From: Melastoma dodecandrum
Taxonomy: Eukaryota > Streptophyta > Magnoliopsida > Myrtales > Melastomataceae
Length of the DNA: 64,000 nt
Assembly: GCA_029817715.1 (NCBI GenBank)
Contig: JARUPY010000214.1
Coordinates: 62,001 to 126,000 of the forward strand
Reading direction: 5' to 3'
The position numbers and the translations under genes were made by a program. The notes beneath the pieces were generated by a model. It ran no database searches, was not told where the DNA came from, and was given only the letters and a program-made list of their open reading frames with translations. Of the stretch, positions 1 through 64,000 are shown piece by piece. The stretch's first letter is position 1, and each line of letters opens with the position of its first letter.

Positions 1-271
1 GGGAAGCTCGAGTACAATGTCGGATGCTTTGAACACAAGAAAGGAAAAGCAAAGAGCAAGAGGCAACTTAAGTCCCGTAGACTTTTGAAATGACTGTTGT
101 TTCCTACAAATAAAATATAAAATCCTATTTATACTAAGCAAATGGCCAATAACTACTACTCTTCATGTGAATTGCCGACCATGGAGTAAGGTTTAACGGC
201 TGGAAGTTGCATGTTCGGTCGTAGTGTGAATCCCTTGGTTCAAGGGCAGGTGCCAAGACGTGGGTATTGGT
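1..271. other. Unassigned flank left of Copia element 1
   Basis: No coding sequence is supported here. On the minus strand there is a TATA-box-like stretch (TATAAATAGG, about 124-134), which could belong to a promoter or to another LTR. The last five bases (267-271, TTGGT) are the target-site duplication of the neighbouring Copia element, so this DNA was originally contiguous with position 4373 onward. Confidence 0.4.
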
Positions 272-625
272 TGTTGATTACCGAACTAGTACACTAGATT
301 TTATGACTCCCTCTCTGACACTAAGAAAATGCCAAGAATCAAAAGAGAGGAATGGAGAAAGAGGGGAGGAGACGTTGAGACTTTTCAATATAAGCCCTTT
401 ATACTTAATTTCTATTGCTTGACACAAATGGAACTCAGAGCTCCCGTATTTGTAGGCGGAGACTTTGATTACATGTGTATAAGATAATGCCACGTCTCCT
501 ATTTTTTAACCTTTCGTCGTTTGGCCTAAGATAATTCTAGACTAAAGATATTTCTAAAGAATTCTCTAGAGCTATCGAGAGAGATGGAGGAGGGGAGCTG
601 TGGGTAGGTGTTGTTACTTTTTACA
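272..625 (-). repeat. 3' LTR of Copia element 1
   Basis: 354-bp LTR bounded by TG...CA (plus strand TGTTGATTACC at the low end, TTTTTACA at the high end). The low end abuts the TTGGT duplication and the high end abuts the purine tract of the element. A TATA-like stretch (CTACAAATACGG on the minus strand, near 450) would be the LTR promoter. Confidence 0.75.
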
Positions 626-3600
626 CTCTCCCTCAATCCCGACTTTCTCTTCTCGTCATTTCAAATTGTGCACAAAATCCACGAGCTTGCTTGTATTAAG
701 TTATTTGGTGAAAATATCTGCCGGTTGATCTTCTGTACCAATATGTTGCAGCACGATCTCTTCTTGTAGCATCTTTTCTTGTAGGAAATGATAGTAGACC
801 TCTACATGCTTGGTTCTCCCATGAAACACTGGATTTCTAGCTAGCTGGATAGCTAAACGATTGTCGCATGATAGAGGTGTTGCATAGTTAACTTGCTGAT
901 GAAGGTTTCCCATTAGTTGTTTTAGCCAAATAGCTTCATGTGTTGCGGTTGCAGCAGCTCTATACTCTGCTTTTGTCGATGAGAGTGAAACTGTTGGTTG
1001 TCGCTTACTGCACCATGATATTGTTCTTCCTGCAACAGTAAAGACTTATCCTGTGGTAGATCTTCGAGTATCACGGTTTCCAGCATTATCTACGTCGCAA
1101 TATCCAACCAGTTTGAAATCTCATTTAATCTCATAGAGAATCTCGTAATCAAGTGTACTCTTTATATATCTTAATATTCGCCGGACTGCTTCGAGATGAG
1201 GCTTCTTTGGAGTTTGCATAAACCTGCTCACTAGTCCTACGGCGTATGATATATCTGGTCTTGTATGAGCAAGTTAGATTAGACTTCTCACCAACTGACG
1301 ATACATCGTTGGCTCTTCAAGATCCTTGTTTTCATTTGCACTAAGCTTAGAGTTGAACTCGATAGGTGTTGATATCGGCTTGCACTCTGACATCCCATAT
1401 TTCTTCAGCAACTCCTTTGCATATTTCTATTGACATAAGAAAAGCCTTCTGGAACTCGATCGACTTATAATCCCAAGAAGTGCTTCAATTCTCCAGGCTC
1501 TTTCATGTGGAACCGTACATAAAGATTACCTTTGATCAGCTTGATCTCCATGTTGTGATCTTCTGTGATGATGATATCGTCCACGTACACAAGTACTATT
1601 GCAATCTTCTCTTCTTTGAATTTGACGAAGAGGCTTGAGTCGGCCACTACAAGGGTATATCCACTCTAGAGTAAGAACTCTGCAATCTTACCATACCACG
1701 CCCGTGGTGCCTGCTTCAACCCGTATAAAGCTTGCCTTAGCTTACAAACATAGTTGGGATGATGCTTATCTTCAAAACCTTCTTGATGTTCCATGTAGAT
1801 GGCTCTATCTAACTCTCCATGTAGAAAAGCATTTTTCACGTTCATCTGCCAGAGCTTCCAGTACTTACTTGCAGCTAGTACGAGTAGAAATTTGATAGTT
1901 GTTATCTTCGCTACTGAACTGGATGTCTCATCGTAGTCCAAGCCATATTGTTGTGAGAATCCTCAAGCAACAAGACGAGCCTTGTATCTCTCCACGGATC
2001 CATCTGGACGAGTCTTTACCTTATAGACGCACTTGCAGGATATGGGTCTTACCTCGCTTGGTTTAGGAACCAATTCCCAAATCTGGTTTTCTTATAAGGC
2101 CCGAATTTCTTCTTGCATCGCTTCTCGCCATACCTTGTGCTTTGATGCTCCTTCATACGTGGACGGCTCTTGTGGATCTACATCTTCTGCAAGTGTTGCG
2201 TCTATGTACCGTGTTGGAGGTTTGCGTTGTCTCGTAGATCTCCTCAACGGTGTTGTACTATCTCCTCCTTCTTCTGTCACTTCTTCAAAGGATCTTTGAT
2301 ATATTCCTGTCTGCCATGGCCTCTATTCTTCGTCATTATTCCTTGTTATAGAAGGCCCTTCTTTAGTCTCCTCAACGATATGTTTTAAGGTTACTTGCTC
2401 CCCCTTTTTCATGTGTTCCTTGTCTTCTTCTCTTGTTGAAGGCAACCACTAGGAAGTTGCTTCATCGAAGTCAACGTTCCTTGATACAGTGCACTTGTTG
2501 GTCATAGAATCACAAAATCTCCACCCTTTTCTCTCTGTGTCATATCCTAGGAATTTGCACTTGGTCACCTTCTTATCGAACTTGCTTCGTAGATGGTTGG
2601 GGATGAACACATAGTAGACACACCCAAAGACGCGAAAGTGATTCACTATTGGCTTCATTTTCCATAACAGCTCAAATGGTGTCTCGAAGTTGAGGCGAGC
2701 TTGAGGTAACCTGTTTGTAATGTGTATAGTTGTCTTCATGCATTCGGCCCAGCATCTTCCTGGGACATTCCTTGTATGTAACATACTTCAACATACTTCT
2801 GCAAGATGTCGGTTCTTCCTTTCGACTACTCCGTTCTACTGTGGCGTGTGAGGACATGTCAATTGTCTTCTTATCTTCGACTCCTTGAGGACTCAGCAAA
2901 TTCCTTTGAGGTATATTCTCCCCCATTGTCGGTGCATAAACACTCACCTTCGTTTGCAGATCGCTTTCTGCCTTGATCTTGAACTCTTTGAATTTCTAAA
3001 GGACTTTTACTTCTTTTTCATGAAATCTACCCAAACGTACCTCGAGTAGTCATCGAAGAAGGTTACCATGTATCTGTAGCCACCTATTGATGGATGCTTC
3101 ACTGGACCAAACTCATCAGAATGGATCAAATGCAGTGGTTCGTCCGCCCTATATTTTGACTCTTTATACGGTAGCTGGTGCGCTTTTTCGTACTGACAGC
3201 CTGAGCAGACGTTGTCGACGTTTATCTCCAGTTGCGAAAGACCCTTCAACTTCTCCTTGTTCATCATAACCTTTAATTTGTGATAGTCGACATGCCCAAG
3301 TCTTTCGTGCCAGAGTTCTGCAGTCTCATTTTTCTTCACTTTTTCTATGTATACCCTTAGAGCACCCCGAGTCAAATATTCAGTTCTCTACATAGTCCAC
3401 AGAGTTATTGTGGACCACTGCAAGAGCCTGGTCTTCCACCAGTTGTTCTTCTTCCAACACGGCGAGGGATGCTTTAAGGTTCAACTCCTCTTCGTATTTG
3501 TCACTGTCTTGAGTGGTTGACGTTGCAACATTTCCTTCACCATTCTTCTTCTTGGACTAACAGTTTCTTGCATAGTATCCTTCTTGCCACAGTTGAGACA

Positions 3601-4310
3601 TTTTTCATTCTTCCGTTGGGTTGGCTTATTTGGTTTCTTCTGTTGTTGTCGTTGGTTGGGCTGATAATCCCGTCGACTGTCTCAACCGCCTTGTACAAAT
3701 TTTCTCTACACAAACCTCTTATTTTTAACATAATTCTTTCCCTTATTAGTGTATAAGGCTTCTTCTTCATTTTTTACGGTCACGCCCGCCAACTGTTTTG
3801 TCAGCGTCTCCTGATTAGCTAGCAAATTTTGTAAATATTTTAATTACGGCGGCGTGGGCCATCCATGCATCGCCGCAATAAATCTCCTATATTCAGGCCT
3901 TAAACCATGGATAATAATCCTCCTCATCCTATCATCGCTAATCCTAGATCGTGGGTCTAACTCTGATATCTCCCGACAGATATGCTTTACTTTTGTAAAG
4001 AATTGATTAATTCCTAAATCTCCTTGTCTAACTGCCAACAAGTCATTATCTAGCAACTGTAGCCTCATATAATTCTTATTTGAGAACCTAGTCGCTAGTA
4101 TATCCCATGCATCCTTTGGAGTAGTGGCGTACCTCATATGCTCAAGCATTTCCTCCTCTATGGTAGTCTTAGTGGCGAACATGACATTCCCTGCCTTAAT
4201 CCGCCATTTCCTCAAAGCGACAGCATCCTCCTCCGGTGGGGTTGTCACACTTCCGCCAATGATCTCCCAGAGATCTTGGTCTTGTAGATATGACTCTATG
4301 CATATCTTTC
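626..4310 (-). pseudogene. Degenerate Copia gag-pol polyprotein
   Basis: Reading down the minus strand: a Gag (UBN2-type) segment at 4310-3844 that starts mid-domain at residues resembling DLWEIIGG; a basic linker near 3770-3537; the GAG-pre-integrase/integrase zinc region with H-H and C-C pairs and a DDY core at 3375-3007; the integrase C-terminal part at 2784-2449; the linker and start of reverse transcriptase at 2280-2092 and 1941-1666; the YVDD-bearing RT segment at 1647-1465; and the RNase H end (CDNRLAIQLARNPVFHGRTK, ADIFTK) at 913-701. Stops and frameshifts separate most of these blocks, and the Gag N-terminus is missing through the 5' deletion. Family order is standard for Ty1/Copia. 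Confidence 0.85.
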
Positions 4311-4352
4311 ACGTGCTATAATTCTCGTTGTAGATATGAATCTATGCATGTG
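4283..4352. repeat. Short direct repeat at the 5' deletion junction
   Basis: TTGTAGATATGA(C/A)TCTATGCAT occurs at about 4283 and again at about 4329, with ~25 bp between. The two copies flank the point where Copia element 1 passes from LTR remnant to mid-gag, so they may mark the deletion or a repair event. Confidence 0.5.
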
Positions 4353-4654
4353 TTGTTACTTTTAACATTGGTGAAAAGACATTGGGTGTTTTTGAAGAGA
4401 CGTGGACACTTATCTCTGTCGTACTCAATCCTCTTTTGTTCGCTTTATGTCTTGTTGTCCGATAAAATCCGACCTTCGCTCGCTGTATGGACCTACTCGC
4501 CTGATATTGAGTTGTTGCTCACCCTCGAGGTGCTCGCTCGTCCCGCTCGCTTTGAACTACCTCGAGATGCCTGCTCATTTTCGTCACTTCCATATGTTCG
4601 AGTGCTCTTGCCATATGGACTAGCCTCTCATCTTCTTGTGCTCAAGATTTGGCC

Positions 4655-6160
4655 TGCCAACTTGTTGGTCGGGCACAATGAAAGCTCGTTTCGGAAAAAT
4701 ATTTTCCAAAACCAATCCCGAATTTATGTGATACGTATAAATCGAATAATAAAAAGCGTTAAATAAATCGTACCTCGTGATCTTGAAATATTTTCGATGC
4801 GACCGTCTTCTATAGTGTCAAACATAACTCCTCTAGAAATATCCACGTATACGTCACACGAACAACTCGAACTCACTCTCGAATACTAACCCTTCAGAGT
4901 TCTTTCCGCTATCCCTCGGAATCCTTGGCCAAATGTTCTTTTCTGTGGCCGAATGTTTTTCTTTTCTTTCTTAGCCAAAAAACACCCACATGGTCGATTT
5001 CTTTTCACACTCCGGCCTTACCGTCCGAATCTCACAATTTATAACGTGAGATTCCTTAATCTATGGGTACCGCCAAGGGTTTTCTCTTTTTCTTTTTATT
5101 AGATTGAAACATTTAATTACACGTGGCAAGGCTACGGTATTTAGCTGGGATGAGTAATCTCATCATGAAAATAATGATTATTATTATAAATTTTGTCCAT
5201 AACTTAAAAATATTCTATCAACTTAAATTTAACACTAGGATTTTGTGCTTCCGATATTTAAAATAAATTTGTAATCCAACAAATTCTAATTCTAAAATTT
5301 ATACCTTTAATTCTAATTTTCATTAGAATTAAATAATTAATGTCCGTGTCGACATGCTTTTGCGTGCGACTGTCTAGGTTCTATATACGAAGGCAATGTA
5401 TATCTATACACAGACTAAGGTAACCATCTAGCAATAGTTTTCAGCCACCCAATGTAATAGAATATTGCTCATGAACCAAAAGCACTATAAACCAATCTCT
5501 GTGTAATTCAATCTCTGCATCTTAATGACATCCCGATTAATTAAGTGCGTCATGCGTCATCACTGAATTAATCGTTTTACTTGATTTCTGAGATATAATA
5601 GATCTTAACTTGAATGATAAACATTCATCCACGGCCATGTGTTTAAAATCACTAATATCTCAATCAAAAGGCCAAGATGTCAACTCTTTAATCCAAGAGA
5701 GTGATGAGTCATGAATTGACTCAACACTATCCTCTCTATGGTTCGTTGTACACCTAATAACCGTATTGCTCACAATCCGATTAAAGACTGGTTTTAACGG
5801 CATCAAAGTGGACAACTCTACACATAGAATAAGAGAAGTGACCAATGGCGCTTATCATGTGGTATTATCTATAAACGAGTTATGTATACCCTAAACTTGG
5901 ACAACCCCAAGTATAACTTAGACATCTATCAATTGGTCTAACTCGACCTAAGTTATACTCGACGTTGATCTAGATGTTTATGTCCCTTCTAAACATCTAT
6001 CCGACCAAGGACAATTTTAAATTGACAAATAATCTGGGACTTTACCGTAAATTAATTACAAGCAGAAAAGTAATTAATAAACGGTAAATACTTGCATTTA
6101 TTAATAACTATTCACGTACATTACAAAGTGTCTTTACACATACGTGCACACGTTAAAACA
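4655..6160 (-). repeat. Solo-like LTR, copy 1 of a ~1.5-1.6 kb LTR family
   Basis: On the minus strand this begins TGTTTTAACGTGTGCACG (at 6160) and ends about ...AGTTGGCA (4655). It aligns over most of its length, in opposite orientation, with the TSD-bounded solo LTR at 27033-28638. Shared blocks include AAAGACACTTT near the start, the CGGATAGAT(G/A)TTTAGA block, and a chance open frame sharing VFNRIVSNT. No target-site duplication is visible (TGGCC versus ATAAA), so it may be a truncated or rearranged LTR and the 4655 boundary is approximate. The gap 4373-4654 contains nothing I recognise. Confidence 0.7.
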
Positions 6161-6341
6161 ATAAACCCATAAATAGGGAGGAAGAAAGACGAGTGGTGGT
6201 CAGAGTTGAAGTTGATCTTCACCCCACAATCACACAACTCTCACCCCCCGTAAGTTAAAAACAAAAAGAAGCAGCCGAGAACCAAACAAATGCTTTAAAA
6301 GGGAATACATGTAATAGAGAGTTAGCATTCGTGTGGTGCCA

Positions 6342-6363
6342 GGGGGGGGGGGGGGGGGGGGGG
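6342..6363. repeat. G22 homopolymer
   Basis: Uninterrupted run of 22 G, capable in principle of forming a G-quadruplex; length may be affected by sequencing. Confidence 0.8.
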
Positions 6364-6706
6364 TTGGACCCTCGGTTGGCCGGCCAATGGAGGAGCACCG
6401 AAAGGGACCGAACCAAAGACACCCACCACCCTCCACTCTTTCTCATGTCGATCCGACCTTTGTCCTTTCATACTTTGGATGGAACATCACAACGCACGCA
6501 CTAACCTAAATCTAAATCAAACCCCTTTAAGGACACACACACCCCACTGATCGAGCCAAGACATGGTTAGTGTCTCAATACCGATACGACATGCTGATGG
6601 AACATCATCTTGTTATCGACCCTTCATTGGCCATTTCGTCCTGAGTCCTCTTGCCCTGATGCGGCATGGGAGCATCATCGCTTAGGGTACCATGATCTCT
6701 TTCGGT

Positions 6707-6707
<1 letters not shown>

Positions 6708-6748
<41 letters not shown>
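6708..6748. repeat. C41 homopolymer
   Basis: Uninterrupted run of 41 C on the plus strand (G41 on the minus strand). Very long for a nuclear mononucleotide C/G tract; exact length is uncertain for technical reasons. Confidence 0.8.
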
Positions 6749-6750
<2 letters not shown>

Positions 6751-8790
6751 TTCGGTAGTGAAAGAGAGAGACATTTACCATACTCACATGGAAGATTATG
6801 TCCCGTACGGGGTGATTATTATTTAGTCCGTTCGATTTTATGCGGTAGGAATAGGATCATGGCCACCCACCCAATTACACCATTCCTTCACGATTTCATC
6901 ATTCATTTAAAGATTTTAATTATTGGGGGTGACATTGTGTGTTGATCACTCTTTTAATTTGTATTATATACAAAGTCATAATTTTGTTCATTTGTCCCAG
7001 AGATGAGGAAAAATGCCTTGATTTTTTGAGTAATAGGAAAAATGAAGAAAATTAGAGGATTTTTAAAGCATTGTTTTTTAGATTATGAAAGAAAGCAACA
7101 AAATTATATCAATGTCCAGATAAGATGTTCCTTTGGTGTTTCCTTTTTCTTTTTTGTTCTTTTGTCCCACAAAACGTCATGGCTACATGCAATTAAGCAT
7201 TTTTATCGGATCAATTGCATTCGTTTAGCAATCGTGTCTTAAACTTGCGAATCAATTATGTCGTTCTAGTCCCTCCGTTCCTTTTTTTAATAAACTTTGG
7301 GAGACAGCTAGCCTCAAAATCTCTCGGAGTTGACGCCTCAGTGAAGTCAGAGGATTTGTTTTCTTTCCGAAAACCTTTTCATTCTTTTGAGAATGATTTC
7401 GACGGGGGATTATCCTCATCACTCATTACGTGGGCCAGATACCCCTAAGAAATAATAATTGTTGACAAGTTATGCTTCTTAAATTATGTATACGATATTT
7501 AACTAGAGTTAAAGACGTGCGTGTTTATCACTAGTTGAATGATGAGGACGATGATGCCATTTAAAATCAAGGAAGGTAAAAGGGATTTTACTATGCCGCG
7601 ATGAATCGGAGACTCCCGCAAAGATACAAAATGATACGAAAGTGTTTACAAAAAAGGTAATTTATGGCTGTCTATCGTGGTGGTTTACATTCGAATCAAT
7701 ACGACCGGTGAGTAAGCTCGAGTTCAATATAAGTGAAAGTAATTTCTTTATTTAATATTTGCCATAATTTTATTTTCTTGAACTTAATGAATCCGCAGGT
7801 TCAGAATCGCGAACAAAACGAAGAAGAGGAAGGTACGTCGTATTAACGTAATATTACAAGAAAAGGGAAACATACAGCCGTGGAAAGAAAGAGAATCCAA
7901 TGTTCCCAGGGGGAGGTTGGGTGGGCGGAGGAGGGAATGGATGGAGGGAGCCCTCCACCCGGGCAATCAATCAGCAAGGAAGAGAAAGATGCTAGAGAGC
8001 CGTTTGTCGAGGGACGAACAATTTACCGAAAAATTCATATCTTCCTCTCGGAACGGTGTAAATATCATATGAACAACATCACAGTTCCACCACACACACA
8101 CAAAAACAGCCAACCATTCATTCATGTTAGCCTGCCTTTTTGATACCCCAGTTAAAATATATTATTTGAGGCTTACTCCCATCATTGCCATCGCCTTTTT
8201 AAAGAAAACATTAAATAGGTAGAAAATAAAATAGTTGTGTTAGAATAGAAAGGGTGGGTGTGTGAGTGGATTTGTATCGATCTCTTGTTTTGATCCTCTT
8301 ATGTGTTGTTATGAATGCGATTCAAAGATAGGTAGACAACATAATCTCCTCCTTTGCCTTTTTAGCATAACCCCCACCTCCCACCTATTTTCTTTTTCAT
8401 TTATTTATTAATTAGGACTCAAATTCTTTCCTTTTGCTATAAAGTTAAAGGCAATCCTACAAAAAAAAAAAAAAAAAGCAATTGCCTATTTTTGATTTAG
8501 CACATTACCATTATCATCTTTCGACTGACCCCCATCTCTCTCTCTACCTTCTTTTACAATTAGCTTATAAGGAAGAGAAAATGGCGTATGTACGATGTTA
8601 CATAGGAAAACAAGCGTTTTAAATATTAGAATAAATATTCATTTATGATTTTAGTAGATGAAAATACTTGAAGTAAACAATCGGGGGTAAGAAAGCAGTT
8701 TTAGAAGAGAGACGTGGGAAAATAATGTGTAATGGTTGAATATGGAGGGTGAGTGGTGGGTTTCAATTCATGCAATGATGAGTGGCAAGT

Positions 8791-8819
8791 GTGTGTGTGT
8801 GGGGGGGGGGGGGGGGGGG
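8791..8819. repeat. (GT)5 followed by G19
   Basis: A GT dinucleotide run passes directly into 19 consecutive G, then C and five more G. Confidence 0.8.
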
Positions 8820-9649
8820 CGGGGGTTGCCTTTCCCATAGCACGCTGGCCTTGTCCCTCGTGCCCGACCCATGACTCTTACCCCGTACCCTACCCAAGCC
8901 AGGCAGAACTTCTTCCGCTTCCTCCTCCTGCTGTTTGGGCATGGAATAATAATGATGAGCGATGATTATACAAATGGGTCATTATTTCAGTTTTGGATTG
9001 GGGTTTTGAATTCGTGGGGTTGTTCGTCCGTCAGTTGCTTGATCCGAGGATTCCCTCCCTTTGCCCCTCCTGCTGCCAGAAACCTCAAACTCAAAAGGAG
9101 CTGCTACTAAATTCACTATTCTTAGATTACTTTGTTTTATCTTAGTTGCTTAATGCACCAACTAGTAAAGCGAAACAGTTGCCCCCCCGGTTCCTGCCAT
9201 CCTTGACCTTCTTTTCTTTTAACCTCTATAATCATCATCACCATCATCATCATCGTGCAAGGGGAAGAAAAACCAACCCAAAAAACACAGTCCATATGAT
9301 TCCCTCAATCCTTTTCGTTTATTCCCCCATCATCGCAATTAACCCTCTCTCCATCCCAAGAACTGGTCCTATGACTGACTGACTTCCATTTTCTGTGTTT
9401 GTGTGTGTGTGTGTTCCCACTCCCCACTTTTACCATGTCTTTTTTCTGCTGCTGAGAGTTTGAGCGAGTGAAGCGTAAGGCAAAGATCAGAAGCTCTGTC
9501 AATCAAAGTTCATATCCTGGAACTGGGAGGAACAAATCCAGACAGCCAACAACAAAGGGCATGTAAGAGAGAGAAGAGAGACTGCGTCCTGTCGCAAGAA
9601 TTCTTTAGTTGGCTCTTACAAAAAAAAAAAGGAGGGAATAGCTTCAATC

Positions 9650-12058
9650 ATGAAGTTCATGAAGCTCGGATCCAGGCTTGATACTTTTGACACCACCGAT
9701 GCCATCAGGTTAATTTTCCTCTTCTTCCTGGGTAAGGGAAAGGAGTTGTTTCTTTAAAAAAAAAATTGGGTCTTGAAAGATAAAATGGCAGGTCCGTCTC
9801 CTCAGAAGTCTCAAGTGATCTCATCATCCAAGTCAAGGGCACCAGATATCTCCTGCACAAGGTCCCCGCCACCCCTTTACGATCCCAGTTCAATGTTTCT
9901 TAGATTATTAATTGCTGTTGTTGACCGCAAACTGCAGTTTCCCCTGCTTTCCAAGAGCCTGAGGCTGCAGAAGTTGTGCTCTGAGTCCCCTGATTCCTCC
10001 CCTCACCAAATTGTCCACCTTCCTGAATTCCCCGGTGGCGACGAGGCCTTTGACCTCTGTGCCAAGTTCTGCTATGGAATTACCATCACTGTAAGTGCTT
10101 ACAACATCGTGGCTGCCCGGTGCGCTGCGGAGTACCTCCAGATGTCTGAGGATGTCGAGAAGGGCAACCTCATCTACAAGCTCGAGGTCTTCCTCAACTC
10201 CTGCATACTCCAGGGCTGGCGTGACTCCATCGTGACCCTCAAGACTACCAGGGCTTTTCCCCTCTGGTCAGAAGACCTTAGGATCACCGGCAGGTGCATT
10301 GAGGCGATTGCCACCAAGGTCCTGATGAACCCGTCCAAGGTTAGCCTGTCTCATAGTCAATCCCGTCGCGGCGGGGACGACCTTTCCTGTAACGGAGCGG
10401 AAATCCAGAGCCAGAGGACTTATAAGCCGGCGTGCAAGGGTTGGTGGGCAGACGACGTCGCCGAATTGGGCATCGACCTCTACTGGAGGACGATGATCGC
10501 GATAAAATCTGGCGGAAGGCTGCCTTCGAATTTGATAGGTGATGCCCTGAAGATTTATGCATCCTGCTGGCTGCCTAAGATACCGATATCCAGGAGAACA
10601 GACTCGGACCTTGGGTCAGACTCGGATTCTGAAGGTAATGTAGAAATCACTTCAAAGACAAGGGTTTTGCTGGAATCCATCATCAGCCTGCTTCCGGCTG
10701 AGAGGGGAGCCGTTTCCTGTTGTTTCCTGTTGAAACTATTGAAGGCTGCCAACATTCTTGGAGCTTCTCCCTCTTCAAAGATGGAACTGGCAAGACGGAT
10801 CGGGATTCAGTTACAGGAGGCGACTGCAAAGGATTTGTTGATTCCTCCTCCATCTCAGGCAAGCGAGCTGCTCCATGACGTCGACATTGTGATGAATATA
10901 GTTGAGCTGTTCATGTTACAAAGTCAGAGTCCTCCGACCAGTCCTCCGAGGTTCAAGTCAGAGTTCGTCGAGAGGAGGAGGTCTCGTTCCGCCGAGAACA
11001 TCGATCTCGACTTCCAGGAGAGCAGAAGGTCATCGTCTGCATCGCATGGCTCTAAATTGAAGGTGGCGAAGATCATTGACGGATACCTACAAGTCATTGG
11101 ACGTGATATAAACTTGCCACTGTCTAAGTTCATGGCTCTTGCCAAAGTCATACCAGACTTTGCGAGGATCGATCACGATGACCTTTACAAAGCTATCGAC
11201 ATCTACCTCAAGGTAATCAGTCGATCAAATGTTTTCTTACTTAGTCCTTTGGATGGATTGACTCATTTTGGTTGCTCGTATTTGGTTGTAGAAGTCACAG
11301 TCAGCGTTATGGGACCAAATCATTGGTCCACATTGTGACATATTTTGTGAGTTTAGGATCACGTGACCTTGAGTTTCTTAACCTTTGTCTGTCTTATCCG
11401 CTAATTCTCCGTTGATTGACCAGTTGGTGACAATTGTATTATTACAACACATTTTCCAATTCGAATGCGAAAAATGTCGTCGTCAGAACTTGGATAAAAT
11501 TTGCCATTGTGTTGTGTCTGAAGCTCTAGCATCTTGTGTCTGAACGAACAGGCGCATTCTGATCTCACCAAGGGTGAACGGAAACGGCTGTGTCAAATCC
11601 TGGACTGCAAGAAGCTTTCAATGGAGGCATGCATGCACGCGGCACAGAACGAGATGCTGCCCCTGAGGGTCGTGGTACAGGTCCTGTTCTTCGAGCAAGC
11701 ACGAGCGACCAAGTCTGGTAACAAATTCGCTGATCTTCCGGGCAACATCAAGGCACTTCTAGAATCTCACGGAATAGACCCTTCAAGGCCTCCAGCACCA
11801 TTAAGCACCACCACGGCCAGCATCCCTGCCGACCAATGGAGTGTATCGGGGATCAAATCCCCAAAGAGGATCCCTACATTGAAGATGAAGCTGGCGGAGG
11901 ATGAGGAGCTGGAAGAGCAGGATGACATGCGGCAGGATGGGATGGGAAGGAGCTCGAAGCTCCGGGGCTTGTGCGTGATCCCGGGGCGACCCAAGAAGAT
12001 GTTCGGAAAGTTTTGGTACGGTAGGAGCGCCAATGCTAATGGTAATGACAAAAACTGA
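9650..12058 (+). CDS. BTB/POZ-NPH3 domain protein (NPY/NPH3 family)
   Basis: Intact four-exon gene: 9650-9708, 9792-9861, 9938-11212, 11552-12058, all introns GT-AG, giving 636 residues, a normal length for the family. The N-terminus [13 protein letters not shown] is typical of the NPY-type branch. A BTB/POZ domain spans about residues 20-115 (LLHKFPLLSKS is split by intron 2). The NPH3 domain runs from WWADDVAEL (about 212) to the conserved [16 protein letters not shown] near 518. A serine-rich [12 protein letters not shown] stretch precedes the conserved KIIDGYL, and the C-terminus is charged ([11 protein letters not shown]). Family members act at the plasma membrane as CUL3 substrate adaptors or scaffolds in phototropism and auxin/PIN polarity; that role is inferred from family only. 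The start is set by the conserved MKFMKLGS. No defects seen. Confidence 0.93.
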
Positions 12059-12474
12059 ATTTGTAATCTCCTTGTCTCACCCTATTTCTGGTCTCTTCCT
12101 TCTTGTAATTTTTCTTTTTGTCGGAGTCTTTGCATGAAATTCATATAATTTAGGGGGAGGTACTCTATTAATATTTGAATGAATGTCTAGGATGTTAATA
12201 ATGAATAATGAGATGCAGATGAAATTTTTTCCGGGAGAGAGTGTGAGGAGGGATGGTTGTAAGGATGGATAAATCATTTATCTAAAAAAATAAAAGTGAT
12301 TAATTATAAAATTCATAGACCCATTCATGTGGTAACAAGTAGACATGTTAAATAGTGTTGCAATTTCATATACAATTTTACTTTTGTTTTGTTTGATCGG
12401 TGAATATGACATGTATGTCATAAGACTTTAAAAAGCTGATAAAAATATTGACCAAAATAGTAAGAAATTAAGTG
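12059..12474. other. 3' flank of the NPH3-family gene
   Basis: AT-rich sequence with no gene. Probably contains the 3' UTR and polyadenylation region of the upstream gene; it leads into the terminal repeat of the outer MULE. Confidence 0.5.
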
Positions 12475-12546
12475 TCTAAATTTATTAGTAAAATATACGT
12501 AGCCCAAAGGTCGAATTTTTTTTTTATATTTATATCTTTTTTTTTA

Positions 12547-12818
12547 GGCCAAATTATCCGATTTATCCTAAACTATACATGTTTTTTCCGATTTATCCTA
12601 TAGTTTACATAATATCACCAAATATCCTGAACATTCTCCGTTAATCAGTTTGTATCCTCCGTTACTCGGCCAACAAACGGCGGATGACGTGGCGCACACG
12701 TGGCGCAGACGACGCGTTAACTCCGTCGGTCCCCAAGTCGTCAGAAGTTTTAATCTCCGAATAGCCCTAAATTATGCCCAACCATTTCAATTAGGTCTGA
12801 AAATCCCCAAATCGGCAA
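12547..12818 (+). repeat. Left terminal inverted repeat of the MULE
   Basis: Starts GGCCAAATTATCCGATTTAT. Contains CACGTGGCG and GACGACGCGTTAAC blocks shared exactly with the right repeat. It would hold the promoter for the GRF gene at 13453. Confidence 0.88.
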
Positions 12819-13452
12819 CCACCACTCCGACTAACCCTAATATCCCAAATCACCTCTTCTCCCTATCTCCGACTCCTTCGTCTCCATTTCCTCCTCCTCC
12901 GTTCTCCTCAGTCCTCGATCCCCGTCCTCCTAATCTTCCCTGACCCCCGACCTGCGCCTTTCCCCCGACCCCGACCCCCGACCTTTAATTCGTCCTCCTC
13001 TTCCCCCACCCGGACCTCCTCCACCTCCACCCCACACCCTGCTTCTTCCCCCAACTGGACGTCCTCCATCTCCGGCAGCCTTTACCTCTCCTCTTCTTGG
13101 CAACCATACCCGAGCTGTCGAGCAACCCCCCTGACACACGACGAAATCGCAAGGGTTTACTTGATTGGTTGGTTGGTTGTTTCTGGGTTTTTGTTTAACA
13201 TTTCGGTTTAGGGTTTACTTAGTTGTTTCTGGTGGAGTGCACGGGTTACAGGTTTGGATATTTCCACTGGACTGCACGGGTTTTCGCTGGAGTACAGGTT
13301 TGGTTAACATTTGGTTTTTGCTGGAATGCACGGGTTTACTTGGTTGTTTCGTAGATGTAACTATAAGATGTTGTGTGATGGTGGTTAATAGTGTCTTTTA
13401 GATATTTAAGTAGATTGATTTGTTTATGATTGCTCTATGAAAGGATTTGAAG

Positions 13453-13863
13453 ATGTCTTCTAAAAGGAAAAACTCGAAGAAGGACTTCTCATGTAGTGTC
13501 GACAGCCATGAGAACTTACAGTCTTGGGTTCACTGCAAGTGTGGGATTGTCTGCCATCCTAAAGTAGCAAAAACCGAGAAGAACCATGGTAGATTGTATG
13601 TGGGTTGTCCTCGTTACAAAGAAGACGATGGAGGTTGTGGCTTTTTTATGTGGTTGGAATCTGAAAATGCTAGATCACATACAAGGAAGCAAGACTCTGT
13701 TGACAATGCTTTGGAGGAAAGAATTATGAAGGTCGAGAGGCAACTGATTAAGATTGAATCAAGATTAGAGATTATTAGACATTTAATAATATCTGGAATT
13801 CTTTTGACCTTTGTTATCTGTATTGTTGGATATTGCTTTGTGGCACAGTATATGTATATGTAA
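13453..13863 (+). CDS. GRF-type zinc-finger protein with C-terminal membrane segment
   Basis: Single open frame of 136 residues starting MSSKRKNSKK. Residues about 27-68 form a GRF-type zinc finger (HCKCG ... TEKNHGRLYVGCP ... GGCGFFMW) with the expected Cys pairs. It is followed by a short coiled coil (LEERIMKVERQLIKIESRLE) and a hydrophobic segment of about 20 residues (LIISGILLTFVICIVGYCF), so the protein is probably tail-anchored. It lies inside the MULE terminal repeats, on the strand opposite the transposase and convergent with it. GRF fingers in other proteins bind single-stranded nucleic acid; a role in transposition is speculation. An upstream in-frame TTG exists, but the ATG at 13453 is preferred. 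Confidence 0.8.
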   Translation: MSSKRKNSKKDFSCSVDSHENLQSWVHCKCGIVCHPKVAKTEKNHGRLYVGCPRYKEDDGGCGFFMWLESENARSHTRKQDSVDNALEERIMKVERQLIKIESRLEIIRHLIISGILLTFVICIVGYCFVAQYMYM

Positions 13864-13944
13864 TTTCTGTTGTTGAAACTTAAATCAACAAGGAGTTGTT
13901 CGTAGTTCAAATGTTGACAGAGTATCTGTAAATGAATCTGATAT

Positions 13945-14130
13945 TGGACAAAATTGGACAAATTGGACACAGTCTGGACAGAATCTAGATAAATTTTACA
14001 AAATATGGAATTGAACTAATTGGACAAAATCTGGAAAAATGGGACAAATCTGGACAAATTGGACAGAATCCAGACACAAGTTTGTCACATACCGAACACA
14101 ACTAAAGTTTGGACAGAATCTGGACAAACC
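13945..14130. repeat. Degenerate TGGACAAA-type minisatellite
   Basis: Many tandem variants of TTGGACAAAAT and TCTGGACAGAAT lie in the gap between the convergent 3' ends of the GRF gene and the transposase gene. Confidence 0.7.
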
Positions 14131-14205
14131 TGGCACAAGTTTACATCAAACCGAGTACAAGTTCTACGGTCTATTTCATACAAACTAAAGTTAACCAATT
14201 CCCAG

Positions 14206-16996
14206 TCAAGTTAAAAAATTCCCAGTCGTGGATGCCTCCATGCTCGGGCCTGCTACCGAGCTTTCTTGTGTGCCCGAAGTTCCCACATTGAAACTGCTCT
14301 GTGCACGAGAGTTGCACACATCAAGCATTCCTTCAGGTCCCGACAGTCCTCCTCTTCCGCCTATGCTCTCCATTCCAACCACAGCCCTTCCTCTACCCCT
14401 GCTTCTTCCTCGTCCTCTTCCTCGTCCTCTTCCTCGGCCCTGAAACAATAGAAAAAATTAACAAAATCTGTAACAGTAAATACTCAATCTTTTTGGCCTA
14501 CTTACAGCATTTTCAGCCGCAACAGAATCAAGAGTAGCAGGTTCGTCTTGTATAACAGCTTTGCATCCTCTCTTGTTATGGCCATAAGTTTTACAGCGGC
14601 TGCACTTCATCTCCAGCCCTGTTCTCGGCATCTTTGACATGTTTTTGGGTTCCTCCGTAGCTTCTTTCTTCCTGTTTTTCTTGGGTCTTCCTGGACGAAC
14701 CTTGATAGGAGGTGGTTGGATTGGTTCCCCGGTATCTTCAGGCCAAGCACTCTCCCCTTCCATAGGAGGCAGTGGAAACTGATATGCTTTCATGTAGTAG
14801 TCTCGCTTGAAATAAGCATGTACATATGCATCTACATCATGCTTCATAAAATTGATACACGCAACACCATGGCAACACGGGATGCCTGTCAAATCCCATT
14901 CCCGACAACTACATGTGCTAGCATTCAAATCAACCACATATTTTTCTTGCTTACGGACAACCTCAAATTTCTCTCCTATGCAAGGCCTAGGAACCCATCT
15001 ACCGGCAGCCACTTTCAACTTCTCTATTTTCTTCCTAAATTCAGGGCAGACTATATCTTCTTGGTCATTGAAAAGCCGGTTCTTATGATACATCCTCTCC
15101 ATCAAACTCAACCTAATCTCATCTAACATATCAATGATAGGTTTGGTCCTAGGTAATGCAATATAAGAATTAAAACTCTCACACAAGTTGTTATCGGTAG
15201 CATCACACTTCACCGAAGTGTCGAAGTAAACCTGTTAGGGAAAACAGTTACATATCAGCCACGTTCAAACGAGTTAAGCACTTGCAATTTAGATACTGAC
15301 CTTGCAAAAATGCTCAGGGCCTTGCTTCATGAAGTCTTCTGCGGCATCATTTGAAATTGCTCGCAAGTTCTTCAATGCAAGATTATAGGAGGCTTCATTT
15401 GTGCTCTTAACTGCAGCCCAGAAACATCTTTTCAAAATTTGCCCTTTATGCGATGCTTTCCAATTGGCGTACACGTGACGAGCACAATTTCTGTGCTCTG
15501 CCAAAGGAGCAAGTTCAGCCACAGAATGTATTAACCCCTGAAAAAATAACAAAGAATATCCAGACAAATCAAAAAGCAAATCAAAAAGCGAATCAAAAAG
15601 CACAGACAACAATAAACAGGCATACCTTCTGCTTGTCGCTTATAAATATCCACCCTCGTCCATCGTTTACAGCCAAATCTTCAAATAAAATGGACAGAAA
15701 CCACATCCAGCTCAAAGTATTCTCACCTTCCACTACCGCCCAAGCAATCGGGTACATATGGTTGCTGCCGTCTCTGCCTACAGCCGACAACAATATGCCT
15801 CCCGCTTTTGTTTTCAAGAATGTGCCATCAAAGCCAATCACTTTTCTACAACCTAGTCTGAATCCCTTTCTCAACTCAGAAAATCCCACATATATCCTTT
15901 TGAAAGTGTTAAACAGACCAACGGTTGGAGTAAACTCTACATCCAACTTAAATGTGCTAGTAGGAGACATTTTCCCAAGGTAGGCAACATAAGAGCGAAG
16001 CTTCTTATAATGATCCTCTATCGAACCATTAATAATCCTCTGAGCAAGCCATTTCGCTCGATAAACTTGCAAGTTATTCACCTTGATGGAATACTTTTCC
16101 ATTAGGTCAGCAATAACATCCCGAGCCCTCATCGTATCAAGAGGCCGGTTTTGCTTAATAAACTCCCTAGCTAGCCATTTCAGTGTGGCTTGCCTATTCC
16201 TCAACACCCTTGTACACTTATGCTCTAAACAACATGATTTGACCGAAACAGTACGATCTCTTTGCAACCAACCCGCATATACACGCCACGGACAATCCGG
16301 CACACATGCACATTCCATCCTCCTACTATCCATTCTAACCCAACGCACATTCACTCCATTCATGACAGCATAATCTTGAATGGCCTCTTTAAATTGATCA
16401 AGGGAATCAAAACTCAAGCCCACCTCAAATCTCAAATCCTTATGGTCACAATCAGGATCATAAACATTTCCATCAAAACGAGAACGAGCACGAGAGGTAC
16501 CTGCATCGTCATCTGACTCGGGATGCAGTTCTGCTTCTGAAGTTTCATAGTCCGATTCCACGGCCTCAATTTCCAGAGGGACGCTATGGACAAAGTCATC
16601 TTCCCTTTCCGTCTCATTCGGGCAGCCTTCAACAGAGTCATCATCCCTTTCCAGCTCAGCCCCTTCTTCAACAGGATCCACATCATTACATTCCTCGCCT
16701 TCAACATATATATCTATCGATTTTGCCTCCACTAACAGTTTAACCATCTCCACTACCTCAGAATCACTATAAATTTCTACCAAACCTTTTGACAAACTCT
16801 TTCCAGGCCTAGCAAACCACATCCTGGTTGGATTATATCCAACTCTATTGACTAAATTCTTCACGGTAAAATATCCGATTCTATCCACGTCCACATTTTC
16901 TATTCTGCATGTTTTCCCACCAAGATAATTTACTCTACGCCTCATACATAGCCTACCGCCCACATGTATAATCAAGTCCCCGCGACTGTCCTCCAT
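14206..16996 (-). CDS. MuDR/MULE transposase, intact
   Basis: Four exons on the minus strand (16996-15626, 15537-15301, 15231-14506, 14439-14206), all GT-AG and in phase, give about 855 residues. Order: PB1-like N-terminal region (about 5-100), acidic linker, MuDR N-terminal domain (about 190-260), MULE transposase core with the D-D-E triad at about D390 (VIGFDGTF), D454 (FISD) and E554 (NNLCESFN) plus the NCARH motif, SWIM zinc finger (CSCREWDLTGIPCCHG, about 642-658), an AT-hook-like RPGRPKKNRKK, a CCHC knuckle (CSRCKTYGHNKRGC) and an RG-repeat tail. It cuts and rejoins DNA at the element's terminal repeats in the nucleus. No stop or frameshift found and all catalytic residues are present. 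Confidence 0.9.
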
Positions 16997-17214
16997 TACC
17001 TACCAGCAACTTCGACCACGTAACCTCACTATCGGAGACACTCGGGGACTGATGACAAAGTCGATCAGTCGGACTGATGAGGAACAGGAGGTCGAGGGAG
17101 TGGGGTAGAACAGGAGATATGGGACTGATGAAGGATTGGATATCGGGTGGGGGAAGCGGAGGACGTCGGGCGTGGGGGAAAATGAGGAGGCCGGGTTTGG
17201 GGACAGAGATGGGG

Positions 17215-17375
17215 AGGTCGGGGGTCGGGGAGAAGGAGGAGGTCGGGGGTCGGGGAGAAGGAGGAGGTCGGGGGTCGGGGAAAAGGAGGAGTTCGGGGGT
17301 CGGGGGGAGGGGAAAAGGAGGAGGTCGGGGGTCGGGGATCGGGGAAAAGGAGGAGGTCGGGGGTCGGGGGTCAAA
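17215..17375. repeat. G-rich minisatellite (GAGGAGGTCGGGGGTCGGGG-type)
   Basis: About six tandem copies of a ~26-bp purine-rich unit just inside the right terminal repeat. A C-rich counterpart lies inside the left repeat (about 12940-13000), so the inverted repeat extends beyond 272 bp. Confidence 0.75.
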
Positions 17376-17490
17376 GGGAAGGCGCAGGTCAGAGCTCAGG
17401 AAAGATGAGGAGGACGAGGATCTGGCACTGCGAGAACGAAGGAGGACGAGATGGGGAGAAGCTGTGATTTGGAAAATTAGGGTTGTCGAT

Positions 17491-17762
17491 TTGCCGATTT
17501 GGGGATTTTCTGACCTAATTGAAACAATTGGGCATAATTTAGGGCTATTCGGAGATTAAAACTTCTGACGGCTTGGGGACCGACGGAGTTAACGCGTCGT
17601 CTGCGCCACGTGTGCGCCACGTCATCCGCCGTTTGTTGGCCGAGTAACGGAGGATACAAACTGATTAACGGAGAATGTTCAGGATATTTGGTGATATTAT
17701 GTAAACTATAGGATAAATCGGAAAAAACATGCATAGTTCAGGATAAATCGGATAATTTGACC
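17491..17762 (-). repeat. Right terminal inverted repeat of the MULE
   Basis: Inverted partner of 12547-12818, nearly identical. It lies ~500 bp upstream of the transposase start and would serve as its promoter. Confidence 0.88.
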
Positions 17763-17815
17763 TTTTCTTTATATAAAAACGTTCAAAATTTTGCATTATA
17801 TCTTTTTTTAAAGCC

Positions 17816-18515
17816 ATGAACGACTCCGATTCGGCTCCCGTGTCTTCCAAGGACGAGGGCAATCCGCCCCCTGCTAACCTAGGTTCTGCCGCCGAGGACG
17901 ACGACGACGGTGTTGATAACGTCCCCTCGAAACCCTCCCCCTCGCCCCCATCTCCGTCCCCGTCACCATCTCCTCCATTGCCCTCGTCTTCTCCACCAAC
18001 TGCCGTGCCCTCCAATGGACGACTCCGATTCGGCTCCCGTGTCTTCCAAGGACGAGGGCGATCCGCCGCCCGCTAACCTAGGTTCTGCCGCTGAGGACGA
18101 CGACGGTTTTGATAACGTCCCCTCGAAGCCCTCCCCCTCCTCGCCCCCATCTCCCCCCGTCACCATCTCCTCCATCGCCCTTGTCGTCTCCGGCAACTGC
18201 CGTGCCCTCCAATGGTCGGATTTCTGTGTGCTTGCCCTCGTAGATGGAACATAATCGTTCCCCACCCTCGTCGGTGCGTGAGCCGGCTCCTCTGCAGGTC
18301 CTTGCCCTTGCCGTTCCCAGCCAGAGCCCCTTCCCTGGAGGACCGAATTTCTCTAGTGGAGGCGGCGTGGGGGGGGTGGAGGGGCTGGGAGGACTTCTGG
18401 ACGAAATCGGCTACCGAGGTCCTGATAGATGCCTGGGCCGAGAGGTATGTGGGACTTAGCAAGGGTAGTCTGAAGCAGAATAACTGGAAGTCGCTGACCG
18501 GTCCAAGACCCCAAG
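17816..18515 (+). pseudogene. Captured trihelix transcription-factor fragment
   Basis: A proline/serine/aspartate-rich N-terminal part (from ATG at 17817, in two duplicated copies) is followed, in another frame, by TEVLIDAWAERYV and LSKGSLKQNNW (about 18415-18492). That matches the start of the Myb-like trihelix domain of ASIL/ENAP-type factors, where TxxLIxAWGxRYxxLxRGNLxQxxW is usual. The fragment ends inside the domain, so no complete DNA-binding fold remains, and the frames do not join. It lies between the terminal repeats of the outer Pack-MULE and so was probably captured from a host gene. The high GC content contrasts with its AT-rich surroundings. Confidence 0.65.
17821..18214. repeat. 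198-bp tandem duplication within the captured fragment
   Basis: Two consecutive copies starting CGACTCCGATTCGGCTCCCG (17821 and 18020) and ending TGCCGTGCCCTCCAATGG, with a few substitutions and small indels. Confidence 0.9.
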
Positions 18516-18534
18516 GAGCGATAGGCAGTGCATG

Positions 18535-18630
18535 TGGTGATCTTTTTTTCAGGTGGCATTGCCACGTCAAAATCCACGTGGTGATCTTTTTTCCACATGG
18601 AATTGTCACGTCAAAATCCACGTACGAGCC
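18535..18630. repeat. ~45-bp tandem duplication
   Basis: GTGGTGATCTTTTTT...CACGTCAAAATCCAC occurs twice in a row with several substitutions, just inside the right terminal repeat of the outer Pack-MULE. Confidence 0.75.
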
Positions 18631-18794
18631 GCCAATGCCACGTCAGACTCGGACTTAACACCGTCACGGATTGACAAGAAAAAAGGTACAATACAAAGTC
18701 GTGAATGTTTTTATATAGTAAAAAAAGATGTGGATATAAAAAAAAGTTCGATCAGTCTATAAATGTATATTTTACCAATTTATTAAATATTTAC

Positions 18795-19404
18795 TCCATT
18801 ATTATAGAATACCGGTCATATTATATTAATGTCATGTTTGGCTTAAAAACAAAAGTTGGTGATGAAATTATCTAACAAACTAAGTTAATGACAAAATATA
18901 AACTTGGCTAAAAGTTAAGAGCATAAATATATATTTTGCCTAAAGAAAATTAGGTAGGTTGCTTACTACATATATTTACATGTTTTATAAAATTTTAATG
19001 GTAAAGGGTGCATATTTAGTAACTCATTAAGATTAACTACTTTGATTATAATGACAAAAAATCATTTTATTGTCCCCATGGGGAGATAAATTTAATCTGT
19101 TTCGGCTGATGAAAAACAATTTTTTTTTTTTTACGATTATGACAAACCATTGGAGGTGAAAATGAATTCATAGTGAAGTGTAAAAGAAGGGGAGTGAACA
19201 ATGTCTTATATATGCTTATGTCTTAATATTAATGAAAATATCTCATCTAATAAAAATTTAATATAATAATATAAGAGCAAACGTTTAAATCGAGAATCAA
19301 TATTTAACGACTTGGTTTAAACACAAGGTTACATTAGGTTAGGAAATGCATGGTCTCATCATGAATAATTTTGCCCCACCCAAGAAAAATAAATGTAAAA
19401 TATA
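18795..19404. other. AT-rich intergenic stretch
   Basis: No gene or clear element seen; possibly further MULE terminal-repeat sequence (GACAAAATATAAACTTGGC region), but no partner could be aligned with confidence. Confidence 0.4.
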
Positions 19405-19671
19405 CGTTTATGTCCCTAATTTTGATGAACTTTCTTTTTTGTCAATATCTTTTTTTTTTCATATACAAAAATGTCACAAACTATGTCATTAACCTTTTTC
19501 TGACCGTTAGGCATAATGCCAAGGTGGACATAACGGAGGTCTACGTGGCAAATCCATAAAACATCCTATGTGAAAAAAGCAGAGATGTGGAGAAGGGTCC
19601 TCCTACCCCCAAATCAAAAATCAAAAAAACATTTTGGAACCATAATAGAAGGCAGAACCCTTGACCAAATC

Positions 19672-19757
19672 AGAGGCGAAGGCGGAGGCGAAAGCGAAGG
19701 CGGAAGCGAAACCGAAGACGAAGGCGAAAGCAAAAGCAAAAGCGAAGGCGAAGGAGT
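19672..19757. repeat. GGCGAA-type hexanucleotide repeat
   Basis: About fourteen degenerate units of GGCGAA/AGCGAA in the cargo of the third MULE. Confidence 0.75.
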
Positions 19758-20222
19758 TCAGCGGCTGTAATCGGAAGTGAAGACCAGCCAGACAGAAACA
19801 ACTTCTCTTAACTAAAACCAAAACAAAAAGTCCGATTCATCATCTCCTTCCAATTTCCTCCATTCCCAAACTAGTTTCGTCACGTTAATCCTAAAATCCC
19901 TAACCTAACTTGGAAAATCCTAATTTCATCAGGACTACAAGGGATGGTGCTTGTATCTTGATTCCTGCCGAAACCGTTGTGGAGGATGATATCGCCGCCG
20001 CTGCGCTGAACACCAGTGCGATCGTGGCCCACAGCTGCGGCGGATGTGTGTGGACCCCGGAGGCTATGGCCGTGGGGACCACCACGCCTGGCTGGATCAT
20101 CCAGAAGGTGTTCGGGGGGAACCACCACCCCTCCTGCCGTCCACATGGACAGGGCGGCGGCCAGGCTGGCAGGAGCCGCAGGGGGTAAGTGGGCCGGGTC
20201 GGAGGACTCGCCGTTAGAAGGG

Positions 20223-20353
20223 CGCTTCCGCTTGGTTGACAGATGACGAGGAGTGGGGGCGGAGGGGTTGAGGGGGGAGAAGGAAGGGTGCTTCCGCTTA
20301 GTTGATGGAGGACGAGGAGTGAGGGCGGAGGGGTTGAGGGGGGAGAAGGAAGG
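20223..20353. repeat. 66-bp tandem duplication
   Basis: Two copies of a unit beginning GCTTCCGCTT and ending GGGGGGAGAAGGAAGGG, inside the third MULE. Confidence 0.85.
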
Positions 20354-20690
20354 GACCTTGAGTGAGCCATTGACGGAGACGGCGATGGCGGGGACACTGC
20401 CGGAGCCGGTGGCTTGGATGATGGCGGGCTCAGTGTGTTTGAGGAGCCAACGGACGTCACTGCGTTAATTTTTTTTATTTATTTTTGATTTGAGGGTAGG
20501 AGGACCCTCACCACGTATCTGCTCTTTTTCGTATAAGGTCACGTAGACCTTCGTTATTTCCATATAGGAATTATATCTAACGTCGTAGGTTGAAGAAAAA
20601 AAAGACGTGGAAAGAAAAAAAAAATCGCCGGAAACACAAACGTATACTTGGTCAAAAATAAAAGCAAAAGTTGCATAGTCCTTTATTTGT

Positions 20691-21219
20691 GATTTCATCG
20701 AAGACTGGGAAGCACTCAAGTAGATTGTCTCTCTCTCTATCCGCATATCTATCTATGTCTAATCAAATACCCTTGGCTGGCTCTGGCTCAGGCCACTTCA
20801 TCTTTACTACTTTGATAATGGCGACGGAATGATTTCATGACCATCCACCGTGGGCAAAATTTCATTCCCATCCTGTTATTTCCCTTTATAATAATATCGT
20901 ATTGTTTTCTCCTTCCTCGCTCAAACTATGACCATAAAAAGATGAGCTTTTGCATCGTTTGTATATTTAATCATGAAGGATCGAGTTGGCTCGTCGGAGT
21001 TCCCCATGTCCCGACAAGATAGAAACATCTCCCCCGCCCTCCAAAGTCCCTTCTCAACTTCTCAGAGGTAAATTCATTTTCTTGGAGGTTGGGGTGGGGA
21101 AGGGGGGGTGTTCCTTTCGTTTACAATAAAAGGAGGGTGCCGCAATGCTTGGGACGGATATGGGGGAGCGACACAATACCCATGGCACCACCACAAGACA
21201 GCACTCCAACCCAACAAGG
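20691..21219. other. Upstream region of the neprosin-like gene
   Basis: No gene seen. Presumed promoter and 5' UTR of the downstream gene; no specific element assigned. Confidence 0.4.
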
Positions 21220-24200
21220 ATGTCCAGTGGAATCCCTCGTGTTTATGACTGCGGCTGCTTCCGGTTCATCCCACGGGCCTCATCTGTTGTTCCTATCCTC
21301 TTGTTGTTACGTGTCGTCTTCATCTGTCCGGTCCACTCATCACGTTCGGTATGTGAGTTTGGTGAGCTCAACCAGACTCTGCCTCTGCCGAGGCCGAAGT
21401 CAATGGCCAGAGCTCATGTGGAGCGCTTGAACAAGCCCCCGGTCAAGACCATACAGGCATCGCGTCCTCCCACCTTTACTTTTCTTTCCTTGTCCCTGAA
21501 GCCTCCTGCCCTCTGCTCCTTTCTGCTTTTCCTTTTTTCTTTGTTCCCTTATTGATTCAAAATCTGGTCGGGTTGACAGAGTCCAGATGGAGATATCATA
21601 GACTGCGTGCATTCCCATCAGCAGCCGGCCTTTGACCATCCCCTGCTCAAAGGACAGAAGCCTCTGGTGATCCATTCTTTCAGTTTTTAACTACCAGAAA
21701 GCATGACTTCAAGAGTGATCTATGCTTTTCTTCATAGCATTAATTTATCTACTTCCAAAATATCAGGATCCGCCAGAAAGTCCGAATGGACACAGTAGGG
21801 TGGGGTTGACGGCGGAGACATTCCAATCATGGGCCATGTCAGGGGAGACCTGTCCAGAGGGCACAGTCCCGATCAGGAGGACGACAGAGGAGGATGTGCT
21901 GCGGGCGTCTTCGGTCAAGATGTTTGGGAGGAAAATCAAGAGGGGAGTGGGAAGGGACTCTTCCAGCGATGGCCACGAGGTTAGCCTGTGCCCTTCTTTT
22001 TACATCAGTTGATGCTTTAGTAAGAGACAACTCTGGCTTTTGTCTCCCTATCCCCATCCCGAAACGAGAGATTCGTTCCTATTGTCGGCTTAGACATTTG
22101 GTAGAGAAAACACGACGAGGCAGGCGACACAACACTTTTGACAGGGACTGCCTTTTCTTTTGTCATAACCTCCAAAAATCTTTGTAGTACAAACACACAT
22201 TTGTGGCCTCTCTCACTCACTCTCTCCATCCAAAAGCGATTGAAACCATAACCATGCTTTCTTTGGTCGTACCTAAATGTATGAATTTGTGTACTTTCGA
22301 AATGACAGCACGCCGTTGGTTATGCAACGGGCGACGCATATTACGGAGCAAAAGCCAGCATAAACGTGTGGGCGCCCGGAGTCGCCCGTCAATACGAGTT
22401 CAGCCTGTCCCAGATGTGGGTAATCTCCGGCTCCTTTAGTGACGACCTCAACACCATCGAAGCCGGTTGGCAGGCAAGTCACATACTTCGCTCTCGTAAC
22501 ATCTTATCTACCTCAGTAATTTCTTTCCTTCAGTCATTTAGTAAGCTAATAATCTCCAAGCCCGAATTACTCTTTTTATTTTTTGTGAGGGAGAAGAGCA
22601 CCATAAAAATCGATGCGTGAAAGTTAAGCCGTCATGATAACGAGTTCCTGAGGTTAGACTTAAGCTGCACTTTTGACCCATCAATCTTTATTAAAGCGTA
22701 ATCATCCAATACTTTAAAAGAAATTAAAGAGAGAAAAGAAATTATTTGTCCAACGCTATCAAACTGTTCAAAGTAAAGTTAGTTTCAAACTAGAATTCAG
22801 TCAGATGAACGGGGGCCACTTTCAATCCATGTCTTCGGCCTTAAGTATTAAGTCAGATTGAATAAGTCAATTCTTGTCCCACCCGAATGTATGTGATCAA
22901 AACCATTTATTACTTAGGGTTTCCAGGATCGTCCAACTTAGTAGGTGGAAAACTGATTCATTTTCTTCCTCATTAAAAAACACTTAGATTTATAAGAATG
23001 CGAAAATTATACAAGAAATCTGCGGTAATCTATGTTCTATTGGTTTTTCGATAATATAACAGGAGTAGATAAATAAATAGATGTACTGATACGTTCCTTC
23101 TTTTATCTTTTTCCTTCGTCAGGTCAGTCCGGAACTATACGGAGACTACTATCCCAGATTTTTCATTTACTGGACAGTATGTAAACCAAAACCCACACCC
23201 TACAAAATCATCCGCAAAATGTAAATTTGTCTTTAAAAAAAAATGTCAAGTCTACGAGTGAAATGTTTGCAGACAGATGCATACCAAGCAACCGGATGCT
23301 ACAACCTGTTATGCTCGGGCTTTGTCCAGACGAACAGCCGGATTGCAATCGGTGCGGCCATATCCCCTACTTCATCCTACAATGGGGGACAGTTCGACAT
23401 AAGCATGTTGATATGGAAGGTAAATCCACCGGACCTTTTCGTGCCCCCTTCCCGAAAATTGTCGTTGGTGTTATGAAAACTGACTTATAAATTAGTTCGA
23501 CACACAAATCCATTGTCCTCTCTAGCAGTGTGGGCATGCCCGGCCTCGCTGTCATGAATGTAATTTCTTAGAATGAAAAGGTGATTAAAAAAAACAAATC
23601 TATGACTTTTGAACCAGGTCTGGGCTGACAGATGACCCAGAGTTGGAGTGGGCCCTAGGAATTGTGTATGAAACGGAATAATGCTTTCTTAAGGTCGATA
23701 TCATAAGAAACATCCGGACTGGAAAGGCAAACTAGCTGATCCCTACAGTCTTCCGTCTGGTTTGCCATTTCTCTGATTCTTTTTCTCATGCTCCCCCTAC
23801 CGTTTTCAACCCAAACACCACTCTCAGTAACTAATGATGCTCTCTTGACCCGATGATTGCCCTCACTTTCTCGCTTATAATACAAAAAAGTTGACGGCAC
23901 TTGAGTGGGTGTCTGTAGGATCCGAAGCACGGCAACTGGTGGCTGGAGTTTGGCTCTGGGATTTTAGTTGGGTACTGGCCATCCGTCCTGTTTAGCCACC
24001 TACGTGACCATGCGACCATGGTCCAGTTTGGTGGAGAGATAGTGAACTCCAGGCCATCTGGGTCTCACACGGGGACGCAGATGGGGAGTGGGCATTTCGC
24101 GACGGAAGGCTTTGGAAGGGCATCTTATTTCAGGAACCTGCAGGTCAGTGGGTAAACGAGGAAAATAAATTTAGGGGAGGCAAAAATGAAAAATTTTGAA

Positions 24201-24440
24201 TTTGTAATGGCTAGGAAAAGAAATTTGACAAAGTGGGGGGCCATGGCTCCTCCTGCACCCCCCCCCCCCCCCTGTGGACTCTTGCAGGTGGTCGACTGGG
24301 ACAACAACCTCGTGCCATTGCCAAACCTGAGGGTCCTGGCAGATCACCCGGAGTGTTACGACATTCAGGGCGGGATCAACGGTGTTTGGGGGAACTACTT
24401 CTACTATGGAGGTCCAGGAAGAAACGTCAGGTGTTCCTAA
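21220..24440 (+). CDS. Neprosin-domain (DUF239) secreted protein
   Basis: Eight exons joined in phase: 21220-21456, 21580-21666, 21767-21979, 22309-22473, 23123-23176, 23273-23419, 23919-24143, 24288-24440; 426 residues. Order: hydrophobic signal peptide ([18 protein letters not shown]), the neprosin activation segment with [22 protein letters not shown] and [20 protein letters not shown], then the DUF239 catalytic-type domain ([56 protein letters not shown], terminal [14 protein letters not shown]). The founding member is a secreted glutamic prolyl endopeptidase of pitcher-plant fluid; most plant homologues are uncharacterised. Introns 1 and 4 start with GC rather than GT (CAG|GCATCG and CAG|GCAAGT). 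The start codon is the least certain point. Confidence 0.88.
24258..24272 (+). repeat. C15 run serving as polypyrimidine tract of the last neprosin intron
   Basis: Fifteen C in intron 7, ending 15 bases before the exon-8 acceptor. Confidence 0.7.
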
Positions 24441-25887
24441 ACCTTAAAAAATGGTATTTGAGAAATCATCATTCTTTTCTTTTTACCCCTGTTTTATTTA
24501 TTTAGGAACTCTGGGGGCTATATGTATTTGGTTTCATATATTTGTAAGCTATCAAATTGAGTAGATAGTTGTTTAGAGGAGTCCAAAGGCTTCACATTTT
24601 TTCCTAATTGCTTTTTAATGGACGACCACCTGACCAATGAACATCCTCGCAAACACACCAGTCAACACATTCCAGAGTAACCGAAAGCTTGTCGAAACGA
24701 CAAATTCAAAAGTTAATGCAGGCAACAGCATCCATGATAACAATGGGGAAGAGAAAATGCTAACATAAGATCGTTGGTGTTAATAGACAGTTTGAAATGG
24801 TCTACCTGGTCAAAAGGACGGATTTACGAATTAGCCTAAACGAGGATTGTATAGCAGAACAAGGATGGAGCGTAATACCTATCATCAACGTCAAATGCAG
24901 TTAGAGTACATGGATCATCGAGAGGAAGACCCGGGAAAGTTTCACTGCAAAATATTGTTCACATTTGTAATTTGCCAGCAGCACACAAGAGGAGAGGTTG
25001 TGAATGCGGTGGAGACCGCAGAAACTGTGAATAGTTTGACTTCGAGGTTTGTGAAGTGGACAACCTCGAAACGAGAGGGAGATGCATCCGGGGTAGAGGC
25101 GGAGAAATAGAAAGAAATGTGGAAGCGGTTCTTTGGAAGCATGGACATTAATTAGCTAATCTAACGAGTTTATTATTTTAAACTATAATTTATTTTAAAT
25201 ATATAACTAATTCAGTTAATTTGCTAAATTAATTTGATTTATTTCCTATATATATTAAAGTTTATCTATATCAAAATCATATAACCGTTACTAAGGATGA
25301 TTTATAATTTTAATATATTATACATTCTTATGATTTAAATTAATTTATATGTGAGATAATAATAATAACAAGTGTGTAATATGTACTCCAAAATGCCTGG
25401 AACAATGTGAGAATGTTTTCTAAGATGATATTGGAATACCGTATCCAACCATCGCAAGATATTCACAACTCTAAGCGGAGAGTACTTTCGGCCCCTCGCC
25501 CAACTCAAAAAAAAAAAAAAAGGCGGGGAAGGAAATGTCCGATGAGTTGTTAAAAAAGGAAAAAAAATCTCACAAGGCCTTGTCTTAATTTTGGGTAGAA
25601 TATTATTAATTATGTAAGCCCCCCATGGAAGGGGACAACCCCAATGTAAGATCAGTTTTTCCTTTTGTTTTGTCGTGTTGGTGTTTTACTTTACCCTTTT
25701 TACCAATCCCAATTATCATATCGCACCCTCTCCGCCTAATGCTCTCGCTCCCGCATGTTACGGGCCATATAAGTCATAGTCCCCCTTACATGAAAAAAGC
25801 ACACCCCCTAATCCCCGTCTAATATAGAGAAGAAGGCCTTCCTCTCCCCGTTACTTTCTGACCCAAAAGACAAGCCTTCATTCAAAA
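24441..25887. other. Intergenic DNA
   Basis: No gene, RNA gene or element recognised. AT-rich from about 25150 to 25400. Includes the 3' flank of the neprosin gene and the region upstream of the TAR pseudogene. Confidence 0.5.
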
Positions 25888-26195
25888 TGTGCGGAGCAGA
25901 AAACACTACCACTTTGGTAGGAAGACCTTCCGATGGCTTGACTCCTGGGCTGGGACTCTACTCCGAGGCCATCATCAACCTCGACCAGTCAGTCTTCTCC
26001 TCACGGATTATCATATCCGGCAACCATGAAGTACGAAAAAATGATTCCAGGGGAACCTCCTCATAATATTTATTCCCTTTGGTTGTTTTCCGGTGGTGAT
26101 CCAACGATATTCGAGCCATATTGGATGAGTGTCGGGAGCCGTGACCATTTGATGGTATCAGGCTGCGAACTGATGAGCTACTTCACTAGGGGTGG

Positions 26196-28638
<2,443 letters not shown>

Positions 28639-29909
28639 ACGGGTCATCGCAGCTATACTTGGCGGTGCTCTACGCCCTCTGCTCTCCAGATCAGCCGCTT
28701 CCCGTCAGCGTGGTCTGCGCAGCCCATGACTACTCTGTATGTCTCCCATTTCTAGCCTCTTTTAATTAATGTCTATTAATTTAGCTATTTTAATACATAG
28801 AATAGGAACACTTGTTCTATTACCCTACGTTTATTTCGATGAGGAAAGGCTCCCTCTCTTCATTCCAGAGATGCTTCAACAGATCCCCTGGGTTAACCAA
28901 AAGAAAAAGAAAATGTACATTTAGTTGCAATCCTGTTGATAGAAATCACACGAAGAAGGGGGTAGGAGGGCCTCATGAAACCGCGATTTATTATTATTAT
29001 TATCATTAACGATGATTCAATGCTCCTGAGATGATGTCTTCTTGGGTCTACTGGGAGGGGACAAGAAAATGACTCTGATTTGTGGCGGTGTCAGGGGGTG
29101 TTTAACAAACAGTGTGTCTGGGTTGTGTTTCCTCCTGTCCATTGAAAAATCATTTTCATCTCGATACATCTATATTCAGTTTTACAACAAAATCACCGCA
29201 CAATGTCTTGAAGGCAAACCTGCTCATTATCATTGCAGTTGACATTTTTATAATATCTTGCACAGATCCCTTTTCCCCAATTCTGATCTTTGAGGGCTTT
29301 AGATTGGTCGTCTCTTTCAGTCCTGCTTTCTGATCGTTGGCAATTAATTAACTTTCCCCTGGAATGAGAGACTCAAAATCTGATCGTGGAAGATGATTTT
29401 ACTTTCACTGATGAAATTATTATTTTTTCTTTTACCATTTCTCTTAAGCCAGTATAATATCAAATGGGGAGATCTTTCCAGCCTTGAATGAAGATTAGAT
29501 TAGATAATTAGTTCATAGGGGACAAACATGCTTTTGATGATGCTAAAACTTGCTCACGTGGAGAGTGACGGAGTCTTGTCTCCCATCTCCCCAAAAAATC
29601 CTTAGTTTGCAGGGAAAAACACAAATTTCATGCACTTCTCTCGCTTCACATGCATTTACCATGCAGCATAACCATCAGCATGTTACCAGCTTTGTTTTCA
29701 TTTTTCTTTCAAAGAAGAAGTTATTTCTTCCCCTTCTCTCAGTTTGCAGTATGTAATTCAACCTAATCAGTTTGGTTTTAACTTCCTTTTTTTCCCCTTT
29801 GAGGGGGTGTATGTAGTCATATGCTGAAGCGACGACCTTCCTGAACAGCACCCTCTTCAAGTGGGAAGAGGATGCCAACACCTTTGACAAGGACGGTCCC
29901 TACATCTAG

Positions 29910-30167
<258 letters not shown>

Positions 30168-30834
30168 TGATGCACTGATCGTTAGTATATACTGTGAAAC
30201 GACAGATGGACAATTGTGAAGGATAAGCAAGTTGCCCGACGAATGGTTAAGTACTTAGAACTCTCCTCCATTGGGGTGTCAAGGAGTCCCAGCTTCGTGT
30301 GGTAAGGATTCGAGGAGCATTGTCCGATGAGAAAGAAGCTCCTCCAGGTCCCAACCTCAAATTCTTCGATTTTGCCAAGCAGCTTCTGTCTGAAAGGTGG
30401 GATAAGCTGAGGCAAGCAGTAAAGTGCAACGGTCTGTTCACTGTCTCCGAGTTCCCGCCTGCCTACTGCCTTTTCTTCAGGGAACATACCGAGTCCCATC
30501 TGGGTAAATCGACAACATCTTCCATCTCTCGATTCGATTGCGTCTCTCACCTCGAGCCCGAGTAAAATAAAAAGATTTTCTGGGGTATTTGAAAGGCTTC
30601 CTGTGGATGACTTGCAAAGACAAGAACGTGGATTGCAGTGGCTTGTTGAGGGAGCAAAGTATACTGACAAGGGACGGGAGACGCTTCTGCTTGGATGGTC
30701 ATGCTCAAGGGTAAGCATGCTGAGCAAGGATGAAGAGTTCGATGTCTTCTTAGAGAGATTGGCAAAGGTGATGCAGCCGGAGAAAAGCAACTCCTGCAAT
30801 GGCTGTCAAAAATGTCTTTACGAGGACACCCATG

Positions 30835-31154
30835 TGGGTGGCGTAAGCTGGGTGGTGGGTGTTTGGAACTTTGTCATGATCCCTGGTTCGAACCCCATCA
30901 CGCATACTCCACTTGGAAAATTAAGGTTGGTCTTCTGGGTGATGGCTAAAAAAGTCCAGGAGCCGCCCACCTGCTGGGCCTTTGGGCCTCAACTGAAATT
31001 GGACCGATAGGGGAGCAAGCCTTAAGTCGGGCCCAGAGGGGATGTAGTGGGACCGAGCCTGGGGTTCGCAGGCTTGTAAAGAGCCTTCGAGCCTCGTGAG
31101 AGGGCTTGCAAAAAGTAAGTCCACCACGAACCCCGCTGATATAAAAAAAAAAAA
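30835..31154 (+). mobile_element. tRNA-derived SINE
   Basis: About 320 bp with a polymerase III B box GGTTCGAACCCC (30885-30896), an A-box-like TGGCGTAAGCTGG about 33 bp upstream, a GC-rich unrelated body and a terminal A-run (31143-31154). This is the layout of plant tRNA-derived SINEs. It lies directly after the last TAR coding sequence. Exact start and target duplication not resolved. Confidence 0.6.
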
Positions 31155-31960
31155 TTTGATCTGTTACAGCTTTAGCTTTTTTTGCTTGTATAATAAGAAA
31201 ACCACAGACTTAAATTATTTCATTCCATGCCCAAAAGCTTAATTTTTATGGCTTTTGTTTTGGAGAATTACATTATCATTGTTGCTGTGATAGGCATTTA
31301 GGAGCTCTTTTAGGGATGGTGTTTTTTCTTTATTTGGTTTTTGCGTGAATTAATCTATCATGGCATCTGCATATATCTCCGTAGTACTTGTGCTTATGAA
31401 TGTGCACGTATGCAAATCTTTCAATTACCATGACGATATTTGCTGTGTAGTCGGGGGAAAATCAACTCTATAACGGCATCCGAGATTTGGGCTTGAGGTT
31501 CCTCCGACGTGGAGAAGCCCAGTAGTATTAGACTGGATTTGTTTTACCCGTGCTCGTTGATGATGGTCCACAAGCATATTACACATATATAACACGAGAG
31601 ACAGGGGAAGGAGCAACTTGGTTGCAATACACATTTTTGGCCTCCGAGCTTTGGCTTGCAGTTGAATCCTTGATTTTTGCGTTAGCTCCTTCGATTTGTT
31701 CGACTGCATTGACAAATAAACATCTGAAGATACCTATCCGTGGACGACCAGGTTGAGCTAGTCGAGTTATGCAGCTTTCTCGATCTCGCGTGTTGTGGCT
31801 GTCATTCTTCTTGCGAGTTGTGCACTCGGCATTGGTGGCTGTGAACGTAAATTTTAGTTATAGTGAAGCTATTTGGGTAGTGTCGGACCTATGGTTTTAC
31901 TATTCACATAAAAAAGGTTTCCGCGTAGTTATACAGTGTCATGTGTTACTTTTTCTGATA
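31155..31960. other. Intergenic DNA
   Basis: No gene or element recognised between the SINE and the Copia target duplication TATTG (31961-31965). Confidence 0.5.
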
Positions 31961-31965
31961 TATTG

Positions 31966-32145
31966 TATTACGGAATGTTTATACCTTATCTACGATTACC
32001 TTATTTACGAATATTTCCTTCTAGATTTTAGGTAATAGAATAGGAAACATGTATCATATTGATTATCTCTTCTCTTGTACAAATACTGGCATGCCTATCA
32101 ATGAAAGAATAGACTTGAATTTAGCCACATTATACAGTTTCTATA
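31966..32145 (+). repeat. 5' LTR of Copia element 2
   Basis: 180 bp, starts TATTACGGAATGTTTATACC, ends TTTCTATA. Matches 36611-36791 with few differences. Confidence 0.9.
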
Positions 32146-32157
32146 TGGTATCAGAGC
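32146..32157 (+). promoter_or_regulatory. Primer-binding site (initiator tRNA-Met)
   Basis: TGGTATCAGAGC, the standard plant Copia primer-binding sequence, immediately after the 5' LTR. Confidence 0.92.
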
Positions 32158-32194
32158 GTTCTGATTCTCGCCGGTGATACGATCGTCAGTTTCT

Positions 32195-35100
32195 ATGGCA
32201 AAGAACGACGACGTGCCAGTAGCTTATACACTGCTTTCTTCCGACGGCCCGGGAACGCAACTCACTTCTTGCTTGCTCGGTGATGGCAACTACCTCACCT
32301 GGTCGAGGGCGATGCTCACGGCCCTCCGAGCGAAAAACAAAGTTGGGTTCATCAACGGTGATATGAAAAAGCCGGAGAAGACCAACCCACTCTTCGACAG
32401 ATGGGATCAATGCAAATCGATGCTAGTTGCCTGGATCTTCATTCATCTTGAACGAGATGTACAACGCACTGTTGCTTGTGCGGGCGATGCGAAGGATCTC
32501 TGGGATCTGCCGTGGAAACGTTTTTCACAGTGTAACATCACAGAAATTCATCAGATCTAGGCAAAAATTTGTCTTATTCGACAGGCCGGAACCACAGCTC
32601 GGGAATACTTCTCTGAGTTGACGAGGCTGTGGGACGAATTAGAAATGCTCCAGGAGCCACCAACCTGCACCTGCGGAAGCGCTGCTGCTCTAGCAACTCG
32701 TTGGGAAAACGAGAAATTACATCAATTCTTGATCGGACTCGATCCAGAGTACTCGGGCATCCGCTCAACCATCCTCGACAGTGACCCTCTTCTCACTGTT
32801 GGTCAGGCGTATTCAAAGGTCTCGCACGTTGAATCGCAGCGACGCGCGACCAGGAGACCAACTCTAGTGGAGAGAGACTTGGCTTTGTGGCCAAGGTTGA
32901 TAGAATTCCCGGCAATGCGAGGACGGGAATACAGGAGCAGTGCGATTACTGTGGGCGGCCTGGACATCACCGCGGGACCTGCTACGGACCTGCTACGGAC
33001 ATCTCTGCTGATCTCATCGTCGCAGTCATGGCAGGAGCAGCACAGCCGAAACCCTTCTGTAAACAGATCTGTTCTGCAGCAAAGGGAAGGAGGAGGTGAA
33101 CAGGTTTTCCATGGGCCAGGCCAGCAGAGGCAGACCCAATCTAATTGGCGTGCAGGTGGACCAGGCCTGGCGCGCAACTTTAGCCCAGCACGTCCACAGC
33201 AGCGCAGACAGACGTACGACCCGAACCAGCAACGGTCCAACAGTGGGCCTAATAGATCTCCTGCCCAGTTTGCTCATGCAGCCCAAGTCAGCGAACTTAC
33301 CAACCGTATCGCTAACCTGACCCCGGTTCAGGTTGATCATTTCTTGGGTATGATCCAATTTTCTGATCGTGATCTCGAACGGCTATCCGGTAAGGATCTC
33401 GTGCCCATTAATTGCGATTTTGAATGGATCATCGATTCTGGCGTATCGTGGCATATGACCGGCACTATGGCATCATTATCTCATGCTCGTATTGTGACTG
33501 ACGGTCCTTTAATTCATGTTCCAAATGGGACAACGCGACCTACCTCAACCGGGACCGTCAATCTTGGTGGCATGTTTCAACTACGGGATACCTTATTTGT
33601 TCCGGATTTTGGGTGCAATCTTATATCTGTTGATCGATTGTTGAGGACTATGGATATACTGTTCACTATATTGACAAATTATGTCTTATTCAGGACCCTT
33701 CCTTGGGGAAGACGATCGGATTGGGTGAACGTCGTGGGGGAGTCTGGTATCTACAGGTGGCTCCTGTGCTGCGTGCACTTCGGGCTGCGAAGACTAGTGA
33801 AGAAGAATGTGGCACAGGCGTTTGGGTCACCCATCACAGAAAATCAAGTTTCAAAATAATGAAGTTCCAATTATGCATTCCACTATTGATTCTTGTGAGG
33901 TTTGTCTTCGTGCAAAACAAACTCGTTCCGCTTTTCCTTTAAGTGACAATAAAGCTGATTTCCCTTTTCAATTAGTCCACTGTGACATTTGGGGACCATA
34001 TAAAGTTTCTTCCATTTCGGGTGTTCGTTATTTTCTCACTCTAGTTGATGACTTCAGTCGTTGTGTTTGGACTTACCTTTTGCGTGACAAATCGGAAGCA
34101 CAACATTTTCTTCTTGGTTTCTGTCACATGGTCCAAAATCAATTTGATCAGTCTGTTAAAACCATTCGCAGTGACAATGGACAAGAATTTATGTCTCATT
34201 CCGTCCAAAACTATTTCTTCCAAAATGGAATCATTCATGAGACATCTTGTGTTGACACGCCTCAACAAAATGGGCGAGTTGAGCGCAAGCATAGACATAT
34301 TCTCGAAGTCGCGCGTGCTTTGTTGTTCCAAGCTTCCCTACCTTTAGAATTTTGGGGGGAGAGTGTTTCCACTGCAACACACTTGATTAATCATACACCG
34401 TCTTTGGTTCTTTCCGGGAAAACACCATTTGAAATTTTGTTTGAAAAAGCCCCCTCCTATAGTCATATTCGGGTCTTTGGGAGTCTTTGCTTTGCACATC
34501 GCAAGTCTAGAGTCAAGGATAAGTTTGCTCCATGTTCCCGTCGCTGTATTTTTCTTCGGTATCCATTTGGGAAGAAGGGTTGGAGAGTCTATGATCTAGA
34601 GACTTGTGAAGTTTTGGTATCGCGGGATGTTCGTTTTTGCGAACATATCTTCCCTTTTGCTGATAATCGACCTTCTGCTGAGGAATATAGTGACTTCGGC
34701 TCTCTTCCGAGTCAGGGGGAGTTTTTGTCCCACGGGTCTGACCGAATATTCCTTGAGAGCCCCATAATAGTCTCGACTCAAGCAAAGATTACCCGTATAG
34801 CTTCCAGGACCGAACAGATTGAAGACTCAGTCGAGCCAGATACATTGCCTACAGCACTGACTCCACGTCCGACTCGTACGCGTAATCCACCGGTGCGATT
34901 CAACGACTACGTCTCTCACACTGCATATATAACCGACGCAGCACCCCCCCACTCAGCTTACCCAATCCGTCGCATTCCTCAGGTACGTCCCATCCCATTG
35001 AGAGCTTTCTGGCTTATTCTGATATTGACAGTGCACATGCCGCTTTCTTGGATGCTATTGATACGGACGATGAGCCCAGGACATATCGGGAAGCTTATGC

Positions 35101-36595
35101 ACATACTCATTGGCGGACTGCCATGGCTGATGAGATTCGCGCCCTTGAAGATAATCAGACTTGGACCCTTGAGCCCCTTCCTCCCGGGAAGAAGGCAATT
35201 GCCTGCAAGTGGGTCTACAAAGTCAAGCGACGCGCAGATGGCAGCATTGAGAGGTACAAGGCTCGACTGGTGGCAAATGGTTTTACGCAGATTGAGGGCG
35301 TTGATTTCCATTAGACTTTTGCCCCAGTCGCCAAATTAGTTACTGTCCGGTGTCTTCTGACGGTCGCACTTGCTCACAATTGGGAGATGCATCAGCTTGA
35401 CGTCAACAATGCTTTTCTCCATGGAGATCTTGATGAGGAGGTGTACATGCAGCTTCCACAGGGATTTCGAATTGCTGATTCTGGACGTGTCTGTCGCCTA
35501 CACAAAGCCCTATACGGGCTCCGTCAGGCTTCACGTCAATGGTATTCTAAGTTTGCTGCAACACTGACATCTTATGGTTTCCTCCAGTCGCAGGCGGATC
35601 ACTCCCTATTCACCTTCAAACAAGGTGACGATTTTCTCGCCATCCGTGTTTAAGTTGATGACATGATCCTCGTCGGCAATTCTCCAGGTCGCATATCTAG
35701 CTTCAAGTCTTATCTTGATCAACACTTCCGCATTAAGGATTTAGGTTCTCTTTCATATTTCTTGGGCATCGAGGTCTCGCGGGGCGACTCAGGACTTTTT
35801 CTCTGTCAACGGAAGTATACGCTTGATATTCTCTCAGAATGTGGCATGCTTGGAGCGCGTCCTATCACTTTCCCTATAGAGCAACAACATCATCTTTCCC
35901 CAGACTCCGCCGCTCCTCTCTCGGACCCTGGACAATATCGCCGCCTCATTGGCCGCCTACTTTATCTTACCATCCTAGACCGGATTTGAGTTACTCTATT
36001 CACATCTTGTCACAGTTTCTCCAGGACCCGCGTCAAGACCACTAGGATGCAGCTCTTCGCATCCTCCGTTATCTGAAGCAGTCTCCTGGACAAGGGATAT
36101 TTCTTCGGCCGACATCTTTATCTCTAGTGGCATATTGTGATGCCGATTGGGCCTCTTGTCCTACTACACGACGGTCTCTCACGGGATATTTCATTATTCT
36201 CGGCGGATTTCCCATATCCTGGAGGACGAAGAAGCAGACCACAGTTGCCCGTTCTTCGGCTGAGGCTGAATATCGTTCCATGGCCGCCACTGTCAGCGAA
36301 CTTCTCTGGCTCCGTAGCCTCCTTGATTCTCTTGGCATAACCACTACTGGTTCCATGACGTTATTCTGTGACAACCAGGCAGCACTACACATTGCCTCCA
36401 ATCCGGTGTTCCATGAGCGGACTAAGCACATCGAGATTGATTGTCACTTTCTTCGACAGTATAGTACATCGGGCCTCATTTCCACATGACATGTTTCCAC
36501 TCAGTTCCAGTTAGCTGATATCTTTACCAAGGCTCTTGGTCGAGATCGATTTCAGTTCCTATTGGCCAAGTTGGGAATTCGTAGTCTTCATTCTC
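32195..36595 (+). pseudogene. Copia gag-pol polyprotein with stops
   Basis: Starts at ATG 32195 (MAKNDDVP). Gag runs to a premature TAG at 32558 and continues in frame; a CCHC knuckle (CDYCGRPGHHRGTC) lies in a shifted frame near 32940. The protease motif is IIDSGVSWHMT (33427), with Val in place of the usual Ala. The integrase zinc HH-CC (MWHRRLGH; SCEVCLRAK) and D-D-E core (HCDIWG, RSDNG, NGRVERKH) span about 33807-34680. RT (CKWVYKVK ... [12 protein letters not shown]) follows, with stops at 35312 and 35651; the latter replaces Tyr of YVDDM. RNase H (CDADWASCPTTRRS, SSAEAEYRS, ADIFTKALG) ends near 36595. At least four stops and two or more frameshifts in all. Confidence 0.9.
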
Positions 36596-36600
36596 CAACT

Positions 36601-36610
36601 CGAGGGGGAG
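36601..36610 (+). promoter_or_regulatory. Polypurine tract of Copia element 2
   Basis: CGAGGGGGAG directly before the 3' LTR; primes plus-strand DNA synthesis in this class. Confidence 0.85.
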
Positions 36611-36791
36611 TATTACGGAATGTTTATACCTTATCTACGATTACCTTATCTACGAATATTTCCTTCTCGATTTTAGGTAATAGAATAGGAAACATGTATC
36701 ATATTGATTCTCTCTTCTCTTGTACAAATACTGGCATGTCTATCAATGAAAGAATAAACTAGAATTCAGCCACATTATACAGTTTTCTACA
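36611..36791 (+). repeat. 3' LTR of Copia element 2
   Basis: 181 bp, ends TTCTACA followed by the TATTG target duplication. Confidence 0.9.
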
Positions 36792-37043
36792 TATTGTTTT
36801 GCTGCCAAGTTTGCTTCGTGATAGGTATAGTTGAACAGTTTGAGGCTTTATCCGTGGTCGTCGTTGGTGCTCTCTCTCCCAATTTTGAGAACATAAGAAG
36901 CATATACAAACTATTGTCCCGTCTGGGAAATTATCAACCTTGGGTTGTGTGAAGTTAGTCATACCAACAAAGGATGGACTAGACAAATGGGAGACAAGGA
37001 TTTAGAGCCGTGTTCATGAACTCTCTAGTCCTGTTAAATCTCT

Positions 37044-39775
37044 TCATCTCCCATCATGTAGGCCACTGAAAAATTGGCTGTTCTCACCTAGTGATGCCTC
37101 CCATTCCACCGATGATGTCCTAATCTGGGACAATGTCACCACTATCTCCCGCATCTCTGGTCGGTCCGCCGGATCTTCACTTAGGCACCAACGCACTATC
37201 TCTGCCATCTGTAATATGGTAAAATAATCTGGTCCAATTCAAGTTGAAAGAATCAAAATGACAAAATGTGTTCCATAACTTACTCTGTACACCTCCTCCA
37301 TGGGGTAGTTGCCCCTTAGGTTTGTGTCGATGTGAACTTCTATAGCAGAAGGTGGATCATCATTTCGGAAAATTTTGTTCATCTGCATCATGTTATATTA
37401 TAGTAAGAGCATTTGGCGTTATGTTAGGTAATACCAGAAGTAACATTCAGTTGACGCACGATGGTGATGAGAGAGATGAGTTTGGTGGGTTCTTTGCTGT
37501 CTCGGATCAGTGCTCGTTGGCCTGTGATCAGTTCCGCCAGAACCACCCCGTAAGCAAACACATCGGTCTTTGGAGTCACTTGGAGTTCCTTAACAGATCT
37601 TCATGAATATTGAAGGAATGATGATCAGAGATATGTTGATTGATGAAAGCCAAACGTCGGCCAAATGTGTAAAACAGTGATTGTTAAAGTGGCTTACTCT
37701 GGGGGAAGGTAACCTGGTGTTCCCACGAGCTGAGTAGCGATTAGGCCTTCCTCGCCGGTCCTTCCCACTAGCCTTGCCAATCCAAAATCAGATACCTATG
37801 CCAATTCGCCCTGTCATATTTTCAATGCATTCTGCAAAAACACTGCCCTCAAAACAATCCACAGTGGAATGGCAAAAGCAGAGGAGCTTAAACCACCTTG
37901 GCACGGTGCCCCTCGTCAAGAAGGATGTTGCTGGTCTTTATATCGCGGTGGACATACTGTGCCTTTGTGTGATCATGGATATATTCAATGCCTCTGGCAG
38001 CATCGAGTGCAATTTCAGTTCTCACTGTCCAAGAAAGGGGCTGATGACCTGCTTTCCGCAATCGCCAAAAATCACTCGATTCAGAATCATAGCAACTGAT
38101 TTCTTCATGAATCTAGCATTATAATGAAAAATCAGGACCTTTCAAGAACGGATCATGGAGATGCTCACTGAGTGATCCATTAGGAATGAACTCATATACT
38201 AAGTACAGGTGGTCTTCTCCACTTGCATAGCCAATCAGTTCCACCTAAGACCAAGCATATTTAGTTGCTTCCCTTCCTTTTATCACATACTCGGAAGAAA
38301 AGGCCATCATGAGATTCAGCTTTCTCACCACGTTAATATGGTGGATCTTGCACAAAACCTTCAGTTCGGCTAAGAACTCCTTTGATTTGCTGGACTTCAT
38401 TTTCTTGATTGCCACCTCCTGTTAGTTTTTCAGGGGGAAATAAACCTTCAGGTCATCTGTTTGTGTGGATAGAAAGAAACAAATCCAAGGACGAGACCAA
38501 TGGCAGCTTTAGTTACCTGTTTGCCCAGGTATCCAAAATACACGCTTCCATATCCTCCCTCTCCTATTTTCTTAGATTCATCAAAGTTGTCTGTTGCACT
38601 CTCAATCTGCTCCAAACTATACACCATTGGTTTCTCTGATTCGAAAACAGGAGCATCTGTGCCATGGAGAATTTACACGAGTTGCTTCTCTCATTTGTTT
38701 TGTGACCAGAGCGTGTAAACATGCCTGAAAAGAAAAGGTGGGTTATGAAGCTGACCGACCGTCTGTATTTTCCTTCTGGAAGGAGGAACCTCTTTTGGTA
38801 CTGAAGTTCTTGGTTGTGGCTGCCTTGGGATCTTCGCTTACGTCTCGTCGCAGCTGATTCATCCTAAGCATTATTATTACTGTGAGCATGGATATAAACG
38901 TCACCGTTGCTAATATCGCTATGATTATTGTCCACTTTTGCTTCTTTGCAGCAGGTTCCTGAGCTACTGGAGCTTTCGAAGAATTCAAAGGAAAACATTG
39001 TTTTTTCAGATTGATCGTCAATAAAAAAATAAAAAATAAGACTAATCTGCTACTTAATCCGTCAGCAAGGCAGATAAAATGGATTAAAGATGCAAACATA
39101 AGCTGAAATTTATCATTAAGCTGAGATGTCAAGCAAACCTGGGGCTGCACCTATCTTAGGCCGTGGGATGGCATGGATTGATTTAGGAATGAACAGAACC
39201 GAGCCAGCGTAGATGTTATCTGCGTTCTGTATTTGAGGGATGTTCATGCTTATGATTCCGTCGACATCAGCTGACAACAGAGCTGCAATGTCCGACAATG
39301 TGTCATGGGGTTGGACAGTGTATGTCACCATGACCTTGGAGTTGTCCTGCAAGCAGCCGCAAGGGATATATATTGGCACAGTGGTAAATGGAGAGAAGTC
39401 GCCTTCATTTCCGGAGCCAAAAGCTTGATCGTTGTACGAGCCGGAGGAGATATCGTCGAACGTCTGGCCCTCTTCCACATAGTAGGAAGTGTTATAGAAG
39501 TAGGCGGTGACCTTTTCTATTGTCTGGCAGGAACATGTTACATTGATGAGATAATCCTGCCTATTCCCGACCGGTATCTGCTGAATCTGGGATTCATTAA
39601 CGGAATAGTGAAGGGCAATCTGCTTGACCGGGACATTGTTGTTGTGGTAGTAAAGGGAGGAGCTGCACGCCCGGATTTGCTCGGAGCAGTTAAGAGAATG
39701 AAGTTCAGCGGGTGCAGATGTGGCGACAGAGACCAACATGGCCAAGAGAAGGGATGGGAACCCGTGGGAAGCCAT
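37044..39775 (-). CDS. LysM-domain receptor-like kinase (LYK3-type)
   Basis: Ten exons on the minus strand, all in phase: 39775-39139, 38972-38760, 38656-38517, 38418-38329, 38244-38139, 38048-37897, 37795-37698, 37598-37460, 37382-37284, 37208-37044; 612 residues. Signal peptide ([13 protein letters not shown], about 1-21); LysM ectodomain with the CSC (about 91) and CGC (about 150) pairs of LYK receptors; transmembrane helix ([21 protein letters not shown], about 226-247); kinase with [16 protein letters not shown] (Lys ~335), HRDIKTSN (Asp ~431) and DFG (Asp ~449). All catalytic residues are present, so it should be active. Family members bind chitin or lipochitooligosaccharides and signal in immunity or symbiosis; the EVAIKKM...[17 protein letters not shown] region resembles the Arabidopsis LYK3 clade. 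The exon 2 and exon 8 donors were chosen by phase. Confidence 0.9.
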
Positions 39776-41203
39776 TGGGAAGCAGAGAGAGATTGAGAAG
39801 AGTTGGTGGTAGGATGAAAGGGTGGAAGCTTGGGAATAATAAAACCGAAGCCAACGAGGAGGTGGGTATAGAACAAGAACACCTGATTGTTTTCGCTTTT
39901 TCATTGTCGTCTCATGTGTTAGTGCTATTGCTTGGGCAGCAACCGAAAACATTATCAAATTGCAACGCCCAATATTCCGGAAATTGGACGATAAAAAAGG
40001 GAAAAAGATTAAAGTAAGCAATAATAGGCTGCTAATTTTGTGAAAAACAATGTTAGTAAAAAATGTTGGGTTGCGGAAACAATGTGAGGAGTTGTTAGTA
40101 TAATATTATTATCATGATGTTGCCAGATTGTACGCTGCATTTGCATTTTGGATAACTATTTTTTTTATTATTATTAAAAAGACGGGATGTATTCTTGAAA
40201 TTCACTTTACCTCCAAAATTTTTTAAATTTTTTAGTTAATGGTAAGACTAATACGTACGTTCACGTCCTTGCAGTTCCGAAACACTCTTATGAGACCATA
40301 AAAGCTTCCATAAGCTCGGTGTTATGTTCCCCGATTCATTAAGTGACCCGGTGTTACAAAACCGATTTAGGGAAATTAATCATTTAAATTTAAAAGTTAA
40401 TATCTTAAATGATGTAGTTGCTCTATGCCATTTCTTTGGAGAGGGCTTCCGTTTTTAACAAAATCGCCAGAACAAGAAGCTGGGTGAAGCGAGAAGACGA
40501 TGGTGGTCATATTAAACCTCAGCAGGAGCACGGGCTCAATCTTTTCTCCGTATATTGCCTTTTGCAGAACTCAGTCTGGCCTTTATACTACTATTTCAGA
40601 ATGTCGCCTTTTGAAGAACTGAGTCTGGACTTGTATTGTACCTGCACAATTGCTTACTTGATCATCTGCTATAGTGCATCCAGATGTAGTCGACTCCAAT
40701 AAAAGCACCAGCACGAGCATTCTGAATGTGAAAATGATGATATTTGATCAGAAAACCATTCAAGGAGCAGAAGAAAAGGCTTGACAAACCACATAAAGGC
40801 CATGGGAAAGAGAGAGAAAAGTAAAAGTAAATCGCACCTTAGGCTCTGTTTGGGAAGTGGTTTGAGCTTACTGCAAATCCTCCAGGGAAAACAGGCCATA
40901 GCGGCACATGATATATATATAACAAGGAACCCTTTAGATATGAAGACATTCCTAAAAGACTGCAATTTCTCAATGACAGCAAGAAAGGTCGTGTAAGCTG
41001 TTTCTAGTAAACTGTTTCTATAGCCAAACAAGTTCCCCGATCCGATTAGGAGTATTTCACTTTTTCACTGTTGATTTTTTTTTTCATATACATTTTATAA
41101 CTACCAACTCCCCATCTGCCCAGTTCGAAACAGTGCATCTTGATCTACCCCAAGGAAACATATAATTGAAATAAGGAAGATCATTCCCATAACTCCTAAC
41201 CAC
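39776..41203. other. Intergenic DNA upstream of the LysM kinase
   Basis: No gene recognised. Presumed promoter of the LysM kinase adjoins 39776. A partial ~50-bp duplication (TTG(C/A)AGAACT(C/G)AGTCTGG at 40561 and 40611) is the only structure noticed. Confidence 0.45.
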
Positions 41204-43031
41204 TCATTCATTTAAGGCAGGCAAGTACTGAGTCTGAGGATGAAGATCGGCTTGGTGCATTTTAAGTTGGTACGTTGCTGTAGCAATCAGCTCCTTAAGC
41301 TTTCTGCCCTATCAGCATTTGGTCAACCCCCTCGAGGGCAGTCAGCACCCTATCTTGTCGTAGGGCTTCACTCTCACTTGCATGCATTGTGAGATAACAG
41401 AGGAGTTCCAACCCGTACAATTGCATGTCTTCACCACCCTGTAACAGCCTCATCAATGGAGGAAAGCCGTTAAACTCAATTATCGCATTTGAATGCTCTG
41501 AATGGTGAAAATTCTCAGGGCAGGTGAACTTGCCAAGAGAAATGGCTGCCTCAGTTGCCACATTGGGATTCCTACTGTCAAGTTGAGTCACGAGAGGCAA
41601 AATTACCCGAGTCACGGGCTGGGAATGTCCTAGCCAGGCAATCAATTGCACTTATTGCAGGGATATGTAACAACAAATCATCTACCTCATTTATCAGTCT
41701 CAAGAGCTGATTCACAACGGCCTTCGCAGCAAGTGAATTGGTCTTAACAGCGCCACGCGTAAGGTCGGAATTGTACTCAGCAGCCGCTGTTATCTCCACC
41801 AGTGCCATCAAACAATTACACTGCAATTTGCCTTGCTCCTTCTCCACCAACTTTGCCAAGCAAAGCAATCCCTTTGTCTCGGTTATCTTCCTACAATTAG
41901 AAACGCTATCCCTTGCTAGCATCCATACTGCCTCTGCGCAACTTGTTTTCAGGCAGATTTTCACCTCTGGCAACTCGTTCTCTCTATCCTTCATATCACT
42001 TCCAAACAGTGAGTGCACGGGCGAGCTTGCAAGCGAGAGACGACTAGCAGATTTCGGCAAGGCATTCTTCCCTCTCTCCTTCTCTTTATTCATCTGGATT
42101 ATTGAATGAATACTCTGCTTCCCTGGGCAAAACCTAGGAACAGGATCTTCATCCAAGAACGGGTCACCAGCGGCCTAATCACGTTCCCCCTGGCAAATTC
42201 CTCCTGCAACCCGATCAAACTCAGCCATCCTCGCCACCATGCTTGCCACCCTAATCTGCACCTGCATCGAGGAATCCCCCAGCACCTGTACGATTAGAGG
42301 AACTCCTGAATGATCAACTATCTCCCTAAGCCTCTCCTGATCATCTGAGAGATTACACAGCGCAAATGCTGCAGCAATCTGAGCATTGGGCATAGCGGCC
42401 TCCTTCAGCAACTTCGACAGAGGACCCACCCCCTCTTCCTGTCATTTTCCTTGGCTAGTGTGGCCAATTCGTCGGCCGCCTCGACCCTGTCGGACAGCTG
42501 TCCCATATGCAAGCAGGCAATGACAGACCAAACCCAGTCAAGAATGGGATAGTTGCTAGCAATTGGGGGGCAACGATATCCCGATTCCTTCCCTGCCAGC
42601 ACCAATGTAACCGCTATTACCTTCATAATCGTAAACGCTCAACACCCACTTCATGTCCCCGATGGAAGAATCAAGAAGGCCGGAAAGCTTCTTAAAATCG
42701 GCAACGCTGATGATGGAACAGAGGCGGCGGACAACGTTCTGGCGCTTACACTAGCGGGTTAGGGAGAGGGAGCGATGGAGGTTGGAGGACACTTCAGAGA
42801 CGACCCGGCGAATGGCCGCTCGTAGAGGGAGGCAGACAAGGAGGAGGATAGGCAGATGAGGGAGCGAAGCATGTGGGAGAGTTTGTCGACCTGGCGGCCG
42901 GTAGCGGAGCACTCGGACTTGTAGGACCTGGACTCGTTGATGGAGGAACTAACTCGATCAGAGAGAAGGAGTGCGTAGGACAGCTCCTCCTGAAGCCGAT
43001 TGCCGTCGTCGCTGCCGTGGGAGTCGGCCAT
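41204..43031 (-). pseudogene. ARM-repeat protein gene (ARO-like), frameshifted
   Basis: Intronless-looking ARM-repeat gene resembling the ARMADILLO REPEAT ONLY group: MADSHGSD start at 43031, N-terminal helical region with SYKSECSATGRQVDKLSHML and LYERP, then SIGDMKWVLSVYDYEG, PIASNYPILDWVWSVIACLHMGQLSDR (in pieces), ARM repeats (AQIAAAFALCNLSDDQERL, ICLKTSCAEAVWMLARDS, NPNVATEAAISLGKFTCPEN, LHP-type C-terminus ending ALNE at 41204). Frame breaks occur near 42810, 42740 (TAG), 42570 (extra C in C6), 42440 (about 18 bases missing), 42180 and 41600. The coding order is otherwise complete, so this is either a recent pseudogene or a gene damaged by indel errors in the assembly. Confidence 0.8.
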
Positions 43032-44569
43032 TTTGGAAGCATGGGCCGAGTCGGCGATCCTCAAGAGGTTTAGGGTCCGGGAGGGGGTTACTGGGGTTTG
43101 TCGGAGTTTGGGAATTTGTGGATCAGGAACTGCAACAGTCCCGATGTTTCTATTTTCTCTTCAATATCTAACCTAATCTGTACGTGTCTTTATTGGGACT
43201 GAAAAACAAGACATCTCCTTCTTCGGATTGGCAAAATCGAGCGGTGAAAAAGCTTTCTTGCTCTTTTCCATTTTTTTTGTTCATGTGATTTCTACTTTCT
43301 ACTGACTAATTCCAAAGTCTTTGCAAGTCTTCCAAAACTCAAGGCCTACCTACGAATGACTTCCATCTAACTTTCTTTTTCGTTTCTAATAAGGCACGAC
43401 GGCAATTTCCATATAAAACACTCACCACAAAACAATTATTCAACGATTTTTAATTGTTGTGAGAAGAAATTAAAACTCGTCCTTTCTATATAATGAGAAC
43501 CAACGAAAACTAGCATCTACGCAAAATTAAATCTCTCGCCTGAGAAAAATGCGACCAGATGATGATATCGAGATTGTTAATTTGCCAACTAAACATCATA
43601 TCTCGTCATTAGATGGAGGGTTCCTATCGCATCACATTCCATGTTAAGCACCGCAAAAACTTTAACAATCAAATCAGCTAAAAAATTATAACAAAAAAAA
43701 AAAAAACAATATAGATCCTTCACTTTGAAAATTGCCGTGGCCTCGCACACGTAGCCATCGGATTACTTCAAATAAACACCCTCAGTTAATAATATTTCTA
43801 ATTGTCAACCATGTAAGAGTGACCAAGAAAACAATTACCTACAAAAAGGGAGACCTTCACCACTAACATGCACATAAAAGTATCAGCCCCTCAATGCCAT
43901 AAACAATCGAACTATTGTATAGAATACAGATCAAAACGCCACAAGACCAGCAGAGCTTCATACGGAAAGAGATATTTGGGGTGAATATCTAAACCTTGCG
44001 GTTATTTTCAGTTCTCGTTGTACACTCTTTACAGAAAGAGATATGTGGGCCATTTCCATCGGGTGAGTACACCAGATAGATAGGTTACAACATGAACTGC
44101 ATACTATCATCAACGGAATGGAAATCACAAGAGGCAAAATGCCCCCAACCTTGTTAAAAGTGCAAATACTACTCCGGGGTGGATTCCTGACATACTACTA
44201 TAACTTGGCAGAAGAAGTAATCTCCGGGACTCCATGACCACAAACCCTAAACCTATTTTGGAACCAAACCACCTCAAACCAATCAAATTCAAAACCGGAA
44301 GACAACAAGCCCAACGCCAGCATGACGAACTCGATTGATAAGCCACAAATAATCAACACAACCCAGATAAGTAATCCTTCCACCTCTGAAATGCAGATAA
44401 ACCAACACAAATCGACAAACAATTGATTCCACTAATGCAAGAACGCAAGAGTAGTTGCCATATCACATCAATCCTGATTAATAAAAAGTTGATCAAATAA
44501 AGGCTGGCGATTTGCAAAATGTATAGAACAAAACGAAAAAAAAAAAACAGAGTACATAAGCAGAAGATC
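43032..44569. other. Intergenic DNA
   Basis: AT-rich, no gene recognised. The part next to 44569 is the 3' UTR region of the L27a gene. Confidence 0.5.
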
Positions 44570-45010
44570 CTACCCAGTGAGAACAACAGCCCCACCATTC
44601 TCCTTGATCTTCTTCTCAGCATTCTTGGATACGAGCTTAGCTTTGACGACAACCGGCTGGTTAGCAGGCAAGACGCCCTTCCCCAAAACCTTAAAGAAAC
44701 CAAACTGAGTGACATCAATCAACGGGACGCCGCCCTTGCCGGACTTCTCCTTGACGTCCTCGGGGACAAGAGACCAGAGCTTATCGACGTTGACAGTGGG
44801 GCAGAAGAACTTGTTTTTGAGCTTGTGGAAGTAACGCATCCCGACCTTACCGAAGTAACCGGGATGATACTTGTCGAAGAGGATCCGGTGGTGGTGCATC
44901 CCTCCGGCGTTACCTCGACCACCGGGGTGCTTTCTGTGCTTGCCGATGCGCCCGTGGCCGGCGCTGACGTGCCCTCGCTTCTTGCGGTTCTTTTTTAACC
45001 TGGTCGTCAT
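44570..45010 (-). CDS. RPL27A: 60S ribosomal protein L27a (uL15)
   Basis: Single intact exon of 146 residues, the family's usual length, from ATG at 45010 to a stop at 44570. Start [20 protein letters not shown]; glycine/histidine-rich N-terminus ([12 protein letters not shown]), then [15 protein letters not shown] and the C-terminal GGAVVLTG. Component of the large cytosolic ribosomal subunit near the peptide exit region. Plant L27a genes are commonly intronless, so lack of introns does not imply a retrocopy, and the promoter motifs upstream argue for a functional gene. Confidence 0.95.
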
Positions 45011-45032
45011 ACTCGGTGGCGGCGGCCAATGT

Positions 45033-45154
45033 CTAGGGTTTCGACCTTCTATAGGGGAATTTATTTTAATATGGAGGTGAAATTACTATTTTGCCAGAAA
45101 TCGACTGGGCTGAATATAGGCTTTTTCTGTGATGGCCGGATGGGACCAGGCCCA
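45033..45154 (-). promoter_or_regulatory. Telo-box and site II motifs upstream of L27a
   Basis: On the minus strand a telo-box AAACCCTAG lies at 45041-45033. Site II-type elements (TGGGCY) lie at 45106-45111 (TGGGCT, plus strand) and 45149-45154 (TGGGCC, minus strand). This combination is characteristic of plant ribosomal-protein promoters. The telo-box sits only ~25 bp before the start codon and is probably in the 5' UTR. Confidence 0.65.
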
Positions 45155-45539
45155 ATTTGGTTGCTAAGCGTAACTAAACTCCTGAAATAATATAATCCTT
45201 ATCCTCGGCTCTTCATCGGCTTTTTGTAGGAGAACCAATTTTATGGTCCTACGTGGTCGTATTTCCGAAAAGAGGACGACACTCCCTGCCTTTTCTTTTT
45301 CTTTTTGGCACCAAATCCCATTTAACCGACCACCCCAAAAGCATAACTTGTAGGTTTTGAAATGATTTTTTTTGAAATCCTAACTGGTGAACCTCGCCTT
45401 TTTCGCATGGATATGACTTCAAACATAAGATATGGATGCACAAGGAGAGTTTCTTTGGTGGATGTTGAGTGGGCTGCGAAGTAGGCATATGCTCGTGACT
45501 TCATTGTGTCTGCCTGATGGTTACAAGAAAATGATGATT

Positions 45540-46364
45540 TGTTAGGAAAACTTTTTCACGTCTTCAAATCCAAACGACGAGAGCGAACACGATCTAGACA
45601 AATTAATGTTAGCAAAGATCTTCACCACGCAAGTGCACTCTCTTTAAGGAATTATTCAACCCCACTATGAAGTTGCAGCCGGGGAAGTGGCACGAATATC
45701 CCTCTAGGAGTTATGAAGATCACTAACACGTCGATTCTGCAAAACCGAGTGCTCCAACAAGAGATTTCAAAAGGAAAATGGTGTTTAAGACTAAGATTAT
45801 ATGTTTTTCCCCAAGTATTATGTCTTATATAGATATGTAGATATTATGAGCAAACATGTCATTTCACGGAAATTAATGCCTAAACAAGAGAACATGTTTC
45901 TTCCTGAAGCAACTCCTTAAAAACAGAGAGTCATATTTGTTCGCCAAAGGTGCGAACTTCAAATACCAAGGGTTGTGTTCCATCAATGATAATCATTCTC
46001 AAATCCCAATAGTTATCTTTGGTTGTTTCGTATGAACATACACAATCATTCAAACAACACTTCATTCATTCAACAATATGATCTACACAAACCATTTTAT
46101 TATCAATGTATTTGTTAGTCGGTGTGGCCACACTGAAATCTTGTGTGGTGTGAACAACTGACGCCCTAGTATGGCCACACTGAAATCTGGTGTGGCCATA
46201 CCAATGTTTCTGCGAATGATACATACCATCGTGTAGCCACACGGAAGTCTAATGTGGTCACATCGATCCTTCTGTTCACATATGCATCCTCGGTGTGGCC
46301 ACATTGAAATCTGGTGTGGCCACACCAACCATTATGTACATCATTGGTATTAAAATGTCCAACA
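45540..46364 (-). repeat. 3' LTR of Copia element 3 with GTGGCCACAC repeats
   Basis: 825 bp. Region 46120-46330 holds four irregular units (47-64 bp apart) built on GTGGCCACACTGAAATCTGG. Confidence 0.88.
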
Positions 46365-46713
46365 ATCCCCCACTTAGATCACGATGTTGAGAACAACATC
46401 TAAACTTGACAACACTCCACATACAAGTTGGTATCATTTTAGATTAAACCACCAATCAGTGCAACAAAATTGACACTACCTTGAATGTTCATATAGGCAC
46501 GGTCCCTTTCTTCTTGCCTCCATTGTAATAGGCAACGAAATTGAACCTTGTGAAGAGTATCTACTCATCCTCTTTGACAATAGTATTCACTATAATCCGG
46601 AATGGAAATGACCCAAGCGGTCAGTCTAGTGTTTCTGGTCATGTATCGATAACTTGTTATTACCTATTAAACCTCTAGGATAGTGGTATAACTGAGTAGA
46701 GGTTAGGTTCCCG

Positions 46714-48308
46714 TCATCGGTGACTCAATATTGGTTTTAACCCCATTCCTTGAGAAGTCGAATCAACAAGGTCTCGACTTAGACCATTTGTCAACGGATC
46801 CGCTAGATTTTTACACGACTTCACGTATGTGATGGTTATTACACCATCATCCAATAGTTGCCTCACATACGAGTGTCCCAAACTGATGTGTCTAGATTTC
46901 CCATTGTAAATTTTACTCATTGCTCTAGACATAGTCGCTTCATTATCACAGTACACAGAGATGGCCGAAACCGGTTGTGGCCACAACACTATTTCTGATA
47001 ACAAATTCCTCAGCCACTCCAACTCTTCGCCCGTAGAAGCCAAGGTAACAAACGCCGACTCTATTGTGGATTAGGTTATACAACTTTATTTCTTTGACGC
47101 CCAAGAAACCGCACCACCTCCTAGTGTAAACACGTAACCAGAGGTTGACTTATCGACGCATATGCTAGTAATCCAACTAGCATCCAAGTATCCCTCTAAA
47201 ATCACTGGATATCCTTCATAATGTAATCCCATGTCCTTTATCGTCTTGAGATATCCAAATACTCTCCCTATTGTCATCCAATGTGAGGCTCCGGGATTAC
47301 TCGTATATCTTGATAGTTTGCATACCACAAATGCTATATCCAGTCTCGTACAATGCATAGCATACATTAGACTTCCAATTGCACTTGCATAATCTAATTG
47401 TTCAATGGCCCGACCGGAATCCCTTTTGAGTTTAACCGAGGCATCATAAGGACCGTTCGCTTCCTTAAAATTTAGATAACTAAACTTAGAGATGATTTTG
47501 TCAATATAGTGGGCTTGACTAAGAGAATAATCCCCATTAATTTTGCAAACTTTGATTTCAAGAATCGTATTAACCTCATTCAAATCTTTCATTTTGAAAC
47601 TCGAAGTAAGATACCTTTTGGTCACTTCTATGTCCTTCATATTAGTCCCGACGATCAACATATTGTCGACATAAAGACATATAATCACTCCATATTCATC
47701 CGTGAACTTTGAGTAAATACACTTATCCGCATCATTGTGCGTAAAACCATTACTCAATACCACACTATAAAACTTTTCATGCCATTGTTTCGGTGCTTGC
47801 TTTAAGCCATATAAAGACTTAACAAGTCGGCAAACTTCTTTTTATTTCCGAAGAGTACGAACCCTTCGGGTTGTTCCATATACACCTCTTCCTCTAAATC
47901 TCCATTTAGGAAAGCCGTCTTAACATCTATTTGATGGACATGTAACTTATAAATTGATGCAAGTGCTAATAACACTCTAATAAATATCATCCGCGTAACC
48001 AGAGCATATGTGTCGAAATAATCGACACCCTCCTTTTGTTTGAAACCTTTCGCGACCAATTTTGCCTTAAAGGTTTGTATTGACCCGTCGACATTGTATT
48101 TTTTCTTAAATACCCATTTGTCCCCTATTGCTTTCAATGATGAGTTACCCGATGTCACTTCCAAATCAAGCACGTAAGCAATTTTCAGGGCTGTAAAAAC
48201 GAACATCATCTTGTCCTTCCATCGCATGTAATTGGTGGCGTCGAATCGGTCTAGTTTGGTACAGTCGGAATGCAACATTTTCAATGTCGTCTCGGAGTAT
48301 GAAGCCAC
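46714..48308 (-). pseudogene. Gag-RT fusion remnant and RNase H of Copia element 3
   Basis: A frame starts MASYSETTLKMLHSDCTKL and DATNYMRWKDKM, the beginning of a Copia Gag. It passes after ~60 residues directly into reverse transcriptase (GDKWVFKKKYNVDGSI, QIDVKTAFLNGDLEEEVYMEQPEGF) at 48308-47802. RT continues in a new frame at 47763-47086 (LYVDNMLIVG, with Asn for the second catalytic Asp), followed by RNase H (EELEWLRNLL, YCDNEATMSRA) at 47043-46714. Protease, the knuckle and the whole integrase are gone, so a deletion fused Gag to RT. Confidence 0.85.
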
Positions 48309-48324
48309 AATAATTCCTTAAAAC

Positions 48325-49186
48325 TGTTGCGAAAACTTCTTCACGAACCGATGGGAAAGCTTTAAATCCGAACGATGAGAGAACACGCGATCTAGACATC
48401 AATGTTAGCAAGGACCTTCACCGCGCAAGTGCATTCTTTTTAAGGAATTATTCGCCCCCATTATGAAGTTGCAGCCGGGGAAGTAGCACGAATATCCCTC
48501 CAAGAGTAATGAAGATCACTAACACGTGATTCTGCAAAATCGAGTGTTCCAACAAGAAATCTAAAAAGGAAGATGATGTTTAGATATTTTTGAAGCAAAA
48601 TTATATAATTTATCCACAAGTGTTATGTTTTAAATAGATATGGAGACATTAGGATGGGGCATGCCATTTCACGAAGATTCATGTCTAAACAAGATAACAT
48701 GTTTCTTCATGAAGCAACTCCTTGAAAAACAAAGAGTCATAGTTGTTCGCCAAAGGGTGCGAATATCAAACATCAAGGGTTGTGTTCCCTCAATGATAAC
48801 CATCCCCAATTCCCAATAGTTATCTTTGGTTGTTTCGTATGACATACACAACTATTCAAACAACACTTCATTCATTTAACAATGTGATATACACAAACCA
48901 TTTCTATTGTCAATGTGTTTGTTAGTCAAAGTGGCCACACTGAAATCTTGTGTGGCCATACCAATGTTTCTGTGAACAACTGACGCCCTAGTATGGCCAC
49001 ACTGAAATCTGGTGTGCCCATACCAATGTTTCTGTGAACGATACATACCATCGTGTGGCCACACAGAAGTCTGGTGTGGCCACATCAATCCTTCTTTTCA
49101 CAAGTGACTCCTCGGTGTGACCACAATGAAATCTGGTGTGGCCACACCGACCATTATGTTTACCATTGACATTAAAATGTCCAACA
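48325..49186 (-). repeat. 5' LTR of Copia element 3
   Basis: 862 bp, homologous to 45540-46364. Contains the same GTGGCCACAC-based repeat family at about 48925-49152. More diverged from its partner than the LTRs of Copia element 2. Confidence 0.88.
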
Positions 49187-49622
49187 TGATTTACTTAGTG
49201 GAGGGCAGAAACAGTGAATTGCTATTACTCGAGCATTAATAAGGGACCCGACAATTTTGATTTTGGATGAGGTGAGTAGTGCACTCGGTGCAAAGAGTGA
49301 GCATAATATTAAGGTTAGCCTTTCTTGCCCGCACTTAACAGTAATGAAATAAATGTGGGAGTGACTCGGAGTATAACAAGATTCATCTATGGAAAGAGAA
49401 AGTTGATAAATTCTTGTTCCTTTTGTTCAAGGGCGTACTTCGTGCGGTGAGAAGGGACTTGACTTCAAAGAGATCCATCACAGTCAGTGCTCGGAGGACG
49501 AAACTTTTTTATTTGTCACGTGCAACTATGTCATTGAATGAATTGTCGTCTCTTTCTGCAGGCTTTCCACTAGACAAGCTGCATATAGGATTGTGGTGAT
49601 GGATAGTGGCAAAATCATTGAG

Positions 49623-50613
49623 GTTTGAATTTAATATGTTTATTCTAATGAAGTCCCTTTCCTGATTATTTAATATATTTACTTGCTAAAACTCTTTGCT
49701 TTCACTGCTCTAAAACCACATTTTGGGGGTGCTTTCCAGCACGGACTATTGCAGTGTAAAATTGATCTGGTAATTTTTTCTTGGATTACAGTGGGTCATG
49801 GTTCAGATTGATGAATGTTTATGGTCATTTTTTTGTATCATATCTAATCACTTCCATATAGGAATTTATTAACTTGTTGAATATTAATTGTGTCCTTTAT
49901 AATATCTTTTTGGCAATTCGACTGTTCACTAGTTCAGTTGATCCCGGAAAGGGGAGTTGCCTTAAAAAATTTCAGTTTCCTTCTATGTGGGAGCTTTCTT
50001 TCTGGTATGGACGCAAACAACAGCTTTTGATGCAATCTCTTTCCATTCACAAATGCTGACCTCAAGCTGTAAAACTTTCAACTTCCTGGCAGGTTCGCAG
50101 GCGATGAGATTTGTTCTTAAATTACATTTGTTCGTAAAATAATTTGTCATTTAAAGATGAAGTTTTAAAATACATGAATTATGGTTGGAAATTCACTGTT
50201 ACATTGTTAATAACAATTTCATGGTTTTTGTGCCAACATCCATAAAATCGATTTCTATATTAAAAGACTTAAATCTTATTGTTTAAAATAGCGATTTTGC
50301 TTCACTAATGTTAGGCAACAATTTGCCCAAGGCACTAAATCCCTAGAACTCGTTGTTCTAAAAGCAAGTTATCTGGCATTTTAATTCAGGCAAACTCTAA
50401 TTTGCCCATGTCATCCAACAGTTTAGCCTTCGGAAATCACCGTCCCTGTCTGATAATTCCGACGTTCGTGGATTCGTACCATCCTATATCCAACCCCTCT
50501 CCCTTTCAATATCCACCCGGTTTCCCCTTTGAGGTATATGGATTCGCCCCCTTTGCCCTACGATTTTTTGCTTTTTTATCGCATACATGAAAATCTCATT
50601 GTTGTTTCGATTG
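49623..50613. other. Intergenic DNA
   Basis: AT-rich. The downstream exons of the ABC transporter pseudogene are not recognisable. It ends where the first TTTAGGG repeats begin. Confidence 0.5.
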
Positions 50614-50647
50614 TTTAGGGTTTAGGGTTTAGGGTTCATGGTTCAAA
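50614..50647 (+). repeat. Telomere-type repeat block 1
   Basis: Three perfect TTTAGGG units, then degenerate TTCATGG and TTCAAA, directly followed by ten T of element A. Confidence 0.9.
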
Positions 50648-51894
50648 TTTTTTTTTTGGTCAATTAATAAATTCATTAAAAGAAAAAGAATAGCCTTGGC
50701 TGTTACAGAAGCACAACACCATCCGGAAGAGAATACCCACGCACGGTAGATACCTAAGCTCCACACATGAGCACAAGAAAGGGAAACCCACGTAGGCGTA
50801 CAACATCTGAGCTCCACACATGAGCACAAGAAAAGAAAATCCACGCAGGGGTACAACATCTATGCTCCACATAGGAGCACAAGAGAGACCCACGCAGGAG
50901 TACAGACCTAAACCCACGCAGGGGTACCAAAAATCCACTACAACAGCAAACAAAAACAAATAACCTGCCCACAGGCTTATTGGATCCACGAGTGACTCAG
51001 TTCCATAACACCGCATCAGACCACCTCCGAAATAGGTAGATGTCAACCATGGGCAGCCCATCAATAGGAACAACACCAGAAGCAGCTATGCCAGGAGCAA
51101 AGTCCCATCCCGCCAGCTCCCACTCCATCCAAATTCCAACCAGCCAACACTCCCCTTTCATTCCAGAGTGTGTTCTGCATGCTCCCAGCCATCCTAGAAG
51201 CCTGCCAGGGGCCCTTTCCCCCTGCCCTCATCGGACCGGGACACTACACGCAGTACACGCTCCTAGCAAGGCCAAGATATGAGGGGCCCTCCCATGCCTC
51301 GACAAAGAGAAAGGACAATGGGAGGTTTTCGGCAGAATAGGACGGTAGAGGGAACCAGCCGGTGACGTCGTAGACGGAGGAACAGACGCCGACAGGTGGC
51401 GCAAACCCTTCCGCCACGTCACCCTCATGCTGACGTGGCGGTGCTGACTGGGATAACTCTGCTAATGTGGCGGCACATGGTAGCAGACGTGGCAAGGGAG
51501 GTGGCAGCTGACGTGGCACATGGAACTAGGATTTCTGTACAGACATAACGGAAACCAAGCCGCCGCTTTGCAAGACCCACCGTCGGTGCTTCAACCTATC
51601 ACTGCAGAGCCATTAGGGTCACGCAGCAAGTCGCTGGAGAGCACACGAGACGAGGACCGCCAGGAGCCACGCGTATCCCCGTCCGAAGTCGGACAGAGAC
51701 GCAAGCTGAACCCAGATCAGAAACGCGGGTCCTCGGAAGCGACATCAACGGCAACCCACTAAGTATTGGAAACGTGCCAGTCAGACCGAGGCGGTAACCA
51801 TTCCGCCATAGTCCTCCTCCAGCAGGCATGGCGGCGCTTACAACGGAACCGTCGGTCCTTGGCGACCAATTGGGAGAAGCTTCAAAGAACCGCC
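50648..51894 (-). mobile_element. Retroposon A (non-autonomous, 1.25 kb)
   Basis: T10 (poly-A on the minus strand) followed by GGTCAATTAATAAATTCATT. No reverse transcriptase. It carries a ~53-bp tandem repeat at 50735-50935 (AGCTCCACACATGAGCACAAG, ~3 copies) and, in 51400-51510, several GACGTGGC/GCCACGTC motifs. Open frames are unremarkable and I recognise no protein. Its 5' end merges into AGGGTTTAGGG at 51895. Confidence 0.65.
50735..50935. repeat. ~53-bp tandem repeat in retroposon A
   Basis: Three full and one partial copies with (C)CCACGCAGGGGTAC and GCTCCACA(C/T)A(T/G)GAGCACAAGA cores. Confidence 0.85.
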
Positions 51895-51905
51895 AGGGTT
51901 TAGGG
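51895..51905 (+). repeat. Telomere-type repeat block 2
   Basis: Only AGGGTTTAGGG, directly followed by eleven T of element B. Confidence 0.75.
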
Positions 51906-54767
51906 TTTTTTTTTTTGTTAAGGTAAATTTCATTGAGGGCTCAAATTAATTACAAGGGACCTCAGGGGAACCTAGTCCACTGTGAGTTAGCTCTAACCTA
52001 TAGACTAAACCCTACGGGGTGTCACCCCAACCTAACACCATGTCAAAAAAGGAGTATTGGGCCCGCTTGAATCAGGTCCATTCTAGCCTTAAATCAGGCG
52101 CCATTATGTATTATCTACCAACCACAGCGCCCAGGCCCCGAGCAAAAAGCATCGGCCCTGAAGCATTTCTATCCACTATCCTGGGCCCAAAATAAAGGAA
52201 TTGGCCCGCACGAAAAAAGACAATGCAGGCTAGCAAAGGAGCTAGCAACCTGTCAAAGCGTTTGCAGGTAAGATAGTTATATACAAACTAAATTAAACCG
52301 ATTTCATCGGGCTTTTCCCAGCCGATCTTCCCACTGGTCTGCGCCGCTATACAGTGGGCTTCATCAGCAAGTTGCTCTTGTCCCTATGTTCAGACGAGTC
52401 ATTCTCCGGCATCCATTCCTTGGTGCTTGTTTCAGCTTCATCATTGTCCTGAGAGCTCGATACCGATTAACCGGGCACTCATCCTCCATAGCTGGTGCCT
52501 TGCTGCTGCTGCCGGGAAGGCATTGACAGAATTCGATGTCGCTCCAAAATGCAGGGTCACTCCAATCATCAGCGGTCACACCAGTGAGGTCATCAGCGTC
52601 CAGACCCTCTTCCCCCTACTCATTGAGGCCTCTCCATCTGGGTTTTGCTCATCAATTTTCCCCCTTCCTTCTCCTCGCCACTGGCCGTATTTCCTTCCTG
52701 TTGACTGCACCCCTTCCTCCCTACGCTGCTCAGCCATCCTCAACTGCAATGCCTGTTTTATTGCGTCGATACCAGCAATTTTTTCACACATTGTTCGCCG
52801 TAGCTTGTCGGTAAGGAATAACTATCCTGGGCAAGGAGCTTCAAGCTTGTAGCGATCCAGAGCAGATTGACAGCCCGAGATGTCAATGCGTTGAAGAATT
52901 TCCTCTATTAGTTCTTGCAACTTAACTTCGGCCTCCTCCTCCGCTAACTGTTGCCGCTCCGTCTGGGTTGCTACTTCCCTGGTGGCTACTGGTGCTCCTC
53001 TGGCCTGGTGGAGGAGATCCTCATCCAGCATGAATCTCACCCTCCACTCCGGCTTCTTCTTCTTGGGTTGCTGGCTTGTACCTCCAGGAGCTGGTGCGAC
53101 GTAGTCCGGCTGCCAAAGGGGGGAATCCTCCCTGTTGAATTGCACTTGCTGGTAATCCACTTCGGGGAGGGAGTCCGCCCTATTAAAGTGCGCTTGCCGG
53201 TAACAATCTTCCATAGGGATTGGCCCTGTACAGTCGAACATCAGGGGGGTAAAATCTTCTCTATTGAAATGCACTTGCAGCCAATTGGGCTTGAGGAATT
53301 CTTTATTTGCTTCTGTTAGTGCCCTAAGCGGCCTTCGCCTCAGTCTTGCTTGCTTCCTATCTGGCGGCTTAGGCCTTGGGCAGTACCGTCCACGATATTC
53401 GTCTTCCAGCATGGCACGCCATTCTTTCTGTGCCATACCCCGAGCCTTGGGATCATCGAGATCAAACTTGTCCTTAGCAAGCGCACTGTTGAAAGAATAA
53501 AGAAAAATCGCTTACGGCCCATACTTCACCTCTGCCAGCGGCCACCACACCTCGTTCAATTTCCCAAGCTTCATTCCGACATTTCTAAGCTCCTCCATGT
53601 TACCTTCAGCCGCAGCTTCACCAATTTGCGTGTAATGCAATAGTATCATCTTGAAGAGTTTCTCCTCCCCATCACTATCCATTTCCAAATCCTCCCATCT
53701 AAGATAGTTATCCGTGACATCCGCCTCGTCCGGACCCTTAAGCCGACCACCCCCTTCGCCCCAGCTACGGACGCGTTCAATACCTCCCTTCCTATACATG
53801 GCTCCCCATCTCCATTTCCCTCCAATGCCATGATTAGAGTTATCAGATTCCGCTTCACCAAAAGCATAACCTGCATACTCATCTAACTTAGCAAATTTTT
53901 CGGCAGCCTTCGGATCCTCATCCATTGACAGTAGTGACGAGCCCGCAAAGAGTCATAATCAGTGGTCAGCGAGTCGACCCTAATCCACTATCGTAATGGG
54001 TCCCTAGGCAAAATCTCCTCCTGAGGCACTTCCTTCACATCCAACATGGGTCCTTTCCCTTTACCGTCCGACAGTAAACATGACCGGTGCTATTGCCATC
54101 CTTCGAATCATCCAAGATTACCTGAATGATAGGATCCGCACCGGGCTAGCGAATCCTTTGCTGTTCCCCATCTGATCCTTGAGTTGCGCCCCAACGTGCT
54201 GCTTGCCTCCTTGTGGTTACCGTGCTCACTCCCTTCACCGGAGTACCTTGCCTTGGCGGGTTATCACGCGCTTCACTTGGCTTGGTTACCGGAGCCAAAG
54301 CCCTAGGGCAATGTTTAACGGGGTTTCACCCTTTTCGGACCCTGATCCAAGGTCCTCCAATTTTCCGTCCGCTATTACTTGCTATGAGGGCCATTACTTG
54401 CAATAACGGCCCTAGCCGGCCCTAACTGTATTGGCCATCCTCTGCTTCGGGCATTGGGCCCTATAGGTTTATTTGGCGTTCTTTCTGACCAAGCCCGCAC
54501 CCTTCTTCTCTGTAAATCCCGCCTTCAACTTTGCTAGGTCACAAGGCCCAGGGTTCTTCCCTTGAACCCTAACCCTAAGCCTAGAGTTCTTCGCATGAAC
54601 CCTAACCCTATACCAGGCATCTAACCCCCTCATGCTTGGGTGGATTACCACAAATTTCTACTTAAGGCCCTAGACGGTGGTTGTCGGCTTTCCTCCTCTA
54701 CGGGTTTTGTGCATGGCAACTTTGCTTCCTGGTCGGGCTCGGACCACGCCTCTTACCAAATCCTGTC
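51906..54767 (-). mobile_element. Retroposon B (2.9 kb) with one long unknown ORF
   Basis: T11 then GTTAAGGTAAATTTCATTGAG, the same 3' terminus as element E. It contains one decayed protein-coding region (52370-53925) homologous to the one in E and no RT or endonuclease. About 700 bp lie upstream of the ORF. That part includes two 33-bp-spaced copies of GAACCCTAACCCTA (54565 and 54598), i.e. telomere-like sequence in the opposite orientation. The 5' end meets AGGGTTTAGGG at 54768. Confidence 0.7.
52370..53925 (-). pseudogene. Unknown ORF of retroposon B
   Basis: One reading frame from MDEDPKAAEK (53925) to about 52822, with a TAA after VKYGP (near 53512), and further recognisable C-terminal sequence to ~52370 after another stop. 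Visible features: RWEDLEMDSDGEEKLFKMI and EVWWPLAEVKYGP, LYSFNSALAKDKF, YCPRPKPPDRKQ, three spaced copies of (V/A)HFNR(E/A)D-like motif, a lysine-rich stretch, then ATQTERQQLAEEEAEVKLQEL, probably coiled coil. The element E copy shares all of these, so this is a real protein family of roughly 500 residues. I do not recognise it; a structural (Gag- or capsid-like) protein is possible but unproven. Confidence 0.65.
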
Positions 54768-54791
54768 AGGGTTTAGGGTTTGGGGTTAGGG
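54768..54791 (+). repeat. Telomere-type repeat block 3
   Basis: AGGG, TTTAGGG, TTTGGGG, TTAGGG, directly followed by nine T of LINE C. Confidence 0.88.
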
Positions 54792-56624
54792 TTTTTTTTT
54801 GATAAATAATAATTCATTACCCATAAAAAAGTCTGTACAAGAACCACAGGGGCATACCCCTGGAAATCAAGCTGTCACGAAAGTAACATATACCCTATAT
54901 ACGTACCTAAGACAAATAAAATCAATCTATGTACGTGGCAGTGACACAAGAATAAATGTAGCCAGTGTCCGAGGAGGCAACAAACGCTGACCTACGCGAC
55001 GCTTATTGCGTTCCATCCACACGTAATAAATGCACCCAGCAAACATCCGAATGAAGGGTCGACGATGTCGTAGGGTAGCTCCAGCCGGTGTGACTAGCAG
55101 ATTAATAATAACACTGAATCTACGCGGAAAATTCGGCGCCACAAGTCGACCAAGAGTGTACTACCATACTTCCGCTGGGTATGAACATGTGAAGAAGAGG
55201 TGGTCGAATCACTCTCTTCTCAATCCACATAGAGCACAAGTTGAAGAAGAAGAAATACCAAGAGAAAAGAGCATATCCGAAGTGTATAGCCTTCTCTGAA
55301 CGGCCAACCGGAGAACAAAAGAGAACCATGGCAACAGAGCCTTAGACCAGACAAAACTAGCCCAAGGAACAGTCTCATACTCGCTGCAAATATACCTCCA
55401 TGCAGAAGCAATAGTGAAAACACCATCGGACCAGACAACCTTATCAGGTATACCTGGTGATGGGTAACATGTAATTAGCAGGAGCTCATATAGCCTGTCA
55501 AAACACACACGCCTATGCCGATGAATCCACATATCACTGTCATCAACAAAACTCCGCCAGCTCGGATCCAAAAATAAATCCGCCACAGAAACAGTATAAG
55601 GAATCCCTGACCGCTCGATCTCCTCATGTCCAAAGAGCTCCACCAAAGGGCCCAATGGAGATCAAGAATCATACCAGAAGGAAATCCTACTCCCATCACC
55701 CATACGCCACGAGATAAGTCGGCGGACAAGGTGCCTCAACGCCAATAATCGTCTCCAAATCCAAGAACACCTATCCGGCTGCCTCACCTGCCAGAACGAC
55801 TTGCCTCTCAGAAGATACGTCCTCACCCAACGAGCCCATACGGAGTCCTCTGGATCCGAGAAGAGGTGCCAAATGTGCATCAACATCGCCGCTCGGTTCC
55901 ACTCTGTAACCCGCTTAAGACCCAGCCCCCCTGCGCTTTCGGCTTGCATACGGTACTCCACTCTACCTTGGCCTTGTGGTGCTCCATCGATGGACCCGAC
56001 CACAAAAACCTCGACATGAGCTGCTCCAACCGCCTGCAAACCGACATCGGCAGTGGAAATACAGACGACCAATATGTCTGAGTCGCAAATAACACCGAGT
56101 TCACTAACTGCAGCCTCCCAGCATACGACAGATGTCTACTAGTCCAATGACAAATCCTACTAGCAATGGCATCCACCAACGGCGTGCAATCCTCTGAAAA
56201 TAGCCTCCTAGTAATAAGAGGCACTCCAAGATAGCGAACCGGAAGCTCCCCTCGGCCAAATTCAGAAGCAGCCAAAATCTGCGTCTGCACCTCCTCCGAG
56301 ACTCCACCAAAGAAAATCTCGCTCTTCTGTGCACTCATTCTCAAGCCAGACTGATCCCCAAATCTCAACAATGTGTCTAAGACACAACGTACCGACGACA
56401 GCTTTCCACTAAAGAATATGAGCAGATCATCCACAAAACACAAATGAGACAACTGTACCTTCCGATATCGGGAATAAAAACCAAAATTCGGTGACTCTGT
56501 GGCCTTCCTCAACATGGTAGAAAGTACCTCCATAACCATCATAAACAAATATGGTGACAACGGACAGCCCTGACGAATTCCCCTGGAACTGCTGAAAAAG
56601 CCCTGCAGCTCCCCATTGATACTA
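54792..56624 (-). mobile_element. LINE C (L1-type, 5'-truncated)
   Basis: T9 then GATAAATAATAATTCATTACCC, the same 3' end as LINE D and about 90% similar to it by eye. The 5' end is cut inside the RT domain at the sequence for NGELQGFFSSSRG and passes directly into TTTAGGG repeats at 56625. 1.8 kb remain of a >5-kb element. Confidence 0.88.
55209..56580 (-). pseudogene. Partial LINE ORF2 (RT C-terminal half and zf-RVT), LINE C
   Basis: RT from CPLSPYLFMMVMEVLS through LCFVDDLLIF, with Val where LINE D has Ala in the F(A)DD catalytic motif, and RYLGVPLITRRL to SRFLWSGPS. A frame change at a G6 run (55926-55931) follows, then GGLGLKRVTEWNRAAML and the zinc-binding reverse-transcriptase domain (FVLRLAVQRRLYTSDM, STCALCGLRRE). 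A second small indel lies near KVVWSDGVF (55436), where LINE D has three more residues. Not functional. Confidence 0.88.
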
Positions 56625-56781
56625 AGGGTTTAGGGTTTAGGGTTTAGGGTCCGGGTTCCGGGTTCAGGGGTTCGGGGTTCCGGTGTCCGGGTTCCGGGTT
56701 TAGGGTTCAGGGTTCTGGGTTCTGGGTTCTGGGGTCAGGGTTTAGGGTTTAGGGTTTAGGGTTTAGGTTTAGGGGTTAGGG
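56625..56781 (+). repeat. Telomere-type repeat block 4 (157 bp, with variant repeats)
   Basis: Perfect TTTAGGG units at both edges enclose variants TTCAGGG, TTCGGGG, TTCCGGG, TTCTGGG and GTCCGGG. Such variants are typical of the inner part of a telomere. Directly followed by seven T of LINE D. Confidence 0.92.
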
Positions 56782-57054
56782 TTTTTTTGATAAGTAATAA
56801 TTCATAACCCATAATGTAGTCTATACAAAAACCACAGGGGCATACCCCTGGAGATCAAGCTATCACGAAACTAACGTATACCCCCTATACGTACCTAAAA
56901 CAGACAAATCAATTTATGTACGTGGCGTTGACGCAAGAATAAATGTAGCCAGTGTCCTGGGAGGCAACATATGCTTGCCTATGCGACGCTTATTACGTTC
57001 CATCCACACATAATAAACACATCCTGCAAACATCCGAATGAAGGGCCGACGATG

Positions 57055-60000
57055 TCATAGGGTAGCTCCAACTGGTGTGACTAGCTGATTCATAATAGCG
57101 CTGAATCTACGTGGAAAATTCGGCGCCACAGGTCGACCAAGAGTGTACTGCCATACCTCCGTTGAGTATGAGCATGTGAAAAATAGGTGGTCGAATCTCT
57201 CTCTTCTCAATCCACATAAAGCACAAGTCGAAGAAGAAGAAATACCCAGAGAAAAGAGCATATCCGAAGTGTATAGTCTTCTCTGAACGGCTAGCCACAG
57301 AACAAAGGAGAACCGTGATATCGTAGCCTTAGACCAGACAAAGCTAGCCCAAGGAACAGTCTCATATTCGCTGTAAATATATTTCCATGCAGAAGCAATA
57401 GTGAAAACACCATTGGACCGTAAGGACCAAACAACCTTATCAGGTATACCTGGTGATGGGTAACATGTAACCGGAAGGAGCTCATATAGTCTGTCAAAGC
57501 ACGCACGCCTATGCCGATGAATCCTCATATGACCGTCATCAACAGAACTCCACCAGCTCGGATCCAAAAAGAAATCTGCCACAGAAACCGTATAAGGAAT
57601 CCCTGATCGCTCGATCTCCTCACGTTCAAAGATGGCCACCAAAGGACCCAATGGTGACCAAGAATCGTACCAGAAGGAAATCCTACTCCCATCACCCATA
57701 CGCCACGAAATAAGTCGGCGGACAAGGTGCCTCAACGTCAATAATCGTCTCCAAATCCAAGAACACCCATCCGGCGGTCTCATATGCCAGAACGACTTGC
57801 CTCTCAGAAGATATGTTCTCACCCAACGGGCCCACACGGAGTTCTCCGGGTCCGAGAAGAGGTGCCAAATGTGCTTCAACATCGCCACTCGGTTCCACTC
57901 TGTAACCCGTTTCAGGCCCAGCCCCCCTGCGCTTTCGGCCTGCATACAGTACTCCACTCTACCTTGGCTTTGTGGTGGTCCATCGATGGACCCGACCACA
58001 AAAACCTCGATATGAGCTGCTCCAATCGCCTGCAAACCGACATCGGTATTGGAAATACAGACGACCAATATGTCTGAGTCGCAAATAACACCGAGAGCAT
58101 ACGACAGATGTCTACTTGTCCAATGACAAATCCTACTAGCAATGGCATCTACCAACGGCGTGCAGTCCTCTGAAGATAGCCTCCTAGTAATAAGAGGCAC
58201 ACCCATATAGCGAACCGGAAGTTCCTATCGGACAAATCCAGAAGCAGCCAAAATTTGCGTCTGCACCTCCTCCGGAACTCCACCAAAGAAAATCTCACTC
58301 TTCTGTGCATTCATTCTCAAGCCAGATTGATCCCCAAATCTCAACAATGTGTCCAATACACAACGTACGGACGACAGCTTTCCACTATAAAATATGAGCA
58401 GATCATCCGCAAAACACAAATGAGATAGCCGTACCTTCCGACATCGGGAATGAAAGCCAAAATCCGATGACTCTGTGGCCTTCCTCAATATGGCAGAAAG
58501 TACCTCCATGACCATCACAAATAAATATGGCGACAAAGGACACCCATGACGAATTCCCCTGGAACTACTGAAAAAGCCTTGCAGCTCACCATTGATACTA
58601 ATGGAGAATCTGGCCGTGGTAACGCACTCCATGACGAGCTGGATGAATGAATGTGGAAATCCAAAGCACTCCAATACCACCTGCAGAAATTCCCACTCGA
58701 CCGAGTTGTATGCCTTCCTTATATCAATCTTCAAAGCACAACTTGGAGGACTCCTCTCTGTATGGTAGCCCCTAATCAACTCGTGTGCTACCATGATATT
58801 ATCTACTATCCGTCGTCCAGGTATAAACGCCGATTGCTCCGAACAGATGATCCCAGGAAGCACCTCCTTGACTCGCGTCGCCAGTATACGAGTGATGCAT
58901 TTATATATGGTGTTACAACACAAAATAGGCCTATAATCCGTCAATGCCATCGGGTTCGCCTTTTTCGGAATGAGCGATATGATAGTGGTATTCGCCTCGC
59001 GAAGAAGGCGACCACGAGCAAAAAAGTCCTCCACGGCCTCAGTGACCAGCCCTCCCACAACCTCCCAAGAGCCCTTGAAGAATTCTGCCGTGTATCCATC
59101 AGGACCAGGTGCCTTATGGCGTCCTAGCTGAAACATCACTGTGCGCACCTCTTCCGCCGAAACCGGAGCCACCAAACCACCAATTTGGTCTGACGATATA
59201 GTCCCAGATATAACTGTCCTCACCATATCCCGATTAATCTATACCTCACGCGGTGCTGCTGTAAATAAGGAGCTGAAATACCGGATCGTCTCATCCCTCA
59301 CCTCCGACAGATCAGATAACACCACTCCATCATCTCTCATCAGTGACATAATCGCGTTCCTATTGTGACGCCACTTCAGCATGCTGAAAAAATAAGCCGT
59401 GTTCCGATCCCCGAGCTGTAGCTAGCGAACACGGGCCTTCTGGCGTAACATGCTTTCCTTCAGCCTAGCCATATAATTAAATCTGATTGCGGCAGCCCGC
59501 TCTACAAGGGATACCTCACCATGCGAACCCTGGGCTAACAACTCAGACTGAACCTCCTCGAGATGTGATCTCGCCTCGCCAACCCGCATTGATAACTCAC
59601 CTAGTTCATCCCGATTCAGCTTCTTCAATTTCGCTTTAAGCGTGACAAGCCTCCTGTATAGCATGTACATAGGCCGCCCATCATACCTCTCTGACCACGC
59701 CTGTCGAACGAATGCCTCATAATGTGGGTGTTCCATCCAGAAGTCAAAGAACTTGAACGGAACACGACGCCCCTGTGATCTCTGCATAAACCATACTATG
59801 CACGGGGAATGATCCAAGCAACTAGGAGCCAAAAATCGAGCCACTGAATCAGAGAAGTCTCTCAACCACCGCATGTTCACCATCACCCTATCCAACTTTC
59901 GGAGTATAGCATCTTCTCTACGATTCGTCCATGTAAAGAACTCTCCAGTAGACCGCAGATCCTCTAACTCCGCATCTCTAACAGCAACATCGAACTCCTC

Positions 60001-60492
60001 ATCCTCACCATGCCAACTCAAATCACCACCCTGCCTTTCAAATGGTGTCTGAACAACATTCATATCCCCAATTACACACCAAGGCTTCCCAGCACATCGA
60101 GCTGAAGCATCTCGCAGGAACCGCCAGAGATAACGTCGCTCTCTGGCTACATTAAAGCCGTACACAAACGTAATTTGACAAGAGATACCAGTCTCAACAA
60201 AAGTAATCGTAGCATGCACCCACTGAGGATTCATATCAACCACGGTCAGCTGTACACGAGCTAGATCCCAACATACCCATATCCTCCCAGTCATAGAGGC
60301 ACCATGGGAAACAACATATCGCCAAGACGATAGAAAAGAACTCTGACCCCGTAATTCAACTGAAGCCTGCACTATAGTCTCCAACAGAGCAAACAAGGAT
60401 AACCTATGAATGGAAATGAGCCTGCGTACCTCGCTGACATGTAAGGGGTCATTGAAGCCGCGCACATTCCAAGCTCCGAACATAGGCACCAT
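57055..60492 (-). pseudogene. LINE ORF2: AP-like endonuclease, reverse transcriptase, zf-RVT (LINE D)
   Basis: Starts MVPMFGAWNVRGFNDP (60492). APE-type endonuclease (GAWNVRG, FALLET, VIGDMNVV, FTWTNRR, LDRVMVN, CLDHSP) covers the first ~250 residues. RT follows with HKAPGPDGYTAEFF, IDIRKAYNSVEWEF, RGIRHGCPLSPYLF and LCFADDLLIF, so the catalytic FADD is intact. It ends with a zinc-binding region (SLGISSSSTCALCGLRRERF, HLFFTC). Defects: in-frame stops near 59422, 59227 and 58225, a ~20-bp deletion near 58095 relative to LINE C, and the G6 frame change (57922-57927) shared with LINE C. Catalytic residues of both enzymes are otherwise present. Confidence 0.9.
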
Positions 60493-60507
60493 AAGAAACA
60501 GAATAAA

Positions 60508-61947
60508 TCATCTAGAAGTCCCGCCGGACTTCCCCCGCGGCACCTGTGACGGCGCCTGCTGAACCAACTTATCCTGCCTTCCTTTCTTCTTCTCTTTCTT
60601 CGTCAACTTCGCCAAAGGACGAGATTCAGCATCGGCAGTATCATCTCCATAGGCTCGCATGTCCTCATAGAAGTCAGAGCTCAAGGACTTCTCCTTATTC
60701 AGAGCACAACTTCCCAAGTAGTCAGACGTTTCTGCCTGTAAGGCAGGCCTCTTTCCCTTGTCAGATGGCGACTCAACAGCACAAATCGGGCCATCTATAT
60801 ACTCATCCTCCCCGGGTATAACATCATCCATGTCCCTCTGTCCCTCATACAACACAAATGCCAATTTAGGATCACCCCCCTCCCAGTCATGGGCGGGATC
60901 CTCAATCACATCAACCGCATAATTAATCAACTCTCCGAGGGGAACATCATGTCGTGTCTCTTCCTCCTCATGAATAACCTGCAGGACCTGAAAGGCATTC
61001 ACTGAATTCACATCCATCTACGGTACATCCGGAGGAACTACCGTAGCGTTCTCAGCACGCTCTTTCTCTACATTAGTCCTCTGTGCATGGGCCCTCCTAG
61101 GTCTCTTCTCCCCATACCTGACAGTACGATTAGCCGCCTCCGGGTTCTGCGGACAACGCTCAAAAGTATGACCAAATACACAACAAGACTGACAACGCGG
61201 AGGTCGAAACTCATACTCAAGCTGAATCTCCTTGCATTGTCCCTCCGTATCAGTAATCGTCACAGACTGACGCAGTTCCAACGAGGCATCAAACTCAATC
61301 TGTACTCTCGCACTTCTCACACTGCCACGTGAAAATGACCTAGCATCAATGAGCAAAGGAGTTCCCAGGCTGCTCGCAATGTACTGCACTCTATTCCAGT
61401 GAAAGAACTCAGCAGGGATACTCTTCATCTTTAGCCCTAAAGGCAACATCTTCGGCTCGAAAGCCTCTACAGAGGTACCAAGCGTCCAGCGTCGGAGCAC
61501 CAACGGAATACCAACGACATGCCAATCACTCCTCTCCAAGATAGCATCAAAAGACTCATCAGAATGAAATCTCATCAGAAACATACCAGGCCCAACTCCA
61601 CAGACATCCGCAAGGCCTTGTTTACCCCAGAGAAGTCGAGCAGTCCTGCTGATAACATCATTGGGAAAACGGCGACCAATGACATATCCGACCAAAGTGT
61701 TCTTCCACAAACGCTTGCCCTCCTCAACAATCTCTGAAGGCATAATTAGAGTCCCACCCGAGCCAAAAGCGACATCAACTCGCTTGACTTCCAGACGGGA
61801 AGACCGAAAAGTGTCTGCAAAGGATCTGGAAGGCAAAACACGATCAAAACCCGCAATATCTGACGCTTGAAGTACCCCAAAAGAAGGCCCCGGAGCATAG
61901 GAAGTCTGCAGAAAAGTCGCCGGAAAACTGGTCGGAAAAGTTGCCGG
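60508..61947 (-). pseudogene. LINE ORF1: DUF4283/CCHC nucleic-acid-binding protein (LINE D)
   Basis: DUF4283-type region (NTLVGYVIGRRFP, MFLMRFHSDESFDAIL, WHVVGIPLVLRRW, FHWNRVQYIASSLG) followed by a CCHC knuckle (CQSCCVFGHTFERC, near 61170) and a basic/acidic C-terminal part ending KKGRQDKLVQQ. One in-frame TAG at about 61018 divides it. The ORF ends 16 bp before ORF2 starts. Typical of plant L1-type ORF1, which coats the RNA. Confidence 0.85.
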
Positions 61948-62005
61948 TTTAGGGTTTAGGGGGTTCGGGGTTCGGGGTTTAGGGTTTAGGTTTAGGGTTT
62001 AAGGG
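61948..62005 (+). repeat. Telomere-type repeat block 5
   Basis: TTTAGGG units with variants GTTCGGG, TTCGGGG, TTTAGG and TTTAAGGG, directly followed by nine T of element E. Confidence 0.9.
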
Positions 62006-64000
62006 TTTTTTTTTGTTAAGGTAAATTTCATTGAGGCTGAGAAAATTAGTTACATGTACGTAATGGCTGTCTACCAGCCAAGCGGGTAACTAACCTAGGT
62101 TTCAGACTAAATCTGTTCAAAAAGAAAAACCCCTAACGGACTCTCATAACGGTACCTATTCTGCATTCCATCAGGCTATTCCTAATAAACCGGGCCATTC
62201 CTAATAAAACCCAGAGCAGTGGCCCACGGCCCGCTCGAATCTCAAAAATACCTAAGGACCCAGAAGGAAAAACCTGTCCAAACATTTGCAGGTATAAAAA
62301 ATTATGTACATTGCGTTCAGCTATCGCGACCTCTTCCTGCCCGCCGAGCTGCAGATCTGTTGGGATCCAGTGGGAGCTTCATGAGTAGATTATTCCAATC
62401 CTTGAAATCAGCTGAATCTGCCTCCGGAATTCACTCATCAGAGCTGGTATTCGAGGTACCCAGCTCCTCCTCGTCCTCCGGATCTGGATCCTGCGTTCCC
62501 TTGCTACAGCTGGCCTTCTCCTCAGTTGTTACCGTGCCGCAGTTGAATAGGCTCTCATAAGACTCCAGGTCCTTCCAGAAATCGGAGTCCTCCCAATCAT
62601 CAATCTTCTTGTCTTCAGTGCAAGGGGCCTTTTTTCTCTGCCGTTTTCCCACTTCTTGCTAGTGTTCAGGTACCAAATCTCGTTCCTCCCTATCAGCCTC
62701 CTTTCCCTTCCCCTTAGCTTCACGAGAAGCCATCCTGGTCAATAGGAGCTCCTTGGTTCGTTCCATTCGGGCCATCTTCGCAGGCATAGAGTCCTGCAGC
62801 TTGTCCACCAAGAATAACCAGCTAGGGGAGAGGGCCTCGAGCTCTAGGCTGTCCCAATCCGACTGGTAACCTCTGTTGTCAATGCATTGTAGGCTCTCCT
62901 GGATGAGCTCCCATAGCTTCTCTTCCGCCTCCTCCTCAGCCAGGTGGATACGGTCCGTTTGCATGGCCGCTTCATTGGAGGTGGTCGGCACATGTTCAGG
63001 CTCCTCCTCCGGGAGAGTGAACCTTACTTTCCTCGCAGATTTAGGCTTGTCCTGCCTATAGTTAGAGCTGCCAGGCATAGTCTGATGGGGCAGGTCCTCT
63101 TTCTGCACAGGGGAAGATTGCGGAGATTTCTCATACGATGGGGAATCCTTCCTGTTAAAGAATACCTGCAGGGTATTGGGTCGGAGAAACTCGCGATTCT
63201 CTGCTGCCAGCTTGCCTAGTGTCCTACACCTCAGCCTTTCTTATTTCCGATCCAGTGGTTTCGGCCGCGGTAGGTACCTTCCGAGACGTTCATCCTCTAT
63301 CATTACCGACCATTCTTTTCTAGCTTTAGGAAGGTTCTCCAAATTAAAAGTGTCCTTTGCTAAGGCCCTATTGAATGAGTATAGGAAGACCATCTGCGGA
63401 CCATACTTGATTCTCGATAAGGGCCACCACAGCTCATTTATCACTCCAATACTCCTCCTGGCGTTGCAAAACTCCTTGATGTTGCCTCTGGCCAAAGTAT
63501 CTCCAATTCGTGTATAAAGTAGGACAATCAACTTTAAAAACTTCCCCTCGCCATCATCGTCCATCTGGAGGTCCTCCCAGCGGTTGTAGTTCCCAATTTC
63601 ATCCCACTCCTCCGGCCCTTTAGGCCGTTCTCCTCCATGTCTCCAGCTTATCACACGTTCCACCCCACCCTTTCTATACATACCCCCCACCTTAAGTCCC
63701 TTCTAAGGCCATGACCGGAACTCGCAGAGTCCGCCTCACCAAACACAGGGCAAATGTAGTTATTCTCATTTTCAATTGCGGCCTTCTGCGCCCCAAGTGG
63801 ATCCTCATTCATGGAGAATTCTGACCAGCCCGCGAACCACTTCGAATCAACTGACTTAGTTGCAGCCCTGAAAGCAGGCCATGCGTTCTGCTGCTGCAAA
63901 CTTCCTAATCGATGCCCATCTAGCACAGATAGATCAGGGCGCCCACCAGACAGTTGAAATGGCCTTCTCCACTGACTACCAGGGGTTCCGGAGGTTACTT
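62006..64000 (-). mobile_element. Retroposon E (same family as B), runs off the window
   Basis: T9 then GTTAAGGTAAATTTCATTGAG, identical to the terminus of element B. It encodes a diverged copy of the same unknown protein. The 5' end lies beyond 64000. Confidence 0.75.
62431..63926 (-). pseudogene. Unknown ORF of retroposon E (homologue of the ORF in B)
   Basis: Minus-strand pieces: MNEDPLGAQKAAIENENNY (63926-63700); MYRKGGVERVISW, RWEDLQMDDDGEGKFLKLI, ELWWPLSRIKYGP, FLYSFNRALAKDTF and RYLPRPKPLDRK (63690-63241); then KVRFTLPEEEPEHV, AAMQTDRIHLAEEEAEEKLWEL and a Met/Arg-rich helix (63108-62659); and an acidic C-terminus (WEDSDFWKDLESYESLF, EDEEELG) to 62431. Stops or frameshifts separate the pieces. 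Unlike B, the KYGP-to-LYSF junction is open here, which shows the two ORF parts belong together. Confidence 0.65.

Follow-up and report, generated by a model that had tools for sequence, protein, structure and literature searches.

From position 50,614 to the end of the window, five poly(A) retroposons (E1 to E5) lie head to tail in the same orientation, and this single locus in one window is tentatively interpreted as a telomeric retroposon array of a flowering plant, in which 3' ends of the telomere G-strand may have primed reverse transcription of element RNA. The window is the whole stretch of DNA that was analysed, 64,000 nt of Melastoma dodecandrum (GCA_029817715.1, contig JARUPY010000214.1, positions 62,001 to 126,000, forward strand). 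The arrangement strongly recalls insect and fungal retrotransposons that invade telomeres. The five successive elements of one polarity described in the initial annotation were recovered, as five T-runs (50648-50657, 51906-51916, 54792-54800, 56782-56788 and 62006-62014) each open an antisense element, and the 7 to 11 Ts reported at the junctions agree with our counts of 10, 11, 9, 7 and 9 for E1 to E5. Three element families (E1; E2/E5; E3/E4) occur within less than 300 bp of repeats in the array, which is composed as follows:

50614..50647, plus strand: tract t1, in which 13 degenerate bases separate three perfect TTTAGGG units from E1
50648..51894, minus strand: E1, poly(A) retroposon in which no coding sequence was recognised
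51895..51905, plus strand: tract t2, 11 bp, AGGGTTTAGGG
51906..54767, minus strand: E2, poly(A) retroposon of the E5 family with a non-RT ORF
52822..53952, minus strand: main open frame of E2, with one internal stop and more E5-homologous pieces downstream
54768..54791, plus strand: tract t3, 24 bp
54792..56625, minus strand: E3, 5'-truncated L1-type LINE, about 89% identical to E4
56626..56781, plus strand: tract t4, about 156 bp, with numerous variant units (TTCNGGG type)
56782..61946, minus strand: E4, nearly full-length L1-type LINE, its 5' end within the ORF1 frame
57055..60507, minus strand: E4 ORF2, a single frame with three internal TAG
About 59866-60474, 58285-58971 and 57151-57405, minus strand: APE endonuclease, RT and zf-RVT domains of E4 ORF2
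60508..61946, minus strand: E4 ORF1, with DUF4283 at about 61297-61653 and a single stop inside the frame, which is open at the 5' junction
61947..62005, plus strand: tract t5, 59 bp, with variant units
62006..64000, minus strand: E5, the other member of the E2 family, running past the window end, with ORF pieces at 62659-63998

The repeats between the elements stand out from the rest of the window. Perfect 12-nt telomere seeds on the plus strand were found only in the array, where each of the five tracts contains at least one, and at 13205-13206, while the only such seed on the minus strand is at 44242. Counts of TTTAGGG/CCCTAAA were 17/1 in 50614-62014 compared to 7/3 in 1-50613. When all T/A runs of at least seven were counted (n = 39; five in the array and 34 others), TTAGGG occurred within the preceding 16 nt at 4/5 array runs and at 0/34 others (Fisher p 6e-5); with the threshold lowered to five Ts, eight of 266 runs had TTAGGG before them, and four of the eight were array runs. 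The initial annotation had stated that all poly(A) ends are fused to TTTAGGG, which holds for E2 to E5 (4/5) but not for E1, where 13 degenerate bases (50635-50647) intervene. Its statement that the 5' ends pass into TTTAGGG sequence stands for E1 to E4, which are all the visible ends, the 5' end of E5 being outside the window. Three of the four 5' junctions resume at AGGG (at least three of four in one register by chance, 0.07 by hand calculation), which would be compatible with a nick at TTT^AGGG.

A number of other features of the junctions were considered and set aside as discriminators. The register of the 3' junctions is uninformative, as primers ending GGG, GGGT, GGGTT and GGGTTT all yield GGG-T(n), so that four of the seven primer phases give an identical product (4/4 by chance, 0.11 by hand arithmetic). 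The longest exact candidates for target duplications were 15 bp (E2), 7 bp (E3), 9 bp (E4) and only TTT (E1); these were rejected as a means of deciding between modes of insertion, their length not being constant and matches coming cheaply in perfect repeats. The tracts t1, t4 and t5 differ from the canonical repeat by 0.16, 0.17 and 0.13 edits per bp, respectively. The age of the tracts relative to that of the elements was also discarded, as the substitutions in t4 (11.3%) are inseparable from the neutral distance between E3 and E4 (12.5% in the UTR, 13.8% at third positions).

The initial annotation described all five elements as LINE-type, and this is retained for E3 and E4, which have LINE coding sequence, but not for E1, E2 and the visible part of E5, in which none was found (tblastn with the E4 proteins matched E3 and E4 only). 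Judged from their sequence, E3 and E4 are a plant L1-type LINE, with RT, APE endonuclease, zf-RVT, a DUF4283 ORF1 and a poly(A) tail; Pfam matches above cut-off were PF00078, PF03372, PF13966 and PF14111 for E4 and PF00078 for E3. The homology between the two stops where GGGTTTAGGG starts, and E4 itself looks slightly 5'-truncated, as its ORF1 frame is open right up to the 5' junction. Among solved structures, the nearest chains to the E4 RT were those of LINE-1 ORF2p and no R1-type RT was among the matches. For the endonuclease piece, none of the solved structures matched at E 0.01. This piece does carry what we take to be the catalytic motifs of an APE endonuclease, and with these retained, nicking would be possible. 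No relative of the E4 RT was confirmed in viral_contigs and genome_contigs. E3 and E4 differ at 7.6, 5.1 and 13.8% of codon positions 1, 2 and 3, and this codon-level constraint indicates separate insertions of a coding lineage and rules out their duplication in place. The array elements do carry stop codons, which counts against our preferred reading, as do the degenerate bases at the 3' end of E1, its two unlike flanks, the varying length of the candidate target duplications and the restriction of the evidence to one locus.

The second pair, E2 and E5, comprises two diverged members of one retroposon family. With 29, 20 and 55 differences at codon positions 1, 2 and 3 in 97 codons, their ORF is, on this codon pattern, under coding constraint (selected). 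In the scanned ORFs, the E2/E5 pieces had neither RT nor any other Pfam domain above cut-off, the only hints being sub-threshold matches of one E5 piece to DUF7744 (16.6 bits against a cut-off of 27, E 0.0086) and, at E 0.072, to FAN1_TPR. No RT coding sequence was found in the scanned ORFs of E1, E2 and the visible part of E5, and tblastn with E4 ORF2 again returned E3 and E4 only. For one E5 piece no relative was confirmed in viral_contigs, and the predicted fold of the E2/E5 ORF is unusable owing to its mean pLDDT of 38.7. With E1, E2, E4 and E5 as queries, no further copy was detected in 1-50600 of the window; outside the array, the Pfam scan covered 20 of 113 ORFs of at least 90 aa.

The three families have a short motif in common at their 3' ends. 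The motif AWTTCAT, picked after inspection of the five ends (which represent three families), lies near the poly(T) of 5/5 array runs and of 0/34 other T/A runs, and this common motif in E1 to E5 suggests one machinery. Alignment scores of 3' ends between families were only weakly unusual, being reached by 25-58 of 2000 shuffles, and the terminal 105 nt of the five elements showed no clear common fold (z -1.5, -0.1, -0.2, -0.7 and -2.0).

The G-strand priming proposed in the initial annotation fits the polarity and the junctions; however, polarity cannot separate end extension (HeT-A-type) from internal nicks (TRAS-like), because only the G-strand has Ts that pair with poly(A). In the mechanism envisaged here, an L1-type LINE of the E3/E4 lineage with an APE endonuclease would supply reverse transcription onto telomere G-strand 3' ends, and at least two retroposon types without recognised RT (E1 and E2/E5, with the same 3'-end motif) would probably borrow its enzyme. 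From the junctions, the TTT of GGGTTT would pair with the poly(A) tail and prime antisense cDNA, which may stop early, truncation being evident in E3 and likely in E4. The far end of the cDNA, seen to be juxtaposed to TTTAGGG repeats, would have been joined to them by rejoining or telomerase regrowth. The primer would more often be a nick at TTT^AGGG within repeats (TRAS/MoTeR-like) than the chromosome terminus (HeT-A-like), and we slightly favour the former. Tracts may later be shortened, and flanks lost, through breakage and telomerase healing, for which E1 would be an example and which is described for MoTeR arrays; repeated rounds would stack the elements with their 5' ends toward the telomere.

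Terminal addition in the manner of HeT-A, in which the natural G-overhang of a short telomere receives cDNA copied from element RNA, telomerase then heals the new end and further cycles proceed outward, is possible but on balance unlikely. Polarity and junctions are equally expected from it, GGGTTTAGGG directly follows the truncated end of E3, and E1 has no target duplication beyond TTT and unlike flanks (the left degenerate, the right of perfect repeats), which suggests that its 5' flank was lost or healed. However, tracts of 11 and 24 bp would imply attachment to nearly lost telomeres, the endonuclease of E4 would be superfluous for end addition, and t1, t4 and t5 contain many variant units where fresh canonical repeats would be expected, their age being indecisive as the 11% of t4 does not exceed the neutral distance between E3 and E4. 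We consider it distinctly unlikely that ordinary T-rich-cutting L1s inserted repeatedly and without targeting into an old degenerate array of telomere repeats, terminal or interstitial, with the T-rich strand alone dictating polarity. The usual L1 cut site does resemble the TTT/A of the G-strand and the site of E1 is degenerate and T-rich. Seed plants commonly have interstitial telomere repeats (PMC8621592). Such insertion would nevertheless have to place five elements of three families in less than 300 bp of repeats, with no copy in the other 50.6 kb despite its 34 T/A runs of at least seven.

A misjoining of fragments carrying telomere repeats, which are assembly hazards, is very improbable given that the poly(A) ends are clean and always on the same side, that the tracts are short enough (11-157 bp) to be spanned easily by one long read, and that one polarity at five junctions is unexpected from random joins. 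It is likewise very improbable that the stack arose mainly by recombination or break-induced copying between tracts, with few true insertions. A 23-nt variant string is common to t4 and t5, GGGGTTAGGGTTT is common to t3 and t4, and similar amplification is described for MoTeR arrays (PMC8381367, PMC7367193); yet the t4/t5 string was rejected as a sign of copying, as 872/5000 unit shuffles reach at least 22 nt, and the divergence of both E3/E4 and E2/E5 under coding constraint means that neither pair is an in-place copy.

Among known systems, HeT-A, TART and TAHRE of Drosophila are alike in the inner-side poly(A) junction and single polarity. E2/E5, with a conserved ORF but no recognised RT, are reminiscent of the partner element HeT-A. 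Drosophila is described as having no telomerase repeats (PMC10088271, PMC7265360), whereas TTTAGGG-type tracts lie between all neighbours of the array. TRAS and SART of Bombyx mori are described as poly(A) LINEs within telomere repeats alongside telomerase-type repeats, as would seem to be the case here, and the TRAS1 endonuclease makes its nick at TT^AGG in the G-strand (PMC7265360), which is the strand and site implied for the array; GGG-T(n) fits 4/5 junctions, the cut site being masked by the T-run. TRAS/SART are listed as R1-type (PMC10088271); for the E4 RT, the solved chains compared place LINE-1 closest, with no R1-type RT among the matches. MoTeR1/MoTeR2 of Magnaporthe (Pyricularia) oryzae and the FoTeRs of Fusarium oxysporum share the head-to-tail array, short tracts, variant repeats and 5'-truncated copies, and MoTeR2 is an RT-less partner with a shared 3' end, like the array members without recognised RT. 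MoTeR arrays run head to tail with 5' ends outward and tracts of half a repeat to >20 repeats (PMC7367193); the 5' ends of MoTeR/FoTeR point toward the chromosome end, while the direction of the Melastoma array is judged from the G-strand. These fungal elements have a restriction-like endonuclease, and E4 instead has Exo_endo_phos (APE-type), together with plant L1 domains and a poly(A) tail. In the green alga Chlorella, the element Zepp is an L1-clade LINE of the green lineage reported from a telomeric region, with poly(A) and 5'-truncated copies, but it is described as nesting into its own copies, whereas telomere repeats separate the elements of the array, whose host is a land plant. Penelope-like elements found at telomeres, those of Selaginella among them (PMC12477314), likewise associate with G-rich telomere ends in a land plant, but belong to a different superfamily from E4 with its L1-type RT and APE endonuclease domains.

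A 2025 review (PMC12477314) states that nothing similar to the Drosophila-type telomeric retrotransposons has so far been found in plants, and names the telomere-associated Penelope-like elements of Selaginella and subtelomeric Retand elements; the Viridiplantae example in a 2023 paper is algal Zepp (PMC10088271). Should the families of the array turn out to be concentrated at TTTAGGG junctions across the genome, this would establish that L1-type LINEs invade telomeres in a flowering plant, and it could then be tested whether arrays of this kind buffer or destabilise the ends of plant chromosomes. That flowering plants have a dedicated telomeric system, with an L1-type LINE targeting or extending TTTAGGG ends and a HeT-A-like RT-less partner (E2/E5, with its conserved protein) in a lineage also using telomerase-type repeats, is a conceivable but doubtful extension; an RT-less partner with a selected ORF would parallel HeT-A and MoTeR2. 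As for E1, the two ORFs scanned had no Pfam match, and the element contains 53-bp tandem repeats at 50726-50884.

The array proposed by the initial annotation (50614 to the window end) is present. On the plus strand it carries five poly(T) runs, each opening an antisense poly(A) retroposon (E1 to E5, in plus-strand order):

50648, plus strand: 10 Ts, start of antisense element E1
51906, plus strand: 11 Ts, start of antisense element E2
54792, plus strand: 9 Ts, start of antisense element E3
56782, plus strand: 7 Ts, start of antisense element E4
62006, plus strand: 9 Ts, start of antisense element E5

As had been stated, all four visible 5' ends (E1 to E4) pass into TTTAGGG-type sequence, and the tracts between elements measure about 11, 24, 156 and 59 bp. 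Within the window, perfect 12-nt telomere seeds are confined to the array and 13205-13206 on the plus strand and to 44242 on the minus strand. When the 39 T/A runs of at least 7 nt in the window were scored (5 array, 34 other), TTAGGG was found at most 16 nt ahead of 4/5 array runs vs 0/34 others. Direct fusion of every poly(A) end to the repeats, also claimed initially, was thus seen in four of the five elements, since in E1 three perfect units and then 13 degenerate bases precede the T-run. The window holds GGGGTTAGGG at just two places (54782 and 56772), immediately ahead of the poly(T) of E3 and E4; its presence before both members of one family may be chance or reflect a templated tail.

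Pfam domains identify E4 as a plant L1-type LINE: DUF4283 in ORF1 and endonuclease, RT and zf-RVT in ORF2. The closest solved chain to its RT was LINE-1 ORF2p (E 1.5e-36; best R2 chain 4.9e-17), and the endonuclease piece matched no solved chain at E 0.01. ORF2 is a single frame (1150 codons, interrupted by three TAG). ORF1, with one stop inside it, is open all the way to the 5' junction, so the extreme 5' end of E4 seems to be missing. E3 is a 5'-truncated relative (89% identity, 1844 aligned bases), with homology breaking off at the start of GGGTTTAGGG. Duplication in place predicts equal rates of difference and was rejected, as codon positions 1, 2 and 3 differ at 39/513, 26/514 and 71/514 sites (position 2 vs 3, p 2e-6; UTR 34/273); E3 and E4 are thus separate insertions from a coding lineage.

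A second family comprises E2 and E5, which share homologous protein pieces (36-66% identity) and have nucleotide identity of 66% in the longest block and 88% in the final 49 bases. Differences of 29/20/55 at codon positions 1/2/3 of a 97-codon block show that their ORF was under selection, although no Pfam domain in it passed the cut-off. Their lack of an RT applies to the visible part, as E5 crosses the window end and E2 may be truncated. The 5' part of E2 holds a duplicated 33-bp unit with CCCTAACCCTAA (54546-54610), oriented opposite to the array repeats. E1 is a third type, with no recognised ORF (two ORFs scanned against Pfam).

AWTTCAT lies no more than 30 nt from the poly(T) in 5/5 array elements and at 0/34 other T/A runs, a motif picked after inspection of the ends of elements representing three families. 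Aligned 3'-end scores gave a weaker signal. The common motif is suggestive of one machinery for all five; conserved 3' ends shared with non-autonomous partners are described for green-plant L1-clade LINEs (PMC3747384).

The observed polarity and junctions would arise if the 3' end of the telomere G-strand primed on poly(A). In the fly element HeT-A, such priming takes place at the chromosome terminus. The silkworm element TRAS1 primes at a nick at TT^AGG (PMC7265360). Because only the G-strand offers Ts, polarity does not separate nick from terminus, and target duplications also fail to discriminate. The orientation of the fungal elements MoTeR and FoTeR, whose 5' ends point outward, likewise agrees with G-strand priming. 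The array tracts are short and variant-rich, as in MoTeR arrays, for which tracts of half a repeat to >20 are described, with reshaping of the arrays by breakage and healing; the unlike flanks of E1 point to one side having been lost and healed. On these two grounds, priming at nicks inside telomere repeats, with later breakage and healing, is tentatively preferred from this one locus, ahead of terminal addition, which would yield the same polarity and appears rather unlikely. Ordinary L1s striking a telomere-repeat array by chance seem less likely still. No additional copies (DNA queries E1, E2, E4 and E5) or coding traces (E4 ORF1, E4 ORF2 and E2 ORF) were found in 1-50600.

The array appears to resemble MoTeR/TRAS systems in its mode of working, but it is not a MoTeR, as the endonuclease type is different. 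A 2025 review describes plants as lacking known telomeric retrotransposons like those of Drosophila and names Selaginella Penelope-like elements and subtelomeric Retand (PMC12477314); the Viridiplantae example in a 2023 paper is Chlorella Zepp (PMC10088271). No angiosperm case appeared among the matches listed, judged by titles and abstract starts, with subscription papers and preprints outside this scope.

The remainder of the window (1-50600) contains plant gene domains, copia and MULE elements, and the gene domains of the window include NPH3, Neprosin and Alliinase_C, which point to a flowering plant:

13441-16999: fragments of MULE transposase (domains DBD_Tnp_Mut, MULE and SWIM), close to a GRF zinc finger
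31965-36785: copia-type element, with 176-bp direct repeats (96% identical) on either side of integrase-region domains
45562-49186: copia RT (RVT_2, 47089-47841) between 831-bp direct repeats (85% identical)

The 176-bp repeats look like LTRs. An unusual run of 41 consecutive C (6708-6748) is possibly a sequencing or assembly fault, and the right-hand 831-bp repeat contains 62-bp tandem repeats.
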